64,000 nt of DNA from Conchocele bisecta (Eukaryota > Mollusca > Bivalvia > Lucinida > Thyasiridae), in NCBI GenBank assembly GCA_029237695.1, contig CM055271.1, forward strand, positions 86,344,208-86,408,207, given 5' to 3'. Below the pieces are notes generated by a model. It had not been told where the DNA came from. It saw nothing but the letters and a program-made list of their open reading frames with translations, and did no database searches. Of the stretch, positions 1 to 64,000 are shown one piece after another. Both the position numbers and the translations under genes were made by a program. Position 1 is the stretch's first letter. Every line of letters begins with the position of its first letter.

Positions 1-1223
1 AATATATATTTTAATTAGTCAAGATCTAGAGAAGAATAAGTGCAGGTTATTCTAAAATAGGTCCCACAACATCCATAAGAAAAATGAAAGTAGCAGAGAA
101 TAGAAAAATGTGTGGTTAGTGTCTTAGGGAAAATCAATGGTGGTGGGTCACCTTAGTCTGACCCCTGACGGTTATTGGTTTGCATCGGTAACGGGCCAGT
201 TTGACAGTCAACCTGTATATGTGTAACTTACTATACATATATGATTATTTTCAATTACGTACATATGTAATTTAATTATGAGGATTCATGTATGTATAAA
301 ACACATTAGTAAGTCAAACACCATACATACGTATGCAATTTAGTTAATATAGGTTAGAGAATAATAAATGGTGCGAAATCGTCAAGGGGGTAATAGTAGT
401 CCAGTAGGAAGAAAATCGTGCTGGTGTTTTGAGGTCACTGACACAGTTTGCTTGCAAATCTTCATCCATTACTACCCAGTTTCACTTGAGGAACATGTGG
501 GGGTGTTGGTCATGTCATGTAAACAGCGTGTCCGTGGCTAATAAAAATGTAAACAATGTTGGGGGACATGACGAGGTTGGATTTTCTTTCTTAGGAGTAA
601 GTGAACCTATTGTTTAATGCATGCAGAACCAGTACGCAACGGCTGCAGGTCATGTACAACATCCATACGAATAGTGAAAGTAGGAGAGATCTGTGGGTGA
701 AATCTTACATCAACACCGGCATTGGAGGTGTGACTTGAACATCCAATCAGATGTCGGACTATAATTGATTAGAGGGAGAATTACTTGAGCGGACAGCAGT
801 GCCATCTGACGTCATAATGACGCACTACTAACCCATATATTGCTTGCATCATTCTGCTTGTGGCTTGATGCGTTCTGCTTGCGACTTTCCGCTTTCGGAC
901 TGTGGCTTGATGCTTACTTCATGCGGTCCTTACTGCTTTCGGCCTTATTCAAAGTGCTAAGTGCTTTGTTCTTACTTTCTACTTCAAATGCTTAGTGCAA
1001 TAAAACAGGGACACGAATAAGTACGTATCAATAATTGTAATGCAAATAAGACGAATTAACAAAGCAATCAGCAGAATGGACATGTAAGAAAGACAAATAC
1101 AACAAGCAGATTTCAAATGTAATAAATACAAATGACGAATGAAATAACATGTATATAAGTTGTAATGTCATCAACACGCAAGCATCAAGTCACATATAAT
1201 TATGGCGGATATTATCTTCCATA
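1..1223. repeat. Old element end with subterminal repeats; no gene
   Basis: No coding sequence is supported here. About 430-600 is an inverted relative of 23640-23885. About 840-1223 is an inverted relative of the element ends at 15793-16130, 17605-18190 and 23015-23410: repeated GGCTTGATGCTTGCT-type modules ending in a GGAAGGTAATATCCGCC-type terminus. The 62-codon open frame at 429-617 looks accidental. Confidence 0.6.
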
Positions 1224-4200
1224 CACTACATGTACATATCATAGTTTGATTATGTTCAGTGTTTGATAGTATATATACTAACACTTATAGATATATTAAG
1301 TGTAACTTATATCAGCAAATACAGTTTACAGCAAGCACAGTCAATGAGTCAATGAACACGCATTTCTACTGTAGGCTGTTTTTTTGCATTATACAAACGT
1401 CAGCGTTTCAATAACGTCATTTTCTCGATGACGTTACTTTTTTTCCATGCGTGATTCACATGGTGCTACAAAAGGTGAGATAAATCAAAAACTATGAAAC
1501 ACATTTGCATTTTCTTTTCGCGTATTGTTTTTGAAATGTGTCCGCATCAAAAAATGTCAAAAAGTGCAAATTGAAAAGTTTGTCATTAAGGCTGGTTTTC
1601 ACAGAGCTCGACCCATATAGTACAGAAGCATTAGCTATAATCTGGAAAAAAGATGCAGAAAGCTTACCTGGAGCCATACTGAGTCCATAGACAAAAGTTA
1701 TCTGCAAAATGTGAGCTCGATGTGTAATCCAAGATGGCGTTCAAGATGGCCGCCAATAATATGAAGAGTCATATATCTTTAATGTTTTTATCTTAAACTA
1801 ATAAAAATTGACACAGTTTCATGTTTGAGGATGCTAGGAATCTAAATCTAATATCATATCATCGGTTAAATGTCAAGGTCATTTAAAAATGTCAAGGTCA
1901 TCTGCAAATATTTCCAAATAATCATGAGAAATCTGCGTAATTTTATTATATTTCTGTATGTATTTACCAGTACAGTGCAGGTACCTTCTTTGTATTAGTA
2001 AGTAAACATTACTAGGGAGAGAAAGTGCTTCAGCTTATTATAATTATCCTAATATGATCTTAATATGACCCTGAATATCGCACAAAACAAGTTTCAATGT
2101 TGCAGATGCTTACAGTCTACACTTTTATGTCGAAATGGTGAGAAAGTTGATCACTGCTCATCGTCACCAGCCCCAGTCAGTCGGCTCTAGATTACCAAGC
2201 CATTCTTGTACAGTGAAGTATCTTCTGTACGAGTGATATCTTGCAGCTGTCGATGTTGGTGGGTAGCTCTCCAGTTTGAAGCTGCTGTAGCTCTTCTTAC
2301 CAACCTTTTGCACTGGGTTGCATCGCTTATTGAATGTCACTGACTTTCATTCATTGAGTAACGCATGAAGAAGTTTGTGGAGGTGACTATCAACACGCAT
2401 GATAAGCAAGTCAGTGTCCGTGCAGACCAGTACCACGGGACGACATGGTTGAACGTGTCAACATGTATCCAGCGTCTACGGTAGCCTGGATACATTTTAC
2501 ACCTTCGACAGTGACCTTCTGTTTGACTTTTTATATCAGTCGGCTAAGAACGAGCGTTGATTTGTAGAGATTGGTCGGTGAAGATCAACAATTATGTCTG
2601 TAGATATGGTTTGACTGAGACTGTGCCTATTCTGTTCTGCAACTTTAGTTGACATGGTGGTATAACCATCAAAACAAAATGTACACCTGTCATAATTATT
2701 TAGCACATTGGCTACGTAGTTGTCACAGACAGCACCGTATGTACAAGTATCCGGATCGGTTGGCCATGGCACACTCTGCAATAAATAGCATCAACAATGC
2801 AGTACGGGTTCTCGAGTTCATCATGTGTTGTGGTAACTGGGGCTTTCAGCTGATTAGCCAGAACACTTTTATTGTTCTTCCACATCACTCCCTTGTCAAC
2901 TAACGCCGGTGGCTCCTTACTGAACTCATGCCGAATGTGATCTTCATGTCTGATGACACATGTAACACGCATGAACAGTAGGTTGGGATCTATCTAAACT
3001 TCATGATTATGGACTGTCGCACTATTGTTCGCGCTTACTTACCAATTGAAACAACTCGGTCATTCCCTTTGAATTTAGCGTAAGCATAATTCTCACCTGT
3101 AAGGCATTCCGCAGCTTCCCCCAAAGCTCGAAAGCACAATCTGCATTAACATATTTGGGTGCAACTAGTCCATGTGAGACAGACCAGACTGCCACGATGA
3201 TGGCCTGTGTAACAGAAAGGAAAGTGATCACCAAACCAATTCCGAAATATGGCATAGTGCTGACCATCACGCGCTATTTGGAGACTCGCATTCATTGTGC
3301 TGGTCGCTTGTTTGCAAATGAATGGCAGAGAAGTGATTCACAGACAGGAACAGTCATTGGCAGAACGTGAACCATCCTTGACTGGGTGCTACCTGTGATG
3401 CCACGACCAGGTTTCAAGCCTCCTCGTGTCTTTAGCATCCGCATCAGCACATGCCCAATGGTCTGGTTTGTGAGGTTACCTGACCAGAATATATGTCACT
3501 CCTGCGAATTGTCCAGTAGCCAGAGTGGGGGGGTACATGCAGTAAGCTGATTTTCATCCATGATATTTGGGAGCTTCATCATCTGGTATGGTAAAGACGG
3601 GCACATTTTGCATATTCCACATGCCCATCAGAGTGAAACAGTTGGATCATTGCATTAATGCAGAACAGGTGCAGTTCCCACTCGCCAGTTATTTCGACAC
3701 GCAGAAATAAGAGTATAAGCCGCACCATTTTCTGATAGAAAATCCACAATATTTTCCGGTCCTTGATTCTGTGACCAGTTCACTTTCTTGACCATCAAGT
3801 ACGTATGTGAGTTGTTTTACAACCGACTCCATTTGAACTGCACCTGGCTCCAATTCATGTTTGAGCAACATCTCATGAATAACCTTTAGACGCCCTATTT
3901 TTACTGCAGACAAACACTCTACTGCATCAAGCATTTTCCGAATAAGAGACGAGGCGCTCAGCATGTGTGCCATGAGTGCACTGGCATATGTATGGCCTGT
4001 CACCATGCTCTTGACAGAAGAAATCCACCTAATCTCCCTACCAGCTTGTTCAGTTCTGGGGATGCCAGTATGATTTAGGCTGCTTTCTTGTACAGTGGTT
4101 GGTCGTATGTAACAGGAGCGATGCCCAACGTGTATTTCAAACATAAATCATGTGCATACAAAAGGGCAGAATAGAGCATGTCCGGGTGGTTTGGGTTAAG

Positions 4201-5750
4201 ATTGATGACTGACAGAATGTAAATTCTGCTCACCTCAAAGTGCCCCTGGTTCATAACGGTTTGGCTGAATCCACTCCACATCAGACAACGTTCAGGTTCA
4301 GATACCGTGAATATGGCTACTCGTATATTGTCCAAAGACTTAGCCAGCTGCACTGATGGTATACTGTCTTTGATGGATTCAAGTGGCTAGATGAATACAT
4401 TGTTTGAGAGAAGGTACATGTGGTTTTCTAAACATTCTGATCTCCGCGGCCAGTAATATCAGCTGATCGAACTTGTGTTGAACGAGGAAGCTGTTCGCTC
4501 CCACTCTGTCCAGCTGGAGTGACACCAGCAATGCCGCCTAGCACATGCCATGTTCCATGTCCAGTGGTCAGTGTGCGGTATCAATATCTGCATTGTCAAA
4601 GACAAAGATCTGTTCACAAGGGTATTTTTTACAGTGCGGCTGCTATACGGTTATCAATGGTAGATAAACCACTTATTTGAACCCAATTGTCATTGGGAAT
4701 GCAAATGGCAAATTTAGGTATCAGGAGAGGTAACTGTGTATACATTGGAATAAATATCAGGTATGACAGTAATAAGGAGACAACAATAACAACAACAAGA
4801 ACCTTCAATGTACTTGCAAACATTGTTCTGGTAGTGTTCCTCCGATTGTTGCTATTACATCACACCTTCGCTGGAGGGTGCCTCACCATCATGGGTAGGG
4901 TTATTGTTGTGCCTCGATACATGGTGCTTAACTAGCTTAATACCAGTATAGGTATTATACTGTAACATATACATAACAATGGATCTGCATATATAAATAC
5001 AATATTCATGTTTCAAAACAGACATTAATTGAAATTTTCAGCAGCGAAAAGTAACAAATGCATGCGATATTCGACATTTGACCTTGGCCTTATTAGCTGA
5101 CCTTGAAGCATTTGAACAATAATTAACTTACCAAACTACTACCGTACATCTCAAAACCAGATATTAGAGGTAAAGTATGCATTGTTTTATAAACATACAT
5201 TAATACAATGTGATTTGTAATTATTTTGGCGGCCATCTTGGATTTCTCAACGAGCTCACATTTTTTAGATGATAACTTTTGCCAATCAATTAAAAAATAT
5301 GCAAGCTACCACTGGTGAAAAAATCAGCTTTCTGCATTTTATTTCCAGGTTCGGGTGTTTTGGAGCGGATTGCTCCCGAGCTCTGGGAAAACCAGCCTTA
5401 ATGACACAATTTTCGATTTTCACTTTTTTGCATTTTCTAATGCGGACACCTTTCAAATACAATATTCTAAAAGAAAATGCAATTATGCTTCATAGCTTTT
5501 TGTTTTATCTAACTTTTAGCAACACCATGTGAAACACGCACGGAAAAAAACTTAACGTCATCGAGAAAATTAAGTTGTTGAAACAGCGACGTTTGTGCAA
5601 TGCAACTCAACAGCCTACAGTATTAATGAGTGTTCATAAACTCATTGACGATGCTTGCTGTAAACTGTATTATCTAAATGTATCTACAAGTGTTAGTATG
5701 TATACTATCACACATTGAACAGAATAAAACCATGATATGTATATGTAGTG
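1224..5750. mobile_element. Long-TIR DNA transposon carrying a PIN/CXC gene, copy 1
   Basis: About 510 bp at the left (1224-1735) reappears inverted at the right (5226-5750). The outer ends start CACTACATGTACATATCAT on the left and CACTACATATACATATCAT on the reverse complement of the right. The interior holds one degenerate minus-strand gene. Flanks fit an insertion into the element seen uninterrupted near 23005-23030. No recognisable DDE transposase is visible. The elevated AT, the long TIRs and the second copy at 25630 support a mobile element. Short open frames within the TIRs are not treated as genes. Confidence 0.72.
2170..4353 (-). pseudogene. Degenerate PIN/FEN1-like repetitive-family gene, copy 1
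   Basis: This is the broken homologue of the gene at 26545-29169. Minus-strand frames keep an N-terminal stretch with INLNPNHPDMLYSALLYAHD and YDQPLYKKA (4075-4353), a GHTYASALMAHML stretch (within 3689-4144), and a central FDGY...STKVAEQNRHS stretch (2536-2781). FDGY followed by STK and Arg is what I recall from a PIN/FEN1-like family that is very repetitive in bivalves, corals and annelids. This copy has lost about 100 bp inside the DQPLY region, part of the conserved RLGGF...GAIGHV segment, and the C-terminal cysteine cluster. It keeps a TYGAVCDNYVANVLNNY stretch that copy 2 lost. Several frameshifts and stops make it a pseudogene. Biochemical role is unknown; nuclease activity is only suggested by the PIN-like motifs. 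Confidence 0.6.
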
Positions 5751-8630
5751 AACAAAACAAATGCACTACTATCGATTTTAAATCAATAATTAGCCGACCT
5801 GTGGCTTCGTAATTAGCCACCATTGCCATAATAAATGCCATAAACACAATTATTGGGGTGGGGGCGGTCAGGCCCTCGCCCCCCCCCCAACTTCTGCCGC
5901 CCCTGCGGACACCTCCGGGGATTTTTAAAAATAAAAATCGACTGTCCATTCCTGACTCTCGGAATTAAATTTACATCTCAGAAAGCGGGAAGAACGTTTT
6001 CCTGTGTAGCCAATATGACTGACGGACGGGCTAATGTATATGATGTACCCCGTACTAGCAGGTAGCAGGTCTATGGGGAAATGCTGCGCTGACCCCCACT
6101 CCCGCGGCTGCCCACCGCCGCCACTGCCACCCCCACCCCCCACCCCTACACACCGAGTGAAGATATTGTTAGGCGTGTAGTTATTGTGCGGGCTACCCGT
6201 CTCGACCCTTTCTATGAATTTACTGCCAGTACTAATTTCTTTTGTAAGTGTCTTCAACTTTTATGTTCGCATTTATCAACTGTACTATGCAGATTCATTC
6301 ACATAATAATTATTATTTGTTATTTTCGTGACTGATGCCTGTGCGACAGCATAGGCATCATTTATAAAATGGAATGTATAGTTGTTAAAATCGAAAGTGG
6401 CCAACAGAACATTCAGAGCAAAGTTATCCATTACTGTGTATTTATATATTTGTGTGGGTTTGAATTTTTGATAATGGGTTTACCATTTGAAATATATTTT
6501 TTTTCATAAACCTGCAATATGTATATGTCAATGTCGGGAAAGTGTGGAGATGTAACATACATGGTTGTATAATTGTTACATGTCCCGATAAAAATACCGG
6601 CAGTATATCCTCTCGTCGGGAATAATTAATTTGAAAACGAAATGTGCAATTTTTTTGTTGTGCTTCATAATTTAGACGCGTTTAATCTGCAAATCTGGAA
6701 TGTGTGTGTATTTGCTTTATATTATTTACACGCCTCCGACATGAACGGCCCTTTGATAAACAACAAAGCACACAGACGTACATTGTTTAGTACAATGTAG
6801 TAATAGTCTGGGGGCAATTGTTCAGAATCCGGCACCTCATGTTAATTTTTCTTTGTTAGTGGTTTTGTATTCATCTGGGATCCAACTTTCCGAAAAATGC
6901 GGGTACCATTTTTTTCGGACACCTTCAATGTTAGTTCAAGGTCATTCGAAATCAAGGTCAAAATTCTGGTATTTATGCCCTCAAACCGAGGAATTGGTAC
7001 ATTTGAAGTATCAATATCTTCGGTGGTATGCATCACAATACTTAATAATGAACTGCACTCAACGAATCTAACAACAACTATCAAGGTCATTGTCACAACA
7101 CTATAGTTGCAAGGTCGCCGAAGGAAAACGGCAACGATATACCAGTATGGTGTTCAGTCGGATATCATTAAGTTATTACCATAGAACATATATCTCTAGA
7201 GATATGTAACATAATGATACTTTTCTTTTCACCAGCCACGACAAAAAGAGACTTAATTCGTTTCTTACTAGTGGAGATCAAATGTTAGGGAATTGTGTAA
7301 ATATTTTTGTGCTGGAATTATATACTTATAACTAAACATGCGATGATTTTACAAATAGACAAACAACCCAGTCCGGTGACCTTCATTTATAAGGAAGCGT
7401 ATCATTAATGAAATGATTGAATTATTTAAAATAACCAGTATCTGTTTCAACTCACTAACTGACTTCTAAAAAGAGCATTCGATATGCAAATATCATTCTC
7501 AAAATTGTTCTACTTTTCTGAATTCAGTGTTTTTATCAGATTCAGCTTAACACGAATATTAATTTTGCATTATCGAAAATATGATATCGTTGTAACTACG
7601 TATATTATAGTTTTGTATATTCGGTACATTGTATTGATGAAAACTAATTTAGGCCATGCAGGTTTCATGAATATCATCAACTTCAAAAGTGCTATATAAC
7701 TCTACATGCCATTAATACAGCACATAAGGAGAGCCGTATAACCAAACTATTAGTCCCTGGTATGGGGTACCCCTGAGCACTCTGTAAACATATGTAATGT
7801 ATGTGAACACCTAGTAAAGTGAGAAACTCCTTATAACCACAATGACAATTAGTTAAGTATGTTCGAACATCTGTGTAAACATTTCAATTAAGTCATATTC
7901 TTGTGCAGTGTGTTCACAACATAAGGAGCATGCAGGTAATCAATATTGTAAAACCTCATCGAGTATGTTACTTAATTTGCATACGTTATCTCGCACAGTG
8001 CTGGATTCTTTGATATTGACTATATGGGTATAGACACAGTATGTTCGAACAATTGTGTATTAACTTCCAAGTAAGCAATATTTGTGTGAAGTATGTTTTA
8101 ACTTGACTAGCAAATGTATATAAACCATGACAAGTCTCATCAAATATTTGACACATACAGTTATGGTGTATTGTTAGAATCTTTGATGCATAGATAAAAG
8201 CATCCACTTGAGTTCACTATTTGACTTGTCACTTGTCTATACTTGTCAATCGTCTTATTTTGGTGGCCATTTTGAAAGTAAACATCATTGCCGTGAGTAT
8301 TATGTCGTTGATAGCAAAGCCATCCTTATCAATAGCAGATCATGTTGACTTATTTCACTTTCTTAAGAAAACTAATGGATGTGTGCATCGGCATCACTAC
8401 TAAGTTATGTTTAGCATACCTGTATTTATCAGAAAAGGCAGTTTGGCGGCCATTTTGAAATGTAAATATGAGCCGCGTCGCGAGAAAACCTGTCTTCGGG
8501 AAATTTTTTGTCAAATGGAAATTTTGTTACTATGACAATAGTATTTGTATGATGAATTGAATGCTTTTTATTTGATCATGATATCTGCAGTATTCATTAA
8601 GATATTTTTTGTATACAACACCACAAATGA
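5751..8630. repeat. Non-coding repeat mosaic in copy 1
   Basis: No gene is supported. The stretch contains the continuation of the interrupted older element (5751-5850), G/C-rich homopolymer-containing sequence (5850-6170) and an AT-rich tract. About 5940-6640 reappears inverted at 14950-15490. Around 6940-7095 there are scattered TCAAGGTCA motifs. About 7285-7325 matches part of the palindrome at 43855-43945. Short overlapping open frames at 6842-7106 occur on both strands and look non-coding. Confidence 0.55.
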
Positions 8631-8633
8631 GAC

Positions 8634-8690
8634 GACGTCACATAAAAGCGACGTCAAACGACGTCAAAACGACGTTACCGTATATACGTA
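8634..8690. repeat. Cluster of GACGTC motifs, copy 1
   Basis: Four GACGTC or GACGT motifs occur within about 55 bp, spaced by short A-rich linkers. GACGTCA is the CRE/ATF core. The cluster is repeated in the second segment copy at 33667-33720. Any regulatory role is inference; it is far from a recognised gene start. Confidence 0.5.
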
Positions 8691-8999
8691 GCTACCGGTA
8701 CACATAGAGTATACGCCAACACTTACGACAGTTTGCAAGTTGACAAATTAGAAGCATGTTTGGCATTGACTAATGAATGTATGGACAGATGAGTTTGATT
8801 GTTTTGTTAATACATGAAAGTGAAAAGCGACAAAAACAAACCGGCAAGTTCATGTACCAGCAAGTATAAACGTGCGCGCGTGTACGTCGGATTCGGTATA
8901 CGTATTTATTCTTGTTGACGTCCTGTTTACTGAGCGTTTTAATAATTTATGATTGTAGAAAACCACATAAGTATATGAAACAGACAATAATATTTACTG

Positions 9000-9493
9000 T
9001 CCAGGTATGTCATTTCTGTATTGATTAACTGGTTGGTTCATTGGGTTATACGACAGTTCAGCAAATACAGATGGGAATACACCTGTAAATGGGGAGAACA
9101 ATACGTTCAACATTAAATGTACATGCCCACTCAGTAGGCACACACTGTTCTTTATAGATAGTTTTGTATACTCTGTAGATATGACATTTTCAGGCCAAAT
9201 AAACATTCATTTCACCATAAACCCCACGTACTGATTGACAATAATGTACAATTGTTATCACACGTAGTATTTCCACACTGATATCAGGGGCGATAATAGT
9301 GTTTCCTTAAAATATTAACGGACATTACTATGTATTCTCTGTATTTATTTGTTGATGTGTAATGATCATACTTTATAATCTGTCGAAATATTATTTTTCA
9401 GGTGACGCATTTAATTAGTATAAATAATTAAAATATAGCATGCCTCATTTTCATATGAAAATAGCCTAATACCACCGCGCGTCACTATGAGTA
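9000..9493. mobile_element. MITE of the GGTACATGCCCACTCAGTAGG family, interrupted
   Basis: The element shares its TIR (TACATGCCCACTCAGTAGGC at about 9118) and its interior with copies at 34030-34655, 40003-41233, 46060-46472 (reverse), 61794-61935 and 61936-62427. In this copy the right half is missing because the sequence switches at 9493 to the virus-like block. About 120 bp preceding the TIR (from 9000) is also shared with 34030 and 40003, so the repeat may be larger than the TIR-to-TIR unit. Confidence 0.7.
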
Positions 9494-9598
9494 GTAGTAT
9501 ATAAGAGTCATAATGATACAAGTTTATATGGAAGCCACCCACTAAGTGTGGTGGCTTCCACACGAAACTTGTAATCATTATGACTCTTATATACTACT
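9493..9598. repeat. 106-bp terminal palindrome of the virus-like block
   Basis: The left arm starts AGTAGTATATAAGAGTCATA and the right arm ends with its near-perfect complement ACTCTTATATACTACT. The centre is a shorter GGAAGCCACC/GGTGGCTTCC hairpin with about 8 loop bases. It lies exactly where the host MITE is broken, so it probably marks the physical end of the inserted block. A hairpin end of a linear viral genome is one reading, and a palindromic MITE is another. Confidence 0.8.
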
Positions 9599-9659
9599 TC
9601 TCGCGAGACCATATATTTATGACATGAGAAGATACACCCTATTAGAGATACAAATCCCT

Positions 9660-9690
9660 ATGTTATACTCAGTATATATATAACATAATG
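9660..9690 (+). promoter_or_regulatory. TATA-type start region for the zinc-ribbon gene
   Basis: A palindromic TGTTATAC...GTATATATATAACA sequence sits immediately before the ATG at 9688. The TATA-like core ends only about 5-10 bases from the start codon. This would give an extremely short leader if it is a true TATA box, so it may instead be an initiator or an operator-like element. Confidence 0.35.
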
Positions 9691-10468
9691 GTTCTAGTTA
9701 AGTGTGCATGGTTGAAGACAGGTAGTCACGAGAGATGTTTTCGCACGCCGGTATTTTACGAATATTGCAAACATCACCGTGCATGGATGCGAAGAGGTTC
9801 CGTTTCGCCTCGCCCATGTCGACATTGTGGGGTAGGGACCAAAGCCGAGTCATTGCTATGTCCACCATGCGGTGGCACTCAGGCTACTCATCGAATGGTT
9901 AACAAGGGATTACGTGCTCGCAAGTATTATCGTTTAGTAATAATTCAAATCGGAAAGTCAGTTAGAAAGATAGAATCGATCTAATAAGTCTCGGTGTTTC
10001 TACAGCATTAAAACACTGTAAAAAACATTATAAAACTAATTTTATAAAATTGAACAGAAAAAACGAGTACCAATATTATTAGAGAAAATTGATAATACAA
10101 TACAATTTGAATTACAAATTTTTAATGACTGTGTTGAAGAAGTTTACGAAGCTTACGGGGGTTATAATCCTGTATATAAATTCTATAAAATGAGAACACT
10201 AGGTGATATCGAATACATGAAATACCAGCGTAATTTATTACGCTCCGATAAAAACGTTACATTTCCAATATTATACCGGCAATTATGTCAACTATACAAG
10301 AGGCAAATACAAACATTAAGACGGATAATGCGTATCGGATATGAAACTAAGGTGTATTATACAAAAATTTTAAAACCCAACGATTCGTTTACGAATGTAC
10401 ATTTCTACGATATCGCTTATAAAGATATTGAAAAATTATTATTGAAAAAAAAAAAAACTACTAATTAA
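9688..10468 (+). pseudogene. Zinc-ribbon protein gene, frameshifted
   Basis: The N-terminal open frame (9688-9984) has a Cys/His cluster (CAWLKTGSHERC, YCKHH) followed by a zinc-ribbon-like CRHCGVGT...LCPPCGG and an Arg-rich HRMVNKGLRARKYY stretch. After about residue 90 the frame shifts. Coding-like sequence resumes around 9977-10060 in another frame and from about 10045 to 10468 in a third, where a basic, Tyr-rich segment (ILYRQLCQLYKRQIQTLRR) ends in a run of lysines. I read this as one gene of about 250 codons with two frameshifts, although two separate genes are possible. CxxC pairs suggest a nucleic-acid-binding regulator. I do not recognise the family by name. It is the only plus-strand gene in the block and converges with the membrane-protein gene. 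Confidence 0.55.
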
Positions 10469-10629
10469 TTTATAGCCGAGTGTATCAAATTACACAGGCG
10501 ATTACAGTGTAATCCTCGACCGAATTTGTTATGCGATTACGGCGTAATTCTCAATGAAAAACACATGTTGTATAGGTATGTAAATTTGTTTACTGCACCA
10601 ATATAAGAATTTTTTTTTTTTTTTAAAAA
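10469..10629. terminator. Convergent intergenic region with two small hairpins and a T tract
   Basis: Two related inverted repeats, GATTACAGTGTAATC (10500s) and GATTACGGCGTAATTC (10530s), are followed by a 15-16 bp T run at 10610-10625. The region separates convergent genes, so it may carry 3' ends for both. No AATAAA was seen on the plus strand here. Confidence 0.4.
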
Positions 10630-11346
10630 TCACAATGGTGCTGTAACATTTCCTCCGACTTTATTTCCAAGTTTTACCTTAAATTTATCCCAATCAGTAC
10701 ACTCAATTTTGGGCATGGTGGCGCGCGCCTTGATTCTTATATCATTTTTTAATTCTTCATATCTCCCCATTTCTTCCACCACGGATTCAAACTCTAAATT
10801 TGATATTTTCTTATCGGCCAACGCTTTGGACACCATAACGTCGATGCTATTTTTCTTAGACCTAGCGAGAACGGATATTCTATCATGTTTTCTACTTTTT
10901 TTCTCGAGTTTTCCACCCGCCGCCCTAATTACCATACACAGCAACCCAGAAACGGCCGACACCGCACATAAAATCCCCGCTACATGAACCGTTATAATGG
11001 TGGATATAGTTGCAGCTGTTCCCGCCCCACACAACACAGAAACACTTGCCAGAACCGTACTAGATGCTTCAGCTATGTTCACCGCGCGCTTATATTTTTT
11101 AGCGTGTCTTTTTCTATTTGCACATTCTCTAACTAAAATATCCTGCATAGCGACGATATTATTCAATCTAAAATCTGAACTTCTTTCGTTAATTGGATAT
11201 AGTGTTGGTGGAGTGGTATTGAGAGTTGGATATTGTGTTGGTGGAGTGGTATTGAGAGTTGGATATTGTGTTGGTGGAGTGGTATTGAGAGTTGGATATT
11301 GTGTTGATGGAGTGGTATTGACAATTGGAAGCGTTGATTCGTTCAT
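10630..11346 (-). CDS. Small membrane protein with N-terminal TPPTQYPTLN repeats
   Basis: This is an uninterrupted 238-residue frame. Residues about 10-55 are four to five copies of an 11-residue Thr/Pro-rich repeat (TLNTTPPTQYP). After a basic segment (NRKRHAKKYKRA) come two hydrophobic stretches, roughly residues 88-110 and 114-136, rich in Ala, Ser and Gly, which are likely membrane-spanning or membrane-active. The C-terminal half is a charged helix (KLEKKSRKHDRISVLARSKK, then LADKKISNLEFESVVEEM). I recall similar KHDRI...LA..KKNSI / KISNLEFE sequences as uncharacterised proteins from cnidarian and mollusc genomes, but no function is known to me. It sits just downstream of the fibre-like gene on the same strand, so a virion or membrane-interaction role is plausible. 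Being intact among broken neighbours is notable. Confidence 0.6.
   Translation of the reverse strand: MNESTLPIVNTTPSTQYPTLNTTPPTQYPTLNTTPPTQYPTLNTTPPTLYPINERSSDFRLNNIVAMQDILVRECANRKRHAKKYKRAVNIAEASSTVLASVSVLCGAGTAATISTIITVHVAGILCAVSAVSGLLCMVIRAAGGKLEKKSRKHDRISVLARSKKNSIDVMVSKALADKKISNLEFESVVEEMGRYEELKNDIRIKARATMPKIECTDWDKFKVKLGNKVGGNVTAPL
11165..11335. repeat. 33-bp tandem repeat inside the membrane-protein gene
   Basis: About four and a half copies of a 33-bp unit beginning GTGTTGGTGGAGTGGTATTG encode the TPPTQYPTLNT repeat. The unit length is a multiple of three, so the frame is kept. Copies are nearly identical, which suggests recent expansion. Confidence 0.85.
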
Positions 11347-11396
11347 ATTTAAATTTTACAAATTTCAATATATTAGTATTTACAAAATAAGTTCAA

Positions 11397-13285
11397 TTAA
11401 CAATGAGACAATAGTGGAGAACTCTCTGGGTCACCGATTTTCGTAACAAAGTTAATAACACTACTTTGGGAAAGTCTAATTCGATCATCACCGGTGAACG
11501 AAACAATCGTCGAACTATCTCCAGAGATTTTAGTGACTCCAACCCCCCGTTCTTCCCCATCTACTACAATATTTATCGCGACCGCGCCCACAGGTTTACC
11601 ATTAGCATTAACCGAGCAGACCGCCATTTGGATAACTTCACCTGCAGCTGTCATAGTGTATCCCCCCATATTTATTACTCGCTTTGGCACCGAACGAATA
11701 TCATAGTGCCCCTCAACCAATGGGCCCGCTTCTCAGCCCAAACTGTTATGACACGTTTTGGCGTTTTCATTGTTTTCACTATTCCGGCAAGCGCCTTGTT
11801 TGCGTTATATGCCTCAGTATGAATCTTATAAGAGGCCTCCTCAAGAGCTTTGGTCGCGGCTATACGATCATGTTTCAGTTTATCAGAAACTTCGGTTATC
11901 TTTCCGTCTAGTTCGGTAAGTGTCGCTTCTCTGGTGAGAGAGTCCTCTAAGCGCAACGCATCATAAGCCTCCGTAATGGTCACCTGGTGGCCTTCTAGGG
12001 CTTTCTCAACACCCGACCGGGCCTCTTTTTGAAATTCGGTTATTTTTTCATCTAGTTCAGCAACCGCCGCCTCTCTGATGAGAGAGTCCTCTGAGCGCAA
12101 CACCTCATAAGCCTCCGCAAGGTTCGACTGGTGGTATTCTCGGACTTTATCAATCCCCAACCGGGCCTCTTTTCGAAATTCGGTTATTTTTTCGTATATG
12201 TCAGTAAGTGCCGCTTCTCTTGAGAGAGTCCTCTGAGCGTAACGCCCCATAAGCCTCCGCAATGGCCTCCTTGTTGTCTTCTCGGACCCCATCAACCCCC
12301 GACCTGGTCTCTTTCAGAAATTCGGCTATTTTTTCGTCTAGTTCGGTAAGTGTCGCTTCTTTGCTGAGAGAGCCCTCTAATCGCAACGCATCATAAGCCT
12401 CCGCAATGGCCTCCGCAAGGTTCGACTGGTGGTCTTCTCGGACTTTATCAATACCCGACCGGGTCTCTTTTCGAAATTTGGTTATTTTTTTATCTAGTTC
12501 AGTAAGTGCCGCTTCTCTGATGAGAGAGTCCTCTGAGTGCAACACCTCATAAGCCTTCGTAAGGTCCGCCTGGTGGTCTTCTCGTACTTTCTCAATACCC
12601 GACGTGGCCTCTTTTTGAAATTTGGTTATTTGTTTAACTAGTTCGGTAAATGCCGCATCTCTGATGAGAGAGTCCTCTAAGCGCAACGTAAGGGCCGCCT
12701 GGCGGTCGGCCCGGACTTTATCAATATCCGACCTGCTCTCTTTTCGAAATTTGGTTATTGTTTTACCTAGTTCGTTTAGTTCAGTTTCTCTGATGAGAGA
12801 GTCCTCTGAGCGCAACACCTTATTAAGCCAGCCTGATCTTTCTCATATTCGTTCTGGTCTTTTCTTTTGAAAATCGATTATTTTCCCGTCTAATTCAGTA
12901 AGTGTCGCTTCTCTAGTGAGAGAGTCCTCTAAGCGCAACACACCATAAGCCTCCGTAAGGTCTGCCTGGTGGTCTTCTCGGACGTTCTCAATACCCAACC
13001 GAGCCTCCTTTCGAAATTCGGTTATTTTTTACCTAGTTCGTTTAGTTCCGTATGCGTTTCTTCACGACTTTGTGTATTCACAACCAGGGCATATTCTCTA
13101 AGTTGTGATAGTAGACTCTTGTGAATCCCGTCCGTGGCCCTCGATATAGTTCTATTGATCAAGGCCTTTGTTATTTGGGTAGTTAAAAAGTCGCCCTCTG
13201 TCGGGATGAATCCCCCTTCTGCCGGTTCCAAATTCTTTGAATTTGTCACCCAATCGGAAGAACTACCTGGTCCGTATATACTCAT
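11397..13285 (-). pseudogene. Fibre-like protein: N-terminal anchor, coiled-coil repeat shaft, beta-rich C-terminus
   Basis: The start is taken at the ATG for MSIYGPGSSSDW (13285), directly after the preceding gene. An N-terminal region of about 90 residues leads into at least eight tandem units, typically 48 residues (144 bp), with the pattern EDSLIREAALTELDEKIT then a charged helix ending in EAYxALR. This is a regular coiled-coil shaft. The C-terminal part, about 107 residues (11397-11720), is Val/Gly/Thr-rich and helix-poor and looks like a globular head. Frameshifts at about 11715, 12220, 12840-12870 and 13025 break the frame; each falls at a repeat boundary or a small deletion relative to sister repeats. 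The architecture resembles trimeric attachment fibres of viruses (inference). It lies between the candidate jelly-roll gene and the membrane-protein gene. I cannot name the family. Confidence 0.6.
11937..12925. repeat. 144-bp tandem repeat array encoding the coiled-coil shaft
   Basis: The conserved landmark AGTCCTCTRAGCGCAAC recurs at about 11939, 12087, 12228, 12371, 12527, 12671, 12803 and 12923, giving eight units. Most spacings are 141-156 bp; the last two are shorter. The units have diverged from one another, so the array is older than the 33-bp repeat in the neighbouring gene. Confidence 0.85.
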
Positions 13286-13312
13286 AATAAAATTAATTAT
13301 AATATTGGGCAC

Positions 13313-14005
13313 CTATACTCGATTGGAAATTTCGAGAACTACCGAAATCGGGTAATAGTTATTCAACTCTCGCCCTTGATCATCGAGAATAGAGACCGTA
13401 AATTCGTGGATGTGTCCCGATTCCACTTTCATCTCGGGGTGTGGGAAGTCTAAGGTCACAGTCTCACCATAGAAAACAGTCGCTGGCGGGCACGGTTTTC
13501 AGTAATGTGGTGGGAGTGCCGTCTACCGTGTTGTACGATGTGTTCACCCGATCCAGGTGCACCCCGAGAGTTTTCATGAAGGCGAAATCCACCGGGTTAT
13601 CACCAACGTACTCACCCGGGGTAAAACACTCCTTTGTTTGTTTAGGAGTATGTCTCTCTAAAACCGAGTTGAATACCCAACCCGGGAGATCACTACCGCA
13701 TTATCACTGATGATGGTCATTGTTGCGAGCCCGGTAGCCTTCGATACTGTGAGGTTGATTATACCGTCAAGCTCTGAGTTGACAAAATCTTTGAGCTGTC
13801 TTATTCCCCACAGTCCGTGAGGCAGCTTTACACCGAATTGTTGTCCATCCTTCACATAGTAAAACCCTTCGCTCTTCCCCACATTCTGCCATCCAACCGT
13901 AAACATGATTGATCTAAGGCCTACCCGACGTTTTCCGCAGCAGTTGTCGATTGACTTTTGAAGTTCACAACTCCCTTTTTGAACATTAGTGATAGTAGCA
14001 AACAT
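13313..14005 (-). pseudogene. Candidate jelly-roll virion protein, frameshifted
   Basis: The N-terminal frame, starting MFATITNVQKG (or eight codons earlier at 14029), contains FTVGWQNVGKSEGFYYVKDG and VKLPHGLWGIRQLKDFVNSE. After a frameshift near 13700, a second frame carries GEYVGDNPVDFAFMKTLGVH and LDRVNTSYNT. After another shift near 13480, the C-terminus reads SILDDQGRELNNYYPISVVL and ends at 13313. The succession of short beta-strand-like segments and the C-terminal DDQGRELN...ISVVLEI pattern resembles single jelly-roll capsid-associated proteins of Polinton-like elements and viruses as I remember them. This is a structural guess, not a confirmed match. Adjacent placement to a fibre-like gene would fit a penton-base role. 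The total is about 230 codons. Confidence 0.45.
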
Positions 14006-14029
14006 AATAATATCTTTCAATGGATACAA

Positions 14030-14391
14030 AGCATTTAGCTTTAATTCTAATGCAAAGTATAAAGTTGGTGGTGTATACTCTCAAAAGAACACCATTGGTG
14101 AGCTTGTGCACCCCACAATAAGAGCTAGTTTGGGCGTGGGTTTCGACACAAATTTCACTAACATGTTTGAAAAGTACAGACTTCCTAAAACCATTACACA
14201 GGATGTCATAACAAATGGAACAACAATCTTATGCAGTTCTGGCAGAACCAACTAAATTTTGCCGTGTGGTGTGCCACAACCGGGGTGTGGCGTCTCTTTC
14301 AGAGACCACATAGCAGACCGTAACAACATGTTAAGCAGTAGCGTCTACAACTTTCATGTGTATTATACCATTAGGAGGATTCTCAAAGAAC
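14030..14391. other. Coding-like sequence of unclear strand running into the gap
   Basis: The plus strand has one frame with a single stop (14253-14255) across this stretch, including a polar segment SQKNTIGELVHPTIRASLGV. The minus strand has a frame with two stops and a hydrophobic segment (SLYFSNMLVKFVSKPTPKLA). Either could be the end of another block gene. The sequence is cut by the assembly gap, so I do not choose. Confidence 0.3.
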
Positions 14392-14891
14392 NNNNNNNNN
14401 NNNNNNNNNNNNNNNNNNNNNNNNNNNNNNNNNNNNNNNNNNNNNNNNNNNNNNNNNNNNNNNNNNNNNNNNNNNNNNNNNNNNNNNNNNNNNNNNNNNN
14501 NNNNNNNNNNNNNNNNNNNNNNNNNNNNNNNNNNNNNNNNNNNNNNNNNNNNNNNNNNNNNNNNNNNNNNNNNNNNNNNNNNNNNNNNNNNNNNNNNNNN
14601 NNNNNNNNNNNNNNNNNNNNNNNNNNNNNNNNNNNNNNNNNNNNNNNNNNNNNNNNNNNNNNNNNNNNNNNNNNNNNNNNNNNNNNNNNNNNNNNNNNNN
14701 NNNNNNNNNNNNNNNNNNNNNNNNNNNNNNNNNNNNNNNNNNNNNNNNNNNNNNNNNNNNNNNNNNNNNNNNNNNNNNNNNNNNNNNNNNNNNNNNNNNN
14801 NNNNNNNNNNNNNNNNNNNNNNNNNNNNNNNNNNNNNNNNNNNNNNNNNNNNNNNNNNNNNNNNNNNNNNNNNNNNNNNNNNNNNNNNNNN
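14392..14891. other. Assembly gap of 500 N
   Basis: This is exactly 500 unknown bases, a typical placeholder. Sequence left of the gap belongs to the virus-like block. Sequence right of it is an inverted fragment of the segmental duplication. The order and orientation across the gap are therefore not proven. Confidence 0.99.
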
Positions 14892-15792
14892 AAAAAGGCC
14901 ATTCATTCCTATAGTACACGTACCAGTACTAGATGTATTATGCTTCCTGTCGGTATTTTTATCAGAACATTTTGTAACAATTATACAATCATGTATGTCA
15001 CATCGCCCCATTTTCTCGAAATTGACAGGTTTATGTATATATATATTTTTCAAATGGTAAACCCATTATCAAAAATTCAAACACATTTCAAAATACACAG
15101 TAATGGATAATTTTTGCCCTGAATGTTCTGTTTGATTTTTCTGCAACTTTTGATTTTAACAACTATACTTTCCACTTTCCAAATAAATACGCATGCTGTC
15201 ACGCGGGCATCAGTCACGCAAATAACAAACATATGAAGGAATCTACAAAGTACGGTTGATAAATGCGTACATTTATAAAATTTGAAGAAACTTACATAAC
15301 AAAATCAGTACCGGCAGTAAATTCATAGACAGGATCGAGACGGGTAGCGCACACAATAACTTTCCCATAGACCTCCTATCTGCTAGTACAGGGTACATGT
15401 GCATAAGACCGTCCGTCAGTCATATTGGCTACACAGGAAAACGTTCCTCCCGCTTTCTGAGATGTAAATTTAATTCCGTGAGTCGAGTAATTTGTTTAAA
15501 ACCCCGGGGGTGTCCGAATACCCTCTAGACACCATCGGGCGCTGAAGTAATTGATATGTGCAGCCATAGGCCTATCCAAATTCTAACCAAATTCAGGCCA
15601 TTTATTTCTACAAACAAAAGTGCATTTGTTTCAATCACAGATTGTTTCAATTTCAAACACCAGGAATGTCGCTTAGTTGTTTGTGTTTGGTCTTTGGTGA
15701 GTGACGTAATGTTTACATCAATAAATGACGTCACAATTAACTGTTACGTAAATAACGTCAATTAGATTCTGAACTAAATTATCAAATAATTA
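14892..15792. repeat. Inverted fragment of the duplicated segment plus unannotated sequence
   Basis: About 14950-15490 is the reverse complement of 5940-6640 (for example AAACCCATTATCAAAAATTC matches the start of 6450-6480 inverted). It is more diverged than the direct copies are from each other. About 15495-15792 is unmatched sequence with no supported gene and several GACGT/ACGTC motifs. Confidence 0.7.
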
Positions 15793-16134
15793 CAGTGTAT
15801 CTTATGGAAGGTAATATCCGCCATAATTCTATTAGGCTTGATGCTTGCTTGCTGATGACATTCTAAGTTCTATCCGTCTTATTACAATTCTATGTGGCTT
15901 GATGCTTGCTGACTGGTGCCATTACAACTTACTTTCGTGTTATTGTATTCGTCATTCGTGTTTGTGACATTTGAAATCTTCTTGGTTGTAGTCTCAATTA
16001 CACGTGCATTTGGCTTGATGCTTTATTCATTCGCACTGTTTCAATGCGTTTGTGTTGATTACATTCTAAGTGACATCCGGAGTTCCATTATTGATTATTG
16101 CATCGCTGTTTTGCCATGCCGTTTCGGTCACCCT
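15793..16134. repeat. Subterminal-repeat element end
   Basis: It begins GGAAGGTAATATCCGCCATA at about 15804 and continues with GGCTTGATGCTTGCTTGCTG modules of about 60 bp, as at 23015-23410 and (inverted) 840-1223 and 17880-18190. No gene is supported. The same type of end flanks both sides of the foldback and of the 18.2-23 kb interior. Confidence 0.65.
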
Positions 16135-17545
16135 AAACACACCAAAGGCTAGAAAATGCTACAAAGGCTACAAAGGCTGTTCGAGGTTGCTTGTACGTCC
16201 GTTAGTGGATATTTATACCATACATTGTCATTGAATTGACTGAATTAGTATGTGTTATGATCATGTTAATCATTTTAATCATTTGAATGCAATAATCTAC
16301 CACAAATATACGTGTTTTTGGTAAATTATCTAAACGCGCACCTGCGCCGATCGGGCCGCGCGGAATTGGACAAAGAGTGATTAACACATATTAACATATC
16401 GTTTAGCAGGTGCAGCTAAACACCGATTATACTTATTGCATTATTATTAATATAAGTTAATGATCGATCAACGACAGTCATTTAAACATGCTTTATGTAT
16501 CAACACATTACGTGAACGGGACGAATGACGAATTTTGAGACATCAGATATCTAGCTTGAAAATTGGTATCCACACGGTGATAACAAATATGTTTATGAGC
16601 GCTACGTACGGCTCTGCAACGAATATTTCCTCAGATTGCGGAAGCAAAATCTTTCATTTACACGGCCGAATAAACGTGTAACTAGTTGTAAAAGGCATTT
16701 ACGCAAGCTGACATGTTCCGGTCAATTAACCCATAGTATTTAGCACAGTTTATTCCACGAACATTTTCCTTCCCGTGTCCTGTATTTGTAATTAACGTAA
16801 TTACGTCAATTATTGGCAGTAAACTGTTCCTTTTGAAATTTAAAATTAAACTATCAGGATTTCAGAAAGTGCAGTAACAGTTTGCCGTGTTATGCGTCCC
16901 GTTCATCTCCTCCTGATAGTTTAATTTATGGGTTATTTTACGGGAACATGTCAGCTAGCGTAAATGTCATTTACAACTAGTTACACGTTTATTCGCCCGT
17001 GTAAATAAAAGATTTCGCTTCAGCAATCTGAGGAAATATTCGTTGCAGAGTCGTACATAGCGCTCATAAACATATTTCTTATCACCGTGTGGATACCAAT
17101 TTTCAAGGTAGATAACTAGCTGATGTCTCAAAATTCGGCATTCGTCCTATGTTCACGTAATGTGTTGATACATAAAGCATGTTTAAATGAATGTCATTTA
17201 TTGATCATTGACTTATATTAATAATAATGCAATAATGCAATAATGCAATAAGTATAATCGGTGTTTAGCTGCACCTGTTAAACGATATGTTAATAGGTGT
17301 TAATCACTCCAATTCCGGGCGGCCCGATCGGCGCAGGTGCGCGTTTAGACAATTTACCAAAACACGTATATTTGTGGTGGATTATTGTATTAAATTGATT
17401 AAAATTCATAAAATGATCATAACACATAATAATTCAGTCAATTCAATGAAAATGCATGTCATAAATATCCGCTAACGGACGTAGAAGCAACATCGAACAG
17501 CCTTTGTAGCCTTTGTGGCCTTTTCCAGCCTTTGGGGTGTTTAGG
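16135..17545. repeat. 1.4-kb foldback (long palindrome)
   Basis: The left arm (about 16135-16830) starts with AAAGGCTACAAAGGCTGTTC and the right arm (about 16905-17545) ends with its complement, GAACAGCCTTTGTAGCCTTT. The arms differ by substitutions and small indels, so this is an old natural palindrome and not a perfect artefact. The centre is about 70 bp. A GCGCAGGTGCGCGTTTAG-type motif is present in both arms. No gene is supported; the short open frames at 16202-16387 and 17287-17475 are arm counterparts. Confidence 0.9.
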
Positions 17546-18200
17546 GTGACCGTTACCCGGATAAGCCACGCCCCTTGGCAACAACAATTGCAACAGTAAT
17601 TTGGGAAGGTAATATCCGCCATAATTCTATGTGACTTGATGTTTGCGTGCTGATGACATTACAACTTATATTCATGTTATTTTATTTGTCATTTGTCTTT
17701 CTTACATGTCCATTCGGCTGATTGCTTTGTTCATTCGTCTTATTTACATTACAATTATTGATACGTCCTTATTCGTGTCCCAGTTTTATTGCACTAAGTA
17801 TTTGCAATAGAAAGTAAGAACAAAGCATTTAGCACTTTGAATAAGGCCGAAAGCAGTAAGGACAAATTAATGAAACATCAAGCCAAATGCGCATGCAATA
17901 AAGACAAATATATATTACAACCAAGATGATTTCAAATGTCATAAATACAAATGACGAATATAATAACATGGATATAAGTTGTAATTCCATTAGCAGGCAG
18001 GCACCAGGCCACATATAATTGTCATAAATACAAACGGTGAATGCAATAACACGCATAGAACGTGTAATGTCATCAGCCAGCAAGCATCAAGCCACATATA
18101 ATTGTAATAAGACGGATAGAACTTAAAATGTCATCAGCCAGCAAGCATCAAGCCAAATATAATTATGGCGGATATGACCTTCCATAGTATCTTACATGTA
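17546..18200. repeat. Paired element ends in both orientations
   Basis: At 17605 GGAAGGTAATATCCGCCATA opens an end facing right. At 18165-18190 the same terminus appears inverted (TATGGCGGATATGACCTTCC), closing an array of CATCAGCCAGCAAGCATCAA modules (18060-18170). The whole 17605-18190 stretch can be read as a short palindromic-type element with two subterminal arrays. There is no gene. Confidence 0.6.
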
Positions 18201-19890
18201 TATGCATACTCCTTGTCAAATTACGAAGCATAGGCGTAGGGGTGGAGGGGCAGGCCCCCCAATATTGAGAGTGTGGGGGGGGTGGGCAGAGTATGTTTTG
18301 GCCCCTCCAATAATTGCACGAAATTGTGTGTATGTATCGTCATTTATACTGTTTATATATATGAAACAATGTCAAGCTAGAGTTTGTGAATAATTTCACC
18401 CTAAGTTCGTGCGACAGTTATTTTTATCATGCAGAGACTGACACATGAGAGCAAGCGTTTACTGGAAGTATGTTGGTGCCGCGAAAATAAGTGCGGGTTT
18501 TACACAGACATGTAGATCTGTACAACAACAACAACAGAAAAGTTTCTGCGAAACTATAGTTTGATTTTCGATCAATTTTAGGCCTATGCTTTTTACAAAT
18601 CTTAGTTGCAGCCAAATTTGTAGCAAGTAATTACTTAGAGTATTTTCATGCAAGATAACATATGACAAGGATTGTATAACATATGCGACGTCACGTGGGG
18701 CTAATGTAATGTACTTGGATATAAACGCAATGTACGTTGACTGGGCGTTTCTATTATTAATTTAAGGACAGTGTAAATTTTTGAATTTGACGTGGTCAAG
18801 CAGTCACGTCTGGATACATTTTCTTGTCAAACATATATTCTAGCTTTATTAAGGGTATGAACTCACAGGTACATGTAGTATTTGCGAACTAACCTGTCAG
18901 TGATCACGAGTTGCATGAAATTGCAAACTTGACTGAGTAAAATGCACAATTGAGTCTAAATGGATAACTCAATTTCAGAATGCAATGTCCGCAGAAAATA
19001 GTGGCGTAATGGGATTACAGAGATAAACTGAAAGGATCTAAACACATAATTATGACTCCTCTCGAGTCCAAAATGTGCAAGCCGTGCACAATGGCCATCT
19101 CGGAATTCAGACATTAGATGAGCGCAAGATATTATGTTCTGATAAAATGGTAGGAAGATTGAAGATAGAAACTGAAAAGCCAAAGAAACTCTGATATCAC
19201 ACTATGTACCAGGCCACCCATGACAAACTGTTGCTACAAAGATTTCTACATGGAATGAGCAGAATTTCTAGTAACTGTTAACAACAACTGTCACACAGCC
19301 TGAACTCCAAAATGGCCATTGGACAGCTGAAAGGGATTTACAGTAACCATTGTGTACCAAGTACACATGTGTCAGACGAAGTAGCCAATGTCTAGTGGGT
19401 TATCTGGGCGAACATTAATTATTGTGAAACACAGTTTCGTAAAAACAAAAGGTGAATGTACATACCTATATTTGGGTATACTGGAATATCAAAATTCACA
19501 TAACCGGAATGGTTACCTGCACAGTTATTGATGGGACAGCAGCTTCTGTCCAGTTTACTGAGCACTTATGAGCAGGTATATGCAATAGATGTTTCGTTTT
19601 GTGACAAGATCAGATCCAGTCATCAACAGAGCAAGAAACACTATGATAAAATCATAGTAGCTTTAAAATTAAAATAGCTAAACATTGGCGACTAAGCTGG
19701 ACTCCATAAAGACAGCAAACTGTTGAGACCAGTTGCAGTCTGCTAGCACAATGTCAGATCTTACAGACTGCAGATGGTGCATCATATCGCCGTAACAGAC
19801 GCTTTCTCATGAAGCAATGGAGAACATGAGTAATTACCTTTGCAATGCAATATACAATACCATAATATACACTTGGATAAAATGGATGGT
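18201..19890. other. Non-coding interior of a large repeat
   Basis: This begins with a G/C-homopolymer-rich tract (18236-18310) that is inverted at about 22910-22950. The rest is AT-rich with no frame I can support as coding; short open frames at 18427-18668 and 18956-19183 overlap on one strand and lack family features. Nothing else is evident. Confidence 0.5.
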
Positions 19891-20975
19891 TTGCCATATT
19901 TTCATCGTCTTATTTGAAAGGAAAACACATGTGCTAACCAATATATCGTTTGAAGAAGCATAACTATAAGCCACATCAATACGTAATAGATGCAAATCCT
20001 TGAAGTGGCAATGTATGTATCAAACTTATTTACAGCTGCCATTTTGAAGATAATGGCGTCTGGTACCACAGTACTAGCTAGCAATAATATCAACACTTTG
20101 TGTTCATTGTATTATGAGTATAAGCAGAAGAAACACATATCAGCACTGCATTAAACATGTATAATAAATATTAGATTGTCAAGTTTAAATGGCGGCCATT
20201 TAAAAATAATATGGCAGCCATTTTAAAATATACTGAAATAATTATGCCAATATGTCTTATTCATACTAAATAATAATAAAAACATCACATATAACGTTGA
20301 CGTTAAATATAAATTAACTTCAATGGTGGCCATTTTGAAATTCAAAATGGCGGCCATGCGGCTCTTAAAAAATGGAATAAACTTCAGTTGTTTTATATGC
20401 TGTATATAGATATGTTTTCAAGCAGACACACACGTTCCAATCACAATATCATTTGAAAGAACTACAGCAACAGTAATACTACAATGTTTTACAAATCTTC
20501 GATGTGGCGATGTACATAGTTTCGGTGGCCATTTTGAAACTAAAACTTACTCGTAGTACAATACCAGTTAGCAATAAACTCAGCAGAATGGGTTAAAAAA
20601 AATACGAGTATAACCAGAAGGAGAAAACAAAATCTTACCACGACATTCAAAAATTTAAAATAAATACTGGATTTCCAATTTTGAAATGGCGGCCATCTTG
20701 AAAACCAAAATGGCTGGTATCTCAAAATGTATTGAACTTATCCTGCTAATATTTCTTGTCCATAATAATGTGTTTTCCGCTGCAAAAACACCACACATAA
20801 TGACCTTGACCTCAAAACATAAATGTCAATGGCGGCCATTTTGAATTTCAAGATGGCGGCCATATGGCTTATAGAAAAAAATGGAACCAACCCCAGTTTT
20901 GTTGTATGTGGTCTATAGATGAATAAAAACCTAGGTTCAAACAATGTAGCAAAAAAAACACACAAACCCTAAAAT
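19891..20975. repeat. Tandem repeat of about 500 bp with GGCGGCCATTTTGAA motifs
   Basis: Landmarks such as AGCAATAATATCAACA (20080) and AGCAATAAACTCAGCA (20572), and CAGTTGTTTTATATGCTG (20384) and its relative at about 20895, are spaced by about 490-510 bp. About two diverged units are present. Each carries several GGCGGCCATTTTGAA-like motifs in both orientations. No coding sequence. Confidence 0.6.
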
Positions 20976-20994
20976 AACGACAGAATAGTATACA

Positions 20995-21575
20995 CTAACT
21001 GTACTTTGTTATTAGCTATCAAATCCAGTGATATGTAAGCAGTTACCTGAGTGTTTTATCCCTGGTGTCTACTCACCTACATGTGAGTAGATATGGCTTT
21101 AACTATGGATACTGTGTACACTAACAATAAGATGTGCATCATATTGAAAAGTTTACTCATCAAAATTTATTTTGAGATTGATGGGAGAAAGTCTCGTCTT
21201 TTGTACAGTTTGCTGGCATTATATTTATAGCTTGACATTGTCACATCTGTCTATTAATTATGGCAACTCAATGCTCCATATAGTATACAGTGCAATGCAT
21301 AATAGACACATATGACAACGGCAAGCTTTAAATATTATGCAAGCAAATTATACAAAAAACGATATATCTGAGGATTTCTCCCATCAATATGAAAATAAAT
21401 GTTGATGTGTAAACTTCTCAATCTGATGCGCAGTTTATGTTATTGTACATGCTACCATAGGTGAAGCCATATTTACTTGCATAGTAGGTGAGTGGACACC
21501 AGAGACAATACACTCATGTAACTGCCTACATGTCACTGTATTTGATAGCTAATAACAGAGTACAGTAGTGGGTAT
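20995..21575. repeat. Inverted repeat of about 580 bp
   Basis: TTGTTATTAGCTATCAAATC on the left (21007) returns inverted as ATTTGATAGCTAATAACAGA (21540). Matching continues inward through the CTCACCTACA/TAGGTGAG and GGGAGAAA/TTTCTCCC segments. The arms are diverged. No gene. Confidence 0.7.
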
Positions 21576-22150
21576 ATATGGTATGTGTTGTGTGGTTTGG
21601 CAGGTAAAAGTGATACACTGTGCGATTTTCTGTGTATGAGTTATTTATAATAGTGGTTCATGTTGTAAAGAACTGCACACACCTGTCCAGAAAACTGACA
21701 TATTTTACAGTTTGGTATAATATAATTGATAGGAGTCCGTTCTCCTGGCTTTTCCACATGTGGTTAGCTACTTTATATCATATGTTCTACTTCACATTTT
21801 GAGTTATTTGTCAAATAGCAGAACAGCTGAAACTGGCTGATGGCTGAAACACACACAGATGGCCGATTTGGACACTCCATGTGCCGTATAGGATACAGTA
21901 ACGAGGCAGTATTCACATATATGTTATACATATATTTTATCATATTTACGAAGCAATTATCTTTGAATTAAACGATGATCATGTATAGAACGGGTCCTTA
22001 AGGTTTTGTACCTATCCATTGGCAGGTTTTTCTAGCAGGATTGCTGCTCAAACGCTAATCAAAATAGAATAACGTATCGTTGTCATAAAACATCTCACTC
22101 GGGCACCAATTCATTACAAGGTACCCTCTCGGTATGTCATACATTGACCA
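21576..22150. other. Unannotated AT-rich sequence
   Basis: I see no supported gene, terminal repeat or structured element here. The only open frame of note (21620-21802) has no recognisable feature. Confidence 0.4.
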
Positions 22151-22154
22151 ATGT

Positions 22155-22865
22155 CACCAACGTTTATTCATCCAATAATGTATCGTTAGAGGGAATTAAA
22201 AACAGTTCATGTTTGTAACTGATAATGTGTATAACATCATCAGTATTTGACAAAATAAAAAAGCTTACATTCTATGTATTTTTTGGAGTGTAAGTGTAAG
22301 CTGACCATTTTACGCCTTATTTTATTAAGTGTAATGGGCTATGTACAATTGTACTCTGTATTTCTGGTTACATGTTATGCTATTATAAGGGCATAAAATA
22401 GAACTAACACAGTAATGCAGTATATTTAATTGCATCACTCCATCATGTATATCTTTGCTATAATATACATATAGTACAGGACAGTGTACTGTAGCATATT
22501 AAGCATATGTTACCAACGTTTATTCATCCATTAATGTACCGTTAGAGGGAATTAAAAACAGTTTATGTATGTAACTGATAATGTGTATAACATCATCAGT
22601 ATTTTACAAAATAAAAAAGCTTACCTTCTATGTATGTTTTGGAGTGTAAGTGTAAGCTGACCATTTTTACGCCTTATTTTATTACGTGGAATGGGCTATG
22701 TAAAATTGTACTCTGTATTTCTGGTTACATGTTATGCTATAATTATAAGGGCATAACATAAAACTAACACAGTAATGCAGTATATTTAATTGCATCACTC
22801 CATCATGTATATCTTTGCTATAATATACATATAGTACAGGACAGTGTACTGTAGCATATTAAGCA
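22155..22865. repeat. Tandem duplication, two units of about 355 bp
   Basis: The first unit (about 22155-22508) and second unit (about 22509-22865) both run from CACCAACGTTTATTCATCC-type sequence through AAAAAGCTTAC and end in GTACTGTAGCATATTAAGCA. They differ by a few substitutions and small indels, so the duplication is fairly recent. Confidence 0.88.
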
Positions 22866-24004
22866 AAGACATACCGAACATATATAATTTTACATGTAGC
22901 AAAATAGTTTGCCCCCCCCCCTCCATAATTGAAACGCTCCTACGCCTATGCAAAGTCACAGGTCGGCTAATTATAGATTTAAAATCGATAGTGGTGCGTT
23001 TGATTTGTTCAGTACTATGGAAGGTAATATCCGCCATAATTATATTTGTCTTGATGCTTGCTGGCTGATGACATTTTAAGTTCTACCCATCTTATTACAA
23101 TTATATGTGGCTTGATGCTTGCTGGCTGATGACATTTTAAGTTCTATCCGTCTTATTACAATTATATGTGGCTTGATGCTTGCTGGCTGATGACATTCTA
23201 AGTGCTATCCATCTTATTACATTTATATGTATGTGGCTTGATGTTTTATTCATTCGTAATGTTTCAATGCGTTTGTGTTGATTACATTCCAAGTGGCTTG
23301 ATGCTTCATTGTTAGTGACATCCGGAGTTCCATTATTGATTAATCCATCGCTGTTTTGCTATGCCCTTTGTTAGCTCGCTAAGACACGTCTCTTGACAAC
23401 AATAATTGCAACAGTATTTTGGGAACAACCATTATGACGCCAGATGCGCTGCTAAAACTTAAAATAGTTATCCGTAAAATTATTTAATATGCTAGTACCT
23501 GTCATATAATACGTTGCTCTCTTAATTGGTTCCATGTCCCTAACGGTGTTGATGTAGATTGATGCCGCCTTTTCTGTTGCGCCATGTTTAGGTTAAAATA
23601 CACCAAATAGTTTTACTGTATAATTTAACCGAATCCCAGCCAGCCTTTCCTACTTTCACAATTCGTATGTATGTTGTGGGACCAACCTCGTCATGTCCCC
23701 CAATTTTGTTTACATTATTTGGCCACGGAAACTCTGTTTACATCTCGTGACCAACAGGCTCAGTGTTTTCTTTTAAATGCTTCAAATATGCTGAAAACTG
23801 GTGCTAAAAACATCTCAACATGTTCCTCAAGTGAAACTGGGTAGTAATGGATCAAGATTTGCAAGCCAACTGTGTCTGTGACCTTAAAACACCCGGACTA
23901 TTTTTTATGCCGGACTACTTTTGCATACTCAATTTCTCTAACCTTAAACATAGAGTGCTACATGCCAGGCAAAATGAACATTGATTTACCATTACCAGAC
24001 GTAC
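22866..24004. repeat. Element end with 60-bp subterminal repeats and flank
   Basis: At 22970-23035 the sequence joins the 5'-type segment (TTTAAAATCGATAGTGGTGC) to the terminus TATGGAAGGTAATATCCGCC without interruption. This is the empty site of the long-TIR transposon. From 23045 to about 23300 there are three to four modules of GGCTTGATGCTTGCTGGCTG. At 23640-23885 the sequence is an inverted relative of 24835-25030. No gene. Confidence 0.65.
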
Positions 24005-24005
24005 T

Positions 24006-24400
24006 AATTGACATTATTATACTTTTTATATCAAACGCGAAATGCCAGTTTGATATCAGGGGCGATAACCGTGTTTTCTTAAAATGATAACGGAAGCAAC
24101 TATTTATTCCATTTATTTATTGTTTGATGTGCAATATCATACTTTATGATATGTCGATAACAATATTTATTCAGCATTTAGTTGATATAAATAATTTAAA
24201 AATACTGCATCATTTGCATATGGAACTAGCTTGATACCACCGCGAGTCTCTATGAGTACATTAAAGATTACTAACTAATTATAGCTGTGTAGCTGGCACT
24301 CGTAATTTTTAAAGTGGTGGACTAGTTGCAATTATACACATATTTAATTTCCATAAATAAAAATGTGTACCTACTGGATGGGACCCCAGCTTCAACAATA
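24006..24400. mobile_element. Diverged partial MITE of the ATGCCCACTCAGTAGG family
   Basis: The interior landmarks TGATATCAGGGGCGATAA and ACCACCGCGAGTCTCTATGA, and a degenerate right end (GTACCTACTGGATGGGACC), match the other family members, but the left TIR is not recognisable. Confidence 0.6.
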
Positions 24401-25629
24401 ATTAAATATATATTTTAATTAGTCAAGATCTAGAGAAGAATAAGTGCAGGTTATTCGAAAATAGGTCCCACAACATCCATAAGAAAAAGTAAAGTAGCAG
24501 AGAATAGAAAAATGTGTGGTTAGTGTCTTAGGGAAAATCAATGGTGGTGGGTCACCTTAGTCTGATCACTTGACGGTTATTGGTTTGCATCGGTAACGGG
24601 CCAGTTTGACAGTCAACCTGTATATGTGTAACTTACTATCCATATATGATTATTTTCAATTACGTACATATGTAATTTAATTATGAGGATTCATGTATGT
24701 ATAAAAACACTTAGTAAGTCAAACACCATACATACGTATGCAATTTAGTTAATATAGGTTAGAGAATAATAAATGGTGCGAAATCGTCAAGGGGGTAATA
24801 GTAGTCCAGTAGGAAGAAAATCGTGCTGGTGTTTGGAGGTCACTGACACAGTTTGCTTGCAAATCTTCATCCAATACTACCCAGTTTCACTTGAGGAACA
24901 TGTGGGGGTGTTGGTCATGTGATGTAAACAGCGTGTCCGTGGCTAATACAAAATGTAAACAATGTTGGGGGACATGACGAGGTTGGATTTTCGTTCTTAG
25001 GAGTAAGTGAACCTATTGTTTAATGCATGCAGAACCAGTACACAACGGCTGCAGGTCATGTACAACATCCATACGAATAGTGAAAGTAGGAGAGATCTGT
25101 GGGTGAAATCTTACATCAACACCGGCATTGGAGGTGTGACTTGAACAGCCAATCAGATGTCAGACTATAATTGATTAGAGGGAGAATTACTTGAGCGGAC
25201 AGCAGTGCCATCTGACGTCATAATGACGCACTACTAACCCATATATTGCTTGCATCATTCTGCTTGTGGCTTGATTCGTTCTGCTTGCGGCTTTCCGCTT
25301 TCGGACTGTGGCTTGATGCTTACTTCATGCGGTCCTTACTGCTTTCGGCCTTATTCAAAGTGCTAAGTGCTTTGTTCTTACTTTCTATTTCAAATGCTTA
25401 GTGCAATAAAACAGGGACACGAATAAGGACGTATCAATAATTGTAATGCAAATAAGACGAATTAACAAAGCAATCAGCAGAATGGACATGTAAGAAAGAC
25501 AAATACAACAAGCAGATTTCAAATGTAATAAATACCAATGACGAATGAAATAACATGTATATAAGCTGTAATGTCATCAACACGCAAGCATCAAGTCACA
25601 TATAATTATGGCGGATATTATCTTCCATA

Positions 25630-28600
25630 CACTACATGTACATATCATAGTTTGATTATGTTCAGTGTTTGATAGTATATATACTAACACTTATAGATAT
25701 ATTAAGTGTAACTTATATCAGCAAATACAGTTTACAGCAAGCACAGTCAATGAGTCAATGAACACGCATTTCTACTGTAGGCTGTTGTTTTGCATTATAC
25801 AAACGTCAGCGTTTCAATAACGTCATTTTCTCGATGACGTTACTTTTTTTCCATGCGTGATTCACATGGTGCTACAAAAAGTGAGATAAATAAAAAACTA
25901 TGAAATACATTTGCATTTTCTTTTCGCGTATTGTTTTTGAAAGGTGTCCGCATCAAAAAATGTCAAAAAGTGCAAATTGAAAAGTTTGTCATTAAGGCTG
26001 GTTTTCACAGAGCTCGACCCATATAGTACAGAAGCATTAGCTATAACCTGGAAAAAAGATGCAGTAAGCTTACCTGGAGCCATACTGAGTCCATAGACAA
26101 AAGTTATCATCTGCAAAATGTGAGCTCGATCTTGATGGCGTTCAAGATGGCCGCCAATAATATGAAGAGTCATATATCTTTAATGTTTTTATCTTAAACT
26201 AATATAAATTGACACAGTTTCATGTTTGAGGATGCTAGGAATCTAAATCTAATATCATATCATCGGTTAAATGTCAAGGTCATTTAAAAATGTCAAGGTC
26301 ATCTGCAAATATTTCCAAATAATCATGAGAAATCTGCGTAATTTTATTATATTTCTGTATTTATTTACCAGTACAGTGCAGGTACCTTCTTTGTATTAGT
26401 AAGTAAACATTAATAGGGAGAGAAAGTGCTTCAGCTTATTATAATTATCCTAATATGACCTTAATATGACCTTGAATATCGCACAAAACAAGTTTCAATG
26501 TTGCAGATGCTTACAGTCTACACTTTTATGTCGAAATGGTGAGAAAGTTGATCACTGCTCATCGTCACCATCGAGAGGATAGGAATTTGTACATGTTTGG
26601 CCTATGCATGACGAGCACATTGTTGTGCAATACAATCCAGCTTTGCGGCACATACATCGCTTGTCACATCCTTTCTTGCAGCCACATGATAAAATCTGGA
26701 GTACACTGTCAGGTGCTACATATACGTCTGTCAGAACAGTTTTTCAGCATATTGCCACTGAGCTCCCAGCCCCAGTCAGTCGGTTCTAGATCTCCAACAT
26801 GACCAAGCCATTCTTGTACAGTGAAGTATCTTCTGTACGAGTGACATCTTGCAGCTGTCGATGTTGGTGGGTAGCTCTCCAGTTTGAAGCTGCTGTAGCT
26901 CTTCTTACCAACCTTTTGCATGTATTGTACACAACGCAGCTTATCAAGACATCGTCTCCCCCACCCGTGCTACTTTATCCTGACTTGAGTCGGACTTTCG
27001 AAATACATCCGCTAAGTGCATTCTTCCCAACGCTGAAGGGGGGACAGAGACCTATCACACCCTGTGATGACATGACCGAGAAGAACGTTAGTACGTGCAC
27101 TGGGTTGCATCGCTTGTTGAATGACACTGACTTTCATTCATTGAGTAACGCATGTAGAAGTTTGTGGAGGTGACTATCAACACGCATGATAAGCAAGTCA
27201 GTGTCCGTGCAGACCAGTACCACGGGACGACATGGTTGAACGTGTCAACATGTATCCAGCGTCTACGGTAGCCTGGATACATTTCACACCTTCGACAGTG
27301 ACCTTCTGTTTGACTTTTTATATCAGTCGGCTAAGAACGAGCGTTGATTTGTAGAGATTGGTCGGTGAAGATCAACAATTATGTCTGTATATATGGTTTG
27401 ACTGAGACTGTGCCTATTCTGTTCTGCAACTTTAGTTGACATGGTGGTATAACCATCAAAACAAAATGTACACCTGTCATAATTATTTAGCACATTGGAT
27501 ACGTACACTCTGCAATAAATAGCATCAACAATGCAGTACGGGTTCTCGAGTTCATCATGTGTTGTGGTAACTGGGGCTTTCAGCTGATTAGCCAGAACAC
27601 TTTTATTGTTCTTCCACATCACTCCCTTGTCAACTAACGCCGATTGCTCCTTACTGAACTCATGCCGAATGTGATCTTCATGTCTGATGACACATGTAAC
27701 ACGCATGAACAGTAGGTTGGGATCTATCTAAACTTCATGATTATGGACTGTCGCACTATTGTTCGCGCTTACTTACCAATTGAAACAACTCGGTCATTCC
27801 CTTTGAATTAGAGCGTAAACATAATTCTCACCTGTAAGGCATTCCGCAGCTTCCCCCCAAAGCTCGAAAGCACAATCTGCATTAACATATTTGGGTGCAA
27901 CTAGTCCATGTGAGACAGACCAGACTGCCACGATGATGGCCTGTGTAACAGAAAGGAAAGTGATCACCAAGCCAATTCAGAAATATGGCATAGTGCTGAC
28001 CATCACGCGCTATTTGGAGACTCGCATTCATTGTGCTGGTCGCTTGTTTGCAAATGAATGGCAGAGAAGTGATTCACAGACAGGAACAGTCATTGGCAGA
28101 ACGTGAACCATCCTTGACTGGGTGCTACCTGTGATGCCACGACCAGGTTTCAAGCCTCCTCGTGTCTTTAGCATCCGCATCAGCACATGCCCAATGGTCT
28201 GGTCTGTGAGGTTACCTGACCAGAATATATGTCACTCCTGCGAATTGTCCAGTAGCCAGATGTGGTACATGCAGTAAGCTGATTTTCATCCATGATATTT
28301 GGGAGCTTCATCATCTGGTATGGTAAAGACGGGCACAATTTGCATATTCCACATGCCCATCAGAGTGAAACAGTTGGATCATTGCATTAATGCAGAACAG
28401 GTGCAGTTCCCACTCGCCAGTTATTTCGACACGCAGAAATAAGAGTATAAGCCGCACCATTTTCTGATAGAAAATCCACAATATTTTCCGGTCCTTGATT
28501 CTGTGACCAGTTCACTTTCTTGACCATCAAGTACGTATGTGAGTTGTGTTACAACCGACTCCATTTGAACTGCACCTGGCTCCAATTCATGTTGAGCAAC

Positions 28601-30522
28601 ATCTCATGAATAACCTTTAGACGCCCTATTTTTACTGCAGACAAACACTCTACTGCATCAAGCATTTTCCGAATAAGAGACGAGGCGCTCAGCACGTGTG
28701 CCATGAGTGCACGGGCATATGTATGGCCTGTCACCATGCTCTTGACTGTCTTTGGGGTGTATACAATTTCCCATAGATGAGACAAACCACTTTGGGTGAT
28801 GACATGCCCGATTGCGCCCATGTATGACAACAGAAGAAATCCACCTAATCTCCCTACCAGCTTGTTCAGTTCTGGGGATGCCAGTATGATTTTGTCTGCT
28901 TTCTTGTACAGTGGTTGGTCGTATGTAACAGGAGCGATGCCCAACGTGTACTTCAAACATAAATCATGTGCATACAAAAGGGCAGAATAGAGCATGTCCG
29001 GGTGGTTTGGGTTAAGATTGATGACTGACAGAATGTAAATTCTGCTCACCTCAAAGTGCCCCTGGTTCATAACGGTTTGGCTGAATCCACTCCACATCAG
29101 ACAACGTTCAGGTTCAGATACCGTGAATATGGCTACTCGTATATTGTCCAAAGACTTAGCCAGCTGCACTGATGGTATACTCTCTTTGATGGGTTCAAGT
29201 GGCTAGATGAATACATTGTTTGAGAGAAGGTACATGTTGTTTTCTAAACATTCTGATCTCCGCGGATCGAACTTGTGTTGAACGAGGAAGCTGTTCGTTC
29301 CCACTCTGTCCAGCTGGAGTGACACCAGCAATGCCACCTAGCACATGCCATGTTCCATGTCCAGTGGTCAGTGTGCGGTATCAATATCTGCATTGTCAAA
29401 TACAAAGATCTGTTCACAAGGGTATTTTTTACAGTGCGGCTGCTATACGGTTATCAATGGTAGATAAACCACTTATTTGAACCCAATTGTCATTGGGAAT
29501 GCAAATGGCAAATTTAGGTATCAGGGGAGGTAACTATGTATACATTGGAATAAATATCAGGTATGACAGCAATAAGATAAGGAGACAACAATAACAACAA
29601 CAAGAACCTTCAATGTACTTGCAAACATTGTTCTGGTAGTGTTCCTCCGATTGTTGCTATTACATCACACCTTCGCTGGAGGGTGCCTCACCATCATGGG
29701 TAGGGTTATTGTTGTGCCTCGATACATGGTTCTTAACTAGGTCAATACCATTATATGTATTATACTGTAACATATACATAACAATGGATCTGCATATATA
29801 AATACAATATTCATGTTTCAAAACAGACATTAATTGAAATTTTCAGCAGCGAAAAGTAACAAATGCATGCGATATTCGACATTTGACCTTGGCCTTATTA
29901 GCTGACCTTGAAGCATTTGAACAATAATTAACTCACCAAACTACTACCGTACATCTCAAAACCAGATATTAGAAGTAAAGTATGCATTGTTTTATGAACA
30001 TACATTAATACAATGTGATTTGTAATTATTTTGGCGGCCATCTTGGATTTCTCAGCGAGCTCACATTTTTTAGATGATAACTTTTGCCAATCAATTAAAA
30101 AATATGCAAGCTACCACTGGTGAAAAAATCAGCTTTCTGCATTTTATTTCCAGGTTCGGGTGTTTTGGAGCGGATTGCTCCCGAGCTCTGGGAAAACCAG
30201 CCTTAATGACACAATTTTCGATTTTCAAATACAATATTTTGAAAAGAAAATGCAATTATGCTTCATAGTGTTTGTTTTATCTAACTTTTAGCAACACCAT
30301 GTGAAACACGCACGGAAAAAAACTTAACGTCATCGAGAAAATCACGTTGTTGAAACAGCGACGTCTATGCAATGCAACTCAACAGCCTACAGTACAAATG
30401 AGTGTTCATAAACTCATTGACGATGCTTGCTGTAAACTGTATTATCTAAATGTATCTACAAGTGTTAGTATGTATACTATCACACATTGAACAGAATAAA
30501 ACCATGATATGTACATGTAGTG
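25630..30522. mobile_element. Long-TIR DNA transposon carrying a PIN/CXC gene, copy 2
   Basis: TIRs of about 500 bp lie at 25630-26170 and 30030-30522, with outer ends starting CACTACATGTACATATCAT. At 4893 bp it is the more complete copy and encloses a minus-strand gene remnant spanning most of the interior. The inversion of the arms, the second copy, and an empty site near 23005-23030 support a mobile unit. No other gene is visible, so if it was autonomous the PIN/CXC protein is the only candidate recombinase-associated product (inference). Confidence 0.74.
26545..29169 (-). pseudogene. PIN/FEN1-like plus CXC-type cysteine-rich protein gene, broken
   Basis: The open N-terminal frame (28549-29169, 206 residues) contains INLNPNHPDMLYSALLYAHD, YDQPLYKKA, VGRLGGFLLLSYMGAIGHVI and GHTYARALMAHVL. 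A second frame (27323-27706) contains FDGYTTMSTKVAEQ and ends FLAD. A CTDTDLLIM motif lies at about 27195-27220. Near 26900-26545 there is a SYRRYFTVQEWLG stretch and then a dense cluster, CGCKKGCDKRCMCRKAGLYC, resembling a CXC (tesmin/TSO1-like) domain. The order matches a repetitive uncharacterised family I recall from bivalves and corals. FDGY and DTDLL fit a PIN/FEN1-like fold, whose members cut DNA or RNA; activity here is unproven. Several frameshifts and a 60-bp deletion near 27500 inactivate it. It lies entirely between the long TIRs. Confidence 0.65.
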
Positions 30523-33500
30523 AACAAAACAAATGCACTACTATCGATTTTAAATCTATAATTAGCCGACCTGCGGCTTCGTAATTAGCCACCATCGCCA
30601 TAATAAATTCATATACATGTGTCGTCATGCTCCCCCGTAAATTGTTGAAACCTAAAAGGCGTGAAACGCAATTCTCTGCATTCTCGTGGTCCAGTCTTGA
30701 GGGCCCAAAGGGCCCGATGTTGCAAGGGGGTCGGGGGGCATGATCCCCCGGATTTTTTTTTAAATCTAAGAGGCGTGAAACGCCATTTCCTGCATTCTCA
30801 GCAAGTTTGAGGATGAGAATATGTGCTTTATTACAGAATTATTGAGGGGACCAGGCCCCCCTCCCCCAACACAATTATTGGGGTGGGGGCGGTCAGGCCC
30901 TCGCCCCCCCCAACTTCTGCCGCCCCTGCGGACACCCCCGGGGATTTTTAAAAATAAAAATCGACTGTCCATTCCTGACTCTCGGAATTAAATTTACATC
31001 TCAGAAAGCGGGAGGAACGTTTTCCTGTGTAGCCAATATGACTGACGGACGGGCTAATGTATATGATGTACCCCATACTAGCAGGTAGCAGGTCTATGGG
31101 GAAATGCTGCGCTGACCCCCACTCCCGCGGCTGCCCACCGCCGCCACTGCCACCCCACCTCCCCCCCCCCACCCCTACACACCGAGGGAAGATATTGTTA
31201 GGCGTGTAGTTATTGTGCGGGCTACCCGTCTCGACCCTTTCTATGAATTTACTGCCAGTACTAATTTATTTTTGTAAGTGTCTTCAACTTTTATGTTCGC
31301 ATTTATCCACTGTACTATGCAGATTCATTCACATAATAATTATTATTTGTTATTTTCGTGACTGATGCCTGTGCGACAGCATAGGCATCATTTAGAAAAT
31401 GGAATGTATAGTTGTTAAAATCGAAAGTGGCCAACAGAACATTCGGAGCAAAATTATCCATTACTGTGTATTTATATATTTGTGTGGGTTTGAATTTTTG
31501 ATAATGGGTTTACCATTTGAAATATTTTTTTTTTTCATAAACCTGCAATATGTATATGTCAATGTCGGGAAAATGTGGAGATGTAACATACATGGTTGTA
31601 TAATTGTTACATGTCCCGATAAAAATACCGGCAGTATATCCTCTCGTCGGGAATAATTAATTTGAAAACGAAATGTGCAATTTTTTTTGTTGTGCTTCAT
31701 AATTTAGACGCGTTTAATCTGCAAATCTGGAATGTGTGTGTATTTGCTTTATATTATTTACACGCCTCCGACATGAACGGCCCTTTGATAAACAACAAAG
31801 CACACAGACGTACACTGTTTAGTACAATGTAGTAATAGTCTGGGGACAATTGTTCAGAATCTGGCACCTCATGTTAATTTTTCTTTGTTAGTGGTTTTGT
31901 ATTCATCTGGGATCCAACTTTCCGAAAAATGCGGGTACCATTTTTTTCGGACACCTTCAAGGTCAGTTCAAGGTCATTCGAAATCAAGGTCAAAATCCTG
32001 GTATTTATGCCCTCAAACCGAGGAATTGGTACATTTGAAGTATCAATATCTTCGGTGGTATGCATCACAATACTTAATAATGAACTGCACTCAACGAATC
32101 TAACAACAACTATCAAGGTCAAGGTCACAACACTATAGTTGCAAGGTCGCCGAAGGAAAACGGCAACGATATACCAGTATGGTGTTCAATCGGATATCAT
32201 TAAGTTATTACCATAGAACATATATATCTAGAGATATGTAATATAATGATACTTTTCTTTTCACCAGCCACGACAAAAAGAGACTTAATTCGTTTCTTAC
32301 TAGTGGAGATCAAATGTTAGGGAATTGTGTAAATATTTTTGTGCTGGAATTATATACTTATAACTAAACATGCGATGATTTTACAAATAGACAAACAACC
32401 CAGTCCGGTGACCTTCATTTATAAGGAAGCGTATCATTAATGAAATGATTGAATTACTTAAAATAACCAGTATCTGTTTCAACTCACTAACTGACTTCTA
32501 AAAAGAGCATTCGATATGCAAATATCATTCTCAAAATTGTTCTACTTTTCTGAATTCAGTGTTTTTATCAGATTCAGCTTAACACGAATATTAATTTTGC
32601 ATTATCGAAAATATGATATCGTTGTAACTACGTATATTATAGTTTTGTATATTCGGTACATTGTATTGATGAAAACTAATTTAGGCCATGCAGGTTTCAT
32701 GAATAATATAAAACCTTCAAAAGTGCTATATAACTCTACATGCCATTAATACAGCACATAAGGAGAGTCGTATAACCAAACTATTAGTCCCTGGTATGGG
32801 GTACCCCTGAGCACTCTGTAAACATATGTATTGTATGTGAACACCTAGTAAAGTGAGAAACTCCTTATAACCACAATGACAATTAGTTAAGTATGTTCGA
32901 ACATCTGTGTAAACATTTCAATTAAGTCATATTCTTGTGCAGTGTGTTCACAACATAAGGAGCATGCATGTAATCAATATTGTAAAACCTCATCGAGTAT
33001 GTTACATAATTTGCATACGTTATCTCGCACAGTGCTGGATTCTTTGATATTGACTATATGGGTATAGACACAGTCTGTTCGAACAATTGTGTATTAACTT
33101 CCAAGTAAGCAATATATGTGTGAAGTATGTTTTAACTTGACTAGCAAATGTATATAAACCATGACAAGTCTCATCAAATAGTTGACACATACAGTTATGA
33201 TGGTGTATTGTTAGAATCTTTGATGCATAGATAAAAGCATCCACTTGAGTTCACTATTTGACTTGTCACTTGTCTATACTTGTCAATCGTCTTATTTTGG
33301 TGGCCATTTTGAAAGTAAACATCATTGCCGTGAGTATTATGTCGTTGATAGCAAAGCCATCCTTATCAATAGCAGATCATGTTGGCTTCTTTCACTTTCT
33401 TAAGAAAATTAATGGATGTGTGCATCGGCATCACTACTAAGTTATGTTTAGCATACCTGTATTTATCAGAAAAGGCAGTTTGGCGGCCATTTTGAAATGT

Positions 33501-33660
33501 AAATATGAGCCGCGTCGCGAGAAAACGTGTCTTCGGGAAATGTTTGGTCAAATGGAAATTTTGTTACTATGACAATGGTATTTGTATGATGAATTGAATG
33601 CTTTTTATTTGATCATGATATCTGCAGTATTCATTAAGATATTCTTTTATACAACACCAC
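30523..33660. repeat. Non-coding repeat mosaic in copy 2
   Basis: This is the counterpart of 5751-8630. It additionally contains 30610-30870, where AGGCGTGAAACGC occurs twice around a G/C-homopolymer-rich stretch (30720-30745 and 30850-30870). No gene is supported. Confidence 0.55.
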
Positions 33661-33666
33661 AAATGA

Positions 33667-33720
33667 GACGACGTCACATAAAAGCGACGTCAAACGACGT
33701 CAAAACGACGTTACCGTATA
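33667..33720. repeat. Cluster of GACGTC motifs, copy 2
   Basis: The counterpart of 8634-8690 with the same four GACGT cores. Confidence 0.5.
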
Positions 33721-34029
33721 TACGTAGCTACCGGTACACATAGAGTATACGCCAACACTTACAACAGTTTGCAAGTTGACAAATTAGAAGCATGTTTGGC
33801 ATTGACTAATGAATGTATAGACAGATGAGCTTGATTGTTTTGGTAATACATGAAAGTGAAAAGCGACAAAGACAAACCGGCAAGTTCATGTACCAGCAAG
33901 TATAAACGTGCGCGCGTGTACGTCGGATTCGGTATACGTATTTATTCTTGTTGACGTCCTGTTTACTGAGCGTTTTAATAATTTATGATTGTAGAAAACC
34001 ACATAAGTATATGAAACAGACAGTAATAT

Positions 34030-34655
34030 TTACTGTCCATGTATGTCATTTCTGTATTGATTAACTGGTTGGTTCATTGGGTTATACGACAGTTCAGCAA
34101 ATACAGATGGGAATACACCTGTAAATGGGGAGAACAATACGTTCAACATTAAATGTACATGCCCACTCAGTAGGCACACACTGTTCTTTATAGATAGTTT
34201 TGTATACTCTGTAGATATGACATTTTCAGGCCAAATAAACATTCATTTCACCATAAACCCCACGTACTGATTGACAATAATGTACAATTGTTATCACACG
34301 TAGTATTTCCACACTGATATCAGGGGCGATAATAGTGTTTCCTTAAAATATTAACGGACATTACTATGTATTCTCTGTATTTATTTGTTGATGTGTAATG
34401 ATCATACTTTATAATCTGTCGAAATATTATTTTTCAGGTGACGCATTTAATTAGTATAAATAATTAAAATATAGCATGCCTCATTTGCATATGAAAATAG
34501 ACTAATACCACCGCGCGTCACTATGAGTAAAATAGTAGATTATATCTGTATAGCGGGCACTCCTATTTTTTTCAGAACTAGTGGAATAGTGACGCAATTA
34601 TACACTTATTTAATTCCTATAAATAATAGTTTGTGCCTACTGAATGGGTATGTAC
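34030..34655. mobile_element. MITE of the ATGCCCACTCAGTAGG family, complete
   Basis: The left TIR (TACATGCCCACTCAGTAGGC at about 34157) and right end (TTGTGCCTACTGAATGGGTA at about 34631) bracket the shared interior, including TGATATCAGGGGCGATAA and ACCACCGCGCGTCACTATGA. This is the intact version of the element cut at 9493. Confidence 0.75.
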
Positions 34656-35250
34656 CTTCATTTGAATGTGACAAGCCTTAACTTACAATCGGTATTCCAA
34701 TATGTAGACACACTCAGATAAATCTGCATTCAAGTATGTATACAACAATGTGTTACGTACATTCATGTATACATGTATACAACAATGTGTTGCTACATGT
34801 ACACATAACATCATATTTATGCAAGTCTTGGTTTACAGATGTTGTTGTGGATAACGATTTAATTCGTATTGACAATACTCTCTGCACTGTTTCTCGCAAA
34901 TAAATGTAGGTTTAAACGTGTTTACTGATGGGTGGGGGTGGGGGGGTCAATGCCGGCGGCCGATCAGACCCGACCCAGCTCTAACATTTTTGCAGACAAT
35001 TTTTACTGCAATATCAGCTTGTTACACAGCCTTGTGTTTGCTTTGGGGGTGTTACTGTAGCATTTTGTCTTTTGGAGAGTCAACTTGCCTTGCAGTGAGC
35101 GAGTATCGTAGCCTATTGTTCTGAAACAAGCAACTAAACTTCGAAGTCAGAGTGCAACATGCAAATCTCAGCGGAAATTACGTCAGCTAAGTTCTCGACG
35201 TCATAATCTTGTGACGTCGTCAGACTCCCGAAGACAGGTTTTCTCGCGAC
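34656..35250. repeat. Repeat module also present at 41465-42840
   Basis: TTTGAATGTGACAAG through AACGATTTAATTCGTATTGA, GGTTTAAACGTGTTTACTGA, and GAAGACAGGTTTTCTCGCGA to CGCGGCTCA matches 41470-41550, 41905-42000 and 42500-42835. There it is split by two insertions. No gene. Confidence 0.75.
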
Positions 35251-36770
35251 GCGGCTCATATGGTAATGTATAAGAAACGGCATTACTCATTTCTTATACA
35301 ATACTTTGAACTGCAAATATATGTATATATACATGACAGTACGCACATACTTGTCTTCCATACCAACATATTTGAAAACGTAGCTCTTTGGCGGCCATTT
35401 TGAAAAGATAACCGCCATACATTGAAAAGGTATTAGGTGTTTCTGCTAGTAAGATGCAGAATATCTATTTTCCCGATCTTCTGAGCAATGTATATGGTCA
35501 TCAGTTCAATCATATCCATATCATTATTCGGACACCAAGAATGCATGAAGTTCCGTGACCTTGAAATGACCTTGAATGTGGTTTAAAAAAATGCCACCCG
35601 GAGTATTATACATTCAAGTTCATAAAATCATCGGGTGCCAAAAATTAACACGAGGTGCCGGATTCGTAGACGTATAGGTACATTTGCTCCCGGACTATAA
35701 GTAAATTAACAACGATCTGACAAAGTCGGACTTCTTAAATGTGTAAATATTGGAGACCTGTGCATCTGTGCAGTCATATCAGTGTCTGCAATAATTGCAA
35801 ATATACTTGTAATATTGCTATACATTCATATAACCATATTTACAAGTGGTCATTTTAAAGAATATTTACATTGTTATCAAACGGCAATCGTACGGCTGAT
35901 TCAATGTGATATTTTTGAAAGTCGCTAAAATTACGTGACACCGTACACGTAAGTGGTAGCAAATAAAGATACAAATCAGTAAAATCAAAAACCTGGTTTT
36001 GACAGCACATGAGAATCGTCTACATTGGAGACGATTCGCATGTGCTGTCAAAACCAGGTTTTTTGTAGGCTACGTCCCTGTGGCCCGTTTCACTAAACTT
36101 CGTACGATTAAAATGTTCGTAAGCTTCTGTAAATTGCACATTAACAATGTTTTCTTGTTGACAATTATTGAATTTACTTTTATTGAGCATAGGCTGCATA
36201 TGCATGTGGTACAATACCAACACACTAAATACTAAAACATGGTTGGCCCAGTGTTACCATGATACGATATGTCAGGAGCCGCGTGTATTTGGCATTACCA
36301 TGTTACATCTATGATAAGCTTATTTTTCTGAAAATTTCCAAATTGTATTTTTATGTTGATTTTCGAAACATTCGACAGGTGAAACAGTAAATTAAATTAA
36401 TTTATCCAGAATACGTGAAATATACAGCGAATTTGCATGGTTACTTTCGGTTACTTTCGGTTACTTTCGCTCTAGGCAAACGCAGAAAGTTGAGTTCGTG
36501 TTTCCAGATTAACGTTTTTAGTTAAATAAAACAATTTAAAATATTCGGCTTATTTTTTCTGTACGTGTCAAATCGCAAACTTTCAAAGGAATAATGCATT
36601 GATCATCCAAATAGTTCTTCCGGTCCTGATTAACAAATAACATTTATAGTTTACTTAGCGCCCGGCAAGCATATTTAACGTATGACTATAAAGTCTATGC
36701 TACTTACTGAATTTAATTGATGCACTAGACCGGGCAAATATTGTTCTTGTTTGTATTATCATGACTACAT
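35251..36770. other. AT-rich non-coding sequence with a palindrome
   Basis: No gene is supported. A near-perfect palindrome lies at 35990-36066 (AACCTGGTTTTGACAGCACA and its complement around a short spacer). GGTTACTTTCG-type 11-mers are repeated three times at about 36438-36470. Confidence 0.6.
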
Positions 36771-36777
36771 ACGTCAG

Positions 36778-37079
36778 TAGCCTATTTCATCAACATTGCA
36801 AAGTATACTTTAGTAGCAAAGTATACTTTGAGGGAGAAATTTTCAATTTTATGATAAATTTATTAATTTTTATTGTACTGAATTTATTACATTATCACAG
36901 CCAATTTGGCTGTGATAATATAATAAATTCAGTATAATAATTCTGCATACTTTTAATCATGAAATATATGCATTTGTTAGTTCAATGAAATAATGCATTT
37001 CAGGAAAAATAAATTATTACTCCCTCAAAGTATACTTTGCTAGTAAAGTATACTTTGCAATGTTGATGAAATAGGCTAC
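36778..37079. mobile_element. Palindromic MITE (GTAGCCTATTTCA family), copy 1
   Basis: The 302-bp element has long inverted arms starting GTAGCCTATTTCATCAACAT, each arm containing two AAAGTATACTTT boxes, and a central CACAGCCAATTTGGCTGTG hairpin. Other copies are at 38257-38562 and 44508-44778. Confidence 0.88.
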
Positions 37080-37745
37080 AGGGCTTCAATCTTTACACCG
37101 AACAATTAGCGGCAATTTGTGTTCGAAATATGGATGGGACCATTACTCAGTTCAGTGTGTCCGTAGTGTGGAGCAATGTAATTATCGCAGCTTTACCGAT
37201 TAGAATGCAGATTCCCTGCTCCCAGTCGGTTTGACGAGAATTATTTTTTTCTTACTGGTGAAGATACAAGTACATACATCTTAGAATCTAACTTCAGTAC
37301 AGGTCATTTGATTCATGACACGTATTCATACACCATAATAATATGTGTCATAGATTATCTTTTCGAGTTGACCATCAGTCGGTAACTGCCTTCATCTGAC
37401 TGTTTCATTTGTATGCATAAAACGTTTATGTGAAGTGTAATCCAGACATCATTTCCATTTTTCGATAAAAATATGTACTTCAGAGTATGATAATTTGAAG
37501 GATTGTACAATTCCATAACAATAATGTAAACGTGTGTGTGCAGATAATGTGCATATAAATGTGTCCCACGTGGTGGGTAAAATGTACCGTTGACAACTTC
37601 AGGACGCTATGCTGAACATTGGAATCAGAAATAGAAAATGTTACAAATTAACAGGTATTCAACATGTTCAATACATTTATAGGAATTGTGATTTTACAGT
37701 GACACGTATAATAAATACACAAGTACATATATTACATATTATGTT
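37080..37745. other. No gene or structured feature seen
   Basis: AT-rich sequence without a supported frame or repeat. Confidence 0.4.
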
Positions 37746-37749
37746 CAGG

Positions 37750-38010
37750 CTTAATTAGGAGCTAATAACTCCTAATTAGGAGATAGTAAGTCATAATTAG
37801 GAGACACTAAGTCCTAATTAGGAGATACTAAGTTATAATTTAACTCCTAATTAGGAGATACGAAGTCCTAATTAGGAGATAATAAGTCCTAATTTAACTC
37901 CTAATTAGGAGATATTAAGTCCTAATTAGGAGAAACTAAGTCCTAATTTAACTCCTAATTAGGAGATACTAACTCCTAATTAGGATATACTAGCACCTAA
38001 TTAGGAGATA
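37750..38010. repeat. Array of about 11 palindromic CTAATTAG units
   Basis: The core CTCCTAATTAGGAG (or a one-sided variant TCCTAATTAGGAGATA) recurs about eleven times with spacers of roughly 8-18 bp such as ATACTAAGT. TAATTA is the core site for many homeodomain proteins, but the array also has the look of a minisatellite. It lies about 1.6 kb upstream of the reductase start codon. Confidence 0.9.
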
Positions 38011-38256
38011 GAAATAGTTTAGTATTGACACCAGGACGCTTCCATAGTTGTGACCTTATTTGCCTGACTCAATATGGGCATAATGTACTGCCTTGTCATA
38101 CTCCGCGTGGTGTGCAAACAACTACATACTTTATCGCCCGTTGGCATAGTGCCTGTGCAATGGGATGACGCACCCTCGTACATCATTATGTGTGATTAAA
38201 TAAATGGCTGTGTCTGGAGAACTGGGGCCTACGGGATTTGCTACCAGTGTAGATCC
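38011..38256. other. Unannotated spacer ending in a bivalve-type repeat fragment
   Basis: The last 45 bases (GGAGAACTGGGGCCTACGGG ... GTGTAGATCCAG) match fragments at 60520-60560 and 63370-63410. Confidence 0.5.
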
Positions 38257-38562
38257 AGTAGCCTATTTCACCAACATTGCAAAGTATACTTTTCTAGCAA
38301 AGTATACTTTGAGGGAGAAATTTTCAATTTTAGGATAAATTTATAATTTTTTATTATACTGAATTTATTACATTATCACAGCCATTTTGGCTGTGATAAT
38401 GTGATAACTTCAGTATAATAATTCTGCATACTTTTAATCATCAAATATATGCAGTCGTTAGTTCTATAGAAATAATGCATTTCAGGAAAAATAAATGATT
38501 ACTCCCTCAAAGTATACTTTGCTAGAAAAGTATACTTTGCAATGTTGGTGAAATAAGCTACT
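38257..38562. mobile_element. Palindromic MITE (GTAGCCTATTTCA family), copy 2
   Basis: It has the same arms and AAAGTATACTTT boxes as 36778-37079, with a central CACAGCCATTTTGGCTGTG. A CCAG...CTGG context flanks it. Confidence 0.88.
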
Positions 38563-38737
38563 GGTAACCTATTCTGGTCCATAATTTGCATGTACTAGCT
38601 GTGTTTTTGTATTCTTGTGCTGGGACAAAGGATTGTATGTCCATGGCTTGTGAAAATTCTTAACCCTTAGAATGCGGGAAACGAAAATAGTCGTCTGCTG
38701 ATAATTCATATTTTGTCTTTTCTCTCAGTAAAAACAT

Positions 38738-38802
38738 GGTTTGGCAGCATTTTAGAATCATTTCCATTTGAAATGATTCTAAAGAGCTGCCAAACCAAGT
38801 TT
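38738..38802. repeat. 65-bp palindrome
   Basis: AACATGGTTTGGCAGC...ATTTCCATTTGAAAT...GCTGCCAAACCAAGTT forms a long hairpin. Confidence 0.8.
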
Positions 38803-38909
38803 TTGATGAGAAAGGAAAAAATAAAAAAAAAAAATATTCAGCAGACGACACATCTGCACAGTGTGATTAGAATACACACTATTTCGTCCCCATCCAGGCA
38901 CAGTCATAA

Positions 38910-39345
38910 ATGAGACACCTGCGTAATTTCATTAAATACGTTTACAAAATTTACAATAATTTTCATTAATAAAGTCAAAAGTTGACATGATAATTCCGCA
39001 TGTACTTGGAGAATTTTGTCAATTTTTGACGCCATTTCCAGAAAATATTGTAAATTTTGTAAACGTATTTCATGAAATACGCAGATGTCCGAAGGTACAA
39101 ATTCACATGGCGCGTCTGAAATGCGTCGGTTTTGTACCGTCGGACATCTGCGTAATTTCATGAAATACGTTTACAAAATTTACAATATTTTTCATAAATA
39201 AAGTCAAAAGTTGAAAAAAAAATCAGAGTACATGCGGAATATTCCGCATGTGCTCTGAAAAATTTTGTCAACTTTTGACGCAATTTACGGAAAATATTGT
39301 AAATTTTGTAAACGTATTTCATGAAATTATGTCCGAAGGTACAAA
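38910..39345. repeat. Palindromic MITE-type repeat, two tail-to-tail units
   Basis: CTGCGTAATTTCATTAAATA and TTTCATGAAATACGCAG bound a first palindrome (38920-39085), and a second begins at 39145 and ends near 39335. AAATTTACAATA/TATTGTAAATTT and GTCAAAAGTTGA/TCAACTTTTGAC recur in both. A related copy is at 60755-60920. Confidence 0.75.
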
Positions 39346-39623
39346 TTCACATGGCGTGTCTGAAATGTGGCGTATGGTATTGGTGCCCAGTCCCGCTCCT
39401 TATCGACTATCAAACTCCTGTAGCCGGAATGGATGTAAAATGTTTTGTTGGAATCATAATACATATTTGAATGGTGAATAGTGTAGACCCTGATCAGATT
39501 GCGCCAATGCGTAGGCTGATCTGGGTCTACAATAGTCACATATGCCATAGCCGGGTTTTTCTAATCACAGCCACGTATACGGCTTTTGTATATGAGTACA
39601 CACAACTGATTGCTGCGTTCAAC

Positions 39624-39681
39624 ATGGCGGCTACATTTCGATTCGATGGAAAAAGGGCTCTCGTTACAGGGGCTGGCCAAG
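39624..39681 (+). CDS. L-xylulose reductase (DCXR-like), exon 1
   Basis: The ATG lies in GTTCAACATGGCGGC, followed by 19 codons ending RALVTGAGQ and one base of the next codon; the donor is AAG|GTCAAG. This is the N-terminal strand and first half of the TGxxxGxG cofactor loop of a classical short-chain dehydrogenase/reductase. The DCXR family reduces L-xylulose and dicarbonyl compounds with NADPH and usually has about 244 residues. Phase and motif continue correctly into 44319. No TATA box stands out just upstream. The start is chosen because family members begin about ten residues before this motif. Confidence 0.88.
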
Positions 39682-40002
39682 GTCAAGTATATCATTTTAA
39701 GGAATAAATCCATGGTCGGTTGCGTTTACTTCAGTATGAAAAATATTTGGTCTGTTTAAAGTGCGTCGAATACTACTCGCAAACTTTAAAAAGACCAAAT
39801 ATGTTTCATTCGACAGTAAACGCAAGGTCTCAAGGTTTTATTTCTTATATTTACATGTATTGAACACATATATGAGCCGCGTCACGAGAAAACCTACAAA
39901 GACAAAGAAAGACAAACCGGCAAGTTCATGTACCAGCAGGTATAAACGTGTACGCGTGTACGGCGGATTCGGTATGCGGATTTATTCTTTTTGATTCTTT
40001 AC

Positions 40003-41233
40003 TGTCCATGTATGTCATTTCTGTATTGATTAACTGGTTGGTTCATTGGGCTATACGACAGTTTAGCAAATACAGATGGGAATACACCTGTAAATGGGGA
40101 GGACAATACGTTCAACATTAAAGGTACATGCCCACTCAGTAGGCACACACTGTTCTTTATATATAGTTTTGTATATTCTGTAGATATGAAATGTTCAGGC
40201 AAAATAAGCGTTCATTTCACCATAAAACCCCACGTACTGATTGGAATTACTATACAATTTATATCAGATGTAAATTTCCACACTGATATCAGGGGCGATA
40301 ATAGTGTTTCCTTAAAATATTAACGGACATTACTATTTATTCTCTGTATTAATGTGTTGATGTGTAATGATCATACTTTATAATCTGCCGAAATATTATT
40401 TGTTCAGGTGACGCAATTAATTAGTATAAATAATTAAATGAAAAGTCATTTAAAAAATGGCACCCTGATTGTTTGTAAACCTTATACATTCAAGTTTATA
40501 AAAACACAGGGGGCCATGAATTAACACGAGGTGCCGGAATCTTATATATATACCTACAATTGCCCCTGGACTAGAAGGCAAACCGCCTAACTTTAGTTTA
40601 TCGAACTCCTGTAGATAAAACGTTTATTTATAGCCAAATTGCAAACCGCCTAACTTTAGTTTACCGAAGTCTTATAGTTAAAACGTTTATTTATAGCCAA
40701 ATTGCAAACCGCCTAACTTTAGTTTACCGAACTCTTGTAGTTAAAACGTTTATTTATAGCCAAATTGCAAACCGCCTAACTTTAGTTTACCGAACTGTTG
40801 TAGTGAAAACGTTTATTTATAGCCAAATTGTGTTATTTCGCTATATTTAAAGTTTTCAACAGAGATAATGGCCAAAAATGAAAAATTATCCGGTTGATGT
40901 AATTTGGAAGTGATACAACAAATTTCGCGTTTGTAGATTATATAATATAGGAGAAAAGGGTGGTTACAAACATTTTCACAAACTAATGGATAACCAATAT
41001 ATAGCCGATCTATAAATAGATCGGCTAATAAAAATGTCATGCCTCATTTGCATATGAAAATAGCCTAATACCACCGCGAGTCACTATGAGTAAAACAAAT
41101 ATTACTAAATTATTATATCTCTATAGCTGGCACTCCTAATGTTGTAGAACTAGTGGAATGGTGACACAATTATACACTTATTTAATTCCTATAAAGAATA
41201 CTTTGTGCCTACTGAGTGGGCATGTACCTTTAC
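40003..41233. mobile_element. MITE of the ATGCCCACTCAGTAGG family with nested insertion
   Basis: The left part 40003-40437 and right part 41038-41233 match the intact copy at 34030-34655. About 600 bp between them is an insertion that includes a 63-bp tandem array (40578-40830) and a small TAGCCGATC...GATCGGCTA palindrome (40992-41031). Confidence 0.75.
40578..40830. repeat. Four tandem units of about 63 bp
   Basis: Each unit runs GCAAACCGCCTAACTTTAG ... AAAACGTTTATTTATAGCC. Units differ at only a few positions. Confidence 0.92.
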
Positions 41234-41464
41234 ATACATTAAAACTAGTGCATAGTCGATGGCGCGCCATATAATGTAATTGAATGTAATCTGTAAGACG
41301 AATCGGCACATATTGTTTTTCTCCGGAAAACCGTTGATCTGACATCACGCTTATTCAAATTAAAAGAAAATATGGATTGGGTTTGTCAGCCGAATACAGC
41401 TGACTAGGTATTTTTCATGTCGGCTGTACTCGGGCACCTGTATGTTTTCTGTCTATGTCACGCT

Positions 41465-42840
41465 AACCTTTATTTGAATGCGACAAGTCTTAACTTACTA
41501 TATCGATAATCCAATATGTAGACACACCCAGATTAATCTGCATGAATTTATAAAACAATGTCAGTGGCGGATCCAGGATTTCACCAAGGGGGGGGGGCAC
41601 ATGGAACTTGAACGAGGTATGCTCGTTCGTCGACTGACGGAGCGAGGGAGTTGGCTAGGGGTCAGGGGGCATGCCCCCCGTACAATCTTTGAATTGAGGA
41701 AGCCATTATACTGCATTGTTTTCATATATTTGAAGATCATAACATTCATAACAGTCCATAAAATCGTAAAAAAAAATCAAGTAAAAAAAAAATCGGGGAT
41801 TTCAGAAAGGGGAGGGGGGGGGGGATGGGTGGGGCCCAGGCCCCCGGGGGGTCCCTCCCCTCCCCCCTGATTCCGCCTCTGAATGTGTTATGTACATATG
41901 CATATTGCATCATATTTATGCAAGTCTTGGTTTACAGATGTTCTTCTATGGAAAACGATTTAATTCGTATTGACAATACTCTCCGCACTGTTTGTCGCAA
42001 ATTTAAAACTCACGTGGAGATGAACTTTCGGCACATGCGAAATATAATGTTTGATCATGTCCAGCCGTGTGCAAACGTTTGCTGTGGCACTCGGGAACTG
42101 TTTGAACACCAAGGCCGCAGGTCGCGGTTCAAACAGTTCCCTGAGGGCCACAGCAAACGTGTGTACACGGCTGGACATGATCAAACGTTATTGTTACATT
42201 TCCAAAACAAAAATGATGTAATTTGAGCATTATATTCAGTATTTTCAGTGCTTATAAAATCGTCACATTCACGTAGATAATTTTCGGTATGCATATTCCG
42301 GGGCCGCGTCATGAACATCATGAACGTCATGCAGTAGTGACGTCATGACGGCACTTCCGTGTAGTGACGTCGTGAAGGCACTTCCATTACGCGCGGCCCC
42401 GAAATGAGCATTGCCTAAAGCCATATGCAAACAGCACGCGCTATTTGTTTGCACATATGTGCAAACAACGGAAAACATGTAACAATATAAGATATCAACT
42501 TAGGTTTAAACGTGTTTACTGATGGGGGGCCGGTTAGTGCCGACGGCCGGTCAGACCCGACCCCGCTCTAACATGTTTGCAGACATTTGTTACCGCAATA
42601 TCAGCTTGTTACACCGCCTTGTGTTTGTTTTGGGAGTATTACGGTAGCATTTTGTCTTTTGGAGAGTCAACTCGCATTGCAATGAGCGAGTATCGTAGCC
42701 TATTGTTCTGAAACAAGCAACTGAACTTCGAAGTCAGAGTGCAAATCTCAGCGGAAATTACGTCAGCTAAGTTAATGACGTCATATCTTGTGACGTCGCC
42801 AGACTCCCGAAGACAGGTTTTCTCGCGACGCGGCTCAATA
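41465..42840. repeat. Repeat module with two insertions
   Basis: This corresponds to 34656-35250. The first insertion (about 41562-41882) has GTGGCGGATCCAGGATTT and a complementary end GATTCCGCC with long G and C runs. The second (about 42000-42490) includes a 146-bp palindrome (42045-42190, TTTGATCATGTCCAGCCGTG arm) and a GGGGCCGCG-ended palindromic piece (42300-42405) with CGTCATGA and GTGACGTC motifs. Confidence 0.7.
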
Positions 42841-42844
42841 TTAT

Positions 42845-42996
42845 AGTAAATGCATGGTTAGTGCCATCGAATATAAAATATATTCGGTTGAGCTTTAGAC
42901 AGCTTTATTGGGGCGAGCTTTAGCGAGCCCCTATAAAGTTGTCGGGGCGAAACCGAATCTATTTTATATTCGACGGCACTAATCATGTATTTAATC
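42845..42996. mobile_element. Palindromic MITE starting GGTTAGTGCC
   Basis: The arms read GGTTAGTGCCATCGAATATA and its near complement (TATATTCGACGGCACTAATC side), around GGGGCGAGCTTTAGCGAGCCCC. The outermost 11-12 bases resemble those of the different MITE at 59886-60018. Confidence 0.82.
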
Positions 42997-43464
42997 TATA
43001 CCGCATACGAAGCTTAATTGTTTGAACGTGCGTGGCGTCATGTTTCGACGTCATTCCCTCGCCATACGTCACAAATCTATCGACGCCATTCAAAGCAAAA
43101 TGGCGGCGTCCACGCTAGGTAGATTCGGTATTGTATTTGATTAAATATCCGATTTTGTTTGCGATGCGCTTCAATATTGGCTGGCTTTAGACTCCACATG
43201 TGTCATAATAAACATTACAATGATAGTGGACATGTCTGTGTCGTTGGTTACGTCGCATATACTGTAAAAATTAACAAAATTAAGCTGAATCGACGCGATT
43301 TCGCTTTGAAAATTCTCCGCCATCTTGAATGTGCTGTATAGACTGACCGTGATTAGGGTTCAAAGGTGAAACAATAAGGCAAAATACGGCACTTCATGTA
43401 TGAAGGTGACTTCTGATATAAACAGTATTTATTCAACCCTCTGTATTATGCTAGATGGAGCAAT

Positions 43465-44192
43465 GTTTGTAGGAATGAATGGCCTTTTTGTGGAATTTAT
43501 CGGGATATAAACTTGGAAAAGTCGCGGGAATACTGGACGAAACGATGAAAAATTACAATTTTCAAAAAAAAAATTAAAAAACTTTTTTTTTTTCTCTTGA
43601 TTTTTTTTCGAAAATTGTAATTTTTTAAGGCCTCGTCCAGTATTCCCACGACTTTTCCAAGTTTATATCCCCGATAAATTCCACAAAAAGGACATTCATT
43701 CCCTATAACTCCAGCATTTTAAATAAATTCATCAAGAAAATATGTTTATTTTCCGTTTTCTTAAGAATTATTTTAACTGCGCCTGACGGTTACGGAAAGT
43801 AGTTCGGCATTGGAGTTTACTTGTATATAAATTTTGGACAGAGACTTGCTACGGACCAATCAAATGTTAGGGAATTGTGTAAATATGTTTGTGCTGGAAT
43901 TATTGCGGTATAATTCCAGCACAAAAATATTTACACAATTCCCTAACATTTGATTGCCCCGTAGCAAGTCTCTATCCAAGATTTACATACCAGTAAACTC
44001 CATGCCGAACTACTTTCCGTTAACCATGAGGCGCAGTTAAAATAATTCTTATGAAAACGGAAAATAAACACATTTCCTTGATGAATTTATTTAAAATGCT
44101 GGAGTTATAGGGAATGAATGTCCTTTTTGTGGAATTTATCGGGGATATAAACTTGGAAAAGTCGCGGGAATACTGGACGAGGCCTTCCGGCC
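43465..44192. repeat. 570-bp palindrome with a third partial arm
   Basis: The main arms are about 43622-43895 and 43918-44192, meeting at TGCTGGAATTATTGCGG. A further inverted partial copy of the outer arm lies at 43480-43560, separated by an A/T-homopolymer stretch (43561-43620). Part of the centre matches 7285-7325. Confidence 0.85.
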
Positions 44193-44318
44193 TTCGGTGG
44201 TTTATGGTTTATTTGTGTAAGTAGCTATCAGTTTATCAGTAGGTTTTTTTTATTTCCGTTGACTTTACATGGGCCACAAGGAGGGTACAGCAACCTTAAG
44301 TATACTGTTTACGTGCAG

Positions 44319-44416
44319 GAATCGGACGGGGTATCGCCACGAGATTGTATGAATGCGGTGCAGAGGTTGTCGCCCTTAGTAAAACACAGGCGCACTTGGA
44401 CAGTCTAGTAAAAGAG
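44319..44416 (+). CDS. L-xylulose reductase (DCXR-like), exon 2
   Basis: The acceptor is GTGCAG|GA and the donor GAG|GTAATA. It is 98 bases long and completes 52 codons with exon 1. It encodes IGRGIATRLYECGAEVVALS, the end of the glycine-rich cofactor loop, the following helix and the second strand, then a segment ending LVKE. The loop (TGAGQGIG across the junction) binds NADPH in this family. Splicing leaves phase 0, matching exon 3. Confidence 0.88.
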
Positions 44417-44507
44417 GTAATAATGAAATGAATCGATATATTTTATTGTAATTGTATTTAGCAGTTAACTGAATGATGCTGTTCATTGACAGAATACGTC
44501 CTTACCA

Positions 44508-44778
44508 GTAGCCTATTTCACCAACATTGCAAAGTATACTTTTCTAGCAAAGTATACTTTGAGGGAGAAATTTTCAATTTTAGGATAAATTTATTAATTT
44601 TATTATACTGAATTTATTACATGATAATGTAATAAAGTCAGTATAATAATTCTGCATACTTTTAATCATCAAATATATGCAGTCGTTAGTAAATAATGCA
44701 TTTCGGGGAAAAATGATTACTCCCTCAAAGTATACTTTGCTAGAAAAGTATACTTTGCAATGTTGATGAAATCGGCAA
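44508..44778. mobile_element. Palindromic MITE (GTAGCCTATTTCA family), copy 3
   Basis: Both AAAGTATACTTT boxes are present in each arm. The central hairpin is shortened compared with the other two copies, and the right terminus is eroded. It lies in intron 2. Confidence 0.85.
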
Positions 44779-45191
44779 CAGAAATAAATGGTACATTCTG
44801 AATTGCCTGTGATTCGCGAGCCTCGCAATTCCTACGCGTTTCATAGGCTTGCTTGTTAACTGGATATCAATATTACGGAGCCCCGCAATGGACGTTGAAT
44901 TCTGTTTTTATTAATTCGTTCTCACCAAATAACACTTCGTTCCCTCAATTTTTGGAAACTGTAGAACCTCGGCAAGCCTCTCGAAATTGCTATGCATTTC
45001 GTAGCCTTGCCTGATAAACTCGATATGAACTGATACTAGCCTGGTGTTCTCTATTTACTCAGGCACCAAAGGATATATCGACTCGGAAACGGTAGGAATT
45101 CCTCGACAAGTCTCGGAATTCCTACGCGTTTCCTAGTCTTGCCTGATAAGCATGATATTAAACGATTCTCTGTTTACTCCAACCAACCCAG

Positions 45192-45346
45192 GCCCCAAAC
45201 GTCCACGCCATATGTGTAGACATGGAGGACTGGGAAGCGACCAGGAAGGCCATAGAACACATCGGTCCCATCCATCTACTCGTGAACAACGCCGCCATAT
45301 TGCTAGATGCGCCATTTCTGGAAATCGGGAAGGAGCAACTGGCAAG
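45192..45346 (+). CDS. L-xylulose reductase (DCXR-like), exon 3
   Basis: The acceptor is CCCAG|GCC and the donor GCAAG|GTTTGA; length 155 bases, phase 0 to phase 2. It encodes ICVDMEDWEAT, the helix leading to LLVNNAAIL (the NNA motif that stabilises the central sheet and catalytic site in classical SDRs), and ends in KEQLA. D-W-E-A-T is characteristic of DCXR as I remember it. The following intron is 15.6 kb and contains the Polinton-like element. Confidence 0.9.
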
Positions 45347-46059
45347 GTTTGAAATAACTGTGGGTCAGTGCCGCCCCTGTTCGCGATTACCATGGTGCTT
45401 TTGTTATATACTTTGTACAGTGAAACCTGTCTAAACTGGACACCAATATTTATTTCACATGTGACCTTATTTTTTTTTTTTTATATGAGTTTTTCTGCCA
45501 TTTATCTCGGATGATAATGTCTGCTCGTGATCGCATAGCACACACCTATTGCTCAGAATGATCAAATGCCCGATTTACAGTGATATAGATGTGTATCGTG
45601 TTAATGATTCATATCATTCATACCAGGTCGCTTATAGCCATATGAATTCCGCTTCCGGACGGTACCGGATGGGGACTTATGGCAAAGCGTCCCCAGGGTG
45701 TCCGGCTTAGAGAGGTTTCACTGTAAATCCGGGATTTGATCGTTCTGAGAAATTGTTGTGTGCTATGCGATCACGAAAAGACATTATCACCGGAGATAAA
45801 TGACCAAGAAACTCATCAAAAATAAGATCGCAGGTGTTGTCTTGGTGTCCGGTTGAGAGAGGTTCCCACTGTAACTCTATGTACAATGTATCTATGCTAT
45901 CTATTTATCATATAAAGATATCCCGATGTCAATGTCAATAACGTGTATATCTGTATGCACTTGCGCGAAGTTCTAATTGGTCACCCTATTCTTGTGATGA
46001 TTTTAGACAAATACAAGATGTCATCAGTATACAAGGTCATTTATATGTGTATTAATTAA

Positions 46060-46472
46060 AGGTAAATGCCCACTCAGTAGACACACAATGTTCTTTATAG
46101 TAATTAAATAAGTGTATAATTGTGTCACTTTTCCACGTTCTAAAAATTACGAGTGCCCGCTATACAAATAAAATAATTTAGTAATATGTATTATATTGAT
46201 AGGGACACGAACAGATTATAAAGTATGATCATTGCACATCAAAAAATATATACAGCTAATACATAATAATGGCCGTTAACATTTTAAGGAAACACGATTA
46301 TCGCCCCTGATATCAGTGTGGAAATTTACATCTGATATAAAATGTATAATATTGCCAATCAATACGTGGGTTAATGGTGAATGAATGTTTATTTTGCCAG
46401 AAAATGTCTCAGATGATGTCTCTAATATAAAGAACAGTTTGTTACTACTGAGTGGGCATGTACCTTTAATTA
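46060..46472. mobile_element. MITE of the ATGCCCACTCAGTAGG family, reverse orientation
   Basis: The left end AAAGGTAAATGCCCACTCAG and right end CTACTGAGTGGGCATGTACC enclose the family interior inverted relative to 34030-34655 (TTATCGCCCCTGATATCA). Confidence 0.82.
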
Positions 46473-46587
46473 TCCCGTCAACACAGTGCGTATATGCCGT
46501 GAAACACGGTGCCGTGAAACATTTTTGATATCCAGTCAATACTATTTTTGCATTTTACAGCCATTTGTAGGTGTTGACGGGATAAAT
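46469..46587. mobile_element. Small TTATCCCGTCAACAC-ended MITE
   Basis: TTATCCCGTCAACAC at the left is inverted as GTGTTGACGGGATAA at the right. The copy at 59776-59875 lacks the left terminus. Confidence 0.6.
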
Positions 46588-46595
46588 AGAATAGT

Positions 46596-46699
46596 AGGTT
46601 AGTGCCGTGAATGGGAAAACATATCTGGCGCGGCACGGAAACGGGATGTGCTCGGCATAGCCTCGCCCATCCCGTTTCCTGAGCCTTGCCAGATATGTC
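46596..46699. mobile_element. Truncated palindromic MITE at the left border of the Polinton-like element
   Basis: The left arm starts GGTTAGTGCCGTGAATGGGA. The right arm stops after GCCAGATAT, about 27 bases short of the complete copy at 59886-60018, and coding-type sequence of the element follows. This marks the current left edge of the element. Confidence 0.75.
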
Positions 46700-47175
46700 A
46701 TCCAATGCATTATATTCCTGTAAACAGTTTTTCATGTTCTTTTGTTGTTTTATTAACAAGTCTAAACCAATTTTCAATTTCAGGGCCATACTTATACTTC
46801 TTTTTTTTTGGAGGCTGTCTCTCAAATGAACCCGAATTACTGGGTAAAAGATGTATTGTATGATGATCCAGATTTGCTAGAAGTTGGTGTAAATGGTAAT
46901 TGTGTGATCTAATGGAAATAGGTGTCGATGTGAACTGAGGTTTCCCACTCAATGAGGGTGTAGAAACGGTGATATAGATCTACGCTAAGTTAACAGGACT
47001 AGGATTTGTAGACATACTAGACATTGAAGAAAATCTTGAAGATTCATTTTGCTTTTTAGTTGTTTTCTTTTTAGTTGTTTTCTTTTGAGATTTTTTATTT
47101 CGTGTTTTCTTTTGTTTTTTAATTGTTTTCTTTTTAGTTTGTTTTTTGGTTAGTTTTCTATTTTCACGTTTTTGT
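46700..47175 (-). pseudogene. Lys-rich protein fragment of the Polinton-like element
   Basis: A minus-strand frame is very rich in lysine (KKKTIKKQKKTRNKKSQKK at about 47060-47150) and then becomes Ser/Pro-rich. After a stop near 46980 an open 80-residue frame ends in PPKKKKYKYGPEIENWFRLV. An alternative overlapping frame (46478-46825) reads through the MITE border. The basic composition suggests a DNA-condensing core protein, which is only inference. The 3' part is probably lost to the MITE or deletion. I do not recognise a family. Confidence 0.4.
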
Positions 47176-47506
47176 ACCTGTCCAACGAAGTAAACTTCTA
47201 ATAATTACACCACCTAAAAATCCTCCTCCACCAGGTTTAATATTATTTTTTTCTTTGTATTATCATCAACTGTAGGATCCGCTAATTGTTTAACATCTTT
47301 TTATTTTTTTATTTTTTTCTATAAAACGCACTGTTTGTTGTTAATTTTATTTTATTTTCAACTATATTTTGAGCAGCTACTGAAAACCATTTCAATATCT
47401 CTTTTAACCCAGATTTCAATATTATTTCTCTTGTAAGTTTATGTTGTTCATCACTCAAATTTCTTAAAGCATGGATAATATTTCCTGATGTGTATGAGAA
47501 AGCCAT
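47175..47506 (-). pseudogene. Small Polinton-type protein ending in a Gly-rich hydrophobic motif
   Basis: The open frame starts MAFSYTSGNIIHALRNLSDE, continues QHKLTREIILKSGLKEIL and breaks in an A-run near 47310. A shifted frame then reads KQLADPTVDDNTKKK, and a further one PGGGGFLGGVIIRSLLRW. I recall small proteins with a helical half and a (K)n-QKGGGFLPxLL-type tail as common Polinton components, possibly core-peptide (pX)-like. That identity is an inference. It is immediately downstream of the ATPase gene on the same strand, and the spacing suggests co-transcription. Two frameshifts in homopolymers make it a pseudogene here. Confidence 0.5.
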
Positions 47507-47548
47507 GTTGGTACCTTGATAGAAAATACAATACTGATATCTATATTA

Positions 47549-48217
47549 CTATATTGGAGAATAAATAGTAGGTCCTCTAGTATCCTTATCTGTAAGCCAA
47601 CGATGAAAAATGTCACTTCTTAAACGGAATTGTTTTTTAATTCTTGATTGAAAATCAATTAACAAATAACCATGTTCCTGAGAAGTAGCATCATTGTAGG
47701 CTGAAATTAAGTGTGGACTTTGCATTTGACGTGATAATGTTTTAATTTGTAACCCATCACGTTCATTTCTAAATAAAATCATGTAACGAGAGTTAAGACT
47801 TATAGTTCTACTCGATTTATTTTGTTGAAACATATTTTGTGTAATATATATTACACTTGAATTTCTATGATGACCTTTTCTTGTAAACCATAATTTTATT
47901 GTTTCTTCATCTTTTTCTCCTAACATATCATCAAATACTACAAGATGTGGGATTGTTACATCGGATACAATTTCATTTTCATCATCCGGGATACCTTCAA
48001 TAAATTTAAGGAAATTGAACTTTTCTTGCATAATAGTATAACTGGGTTGCCATTCTTTGTAACACCATATTACTTTTTTGGGTACAATATTAAATAAATC
48101 TTTACGATAATCAATAATCTTTTGTACAATTTCAGTTTTTCCACATCCACTCGGACCTGCTATATAAATGTTACAGGGATGTTGAAATAACAAAGACAAT
48201 AGGTCTTCGTTATCCAT
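47549..48217 (-). CDS. FtsK/HerA-type DNA-packaging ATPase
   Basis: This is a complete 222-residue frame. The Walker A motif is GPSGCGKT at residues 21-28 and the Walker B HLVVFDDM has Asp at 96-97. A YITQN segment near residue 130 fits the sensor region, followed by NSRYMILFRNERD and a C-terminal YLLIDFQ. This is the A32-like ATPase family that pumps DNA into capsids in Polintons, adintoviruses and related dsDNA viruses. It acts at a capsid portal vertex. It is uninterrupted while the polymerase is badly broken. It starts 95 bases after a histone-type stem-loop that closes the preceding transcription unit, so it must have its own promoter; no clear TATAAAAG is seen. Confidence 0.87.
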   Translation of the reverse strand: MDNEDLLSLLFQHPCNIYIAGPSGCGKTEIVQKIIDYRKDLFNIVPKKVIWCYKEWQPSYTIMQEKFNFLKFIEGIPDDENEIVSDVTIPHLVVFDDMLGEKDEETIKLWFTRKGHHRNSSVIYITQNMFQQNKSSRTISLNSRYMILFRNERDGLQIKTLSRQMQSPHLISAYNDATSQEHGYLLIDFQSRIKKQFRLRSDIFHRWLTDKDTRGPTIYSPI

Positions 48218-48312
48218 TGTTTACAGTACAAGGTCCATATGTATAATGATATACTATCATGTGTATAGCAATGTTTTATTTGAAAAGGAATTCTGTTCGA
48301 ATAGTTTGGGAT

Positions 48313-48328
48313 GGCCCTGAAAAGGGCC
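48313..48328 (-). terminator. Histone-type 3' stem-loop, SL1
   Basis: On the minus strand it reads GGCCCTTTTCAGGGCC, a six-base-pair stem with a TTTC loop, preceded by CCCAAAC and followed by ATCCCA. This matches the replication-dependent histone mRNA consensus including the CCAAA and ACCCA flanks. It closes the transcription unit that starts at about 49112. Confidence 0.82.
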
Positions 48329-48341
48329 GTTTGGGTAAAGG

Positions 48342-48428
48342 TGCGAGTACTGTTATTTTTATTTTTTAAAAAGACACGAGTACTGGTACATTTTTAAAAT
48401 AAAAAAAGACACGAGTACTGGTACAATA

Positions 48429-48460
<32 letters not shown>

Positions 48461-48463
48461 TTT

Positions 48464-48525
<62 letters not shown>

Positions 48526-48545
48526 TTTATTTCCCACGAGTACTG
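48342..48545. repeat. Poly-T tracts with CACGAGTACTGGTAC repeats
   Basis: CACGAGTACTGGTAC occurs at about 48376, 48411 and 48535, with a degenerate copy at 48344. They are separated by long T and A runs totalling about 100 bases. This lies in the 3' untranslated region between a stop codon and SL1. Confidence 0.85.
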
Positions 48546-48553
48546 GTACTATT

Positions 48554-48807
48554 TTATTTTCGTGGAATCAAATGATTTTCTTTTTCTGGACGAATGTGTT
48601 TACGATGTGCACCAACCCCACTTTTATGTGAATGTATTTTTTCGTCAACTGTACCACACAGGGCCCTTTCTGCATGTTGACTGATCTGCGCCACTGTTTT
48701 CTTGTCCAATTCAAACTTAATAGGCACTTTCAATGGTTTTTTGTGTTAAATGTCAAGTCCCGATTTTCACACTGTTTCTCTAGTTTCTTTGATAATGTGT
48801 CTGTCAT
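48554..48807 (-). pseudogene. Small basic protein, start overlapping the previous stop
   Basis: The ATG at 48807 overlaps the TGA of the upstream frame (ATGA), an arrangement of translationally coupled or bicistronic viral genes. The frame reads MTDTLSKKLEKQC, shifts once near 48730, and continues with FELDKKTVAQISQHAERALC and a His/Lys-rich tail HRKHIRPEKENHLIPRK before TAA at 48554. About 84 codons. I do not recognise it. It shares promoter A1 and stem-loop SL1 with the preceding gene. Confidence 0.5.
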
Positions 48808-49079
48808 GCGTCCAGTTGAACACTATGTCGTGATGCAATGTTCTCTAGTTTCTGTAATATTCTTTCTGTATTGTTGTTCAGTTTCTGTAGTTCTTTCAAT
48901 ATCATGGAATCTTCTTTCTTCTTCTCTAATGGAATGTATACAGGAACAGTTTGGTTGCTGTTGTAGTTGTTGTTGTTGTTGTGGTGGCTGGAAGGATGGT
49001 TGATATATTTCATTCATCGTCTCTGCTAATATACTCAAAAATCATTGAACGCCAAAATCGTAACTTCTGTGTCAGCCAT
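48804..49079 (-). pseudogene. Asn/Gln-rich coiled-coil small protein
   Basis: The start is MADTEVTILAFNDF (49079), about 34 bases downstream of the TATAAAAG of promoter A1. Two frameshifts follow: a Gln-rich stretch (PPQQQQQLQQQ) in one frame, then KKKEDSMILKELQKLNNNTE, a likely coiled coil, in another, ending at 48804. The CAA/AAC-rich tract at about 48955-48985 may explain one shift. About 90 codons in total. Function unknown; the C-terminal helix suggests oligomerisation. Confidence 0.45.
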
Positions 49080-49111
49080 AGTGTAGAATGTAAATTAATG
49101 ATTTATGATCG

Positions 49112-49150
49112 TCTTTTATACCCATCAGAAGGATTGACCTACTTAGAAAT
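49112..49150 (-). promoter_or_regulatory. Class A promoter A1
   Basis: On the minus strand it reads AGTAGGTCAATCC, then TTCTGATGGGTATAAAAGAC. The same block recurs at 50234, 56010-56055 and 58085-58133. The upstream CCAAT-type box seen in the other three is less clear here (a TGATTGGTCA match at about 49165-49175). Confidence 0.75.
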
Positions 49151-49293
49151 TGATAAAATCAAGTGACCAATCACAGTGTATCTTACAAAACGATAGCTGC
49201 TAACCAATATTCCATTTACAGTACTCTTTTCTAACATTTAATTGGGGATACTGGGATAACTCTTAATAATTTTAGTTTCTATGTTCAAATCCC

Positions 49294-49641
49294 TCAAAAA
49301 AGGAATTTTATGACTGTATAGATGAAAAGCAAAGGTTTAAGATCCTTGTCAAAGTAAATCTGACTATCCTTCCCATATGTTCTAGAACTTACTAACCTAT
49401 AAATTTTATTTTTTTCTATCACAGTTATCTTTGGACAAATACCAAACGGTATAAATCTAGAATTGTTTGTTATGTACCCTATGAAAGGATAATATTGATA
49501 TTTGGGTGATTCATAAATGTTTACATTATTAATAGTGTATTCTCCGTTTACTATGCCTATAGTACAATTTTTGAGAAAATCGAAACATTTACATTCTTCG
49601 ACTTCCGGATGCTGATCACAATGTTTTCTTAGTTGATCCAT
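49294..49641 (-). CDS. Uncharacterised 115-residue protein of the element
   Basis: This uninterrupted frame starts MDQLRKHCDQHPEVEECKC and ends in a hydrophobic VIKFLF tail. It contains an N-terminal Cys/His cluster (HCDQHP, CKC, NC), then a beta-strand-rich stretch (IGIVNGEYTINNVNIYESPK). I do not recognise the family. It is driven by promoter B1, 60-100 bases upstream, and no histone stem-loop or AATAAA lies just downstream of its stop. Confidence 0.5.
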   Translation of the reverse strand: MDQLRKHCDQHPEVEECKCFDFLKNCTIGIVNGEYTINNVNIYESPKYQYYPFIGYITNNSRFIPFGICPKITVIEKNKIYRLVSSRTYGKDSQIYFDKDLKPLLFIYTVIKFLF

Positions 49642-49669
49642 TTTATCAGGGGCTGTGCTCTAAACAATG

Positions 49670-49790
49670 TAATGCTTTCGCTTCAGAGTTCAGTAGACTA
49701 ATGATATCCCTATGGAATTTATGGCTTATTTTATAAACGTCACGATGTAACGATAGTATTGAAGCTGTTGCAAAATGCTTAATGTTTAAC
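49670..49790. promoter_or_regulatory. Class B bidirectional promoter B1
   Basis: On the minus strand a TTTATAAAATAAGCCATAAA box is followed by CATTAGTCTACTGAACTCTG and GAAGCGA. The whole 120 bp, including the opposite side (GATAGTATTGAAGCTGTTG), is paralogous to 51660-51790. At 51.7 kb it separates divergent genes; here the opposite side has no gene. Confidence 0.65.
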
Positions 49791-49861
49791 AACTAATGAT
49801 ACAATATACAAAGTTAATAGGATATACATTGCAAAGTAATCTTTTCGTAATAATGTGTGGT

Positions 49862-49877
49862 GGCCCTGAAAAGGGCC
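49862..49877 (-). terminator. Histone-type 3' stem-loop, SL2
   Basis: The minus strand reads GGCCCTTTTCAGGGCC, followed by ACCACA (consensus ACCCA) and, about 15 bases on, the purine-rich ACGAAAAGATTA, resembling a histone downstream element. It lies 144 bases after the stop of the gene at 50021. Confidence 0.83.
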
Positions 49878-50020
49878 GTTTTTGCTTAGAGTGTACAACT
49901 GTACAAATTAATATTCAATGGTAGTACGGCGCCATTTGTTGTTTGATTCTCGAGTTTTAACTTTCAAAACACCTGTAGTGTCAGGTTTTGCTTCTCGTAA
50001 AACTCTTGCCGTCCTCCATT

Positions 50021-50182
50021 TCATTCAAATTCTTTGTAAGCAGGTTTTGGCTTTTCCTTTATTTTCCTCAACAGGTCAGCCGTAACCATTTGTAACGTTT
50101 CTATGTCTTTCTGCATCGACCCTACGACTTCAACCAAATCTGCGATCCGCCTTCCCATCATATTGCTTCGTTCGGTATTCAT
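50021..50182 (-). CDS. 53-residue coiled-coil protein
   Basis: A short complete frame starts MNTERSNMMGRRIADLVEVV about 50 bases after promoter A2 and stops at 50021. Residues about 12-45 form an amphipathic helix with hydrophobic residues at heptad spacing (IADLVEVVGSMQKDIETLQM), and the tail is Lys/Pro-rich. I do not recognise it. The promoter, leader, frame and SL2 make a complete unit like that of the gene at 58194, which raises confidence that such a short frame is real. Confidence 0.55.
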   Translation of the reverse strand: MNTERSNMMGRRIADLVEVVGSMQKDIETLQMVTADLLRKIKEKPKPAYKEFE

Positions 50183-50233
50183 TTTCTTGAGTGTTCAATG
50201 AAACATGTGAAGTATGTTGTTAAAAAACACATG

Positions 50234-50325
50234 CTTTTTATACCCATTAAACGGATTGACCTACTTTTTTTAGTTTAGTCATTTTTTCAGATTTTCGTCC
50301 AATCAGAAAGCTGTTGTAAAACGCG
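50234..50325 (-). promoter_or_regulatory. Class A promoter A2
   Basis: The minus strand has CTTTCTGATTGGACGAAAAT (inverted CCAAT box), CTGAAAAAATGACTAAACT, AGTAGGTCAATCC and GGGTATAAAAAGC in that order. It is nearly identical to A3 over about 90 bp. Confidence 0.85.
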
Positions 50326-50506
50326 TTTTGTGAACAAAGTTTGTTTACACAAGCTTGACTGTAAAAACGGATTGAAAATCATCCAATGAAGGGGTAGAAT
50401 ACTTAACCAATCAAATCCTCTAATTTTTACCCAATGAAATCATAGCTGAAATCATTTCTGGATTTAAAGCGTATAGTATTCATTCTATTCATTCTTACAT
50501 ACCAGA

Positions 50507-50708
50507 ATGCAGATCAAGAAATTCTTCCACCGTTTGAGAAACATTGTATTCTCCAGGAAAAATGATGTTAAGGGAAGAAAAAGAGAGAAATAAAGAATTA
50601 TTACAACAATTCTTTGCAAGACGTGGTTATCATTGGCCTTCCAAACAAAAAATTGTTTGGAAAGTTACATTAAATAACTTATATCCTGATCTGTCTGAAT
50701 TCTATTAG
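50507..50708 (+). pseudogene. Small basic protein with a frameshift
   Basis: The frame starts MQIKKFFHRLRNIVFSRKND. A second frame, overlapping from 50562, carries EEKERNKELLQQFFARRGYH and ends SEFY at 50708. I read one gene of about 66 codons with one shift. It is strongly basic at its N-terminus and helical after that. Function unknown. It is divergent from the 50021-50182 gene and is followed by a damaged histone-type stem-loop. Confidence 0.42.
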
Positions 50709-50721
50709 ACAGAGATCAAAC

Positions 50722-50738
50722 GGTCCTTTTCAGGAGGA
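50722..50738 (+). terminator. Damaged histone-type 3' stem-loop, SL5
   Basis: CAAAC precedes GGTCCTTTTCAGGAGGAC. The 5' arm and loop match the histone pattern and the 3' arm carries an extra base pair's worth of change. About 16 bases on is CCAGAAAGAAAC, close to the classical downstream element. It begins 13 bases after the stop codon. Confidence 0.6.
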
Positions 50739-50863
50739 CAATATAATTTTCCAGAAAGAAACACTTGCATTTTATAAATCATATGAATTAACCATATGAA
50801 TTATAAAAATGATAAATAACAAAACAATAAAATACATTTCAACTTGTATTCATTTAACAATAT

Positions 50864-50869
50864 TTTATT
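50864..50869 (-). terminator. Polyadenylation signal of the zinc-knuckle gene
   Basis: AATAAA lies in the context TTGTTCAATAAAATATTG on the minus strand, about 90 bases after the stop at 50958. The same context occurs on the plus strand at 57796-57813. Confidence 0.7.
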
Positions 50870-50957
50870 GAACAACAATATATTTACAACATGTGTAATA
50901 GTGTCTATTCAAAATTGTATTCATTTAACAATACAAATAAATCAATCAAATCTAAAA

Positions 50958-51669
50958 TCATTTTTCATCTTCTTGACTGAACCGCAATTTCCTCTTCTTG
51001 ATTTGAACACTCGGTTCATCTTGGCGTTTACGTTTACGATTGTTCACTGGTTTCTCGGTGGTCTTAACATCCACTGTGTTAGGCGTTGGTTTCTGGTCAC
51101 AATCACAAGCCCAATGTAATTTCGATTTACAGATGAAACATCCAGCGTACATAACATTTCTTGGTAGCTTCAGATGACTCTCGTTCGTAATAAGACATGA
51201 ATTTTCCAACACACAGGTCTTGGGTAATACTAGGAGAATCCAAAAATTGAACTTCATGAGAATATGGATTCACAAACACATCCATGTACTTTCCTTGTAG
51301 CTTCTGGCTACATTTATTAGCCCAATGCTCCGTTGATTGACAGATGTAACATCTGTTAGGTGATATTTCGTTCCCTCCATATTTCTCATCGATGCTGAAT
51401 TTTGTAAACCTCTTTCCAGTAGAAATCAGGTACTCAGAGTCGCCCGAATAATTGTAAGATGTAAACGATCCAACAAAGTTCCCATTATGTTTTATAGGAA
51501 TAGGTTTTCGGTATGTTGCTGAATTCAACTTCATGAGTAAACGGATTTACATATAAATTCATTTTACATCCTTTGTGCCAATATTTCATACTTTCGAAAT
51601 AGTCAGCAAAATGTTCCACTCGTGTTTTTGTAGTTGAATGGAAGATCGATCTGTCGCTTGAGAGTCCAT
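50958..51669 (-). pseudogene. Multi-zinc-knuckle protein with C-terminal nuclear-type basic tail
   Basis: The start MDSQATDRSS (51669) follows promoter B2. Frames then contain repeated units: a degenerate one (KYWHKGCKMN, NPFTHEVEF), one with CYICQSTEHWANKC and NPYSHEVQF, and one with CFICKSKLHWACDC. The last two fit C-x2-C-x4-H-x4-C zinc knuckles, which usually bind single-stranded nucleic acid. The last 40 residues are rich in Lys/Arg (NNRKRKRQDE, IKKRKLRF), like a nuclear localisation signal. Three or more frameshifts, one near 51190, break it. Internal triplication of a knuckle plus NPxxHEVxF module is visible. Divergent from the polymerase gene, it may be a replication-associated binding protein (inference). 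Confidence 0.6.
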
Positions 51670-51790
51670 GTCGCTTCAGAGTTCAGTAGACTAATGATGA
51701 CCATATGGGATTTATGGCTTCTTTTATAGACGTCACGTTTAACGCTAGTATATAAGCTGTTGTAAATTGATTAATACTTTATATAAAATT
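51660..51790. promoter_or_regulatory. Class B bidirectional promoter B2
   Basis: On the minus strand CGTCTATAAAAGAAGCCATA is followed by CATTAGTCTACTGAACTCTG and GAAGCGACATGG, placing the zinc-knuckle ATG just after it. On the plus strand GCTAGTATATAAGCTG (about 51743-51758) faces the polymerase start at 51795. It is a paralogue of 49670-49790. Confidence 0.7.
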
Positions 51791-51794
51791 CAAC

Positions 51795-54700
51795 ATGCCA
51801 CTTGTACCATACTCGACACCGAGAGTGAAACCGAAGAGCAACCAGATGTTAGAATTTGATTTATGATCTTATACGAAGAAAAAAGTCGAAGATCAAGAAA
51901 ATTCAGAACTGAATCATCAGTTTTTAAAACAACATTCAAGAAATTTGATGTAGACGCACACCCTCAAAATTTCGTTGGGGTGGGGGTATTATTTGATGAT
52001 ATCGTTCATCAAATCATCGAACGAATTGATGGTGATCCACACGACAAAATCAGGATAACATTAAATCATCCTGCATTAAAGATGGGGATACCGATTCCAT
52101 TCTTAAATGTTGAAGATTTGAAAGGAAATATATTGTTACAATCAAGAAATAGAAAAAGTTATACAATCGAATATGGATTTTAATTTGAACGATGGTGAGA
52201 TGACAATTGAAACAACGTTTATTTACCAAAATACCAACAGGTTCTGGAAGAAAGAAGATGACCTCTGAAATTGATTCTCGAGTTTTCACGAAAAAAAAGA
52301 AAACTGTTGTAAAAATTGAAAATTCAAAAGACAATATGTGCTTAGCCAGGGCTATTGTTGTTTGGAAAATGTCATGCTGATAGAGAAGTTTCTTCAACAT
52401 GGAATATGCGATGGAATGTAATTCGACAGTCATCACGTCCTTTACAAAGTATTGAAGCCAAGAAATTATTGAATGAAGTTGGAATTTCACCACAAAAAGC
52501 TTGTGGAATTGAAGAATATAAGAAAATACAACAATAATATGTATCCAGAATATGTGATCAAGATTCATCAACAACATGTGAAAACAGAATTGTTGTTTGA
52601 ATATCCAGAAATTCAGTCATACACCAAAATAATACATGTATTCTATAATCAAGATCACTATGATTACATTACAAATATCGTAGGATTTCTTGGTTGTCAT
52701 TACTATTGTGAAATGTGTAATGTTGGTTACCAAAATCGCGAAACACATATATGCCCTACTTCGTGTAAGGCATGTCGTTCCAAAACAAAATGTCATGTGA
52801 TAGATTGTATTAAGTGTAAAGATTGTCTCAGAAACATTTTATAGTGGAACGTGTTTTGCAAATCACAAGCAAATTGAAGGGCGACAAAAGAAATCAATTT
52901 GTCAACTCATAAAATGTTGCGATAAATGTGGAGGACAGTTTGCCGATTCCAAGAAGAATCATACATGTAAAGGAAAGAAGAAATGTAAATTTTGTAAAAA
53001 GATTGTTAATTTTGACCACAAATGTCATATTCAGCAGTATAAAAGCAAAACTGAAGAAGATGATCAGGAACCGTTTTTCATATTTTATTAGATTTCGAAT
53101 GTCAACAAGACACTGGTGTACACATTCCTAACTATTGTATTGCACACAGAGCTTGTGATGAATGTATCAATGAACCATTAGAATTTAATTGTGAATGTTG
53201 TAGTCGGTTTTCCTGAAGGACGAGAAGTAGTATTTGAAGGAAAAAATACTTTGACAGATTTTTGTAATTGGTTGTTTTCAAAACAACATAAAGGTGCTAC
53301 AGCTATTGCCCATAATTTCAAAGCGTATGATGGTCAGTTCATACTTCACCATCTCATTGAAAAGGGGTGTTACAACCGAAGGTAATAATGAACGGTAATA
53401 ACATCATGGTTATGGAAACTGGAGGTATACGATTGATTGATTCATATAATTTCATAAATTCAGGATTGGCAAAATTTCCAGAAACCTTTGAATTGAAAGA
53501 AATGGCTAAGGATATTTCCACATTGGGCAAATACTGATAAATTTGCCGCTTATGTTGGTCCATACGTTGATGTGTCTTATTATAAACCAGATTCAATGGG
53601 GATAACTGTTAGGGAAAAGTTTTTATCATGGTATAACGAACGTGTGAAAAACAACGATTGTTTCAATTTCAAACAAGAAATGGAAAAATATTGTCGATCG
53701 GATGTAGATATTTTGAGACGTGGTTGTGGAGAATTCAGGAAGGTATCATGGAATAGGGGGTGGGGGGTATAGATCCGTTTCTAGAAGCCAGTACAATCGC
53801 TGACGCATGTAACAAAGTTTGGCGTAACAAATATATGCCAAGTAATCAGATCGAATTATTTCAAGCAGAGATCCGATTAAACGCAAATTTTCAATGAAAG
53901 TATTCGATGGCTTCAAAGTATTGCACACGAAAACAATATTGTTATCCAACATCGCAAAAAATGGTGGAGAATATCAAATTGGTCCTTATACTGTAGATGG
54001 ATTTCACAAAGAATCAAAATACTATCTATGAGTTTCTAGGGGACCTATGCATGGTTGTCCTAAATGTTATCCAAATCGTAATCTAAAAAACCCGATAAAT
54101 GGTGAAACAATGCAAAATTTATATTCTCAAACATTTGAAAGATTGGAATATTTCAGTGTAAGTGGTTATAAAATTCATACTATATGGGAACATGAGTTTG
54201 ATTTAAAAATGAAAACTGATAAAGAATATACAAAAAGTTGATCGAACAATTCTTTCCAAAGTGTGATCCGATTGAACCTAGGGAAGGATTGTTTGGTGGA
54301 CGTTGTAATGCTATAAAAATTAAATATGATATTGAAGAAAATTCAGATGATGAAATCAAATATATTGATATTTGTTTCATTGTATCCATTTGTATGTAAA
54401 CACAAAGAATATCCGATAGGACACCCCGATATTTTAACAAAAGAAAATATTGATATAGAAAACATCCGACAGTATGAGGGTTTGATAAAATGTAAAGTTC
54501 TCCCTCCCTCCGGACAATCTATTTCATCCAGTGTTACCAACACATTGTAATAACAAACTCATGTTTCCATTATGTAGAAACATGTGCAGAAGAAAGTTCT
54601 ACAAAGTGTACACATACAATTGAAGAACGAGCTTTGGTTGGCACCTGGGTGTCAATAGAATTGTATAAAGCATTGACTGTGGTTATACGTTGTTATACGT

Positions 54701-55647
54701 GTATGAAGTATGGCATTTTTTATTTTTCGGAAAAATCTAATGATTTTTCTCGGGATATGTGGACAATTTTTCTTAAAATCAAACAAGAAGCAAGTGGTTA
54801 CCCAGGTGGTGTGTAACAGAAAAAGACAAAGAAAAATTTTGTTAAGGATTATGAACAAGCTGAAGGTATTTGTCTTGATCCATCAAACATACAAACAAAT
54901 ACGGGGCGTAGAGCATTTGCAAAGATTATGTTAAATTGTTTATGGGTAAATTGGCACAACGTGAAATCATGACACAAACGGAATATATCAATAATCCTTC
55001 AAAAATATTTTGATTTGATTTCAAATCCATGTATAATGGTAAAACATGTAGAAATATGATAATGAATCCATTCCTATTGGTTAACTATGAAACTAGACTT
55101 GAACACATTGAATCCCATGCAACATCAAACGTTATAGTGGGATCATATGTAACAGCATATGCAAGACTTGAACTATACAGTGTTTTTGGAAAAGTTAAAT
55201 GAGCGTGTCTTGTATTTCGATACAGACAGTTGTATGTACATACACAAGCAGAATTTATGGAACCCTCCCATAATCAATAGTAGGCTTGGTAAGTGGACTG
55301 ATGAAGAACCCGGAAATAAAATAATAAGTTTTAGGGGTATAGGACCAAAGAGTTATGCATACAAGTTGATAACAAAAGCTGGGGAAATAAAATCCAAATG
55401 TAAAGTTAAAGGACTGACACTCGATTACAACACAAGTCAAGTAGTTAACTTTGATACGTATGTTCAATGTGCAGAGGACCGAAGTACCGAAGTGAAAGTT
55501 GTATATACATGTAAAATCCGGAGACATGTAAACAGAACAGTAACGAGTGAATGTCAAAGCAAGACATTTAGGTCTGTGTACACAAAACGTGCCATTGTTG
55601 ACAATTTCAATACTGTACCATACGGTTATAAAACATTGAGATTTTGA
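51795..55647 (+). pseudogene. Polinton/adintovirus-type DNA polymerase B, heavily frameshifted
   Basis: The start MPLVPYSTPRV is 40-50 bases after a TATATAAG box. The N-terminal region (to about 52180) resembles the first domain of Polinton polymerases, followed by a region with CEMCNVGYQ and paired Cys motifs (52700-52830, 52915-53030). Exonuclease motifs are visible: DFECQ (about 53090), AHNFKAYDGQ (53308-53340) and YCRSDVDIL (53690-53715). Polymerase motif A is SLYPF (about 54375), motif B a KIMLNCLW stretch (about 54925), and motif C YFDTDS (55216-55233). The C-terminus ends in VPYGYKTLRF. Length, about 1280 codons' worth, is normal. More than ten frameshifts or stops are spread along it, so no active enzyme can be made. 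This family does protein-primed replication of linear DNA. Confidence 0.88.
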
Positions 55648-55701
55648 TTGAATATACAAGGTGTATTAAGAATTGTTGTTTGAATATCCAGAAATTCAGT
55701 C

Positions 55702-55914
55702 ATGGACATATTTAATAACTACAGTCGGTTAGCTGTGCTACCAGTGGAGTTACTGGTTATGTTAATAAAATTGTATCTGTCTGAGAGTAATGCCAAAAGT
55801 CTCGCACGCACTGACGAGCGTGCGAAACGCATTATTGAAGATGCTTTTTGGACTGTCATGCTAAGGAAAGACTTTAGGATCACTCATTCACATTTACAAC
55901 ATGAGGCCATTTAG
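55702..55914 (+). CDS. F-box-like protein, 70 residues
   Basis: The complete frame starts MDIFNNYSRL. Residues about 13-58 follow the F-box pattern: LPVELLVMLI, a hydrophobic middle with LARTDERAKRII, and FWTVMLRKDF. F-box domains bind SKP1 and bring substrates to SCF ubiquitin ligases; some viruses use them to redirect host degradation. There is no second domain, so it may be truncated or act alone. It starts directly after a 33-bp exact repeat of polymerase sequence. The assignment rests on pattern similarity only. Confidence 0.5.
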   Translation: MDIFNNYSRLAVLPVELLVMLIKLYLSESNAKSLARTDERAKRIIEDAFWTVMLRKDFRITHSHLQHEAI

Positions 55915-55962
55915 TGTATATAAATTTTCGCAAGATATAATACACAATTTTTAACTGTAAAA

Positions 55963-56055
55963 AACGTGTTTACAACACGCTTTCTGATTGGACGAAAATC
56001 TGAAAAAATGACTAAACTATCAAAAGTAGGTCAATCCGTTTGATGGGTATAAAAG
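55963..56055 (+). promoter_or_regulatory. Class A promoter A3
   Basis: AAAACGTGTTTACAACACGC, CTTTCTGATTGGACGAAAAT, TGACTAAACTATCAAAAGT, AGGTCAATCC and GGGTATAAAAG occur in order; TATAAAAG is at 56048-56055. Confidence 0.87.
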
Positions 56056-56135
56056 ACGATAATAAAATCATTAATTTACATTCTATGAGAAGCATTACAT
56101 TGTTCAGAGTACAACCCTGAGTCTACACATTTAGG

Positions 56136-56678
56136 ATGATAACTTTAATATATTTATTTCACGAGTACGTGCTTAGGAATTTATTTCCTTACTATAATTT
56201 GAAATTTGAAGCAAGAGAAGCCTCGAATAGCTTCGTAATTAACTGGAACAAGTTCGATAATTTGCTGAACGATATCAACAGAACACATGTTTCACAGAAC
56301 ACTATGGAGAAGCCTACAGAAAACTGGGATAATGATGAGAGACCGAGTGTGCAACCACAGCGAGAAGACTGGGATGAGGAGATCCGACGAGCTCCGGCAC
56401 CATCATTTGCGATTCGTGGAAAAACTAACAAGAGGACTACACACAGATTTCTCTTAACATGTAGAAGCTGTGGATCCAGGGACTGTGGTGGGCATGAAAA
56501 ATACATCAAAAGAGTAAACAATATAATAAACAGCAAACTTGAATTAGACGATCAAGACAAAAGGCCCTTTTCAGGGCCAATACAAATATTTAGAATAGAA
56601 AAAACTTGTAATCAGTTGTACCTATATAAACGTTTTACATTTTGTCATAAACCATTATCTTCAAGGTATTCGCTCTAG
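56136..56678 (+). CDS. Charged protein with a Cys/His cluster, 180 residues
   Basis: The frame starts MITLIYLFHEYVLRN, has an acidic/Trp-containing middle (NWDNDERPSVQPQREDWDEE) and a Cys/His cluster CRSCGSRDCGGH near residue 110, likely a small zinc site. The last 40 codons run through stem-loop SL3 (56563-56578, encoding KRPFSG), so the genuine stop was probably before the stem-loop and has been lost or shifted. An upstream ATG at 56088 gives only 11 codons. Driven by promoter A3. Family not recognised. Confidence 0.5.
   Translation: MITLIYLFHEYVLRNLFPYYNLKFEAREASNSFVINWNKFDNLLNDINRTHVSQNTMEKPTENWDNDERPSVQPQREDWDEEIRRAPAPSFAIRGKTNKRTTHRFLLTCRSCGSRDCGGHEKYIKRVNNIINSKLELDDQDKRPFSGPIQIFRIEKTCNQLYLYKRFTFCHKPLSSRYSL
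56563..56578 (+). terminator. Histone-type 3' stem-loop, SL3
   Basis: GGCCCTTTTCAGGGCC is preceded by GACAAAA and followed by AATACA, with a purine-rich AGAATAGAAAAAAC about 15 bases on. It currently lies inside an open frame (see 56136), which suggests stop loss upstream. Confidence 0.8.
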
Positions 56679-56723
56679 AAACAACAAATATTATACAGTA
56701 CTTTTAGATAATAAACAATAAAA

Positions 56724-57172
56724 ATGATGGGGCATAATTATGAGTTGTGGTTACAAAACGATGTTTGTCTGATAAAGAAATCCCGAGAAATACCTAGACA
56801 AAGAAAGACAATACATGACACATTCAATAAATGTATGGTTGAACAACTTCAATTATTAATTAAAAAAGAAGTAAATGACAATTGTTATGGATGTCAGGTT
56901 GAACATCCAAGTCAAGTACGACATCAACTCTGCTTATTCACAGATCAAGATGAACAAACAAATTTATTCATATTAACCAGCTCTACAGAAATTAGATCCC
57001 TATAAAATTATGGAAGAATGGTATCCAATTCTCAAAGAATATGACATTGGACGATCAAGAGAAATTGGAAGCATACAGACTGTGGGTACAAATTAAAAAC
57101 AAAATCCGTTTTAGATCCAATGAATCGTGGTTGGATCAGTTGAAGAAACAAGTCAAACAATCCTGGAAATAG
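56724..57172 (+). pseudogene. Uncharacterised Polinton-associated protein with CYGC motif
   Basis: The first frame (56724-57005) starts MMGHNYELWLQNDVCLIKK and contains NCYGCQVEHPSQVRHQLCLF, a Cys/His cluster I recall in uncharacterised proteins from animal Polinton-like elements. After a shift near 56985 another frame carries LDPYKIMEEWYPILKEYDI. A third ends in WLDQLKKQVKQSWK at 57172 (a short frame with its own ATG at 57041). I take this as one gene of about 150 codons with two shifts. Function unknown; the Cys/His pattern suggests metal binding. Confidence 0.5.
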
Positions 57173-57184
57173 ATTGTTACTGAA

Positions 57185-57200
57185 GACTATAAAAGTAGGA
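57185..57200 (+). promoter_or_regulatory. TATA-type promoter for the 57249 gene
   Basis: GAAGACTATAAAAGTAGG lies about 55 bases before the ATG. It resembles the TATA part of class B promoters but lacks their downstream CATTAGTCTACTGAAC block. Confidence 0.4.
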
Positions 57201-57248
57201 ACGGATTATAACTGAATCATTCTATGAATAGACACAGTTGAAGAAACA

Positions 57249-57763
57249 ATGAATCCTTTGACAGATCTAGCAAATCATATTGCAATCAGGAAACCAGTAA
57301 CAATGAATCCTTTGACAGATCTATTAAATCACATACCATATAGGAAAGCATTGATACTTGCTTTCAAACTAAAAGTATCAATTGAACAATATCTTACACC
57401 CAAGATCATCAAGGATGAATTAGAGAAAATGGAGATGTTGAAGAGTTCAAAGAAGCCTTATTAGCAACAACGGGGTTCTCCAAAGATTCAAGGAATAAAG
57501 TAGAACAAATAACATTTGAACAATGGAGAAACGAAGTTGTCGAAAATGACAATATTGTGAATTTCTTATTTAACCGCTGTAAACCGTACTTGTGGAATAG
57601 TGCAAAGATTGAAGCATTGTATGGACTAACGCTCCCATTGCTCATGCTTCCTGGACATAGAGACAGTTTTGAACCAATGGATATAGTACAGATTAGTGAG
57701 ACTGAATCAATGTGTGTATGTACCCATTGCTCACGCTTCAAGGATCGAGAGCATACCTCTTGA
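57249..57763 (+). pseudogene. Uncharacterised protein with N-terminal MNPLTDL repeat, one frameshift
   Basis: The open frame starts with two copies of MNPLTDLxNHIxxRK (repeat length 18 codons), then KALILAFKLKVSIEQYL. Near 57440 the frame shifts and continues with FKEALLATTGFSKDSRNKVE, EQWRNEVVENDNIVNFL and a C-terminal CVCTHCSRFKDREHTS. About 170 codons. Family not recognised. It is followed by an AATAAA signal, not a histone stem-loop. Confidence 0.5.
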
Positions 57764-57800
57764 ATGTTAAACATACATGTTATAAAATATGTTATTGTTC

Positions 57801-57806
57801 AATAAA
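57801..57806 (+). terminator. Polyadenylation signal
   Basis: AATAAA lies in TTGTTCAATAAAATATTG, 38 bases after the stop at 57763, matching the minus-strand signal at 50864 in its surrounding bases. Confidence 0.7.
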
Positions 57807-57814
57807 ATATTGTT

Positions 57815-58040
57815 AAAACTTTACATATCTTGTATTCAATTTTTCCCCATAAATTGAAAAATACCAATATATTGATTTACAATCAATATTTATTTTTCAT
57901 TAACTTTGTCAATATTAGAGTTGTCAGAAGTGGATGAAAAATATTTCTAGGATATTTTCATATGTATTTGATAATATTGGAGTTGTCAAAAATATTTGAA
58001 AATTATATGGGAGAACAGCACAACCCACTAGGATATCACA
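57815..58040. other. Short intergenic region with an imperfect direct repeat
   Basis: ATATTGGAGTTGTCA and ATATTAGAGTTGTCA occur 60 bases apart. No gene. Confidence 0.4.
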
Positions 58041-58133
58041 AAACGTGTTTGCAACACGCTTTCTGATTGGACAAAAATCTGAAAAATGACTAAACTATCA
58101 AAAGTAGGTCAATCCTTCTGATGTGTATAAAAG
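58040..58133 (+). promoter_or_regulatory. Class A promoter A4
   Basis: AAAACGTGTTTGCAACACGC, CTTTCTGATTGGACAAAAAT, TGACTAAACTATCAAAAGT, AGGTCAATCC and GTGTATAAAAGC occur in order; TATAAAAG is at 58126-58133, 61 bases before the ATG. Confidence 0.88.
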
Positions 58134-58193
58134 CAAAAAAAACATACAGCTGTATTTCATTAGTCATTCAACTGTTCATCCAACTACATAAGA

Positions 58194-58406
58194 ATGCAGA
58201 AGAACGGTGAATGCTCTATGTGCAGTGAACCCTGCTATATAGAGTGTAGCAAATGCTATACAGTGTTGAACACACAAGGGGAAGAACATAATTGCCCAGA
58301 GCTCGACGATGGCTTTTTCGAGGAAGAGGACCTTAAAGACCTCGAAATTTGTGACGCCTGTCAATTAGTCGTCGATTGTATGTGGAGTAAACTGAACACT
58401 ACATAG
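58194..58406 (+). CDS. Acidic CxxC protein, 70 residues
   Basis: The complete frame starts MQKNGECSMCSEPCYIECSK. It has two N-terminal CxxC/CxxxC pairs, an acidic centre (ELDDGFFEEEDLKDLEI) and a C-terminal CDACQLVVDC, probably chelating one or two zinc ions. Small acidic cysteine-rich proteins of this kind are often regulators in small DNA viruses, but I cannot assign a function. It is the clearest complete transcription unit in the element: promoter A4, a 60-base leader, an intact frame, and stem-loop SL4 17 bases after the stop. Confidence 0.62.
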   Translation: MQKNGECSMCSEPCYIECSKCYTVLNTQGEEHNCPELDDGFFEEEDLKDLEICDACQLVVDCMWSKLNTT

Positions 58407-58422
58407 TTTACTAAAAGGCAAC

Positions 58423-58438
58423 AGCCCTTTTCAGGGCT
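58423..58438 (+). terminator. Histone-type 3' stem-loop, SL4
   Basis: AGCCCTTTTCAGGGCT has an intact six-pair stem and TTTC loop. It is followed 13 bases later by TCAAGAAATGA, close to the CAAGAAAGA downstream element bound by U7 snRNP. The distance from the stop codon is typical of histone genes. Confidence 0.82.
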
Positions 58439-58494
58439 ATACACTTTCTCAAGAAATGAATATCTTACATACTGCTCTTAAACGTTCAGGGTGA

Positions 58495-58637
58495 CACTAT
58501 AGCGTGATACAAGAAGTTTCCACCCCCTGATAAAATTCACGAATCAACAAAATGGTTCAGGGGTGCCACTATGGTACGGTTTTTAACCACTATAGCGTAA
58601 TGCAAGAAGTTTCCACCCCTGATAATGGGAGTAATAA
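58495..58637. repeat. Two tandem units of about 93 bp at the right end of the element
   Basis: CACTATAGCGTGATACAAGA at 58495 and CACTATAGCGTAATGCAAGA at 58588, each followed by AGTTTCCACCCC and TGATAA. A third partial motif (CTATGGTACGG) leads into the palindrome at 58638. Confidence 0.8.
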
Positions 58638-58739
58638 GGGGTGTCACCTATGGTACGGTTTTTTAACATGTGTATTTTACATAGACAAAATTGTCTATGG
58701 AAAAAACACATGTTAAAAAACCGTACCATAGTGGCACCC
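58638..58739. repeat. 102-bp palindrome, provisional right end of the element
   Basis: The outer arms GGGTGTCACCTATGGTACGG and CCGTACCATAGTGGCACCC enclose TTTTTTAACATGTGT and its complement around CATAGACAAAATTGTCTATG. It is comparable in size and symmetry to the palindrome at 9493-9598, with unrelated sequence. Confidence 0.82.
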
Positions 58740-59770
58740 ATTACTACTGCCAAGGTCATGTTAATTGGGACACGAGTGCTCACATGTATCAAATGTCCAC
58801 ATATTGAAGCGATCCGTCAAGTAATTATTAAAGTTATATAGTGATGAAGAAACTTGTACAAACATTTTGACATTTGTTGACGCAGACGACGGACGGAAAA
58901 GAGGCGACTATAGTTCTGCTAAAGCAGGCGCAACAAAAGCTGCACATTTCCCATGTGTTATATGTTACCTTATAACCAGATAACACAGTAGTTATTGCAT
59001 TTTCAGTACAGTCTGGTGAGGGTCTATACTGTTCACAATTTGATCAGTGATTCATTTTGCATTCAGCAAACACTGAATGATGTTTAGGCTGTATCATCTG
59101 CGTCTGATCAGGATTTCTAAATTGGACAGGAATTAATAATGAAATAAATCTGGCGTTGTCTAATGTCATGATTTGTAATTTATTTAATGGAGTTTAACGG
59201 CCTGTCAACAGCTAATATAAGGCCATTTTAGGCTGGGCTAACATGGTAGAATCCCAAATTTCACCTGTTGTGATTGTGGGGAAAATCCCAAATCAGAACT
59301 AAATATGTACGAACAAACATATATTTATATTCAGCCCAGAAATTAGAATAACCTGACCTGGTGCCAGGTTCACACCACACCAGAGTCATTTAGCCGTACT
59401 ACATAAAAGTAATACAATTATTATTACATCTTACTACTTTTATAATGGGTATAACCGGATTCAACTCTCAAGTAACAAGGAAGCAAGACATGCACCTGGG
59501 GGCTAAACCAGGGATATCAGAATTCCGTTAAAGATGAAACAAATTGTTAAATTTACCCTGCGCATGCTACTAACAAACCGCCTATTCCATGAACTGCAAT
59601 GAAGCTGTCCCTTAAGTATAACCCTGCGATACGATTACATAATAATTATTACCAAACATCATTATCAAATTACATTGTACTTGCAAAAGTACTGCATTTT
59701 ACGATGTTTTTACTATGAAGCTGTGACCCTGATCATAACATTTAACGTTGGTATGTATATGATACCAAAG
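58740..59770. other. Non-coding flank
   Basis: I see no supported gene or repeat here. It is AT-rich intronic sequence. Confidence 0.45.
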
Positions 59771-59775
59771 TAAAC

Positions 59776-60018
59776 TGCGTATGTGCCGTGAAACACGGTG
59801 CCGTGAAACATTTTTGATATCCAGTCAATACTATTTTTGCATTTTACAGCCATTTGTAGGTGTTGACGGGATAAATAGAATAGTAGGTTAGTGCCGTGAA
59901 TGGGAAAAAATATCTGGCGCGGCACGGAAACGGGATGTGCTCGGCAGAGCCTCGCCCATCCCGTTTCCTGAGCCTTGCCAGATATTTTTTCCCATTCACG
60001 GCACTAACCTACTATTCT
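59776..60018. mobile_element. Repeat pair flanking the element, right copy, with complete palindromic MITE
   Basis: 59776-59980 matches 46485-46699 nearly base for base. The palindromic MITE is complete here (59886-60018): GGTTAGTGCCGTGAATGGGA, a centre of GCTCGGCAGAGCCTCGCC, and the inverted arm ending TCACGGCACTAACCTACT. Confidence 0.85.
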
Positions 60019-60750
60019 CTATAATTGCGAAAAAGACATGGGGCAAAAAGGAGGAGGAGGAGGACCAGGAGGATAAAAAACGAAATATTTTGGAAATTGA
60101 CTCCGAAACCTGGTGAGATAGCTTGGAAATGATGTAACTAAGAAAACAAAAGTTTATGTTAAATTCCCATAGTAAAATTCGCAAGTAAATCAATATGGAA
60201 TTTCATCAAAATTTAATTTTTGGGAGGGTGACTTTTTTATATTGATGAAAAAGTACTTACAATTAAATTGTTTTTAGATTTGATCTGTTTAATAGCCAAA
60301 CGTTCGTCGGCAGCACAACATTGAACAGACAGCAGATAAGGTTAGCTAAGTCTTCGCCTAAACATCATGTGCGTGTCAAATCAGATTATTGACTCCCTCC
60401 AAGACACGTGTGTGCTTTGCAATAATGAACAGACATTATCGTTAGAGACATCAGGTATTGTGGTTGTCTGTCCTCCCAGTATACATAGGCGCTACAGTAC
60501 TGAAGATGTGGTTGCGACTGGATAAATGGGGCTTACGGGATGTGCGACCAGTGTAGATCCAGATCAGCCTGTGTATCCACACAGTCTGATCAGGATCGGC
60601 AATGTACGCCATTACATCAATGAGACACTCGACAATCAATATAGATCAATATCAATCTACACGAGTGTGCTACATGTATTTGATCAGGAGCTACACTTGC
60701 CAGAAATCCCATAGACCCAATTTCTCCAATCACAACCACATTATGTACCT
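60019..60750. other. Intronic sequence with a bivalve-type repeat fragment
   Basis: 60040-60075 has a GGAGGAGGAGG tract. About 60450-60620 contains GTGTAGATCCAGATCAG and GTCTGATCAGGATC fragments of the repeat also at 39480, 61600 and 63370. No gene. Confidence 0.5.
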
Positions 60751-60754
60751 AACA

Positions 60755-60920
60755 ACATGTGCGATATTTCATGAAAAATATTTACAAAATTTACGATGGC
60801 GATAAATGACGTTAAAAGTTGACAGCATTTTCAGAAAACATGCGGAATTATATTCCGTACTCTGAAAATGTTGTAAACTTTTGACTTTTCTTTGTGAACG
60901 TATTTAATGAAATTACGCAG
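60755..60920. mobile_element. Palindromic MITE related to 38910-39345
   Basis: TTTCATGAAAAATATTTACA on the left and GTGAACGTATTTAATGAAAT on the right, with GTTAAAAGTTGACA and GTAAACTTTTGAC, match that family; the arms are diverged. Confidence 0.65.
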
Positions 60921-60967
60921 AGGTATAAAATCACATGGCGTGTCTCATATGATCTTGTTTGTTTCAG

Positions 60968-61010
60968 TTCGTTCGCTGTGAATGTGAGTGGGGCCGTTAA
61001 TGTTTCACAG
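60968..61010 (+). CDS. L-xylulose reductase (DCXR-like), exon 4
   Basis: The acceptor is GTTTCAG|TTC and the donor CACAG|GTATGT; 43 bases, joining exon 3 in phase 2 and leaving phase 0. It encodes SFAVNVSGAVNVSQ, the long helix with the conserved Asn of classical SDRs (the N in VNV). Very short exons like this are easy to miss; the phase agreement on both sides supports it. Confidence 0.86.
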
Positions 61011-61793
61011 GTATGTAGATATATCTGATAGTTTAACAGCTAGAACATTGAACTGTCAAACAGGGGCGTGAGAAGCATCATAAGATTGATCCGGCGAAGG
61101 TCGGCGATCCCACCCACAACACACTCAACGTGTATTTTGTTACCACTCAGTTGAACCGTCTCGTCGAGACGGTTCAACTGAGTTGTAACAACATGAACCT
61201 TTGGTTAGAAATGAGAAAACATTGCAGAAAAAACCTTTACGTTTAAGGTCGAATGTAAAATTGAGTGCAACAACTCACACCTGCCGATTGAATATTAAAT
61301 TTATATTTACAAGATGATATGATAATTGGCATTTTTGTTTATTATTGGTTGCAAAAATGAACCAGGCATCGGTATATGACAACTGCTTATGGAGCGTCAT
61401 TTTAGAAACTGACCGCACGACCTTTTGACAAAACACTTTATTATGAGGATAAATTGCAATTCGTTACCAATCCAAATTGTTGGAATCGATTCATCAAAAT
61501 CACACGGGACACTACGGTCACGTGTCCAATAACATGTCTACCTCCTTGTTGCGTTATGACCCTTTCAACACTACAGCCCTCTATATAGCGGTGCTTGCAA
61601 ACAGTGCAGATCCTGATGAGACGGCTCGTGACGCTTGCAAACAGTGTAGATCCAGATGAGCCGGTTCGTGACGAGCCGTCTCATCAGGATCTGCACTGTT
61701 TGCAAGTAATTTTCATATTATCAAATACAAACACGCATTTTTAATACATGCACTATTCTGAATATCATTCTGTGATGGTTGTATCGGTCTTTA

Positions 61794-61935
61794 AAGGTAC
61801 ATGCCCACTCAGTAGGCACAAATGTTCTTTATATCAGAGACATCATCTGGGACATTTTCTGGCAAAATAAACATTCATTCACCATTATCCCACGTATTGA
61901 ACAGTTTGTGCCTACTGAGTGGGCATGTACCTTTA
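61794..61935. mobile_element. Internally deleted MITE, ATGCCCACTCAGTAGG family
   Basis: This is a 142-bp copy with both TIRs (AAAGGTACATGCCCACTCAG and its inverse) but almost no interior. It directly abuts the next copy. Confidence 0.9.
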
Positions 61936-62427
61936 AAGGTACATGCCCACTCAGTAGGCACAAAATGTTCTTTATGGGAATCAAATAAACATTCATTCAC
62001 CATGTAATACCTCACGTATTGATCGGCATTATTATACATTTTATATCACACGTAAATGTCCACACTGATATCAGGGACGATAACCGTGTTTCCTTAAAAT
62101 GTTACGGACATTACTATTTGTTCTCTCTATTTATTTTTTGATGTGCAATGCTCATACTTTATAATATGTCGAAAGTATTATTTTTTCGGTTTTCGGGTGC
62201 CGTATTTAATTAGCCTAAATAATTAAACAATATCATGCCTCATTTGCATATAAAAATTACCTGATACCACCGCGCGTCACTATCAGGAAAATAAATATTA
62301 CTAAATGATTGTATCTGTATAGCGGGCATTCGTAATTTTTTGAACTGGTGGAATAGTGACACAAGTATACACTTATGTAATTCCTATAAAGAACAGTTTG
62401 TGCCTACTGAGTGGGCATGTTCCTTTA
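61936..62427. mobile_element. Full-length MITE, ATGCCCACTCAGTAGG family
   Basis: Both TIRs are present (AAAGGTACATGCCCACTCAG; TGCCTACTGAGTGGGCATGT) with the family interior. At about 490 bp it is the best reference copy in the window. Confidence 0.9.
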
Positions 62428-63198
62428 AAGTAACATATCACAGTCCATGCCAGTTACTGAGGGTTATATTTAGCCCTACTTTCTAAACCAATCGCTGAAC
62501 AGTATCGCGCTCAACGTATTTCACATATTGCAAGATTTAACCCCAATAAGCTACATGTTACCAAATTTAAGGACGGCCTGTTCGACAGGAAATCAACAAT
62601 CAGTACTCGGATGGAATACTAAATTATACACACCGCTAATTATAAATATTTTATTTATTACATTTTGGATTTTTAACCCTTTGCATGCTAGCGGCAAAAA
62701 TATCCGCCAAACAAATTAGGACTATATTTTGTATTTCTCACTGTAAATATGTCTTCGACTTTCATTAGAATTGAGTCCTCATGACTCAATTCTAATGAAA
62801 TTCCAAGACATATTCATGATATTTACAAGGAAAAATAAAAGAAAATATGAAGAATTTTTGTCCGCTAATTTTGAACTATGTATAGCCCACAAGTTTCCCA
62901 GCATGCAAAGAGTTAAGGAACTACATACTGTGATCGCTGACGCTCCATCGCATTTAATTCCTTACAATCCAATATGTGAACACGAACCTACATGTACACT
63001 TATTGTTCACATATTGGATTGTTCAGTTACTAAATGCTGCTGTCGATAATAACGCTCCCTCGTATTTAATTCCTTAAACATCCAATATGTGAACAATATC
63101 TTATACTTATAGGTCGTGGCAAAAGGTTCAGTGGTTTCCATATATCATAGGTTGTGGCAAAAGGCATGATAGATAGAGGGGAAGGTGGCTCCATCGTC

Positions 63199-64000
<802 letters not shown>

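Follow-up and report, generated by a model that had tools for sequence, protein, structure and literature searches.

A decayed Polinton in the 64-kb window (the whole stretch of DNA analysed) contains four small non-histone genes, once five, which probably had the layout of replication-dependent histone genes and had their 3' ends formed by the SLBP/U7 processing of the host. The signal is a 3' stem-loop whose usual place in animals is the end of histone mRNAs. Observed directly are the stem-loops, where and on which strand they lie, the promoter-like block (class A) paired with each of the four intact ones, and the adjacent Polinton-type polymerase. Sitting at, or close to, the ends of four or five small genes (g1 to g5), the stem-loops suggest that the element had coupled this set to the host DNA-replication programme. 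The one-to-one link between class-A block and stem-loop is new here and was absent from the first-pass annotation.

Stem-loops of the histone mRNA type

The first-pass annotation listed three exact copies of GGCCCTTTTCAGGGCC, an A/T variant of it and a damaged copy, all of which are found (Table 1). A search allowing up to three mismatches returns the four intact copies (chance mean 0.14; at least four in 0 of 100 shuffles). But is this a property of one string? A definition independent of it (six standard pairs, a G-C second pair, a U-A closing pair and a TTT[CA] loop) also gives four matches in the window, all within 46710-59770 and none elsewhere. In 1000 dinucleotide shuffles of the element this count has a mean of 0.053 and a maximum of 1, and none reaches four; on the two sets of shuffles, a chance hairpin was rejected. 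Using all families at the gathering threshold, cmscan of the whole window reports a single match, at 49837-49882 (-) with 39.0 bits. An E-value run of RF00032 (Histone3) over 46000-60000 gives 39.0, 33.8, 32.6 and 31.5 bits (E 1.4e-8 to 8.8e-6); with a gathering cut-off of 34 bits, one of the four stem-loops passes and the nearest miss is short by 0.2 bit. Loop, closing pair and flanks match the model with these scores, and the assignment to the histone mRNA type is supported.

All four intact copies have a 6-bp stem, a 4-nt UUUC loop, a U-A closing pair and a G-C second pair. The last of these is a determinant of the histone stem-loop. The loop and the U-A closing pair comprise bases that PMC6827988 names as important for SLBP. 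Folding predictions for the five 56-nt stretches return the stem-loop in four (z -2.0 to -3.1). The fifth, the copy at 50722, does not adopt the histone-hairpin fold (z -0.85), so the earlier label 'damaged' was correct. In the variant at 58423, AGCCCTTTTCAGGGCT, both bases of the outermost pair have changed together, as previously described. This alters one of the six pairs, and 136 of 500 shuffles reach the same; a single paired change among four copies is not significant, and compensatory evolution was dropped as proof.

Could the hairpin act on the DNA level instead, as a cruciform, a replication or packaging site or a plain terminator, with its histone likeness a matter of convergence? 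Its sequence, a perfect inverted repeat rich in GC amid AT-rich DNA, would suit this proposal, but RF00032 is matched at 31.5-39 bits by loop, U-A closing pair and flanks, and in four of four cases the hairpin is oriented with the strand of the class-A block, making such a role very improbable.

Table 1. Features of the remnant, by unit.
Feature	Position	Strand	Basis or detail
g1 class-A block, shortened, core with 2 mismatches	49084-49144	-	93.5% over 62 nt to g3; core 49131-49146
g1 coding region, glutamine-rich, frame broken	48557-49041	-	open pieces 48826-49041, 48807-49013, 48557-48745
g1 stem-loop, GGCCCTTTTCAGGGCC	48313-48328	-	RF00032 33.8 bits at 48288-48333, E 1.2e-6
g2 class-A block	50236-50329	-	93.7% over 95 nt to g3; core 50253-50268; CCAAT part 50297-50309
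g2 coding region, frame broken	49911-50194	-	open pieces 50024-50194, 49911-50024
g2 stem-loop, GGCCCTTTTCAGGGCC	49862-49877	-	RF00032 39.0 bits at 49837-49882, above 34-bit cut-off
g3 class-A block	55961-56055	+	93.7% over 95 nt to g4; core 56022-56037; CCAAT part 55981-55993
g3 ORF, 180 aa, Cys/His cluster	56136-56678	+	frame continues through the stem-loop
g3 stem-loop, GGCCCTTTTCAGGGCC	56563-56578	+	RF00032 32.6 bits at 56558-56603, E 3.4e-6
g4 class-A block	58040-58133	+	93.7% over 95 nt to g3; core 58100-58115; CCAAT part 58060-58072
g4 ORF, 70 aa, Cys-rich, intact	58194-58406	+	stem-loop begins 16 nt past its stop
g4 stem-loop, outer pair A-U for G-C	58423-58438	+	RF00032 31.5 bits at 58418-58463, E 8.8e-6
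g5 coding region, frame broken	50477-50708	+	open pieces 50477-50590, 50538-50705
g5 stem-loop, damaged	50722-50738	+	13 nt past TAG; CCAGAAAGAAAC downstream; z -0.85
Class-B promoter-like repeat, CGTGACGTTTATAAAA	49678-49744	-	upstream of ORF 49294-49641; 67-nt repeat, 91%
Second class-B repeat, CGTGACGTCTATAAAA	51671-51737	-	upstream of zinc-knuckle ORFs ending at 50958
P-loop ATPase of 222 aa, putative Polinton/A32 packaging type, frame open	47549-48217	-	Pox_A32
PolB, protein-primed type, broken, many overlapping-frame pieces	51860-55647	+	PHROG 1907, Pfam, tblastn

Gene ends and the shared upstream block

The stem-loops had been described as standing at the ends of genes. This fits g4, where the stem-loop is 16 nt past the stop of an intact ORF, and g2 and the damaged g5, whose genes are broken and whose stem-loops lie 30 and 13 nt past the stop of an open piece. 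It fits less well for g1, whose stem-loop is about 225 nt past the stop of an open piece, and for g3, whose open frame reads through the stem-loop and ends 100 nt later. Stops are frequent in this AT-rich DNA, and nearness to one may carry little weight. What do these units encode? Pfam gives a weak DUF5858 match alone (E 0.024) for g1 (pieces 48807-49013 and 48557-48745), and no match for g2 (piece 50024-50194), g5 (piece 50538-50705), the g3 ORF or the g4 ORF, whose AF2 model is unusable (mean pLDDT 49.9). No histone family appears among the matches of these scanned pieces and ORFs, on which ground a host histone cluster was rejected. That the stem-loops are chance, or remain from genuine host histone genes that landed in the element, has nothing in its favour except the stem-loops themselves; given the shuffles and the Pfam result, it is scarcely credible.

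The class-A block consists of an inverted CCAAT box, GTAGGTCAATCC and TATAAAA, in three copies of about 95 nt and the shortened one of g1, in which the alignment places TGATTGG farther upstream. It lies upstream of each of the four intact stem-loops, on the same strand (4/4). Its core occurs four times in the 64 kb, three times exactly and once with two mismatches (chance mean 0.72 at up to three mismatches; at least four in 1 of 100 shuffles). Each core has exactly one stem-loop downstream on its own strand, at a distance of 308-803 nt, and random placement of four hairpins yields this one-to-one pairing in about 2 per 100,000 trials. We infer that this block served as a promoter; PMC1794435 lists CCAAT and TATA boxes for human core histone genes. 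The one-to-one association makes a co-regulated gene set more plausible.

The class-A blocks are 88-97% alike over 31-99 nt, and clearly mutual copies. This is what one would see if a single histone-like 3' end had been captured once and then multiplied as a DNA cassette that included the promoter block, with no role for the stem-loop. However, the gene bodies of g1 to g4 that separate block and stem-loop are essentially unrelated (short matches only, the best of 20 nt, E 0.001), so the two did not travel as one unbroken copy. Pairwise similarity resumes at the stem-loop in six of six pairs, extends 22-33 nt past it in four and ends there in the other two (g1 with g4, g3 with g4). The four stem-loops have stayed 0.94 identical, against 0.21-0.46 across seven bins of flanking sequence (0.63 in the 5 nt immediately 5'), and the paired change, not significant among four sequences, is their sole variation. 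A roleless passenger therefore seems quite improbable.

The purine-rich sequence reported after the stem-loops is present, but it exceeds chance only mildly (purines P 0.006, AAGAAAGA-like core P 0.02; five copies). In the alignment the copies have in common a purine-containing stretch and, farther on, CTT, mostly kept in the damaged g5 copy. The 40 nt downstream of the stem-loop are more alike than random (P 0.004), and so are the 40 nt upstream (P 0.0097); the downstream conservation is thus non-specific and was rejected as proof of a U7 site. Are the messages polyadenylated after all? The stem-loop might bind SLBP for translation, stability or localisation, with the mRNAs mainly cleaved and polyadenylated at a nearby AATAAA. 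This hexamer follows the stem-loop at 32 nt in g1, 86 nt in g5 and 131 nt in g3; C. elegans histone genes keep both signals (PMC1924863), and a human H2A pre-mRNA can take either processing route (PMC9756948). However, AATAAA is absent within 450 nt past the stem-loop of g2 and within 700 nt past that of g4 (which has ATTAAA at 388 nt), and, since the hexamer occurs 1.7 times per kb on each strand of the AT-rich element, nearby copies carry little meaning. We regard these dual 3' ends as unlikely.

The carrier element and its relatives

The identification of the carrier as Polinton-type was borne out by its PolB, which is accompanied by a P-loop ATPase. Three PolB pieces match PHROG 1907 (DNA polymerase) at E 3.3e-11, 1.5e-6 and 0.002, and Pfam DNA_pol_B_2 is matched at 7.9e-6 (25.5 bits versus a cut-off of 25.8). 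The PolB of a Polinton contig, L003, finds that of the remnant by tblastn at 4.5e-48. The ATPase matches Pox_A32 with E 7.5e-4 and 19.5 bits, under the curated 22.8. A search of 46701-59800 with the integrase, capsid-like and protease-like proteins of L003 finds no counterpart (best E 1.1), and the left end adjoins a repeat; the element is therefore classed as a remnant and not a full Polinton. One short-chain dehydrogenase exon flanks it on each side. Long inverted repeats also surround it (about 46056-46439 with 61820-62428), but they resemble independent short elements, each with inverted ends of its own. Further ORFs follow class-B repeats and lack a stem-loop (ORF 49294-49641 and the zinc-knuckle ORFs ending at 50958); ORF 51127-51534 matches zf-CCHC in Pfam (E 3.7e-4). 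The idea that ORF 55702-55911 is an F-box protein was abandoned, with no Pfam match and a best E of 0.61, to a designed protein. As the element is decayed, present-day function is unlikely for most units.

Scanning a genome-contig collection gave one contig, L003, a Polinton by its PolB and integrase. This only other Polinton obtained has no Histone3 match at E up to 1 (0/1), and a looser hairpin scan finds a single weak palindrome, at 5521, which is unlike the histone type; the stem-loop is thus not universal in Polintons. Viral contigs scanned with the ATPase, two PolB pieces, two hairpin patterns, the promoter pattern and two PolB motif patterns yielded no relative; these scans rely on exact short patterns and hence would miss distant relatives. 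Two contigs that they gave, L001 and L002, were judged phage by their ORFs, hence chance matches. Against a phage collection, the L003 PolB retrieves one archaeal virus record by tblastn. Among the literature matches listed, no title or abstract describes the histone-type hairpin for a Polinton, a transposon or a DNA virus.

Proposed processing and comparison with known systems

How would such genes have been expressed? Four units would start from the common CCAAT-box/TATA promoter-like block, with no intron evident, and all units (g5 formerly) would end in the histone-type stem-loop followed by the purine-containing stretch. In the active element, host SLBP would bind the stem-loop and the U7 snRNP the downstream stretch, with cleavage a few bases past the stem. 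The resulting mRNAs would be non-polyadenylated and peak when SLBP is available, in S phase or during induced DNA synthesis. The class-B genes, the ATPase and PolB have no stem-loop and presumably use poly(A), which would give the element two expression classes. On balance, we lean towards the broader reading that an animal Polinton lineage runs a non-histone regulon as histone-gene mimics, through a common CCAAT/TATA promoter and the host SLBP/U7 signal, one class of mRNA being poly(A)-free and following host DNA replication, the other not. If so, the histone 3'-end signal can be borrowed by non-histone genes of a virus-like mobile element, and such elements gain a poly(A)-free route coupled to DNA synthesis. 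Poly(A)-selected RNA-seq is blind to such mRNAs, which could explain missed transcripts. The element would also provide a natural experiment on how much of the signal is enough when the gene is not a histone gene.

The remnant has PolB, and probably the P-loop ATPase, in common with Polintons/Mavericks and adintoviruses; it differs from L003 in lacking matches to the integrase, capsid-like and protease-like proteins, and L003 has no stem-loop. Xeno-class adomaviruses and the tailtomavirus with 'Histoid' genes (PMC11071296) are also animal-associated DNA viruses with a histone connection, but there it is a histone-like protein; the main text of that paper has 0 occurrences of stem-loop, hairpin and polyadenyl. 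Loop 27 of potato spindle tuber viroid, as PMC6827988 presents it, was modelled on the histone stem-loop and has the same sequence in a parasitic RNA; it is, however, the loop alone, without the extended stem that SLBP needs, in a plant viroid that has neither U7 processing nor protein-coding genes. The same Rfam family has been named in a virus, SARS-CoV-2 (PMC7786107), but that Histone3 call has 14.7 bits, far weaker than the stem-loops of the element, and in this RNA virus it falls within the nsp3 coding sequence, away from any gene end. Closest are the replication-dependent histone genes themselves (SLBP/U7), which have the 6-bp stem, UUUC loop and U-A closing pair as well as the A-rich 5' flank, upstream CCAAT and TATA boxes and downstream purines, the last being only mildly enriched in the element; unlike them, the genes of the element are non-histone and lie inside a mobile element.

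Upstream blocks and their pairing with hairpins

Three exact copies of a histone-type 3' stem-loop and a paired A/T variant had been placed by the first-pass annotation in the Polinton remnant studied here, and sequence search finds them there, at 48313 (-), 49862 (-), 56563 (+) and 58423 (+) (units g1 to g4 respectively). The copy which it had called damaged, at 50722 (+) in unit g5, indeed no longer folds as a histone hairpin. How are the intact hairpins arranged? A promoter-like block (class A), which the first-pass annotation did not mention, occurs four times, three times at about 95 nt and once, before g1, in a shortened form; in the alignment all four copies keep TGATTGG (an inverted CCAAT box), GTAGGTCAATCC and GTATAAAA unchanged. 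The 16-nt core of the block is found four times in the 64 kb at up to three mismatches (three are exact), with a chance mean of 0.72 and four reached in 1 of 100 shuffles, and it is absent from g5. Each block has a single intact hairpin downstream on its own strand, at a distance of 308, 376, 526 or 803 nt; random placement of four hairpins on both strands of the element reproduces this about 2 times per 100,000 (400,000 trials).

Blastn comparison of the four units gives 88-97% identity over 31-99 nt in the block region and short matches only in the gene bodies (the best 20 nt, E 0.001), with similarity resuming at the hairpin in all six unit pairs. It extends 22-33 nt beyond the hairpin in four of the six and ends at it in g1-g4 and g3-g4. 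Position and motifs suggest that the class-A block is a promoter. A second repeat (class B), 67 nt long and with its copies 91% alike, carries a CGTGACGT/TATA core and precedes two other genes which have no hairpins; we take its TGACGT to be CRE-like. The element thus possessed two or more types of upstream block, of which one, class A, is accompanied by the hairpin.

Hairpins, gene ends and downstream sequence

In the whole 64 kb, only the 49862 copy (39.0 bits) exceeds the 34-bit gathering cut-off of the Rfam Histone3 model (RF00032). Searched by E-value threshold, 46000-60000 yields all four hairpins at 39.0, 33.8, 32.6 and 31.5 bits (E 1.4e-8 to 8.8e-6), three of the four matches being under the Rfam cut-off. 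A generic hairpin definition picks out four sites in the whole window, all of them within the element, and dinucleotide shuffles of the element (n=1000) contain at most one. The non-histone Rfam matches in the same score range are microRNA models only, far under their own cut-offs and all on the 58636-58742 inverted repeat. At 58648-58731 two near-perfect inverted arms of 41 nt are separated by a 2-nt spacer, and several microRNA models match there weakly and below threshold.

Where do the genes end? The long ORF of g3 is open through its hairpin and stops 100 nt further; the explanation is therefore either upstream damage to the frame or a hairpin that does not mark the end of g3. The final open piece of g1 stops about 225 nt ahead of the hairpin, with long A/T runs intervening; the stretch between them at 48360-48560 contains homopolymer runs of A/T together with a short CACGAGTACTGGTAC repeat in three copies. 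AATAAA follows the hairpin at 32 nt in g1, 86 nt in the damaged g5 and 131 nt in g3, and is absent within 450 nt in g2 and 700 nt in g4, the latter having ATTAAA at 388. In the AT-rich DNA of the element AATAAA is frequent, at 1.7 per kb per strand.

The purine-rich sequence reported earlier downstream of the hairpins does stand mildly above random positions (P 0.006, five copies including the damaged one). For the same five copies, a AAGAAAGA-like core downstream gives P 0.02 against random positions. Likeness among the copies exceeds that of random segments in the 40 nt downstream of the hairpins (P 0.004), but also in the 40 nt upstream (P 0.0097). This is modest evidence for a downstream element.

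The carrier element and its surroundings

The element runs from about 46.7 kb to 58.5 kb or beyond. Its description as Polinton-like holds up on its B-type DNA polymerase (PolB), pieces of which, searched separately, match PHROG 1907 DNA polymerase (E 3.3e-11, 1.5e-6 and 0.002); one piece matches Pfam DNA_pol_B_2 at E 7.9e-6 and 25.5 bits, slightly short of the 25.8 cut-off. The polymerase of the only other Polinton obtained (L003, contig CALIZB010000033.1) aligns to it at E 4.5e-48 and 1.2e-17. L003 came from a PolB motif pattern search in a metagenome-assembled genome (MAG), and carries DNA_pol_B_2 and an rve/chromodomain integrase by Pfam; its capsid-like and protease-like ORFs are our own reading, with no Pfam match. 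The MAG in which it is binned is of Bacteroidia, where it is probably eukaryotic contamination. No integrase, capsid or protease resembling those of L003 is found in the element.

Breakage of PolB consists chiefly of frame changes between overlapping open pieces, whereas the nearby ATPase is open. The breaks could be decay or indel errors of long-read assembly.

Features of the element and its flanks
Feature	Position	Strand	Remarks
Short-chain dehydrogenase exon	45222-45434		adh_short E 1.1e-3
P-loop ATPase	47549-48217	-	Open, 222 aa; weak Pox_A32 match
Class-B repeats	49678-49744 and 51671-51737		TGACGT beside TATAAAA; common to two genes without hairpin
B-type DNA polymerase (PolB)	51.86-55.65 kb (51860-55647)	+	Central gene; many pieces, overlapping frames
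Short-chain dehydrogenase exon	63169-63315		adh_short E 2.6e-10; its best relatives of solved structure include carbonyl and L-xylulose reductase

Dehydrogenase exons, of carbonyl or L-xylulose reductase type, lie on both sides of the element, and the remnant therefore probably sits within an intron. The region of the second exon is tandemly duplicated (63192-63432 and 63453-63693, 96% alike). The left end of the element adjoins a repeat that recurs at 59776. The remnant is surrounded by several short repeats, of the TTAAAGGTACATGCCCACTCAGTAGGCACAAA family and another, which have inverted ends and are possibly MITE-like (46053-46472, 46487-46709, 59776-60023 and 61791-62436).

Proposed host 3'-end processing and known systems

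In animals, as described in PMC6303110 and PMC1924863, the hairpin is bound by SLBP and the downstream element pairs with the U7 snRNP; cleavage falls about 5 nt past the stem and leaves no poly(A). The small genes of the element would have used this host SLBP/U7 route for their 3' ends, which is the most likely reading of their sequence. By extension from SLBP biology, the hairpin genes may also have been coupled to S phase. Evidence against the SLBP/U7 reading comes from the open frame of g3, the distance between the last g1 piece and its hairpin, the AATAAA signals after three hairpins, the three scores under the Rfam cut-off, and the lack of such hairpins in L003 and in the viral contig collection.

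Is such an arrangement found elsewhere? Histone3 has no match in L003, the one Polinton examined (0/1; 8,000 of 8,883 bases covered). Strict hairpin patterns return no record from a viral contig collection except two, which we judged to be chance matches in phage. Among the literature matches listed, a set with most subscription journals outside its scope, none reports histone-type hairpins on Polinton genes. The nearest printed parasite case found (PMC6827988) concerns a plant viroid, in which a loop imitates that of the histone hairpin but lacks the histone stem. The machinery is known; a Polinton that applies it to non-histone genes would be new.
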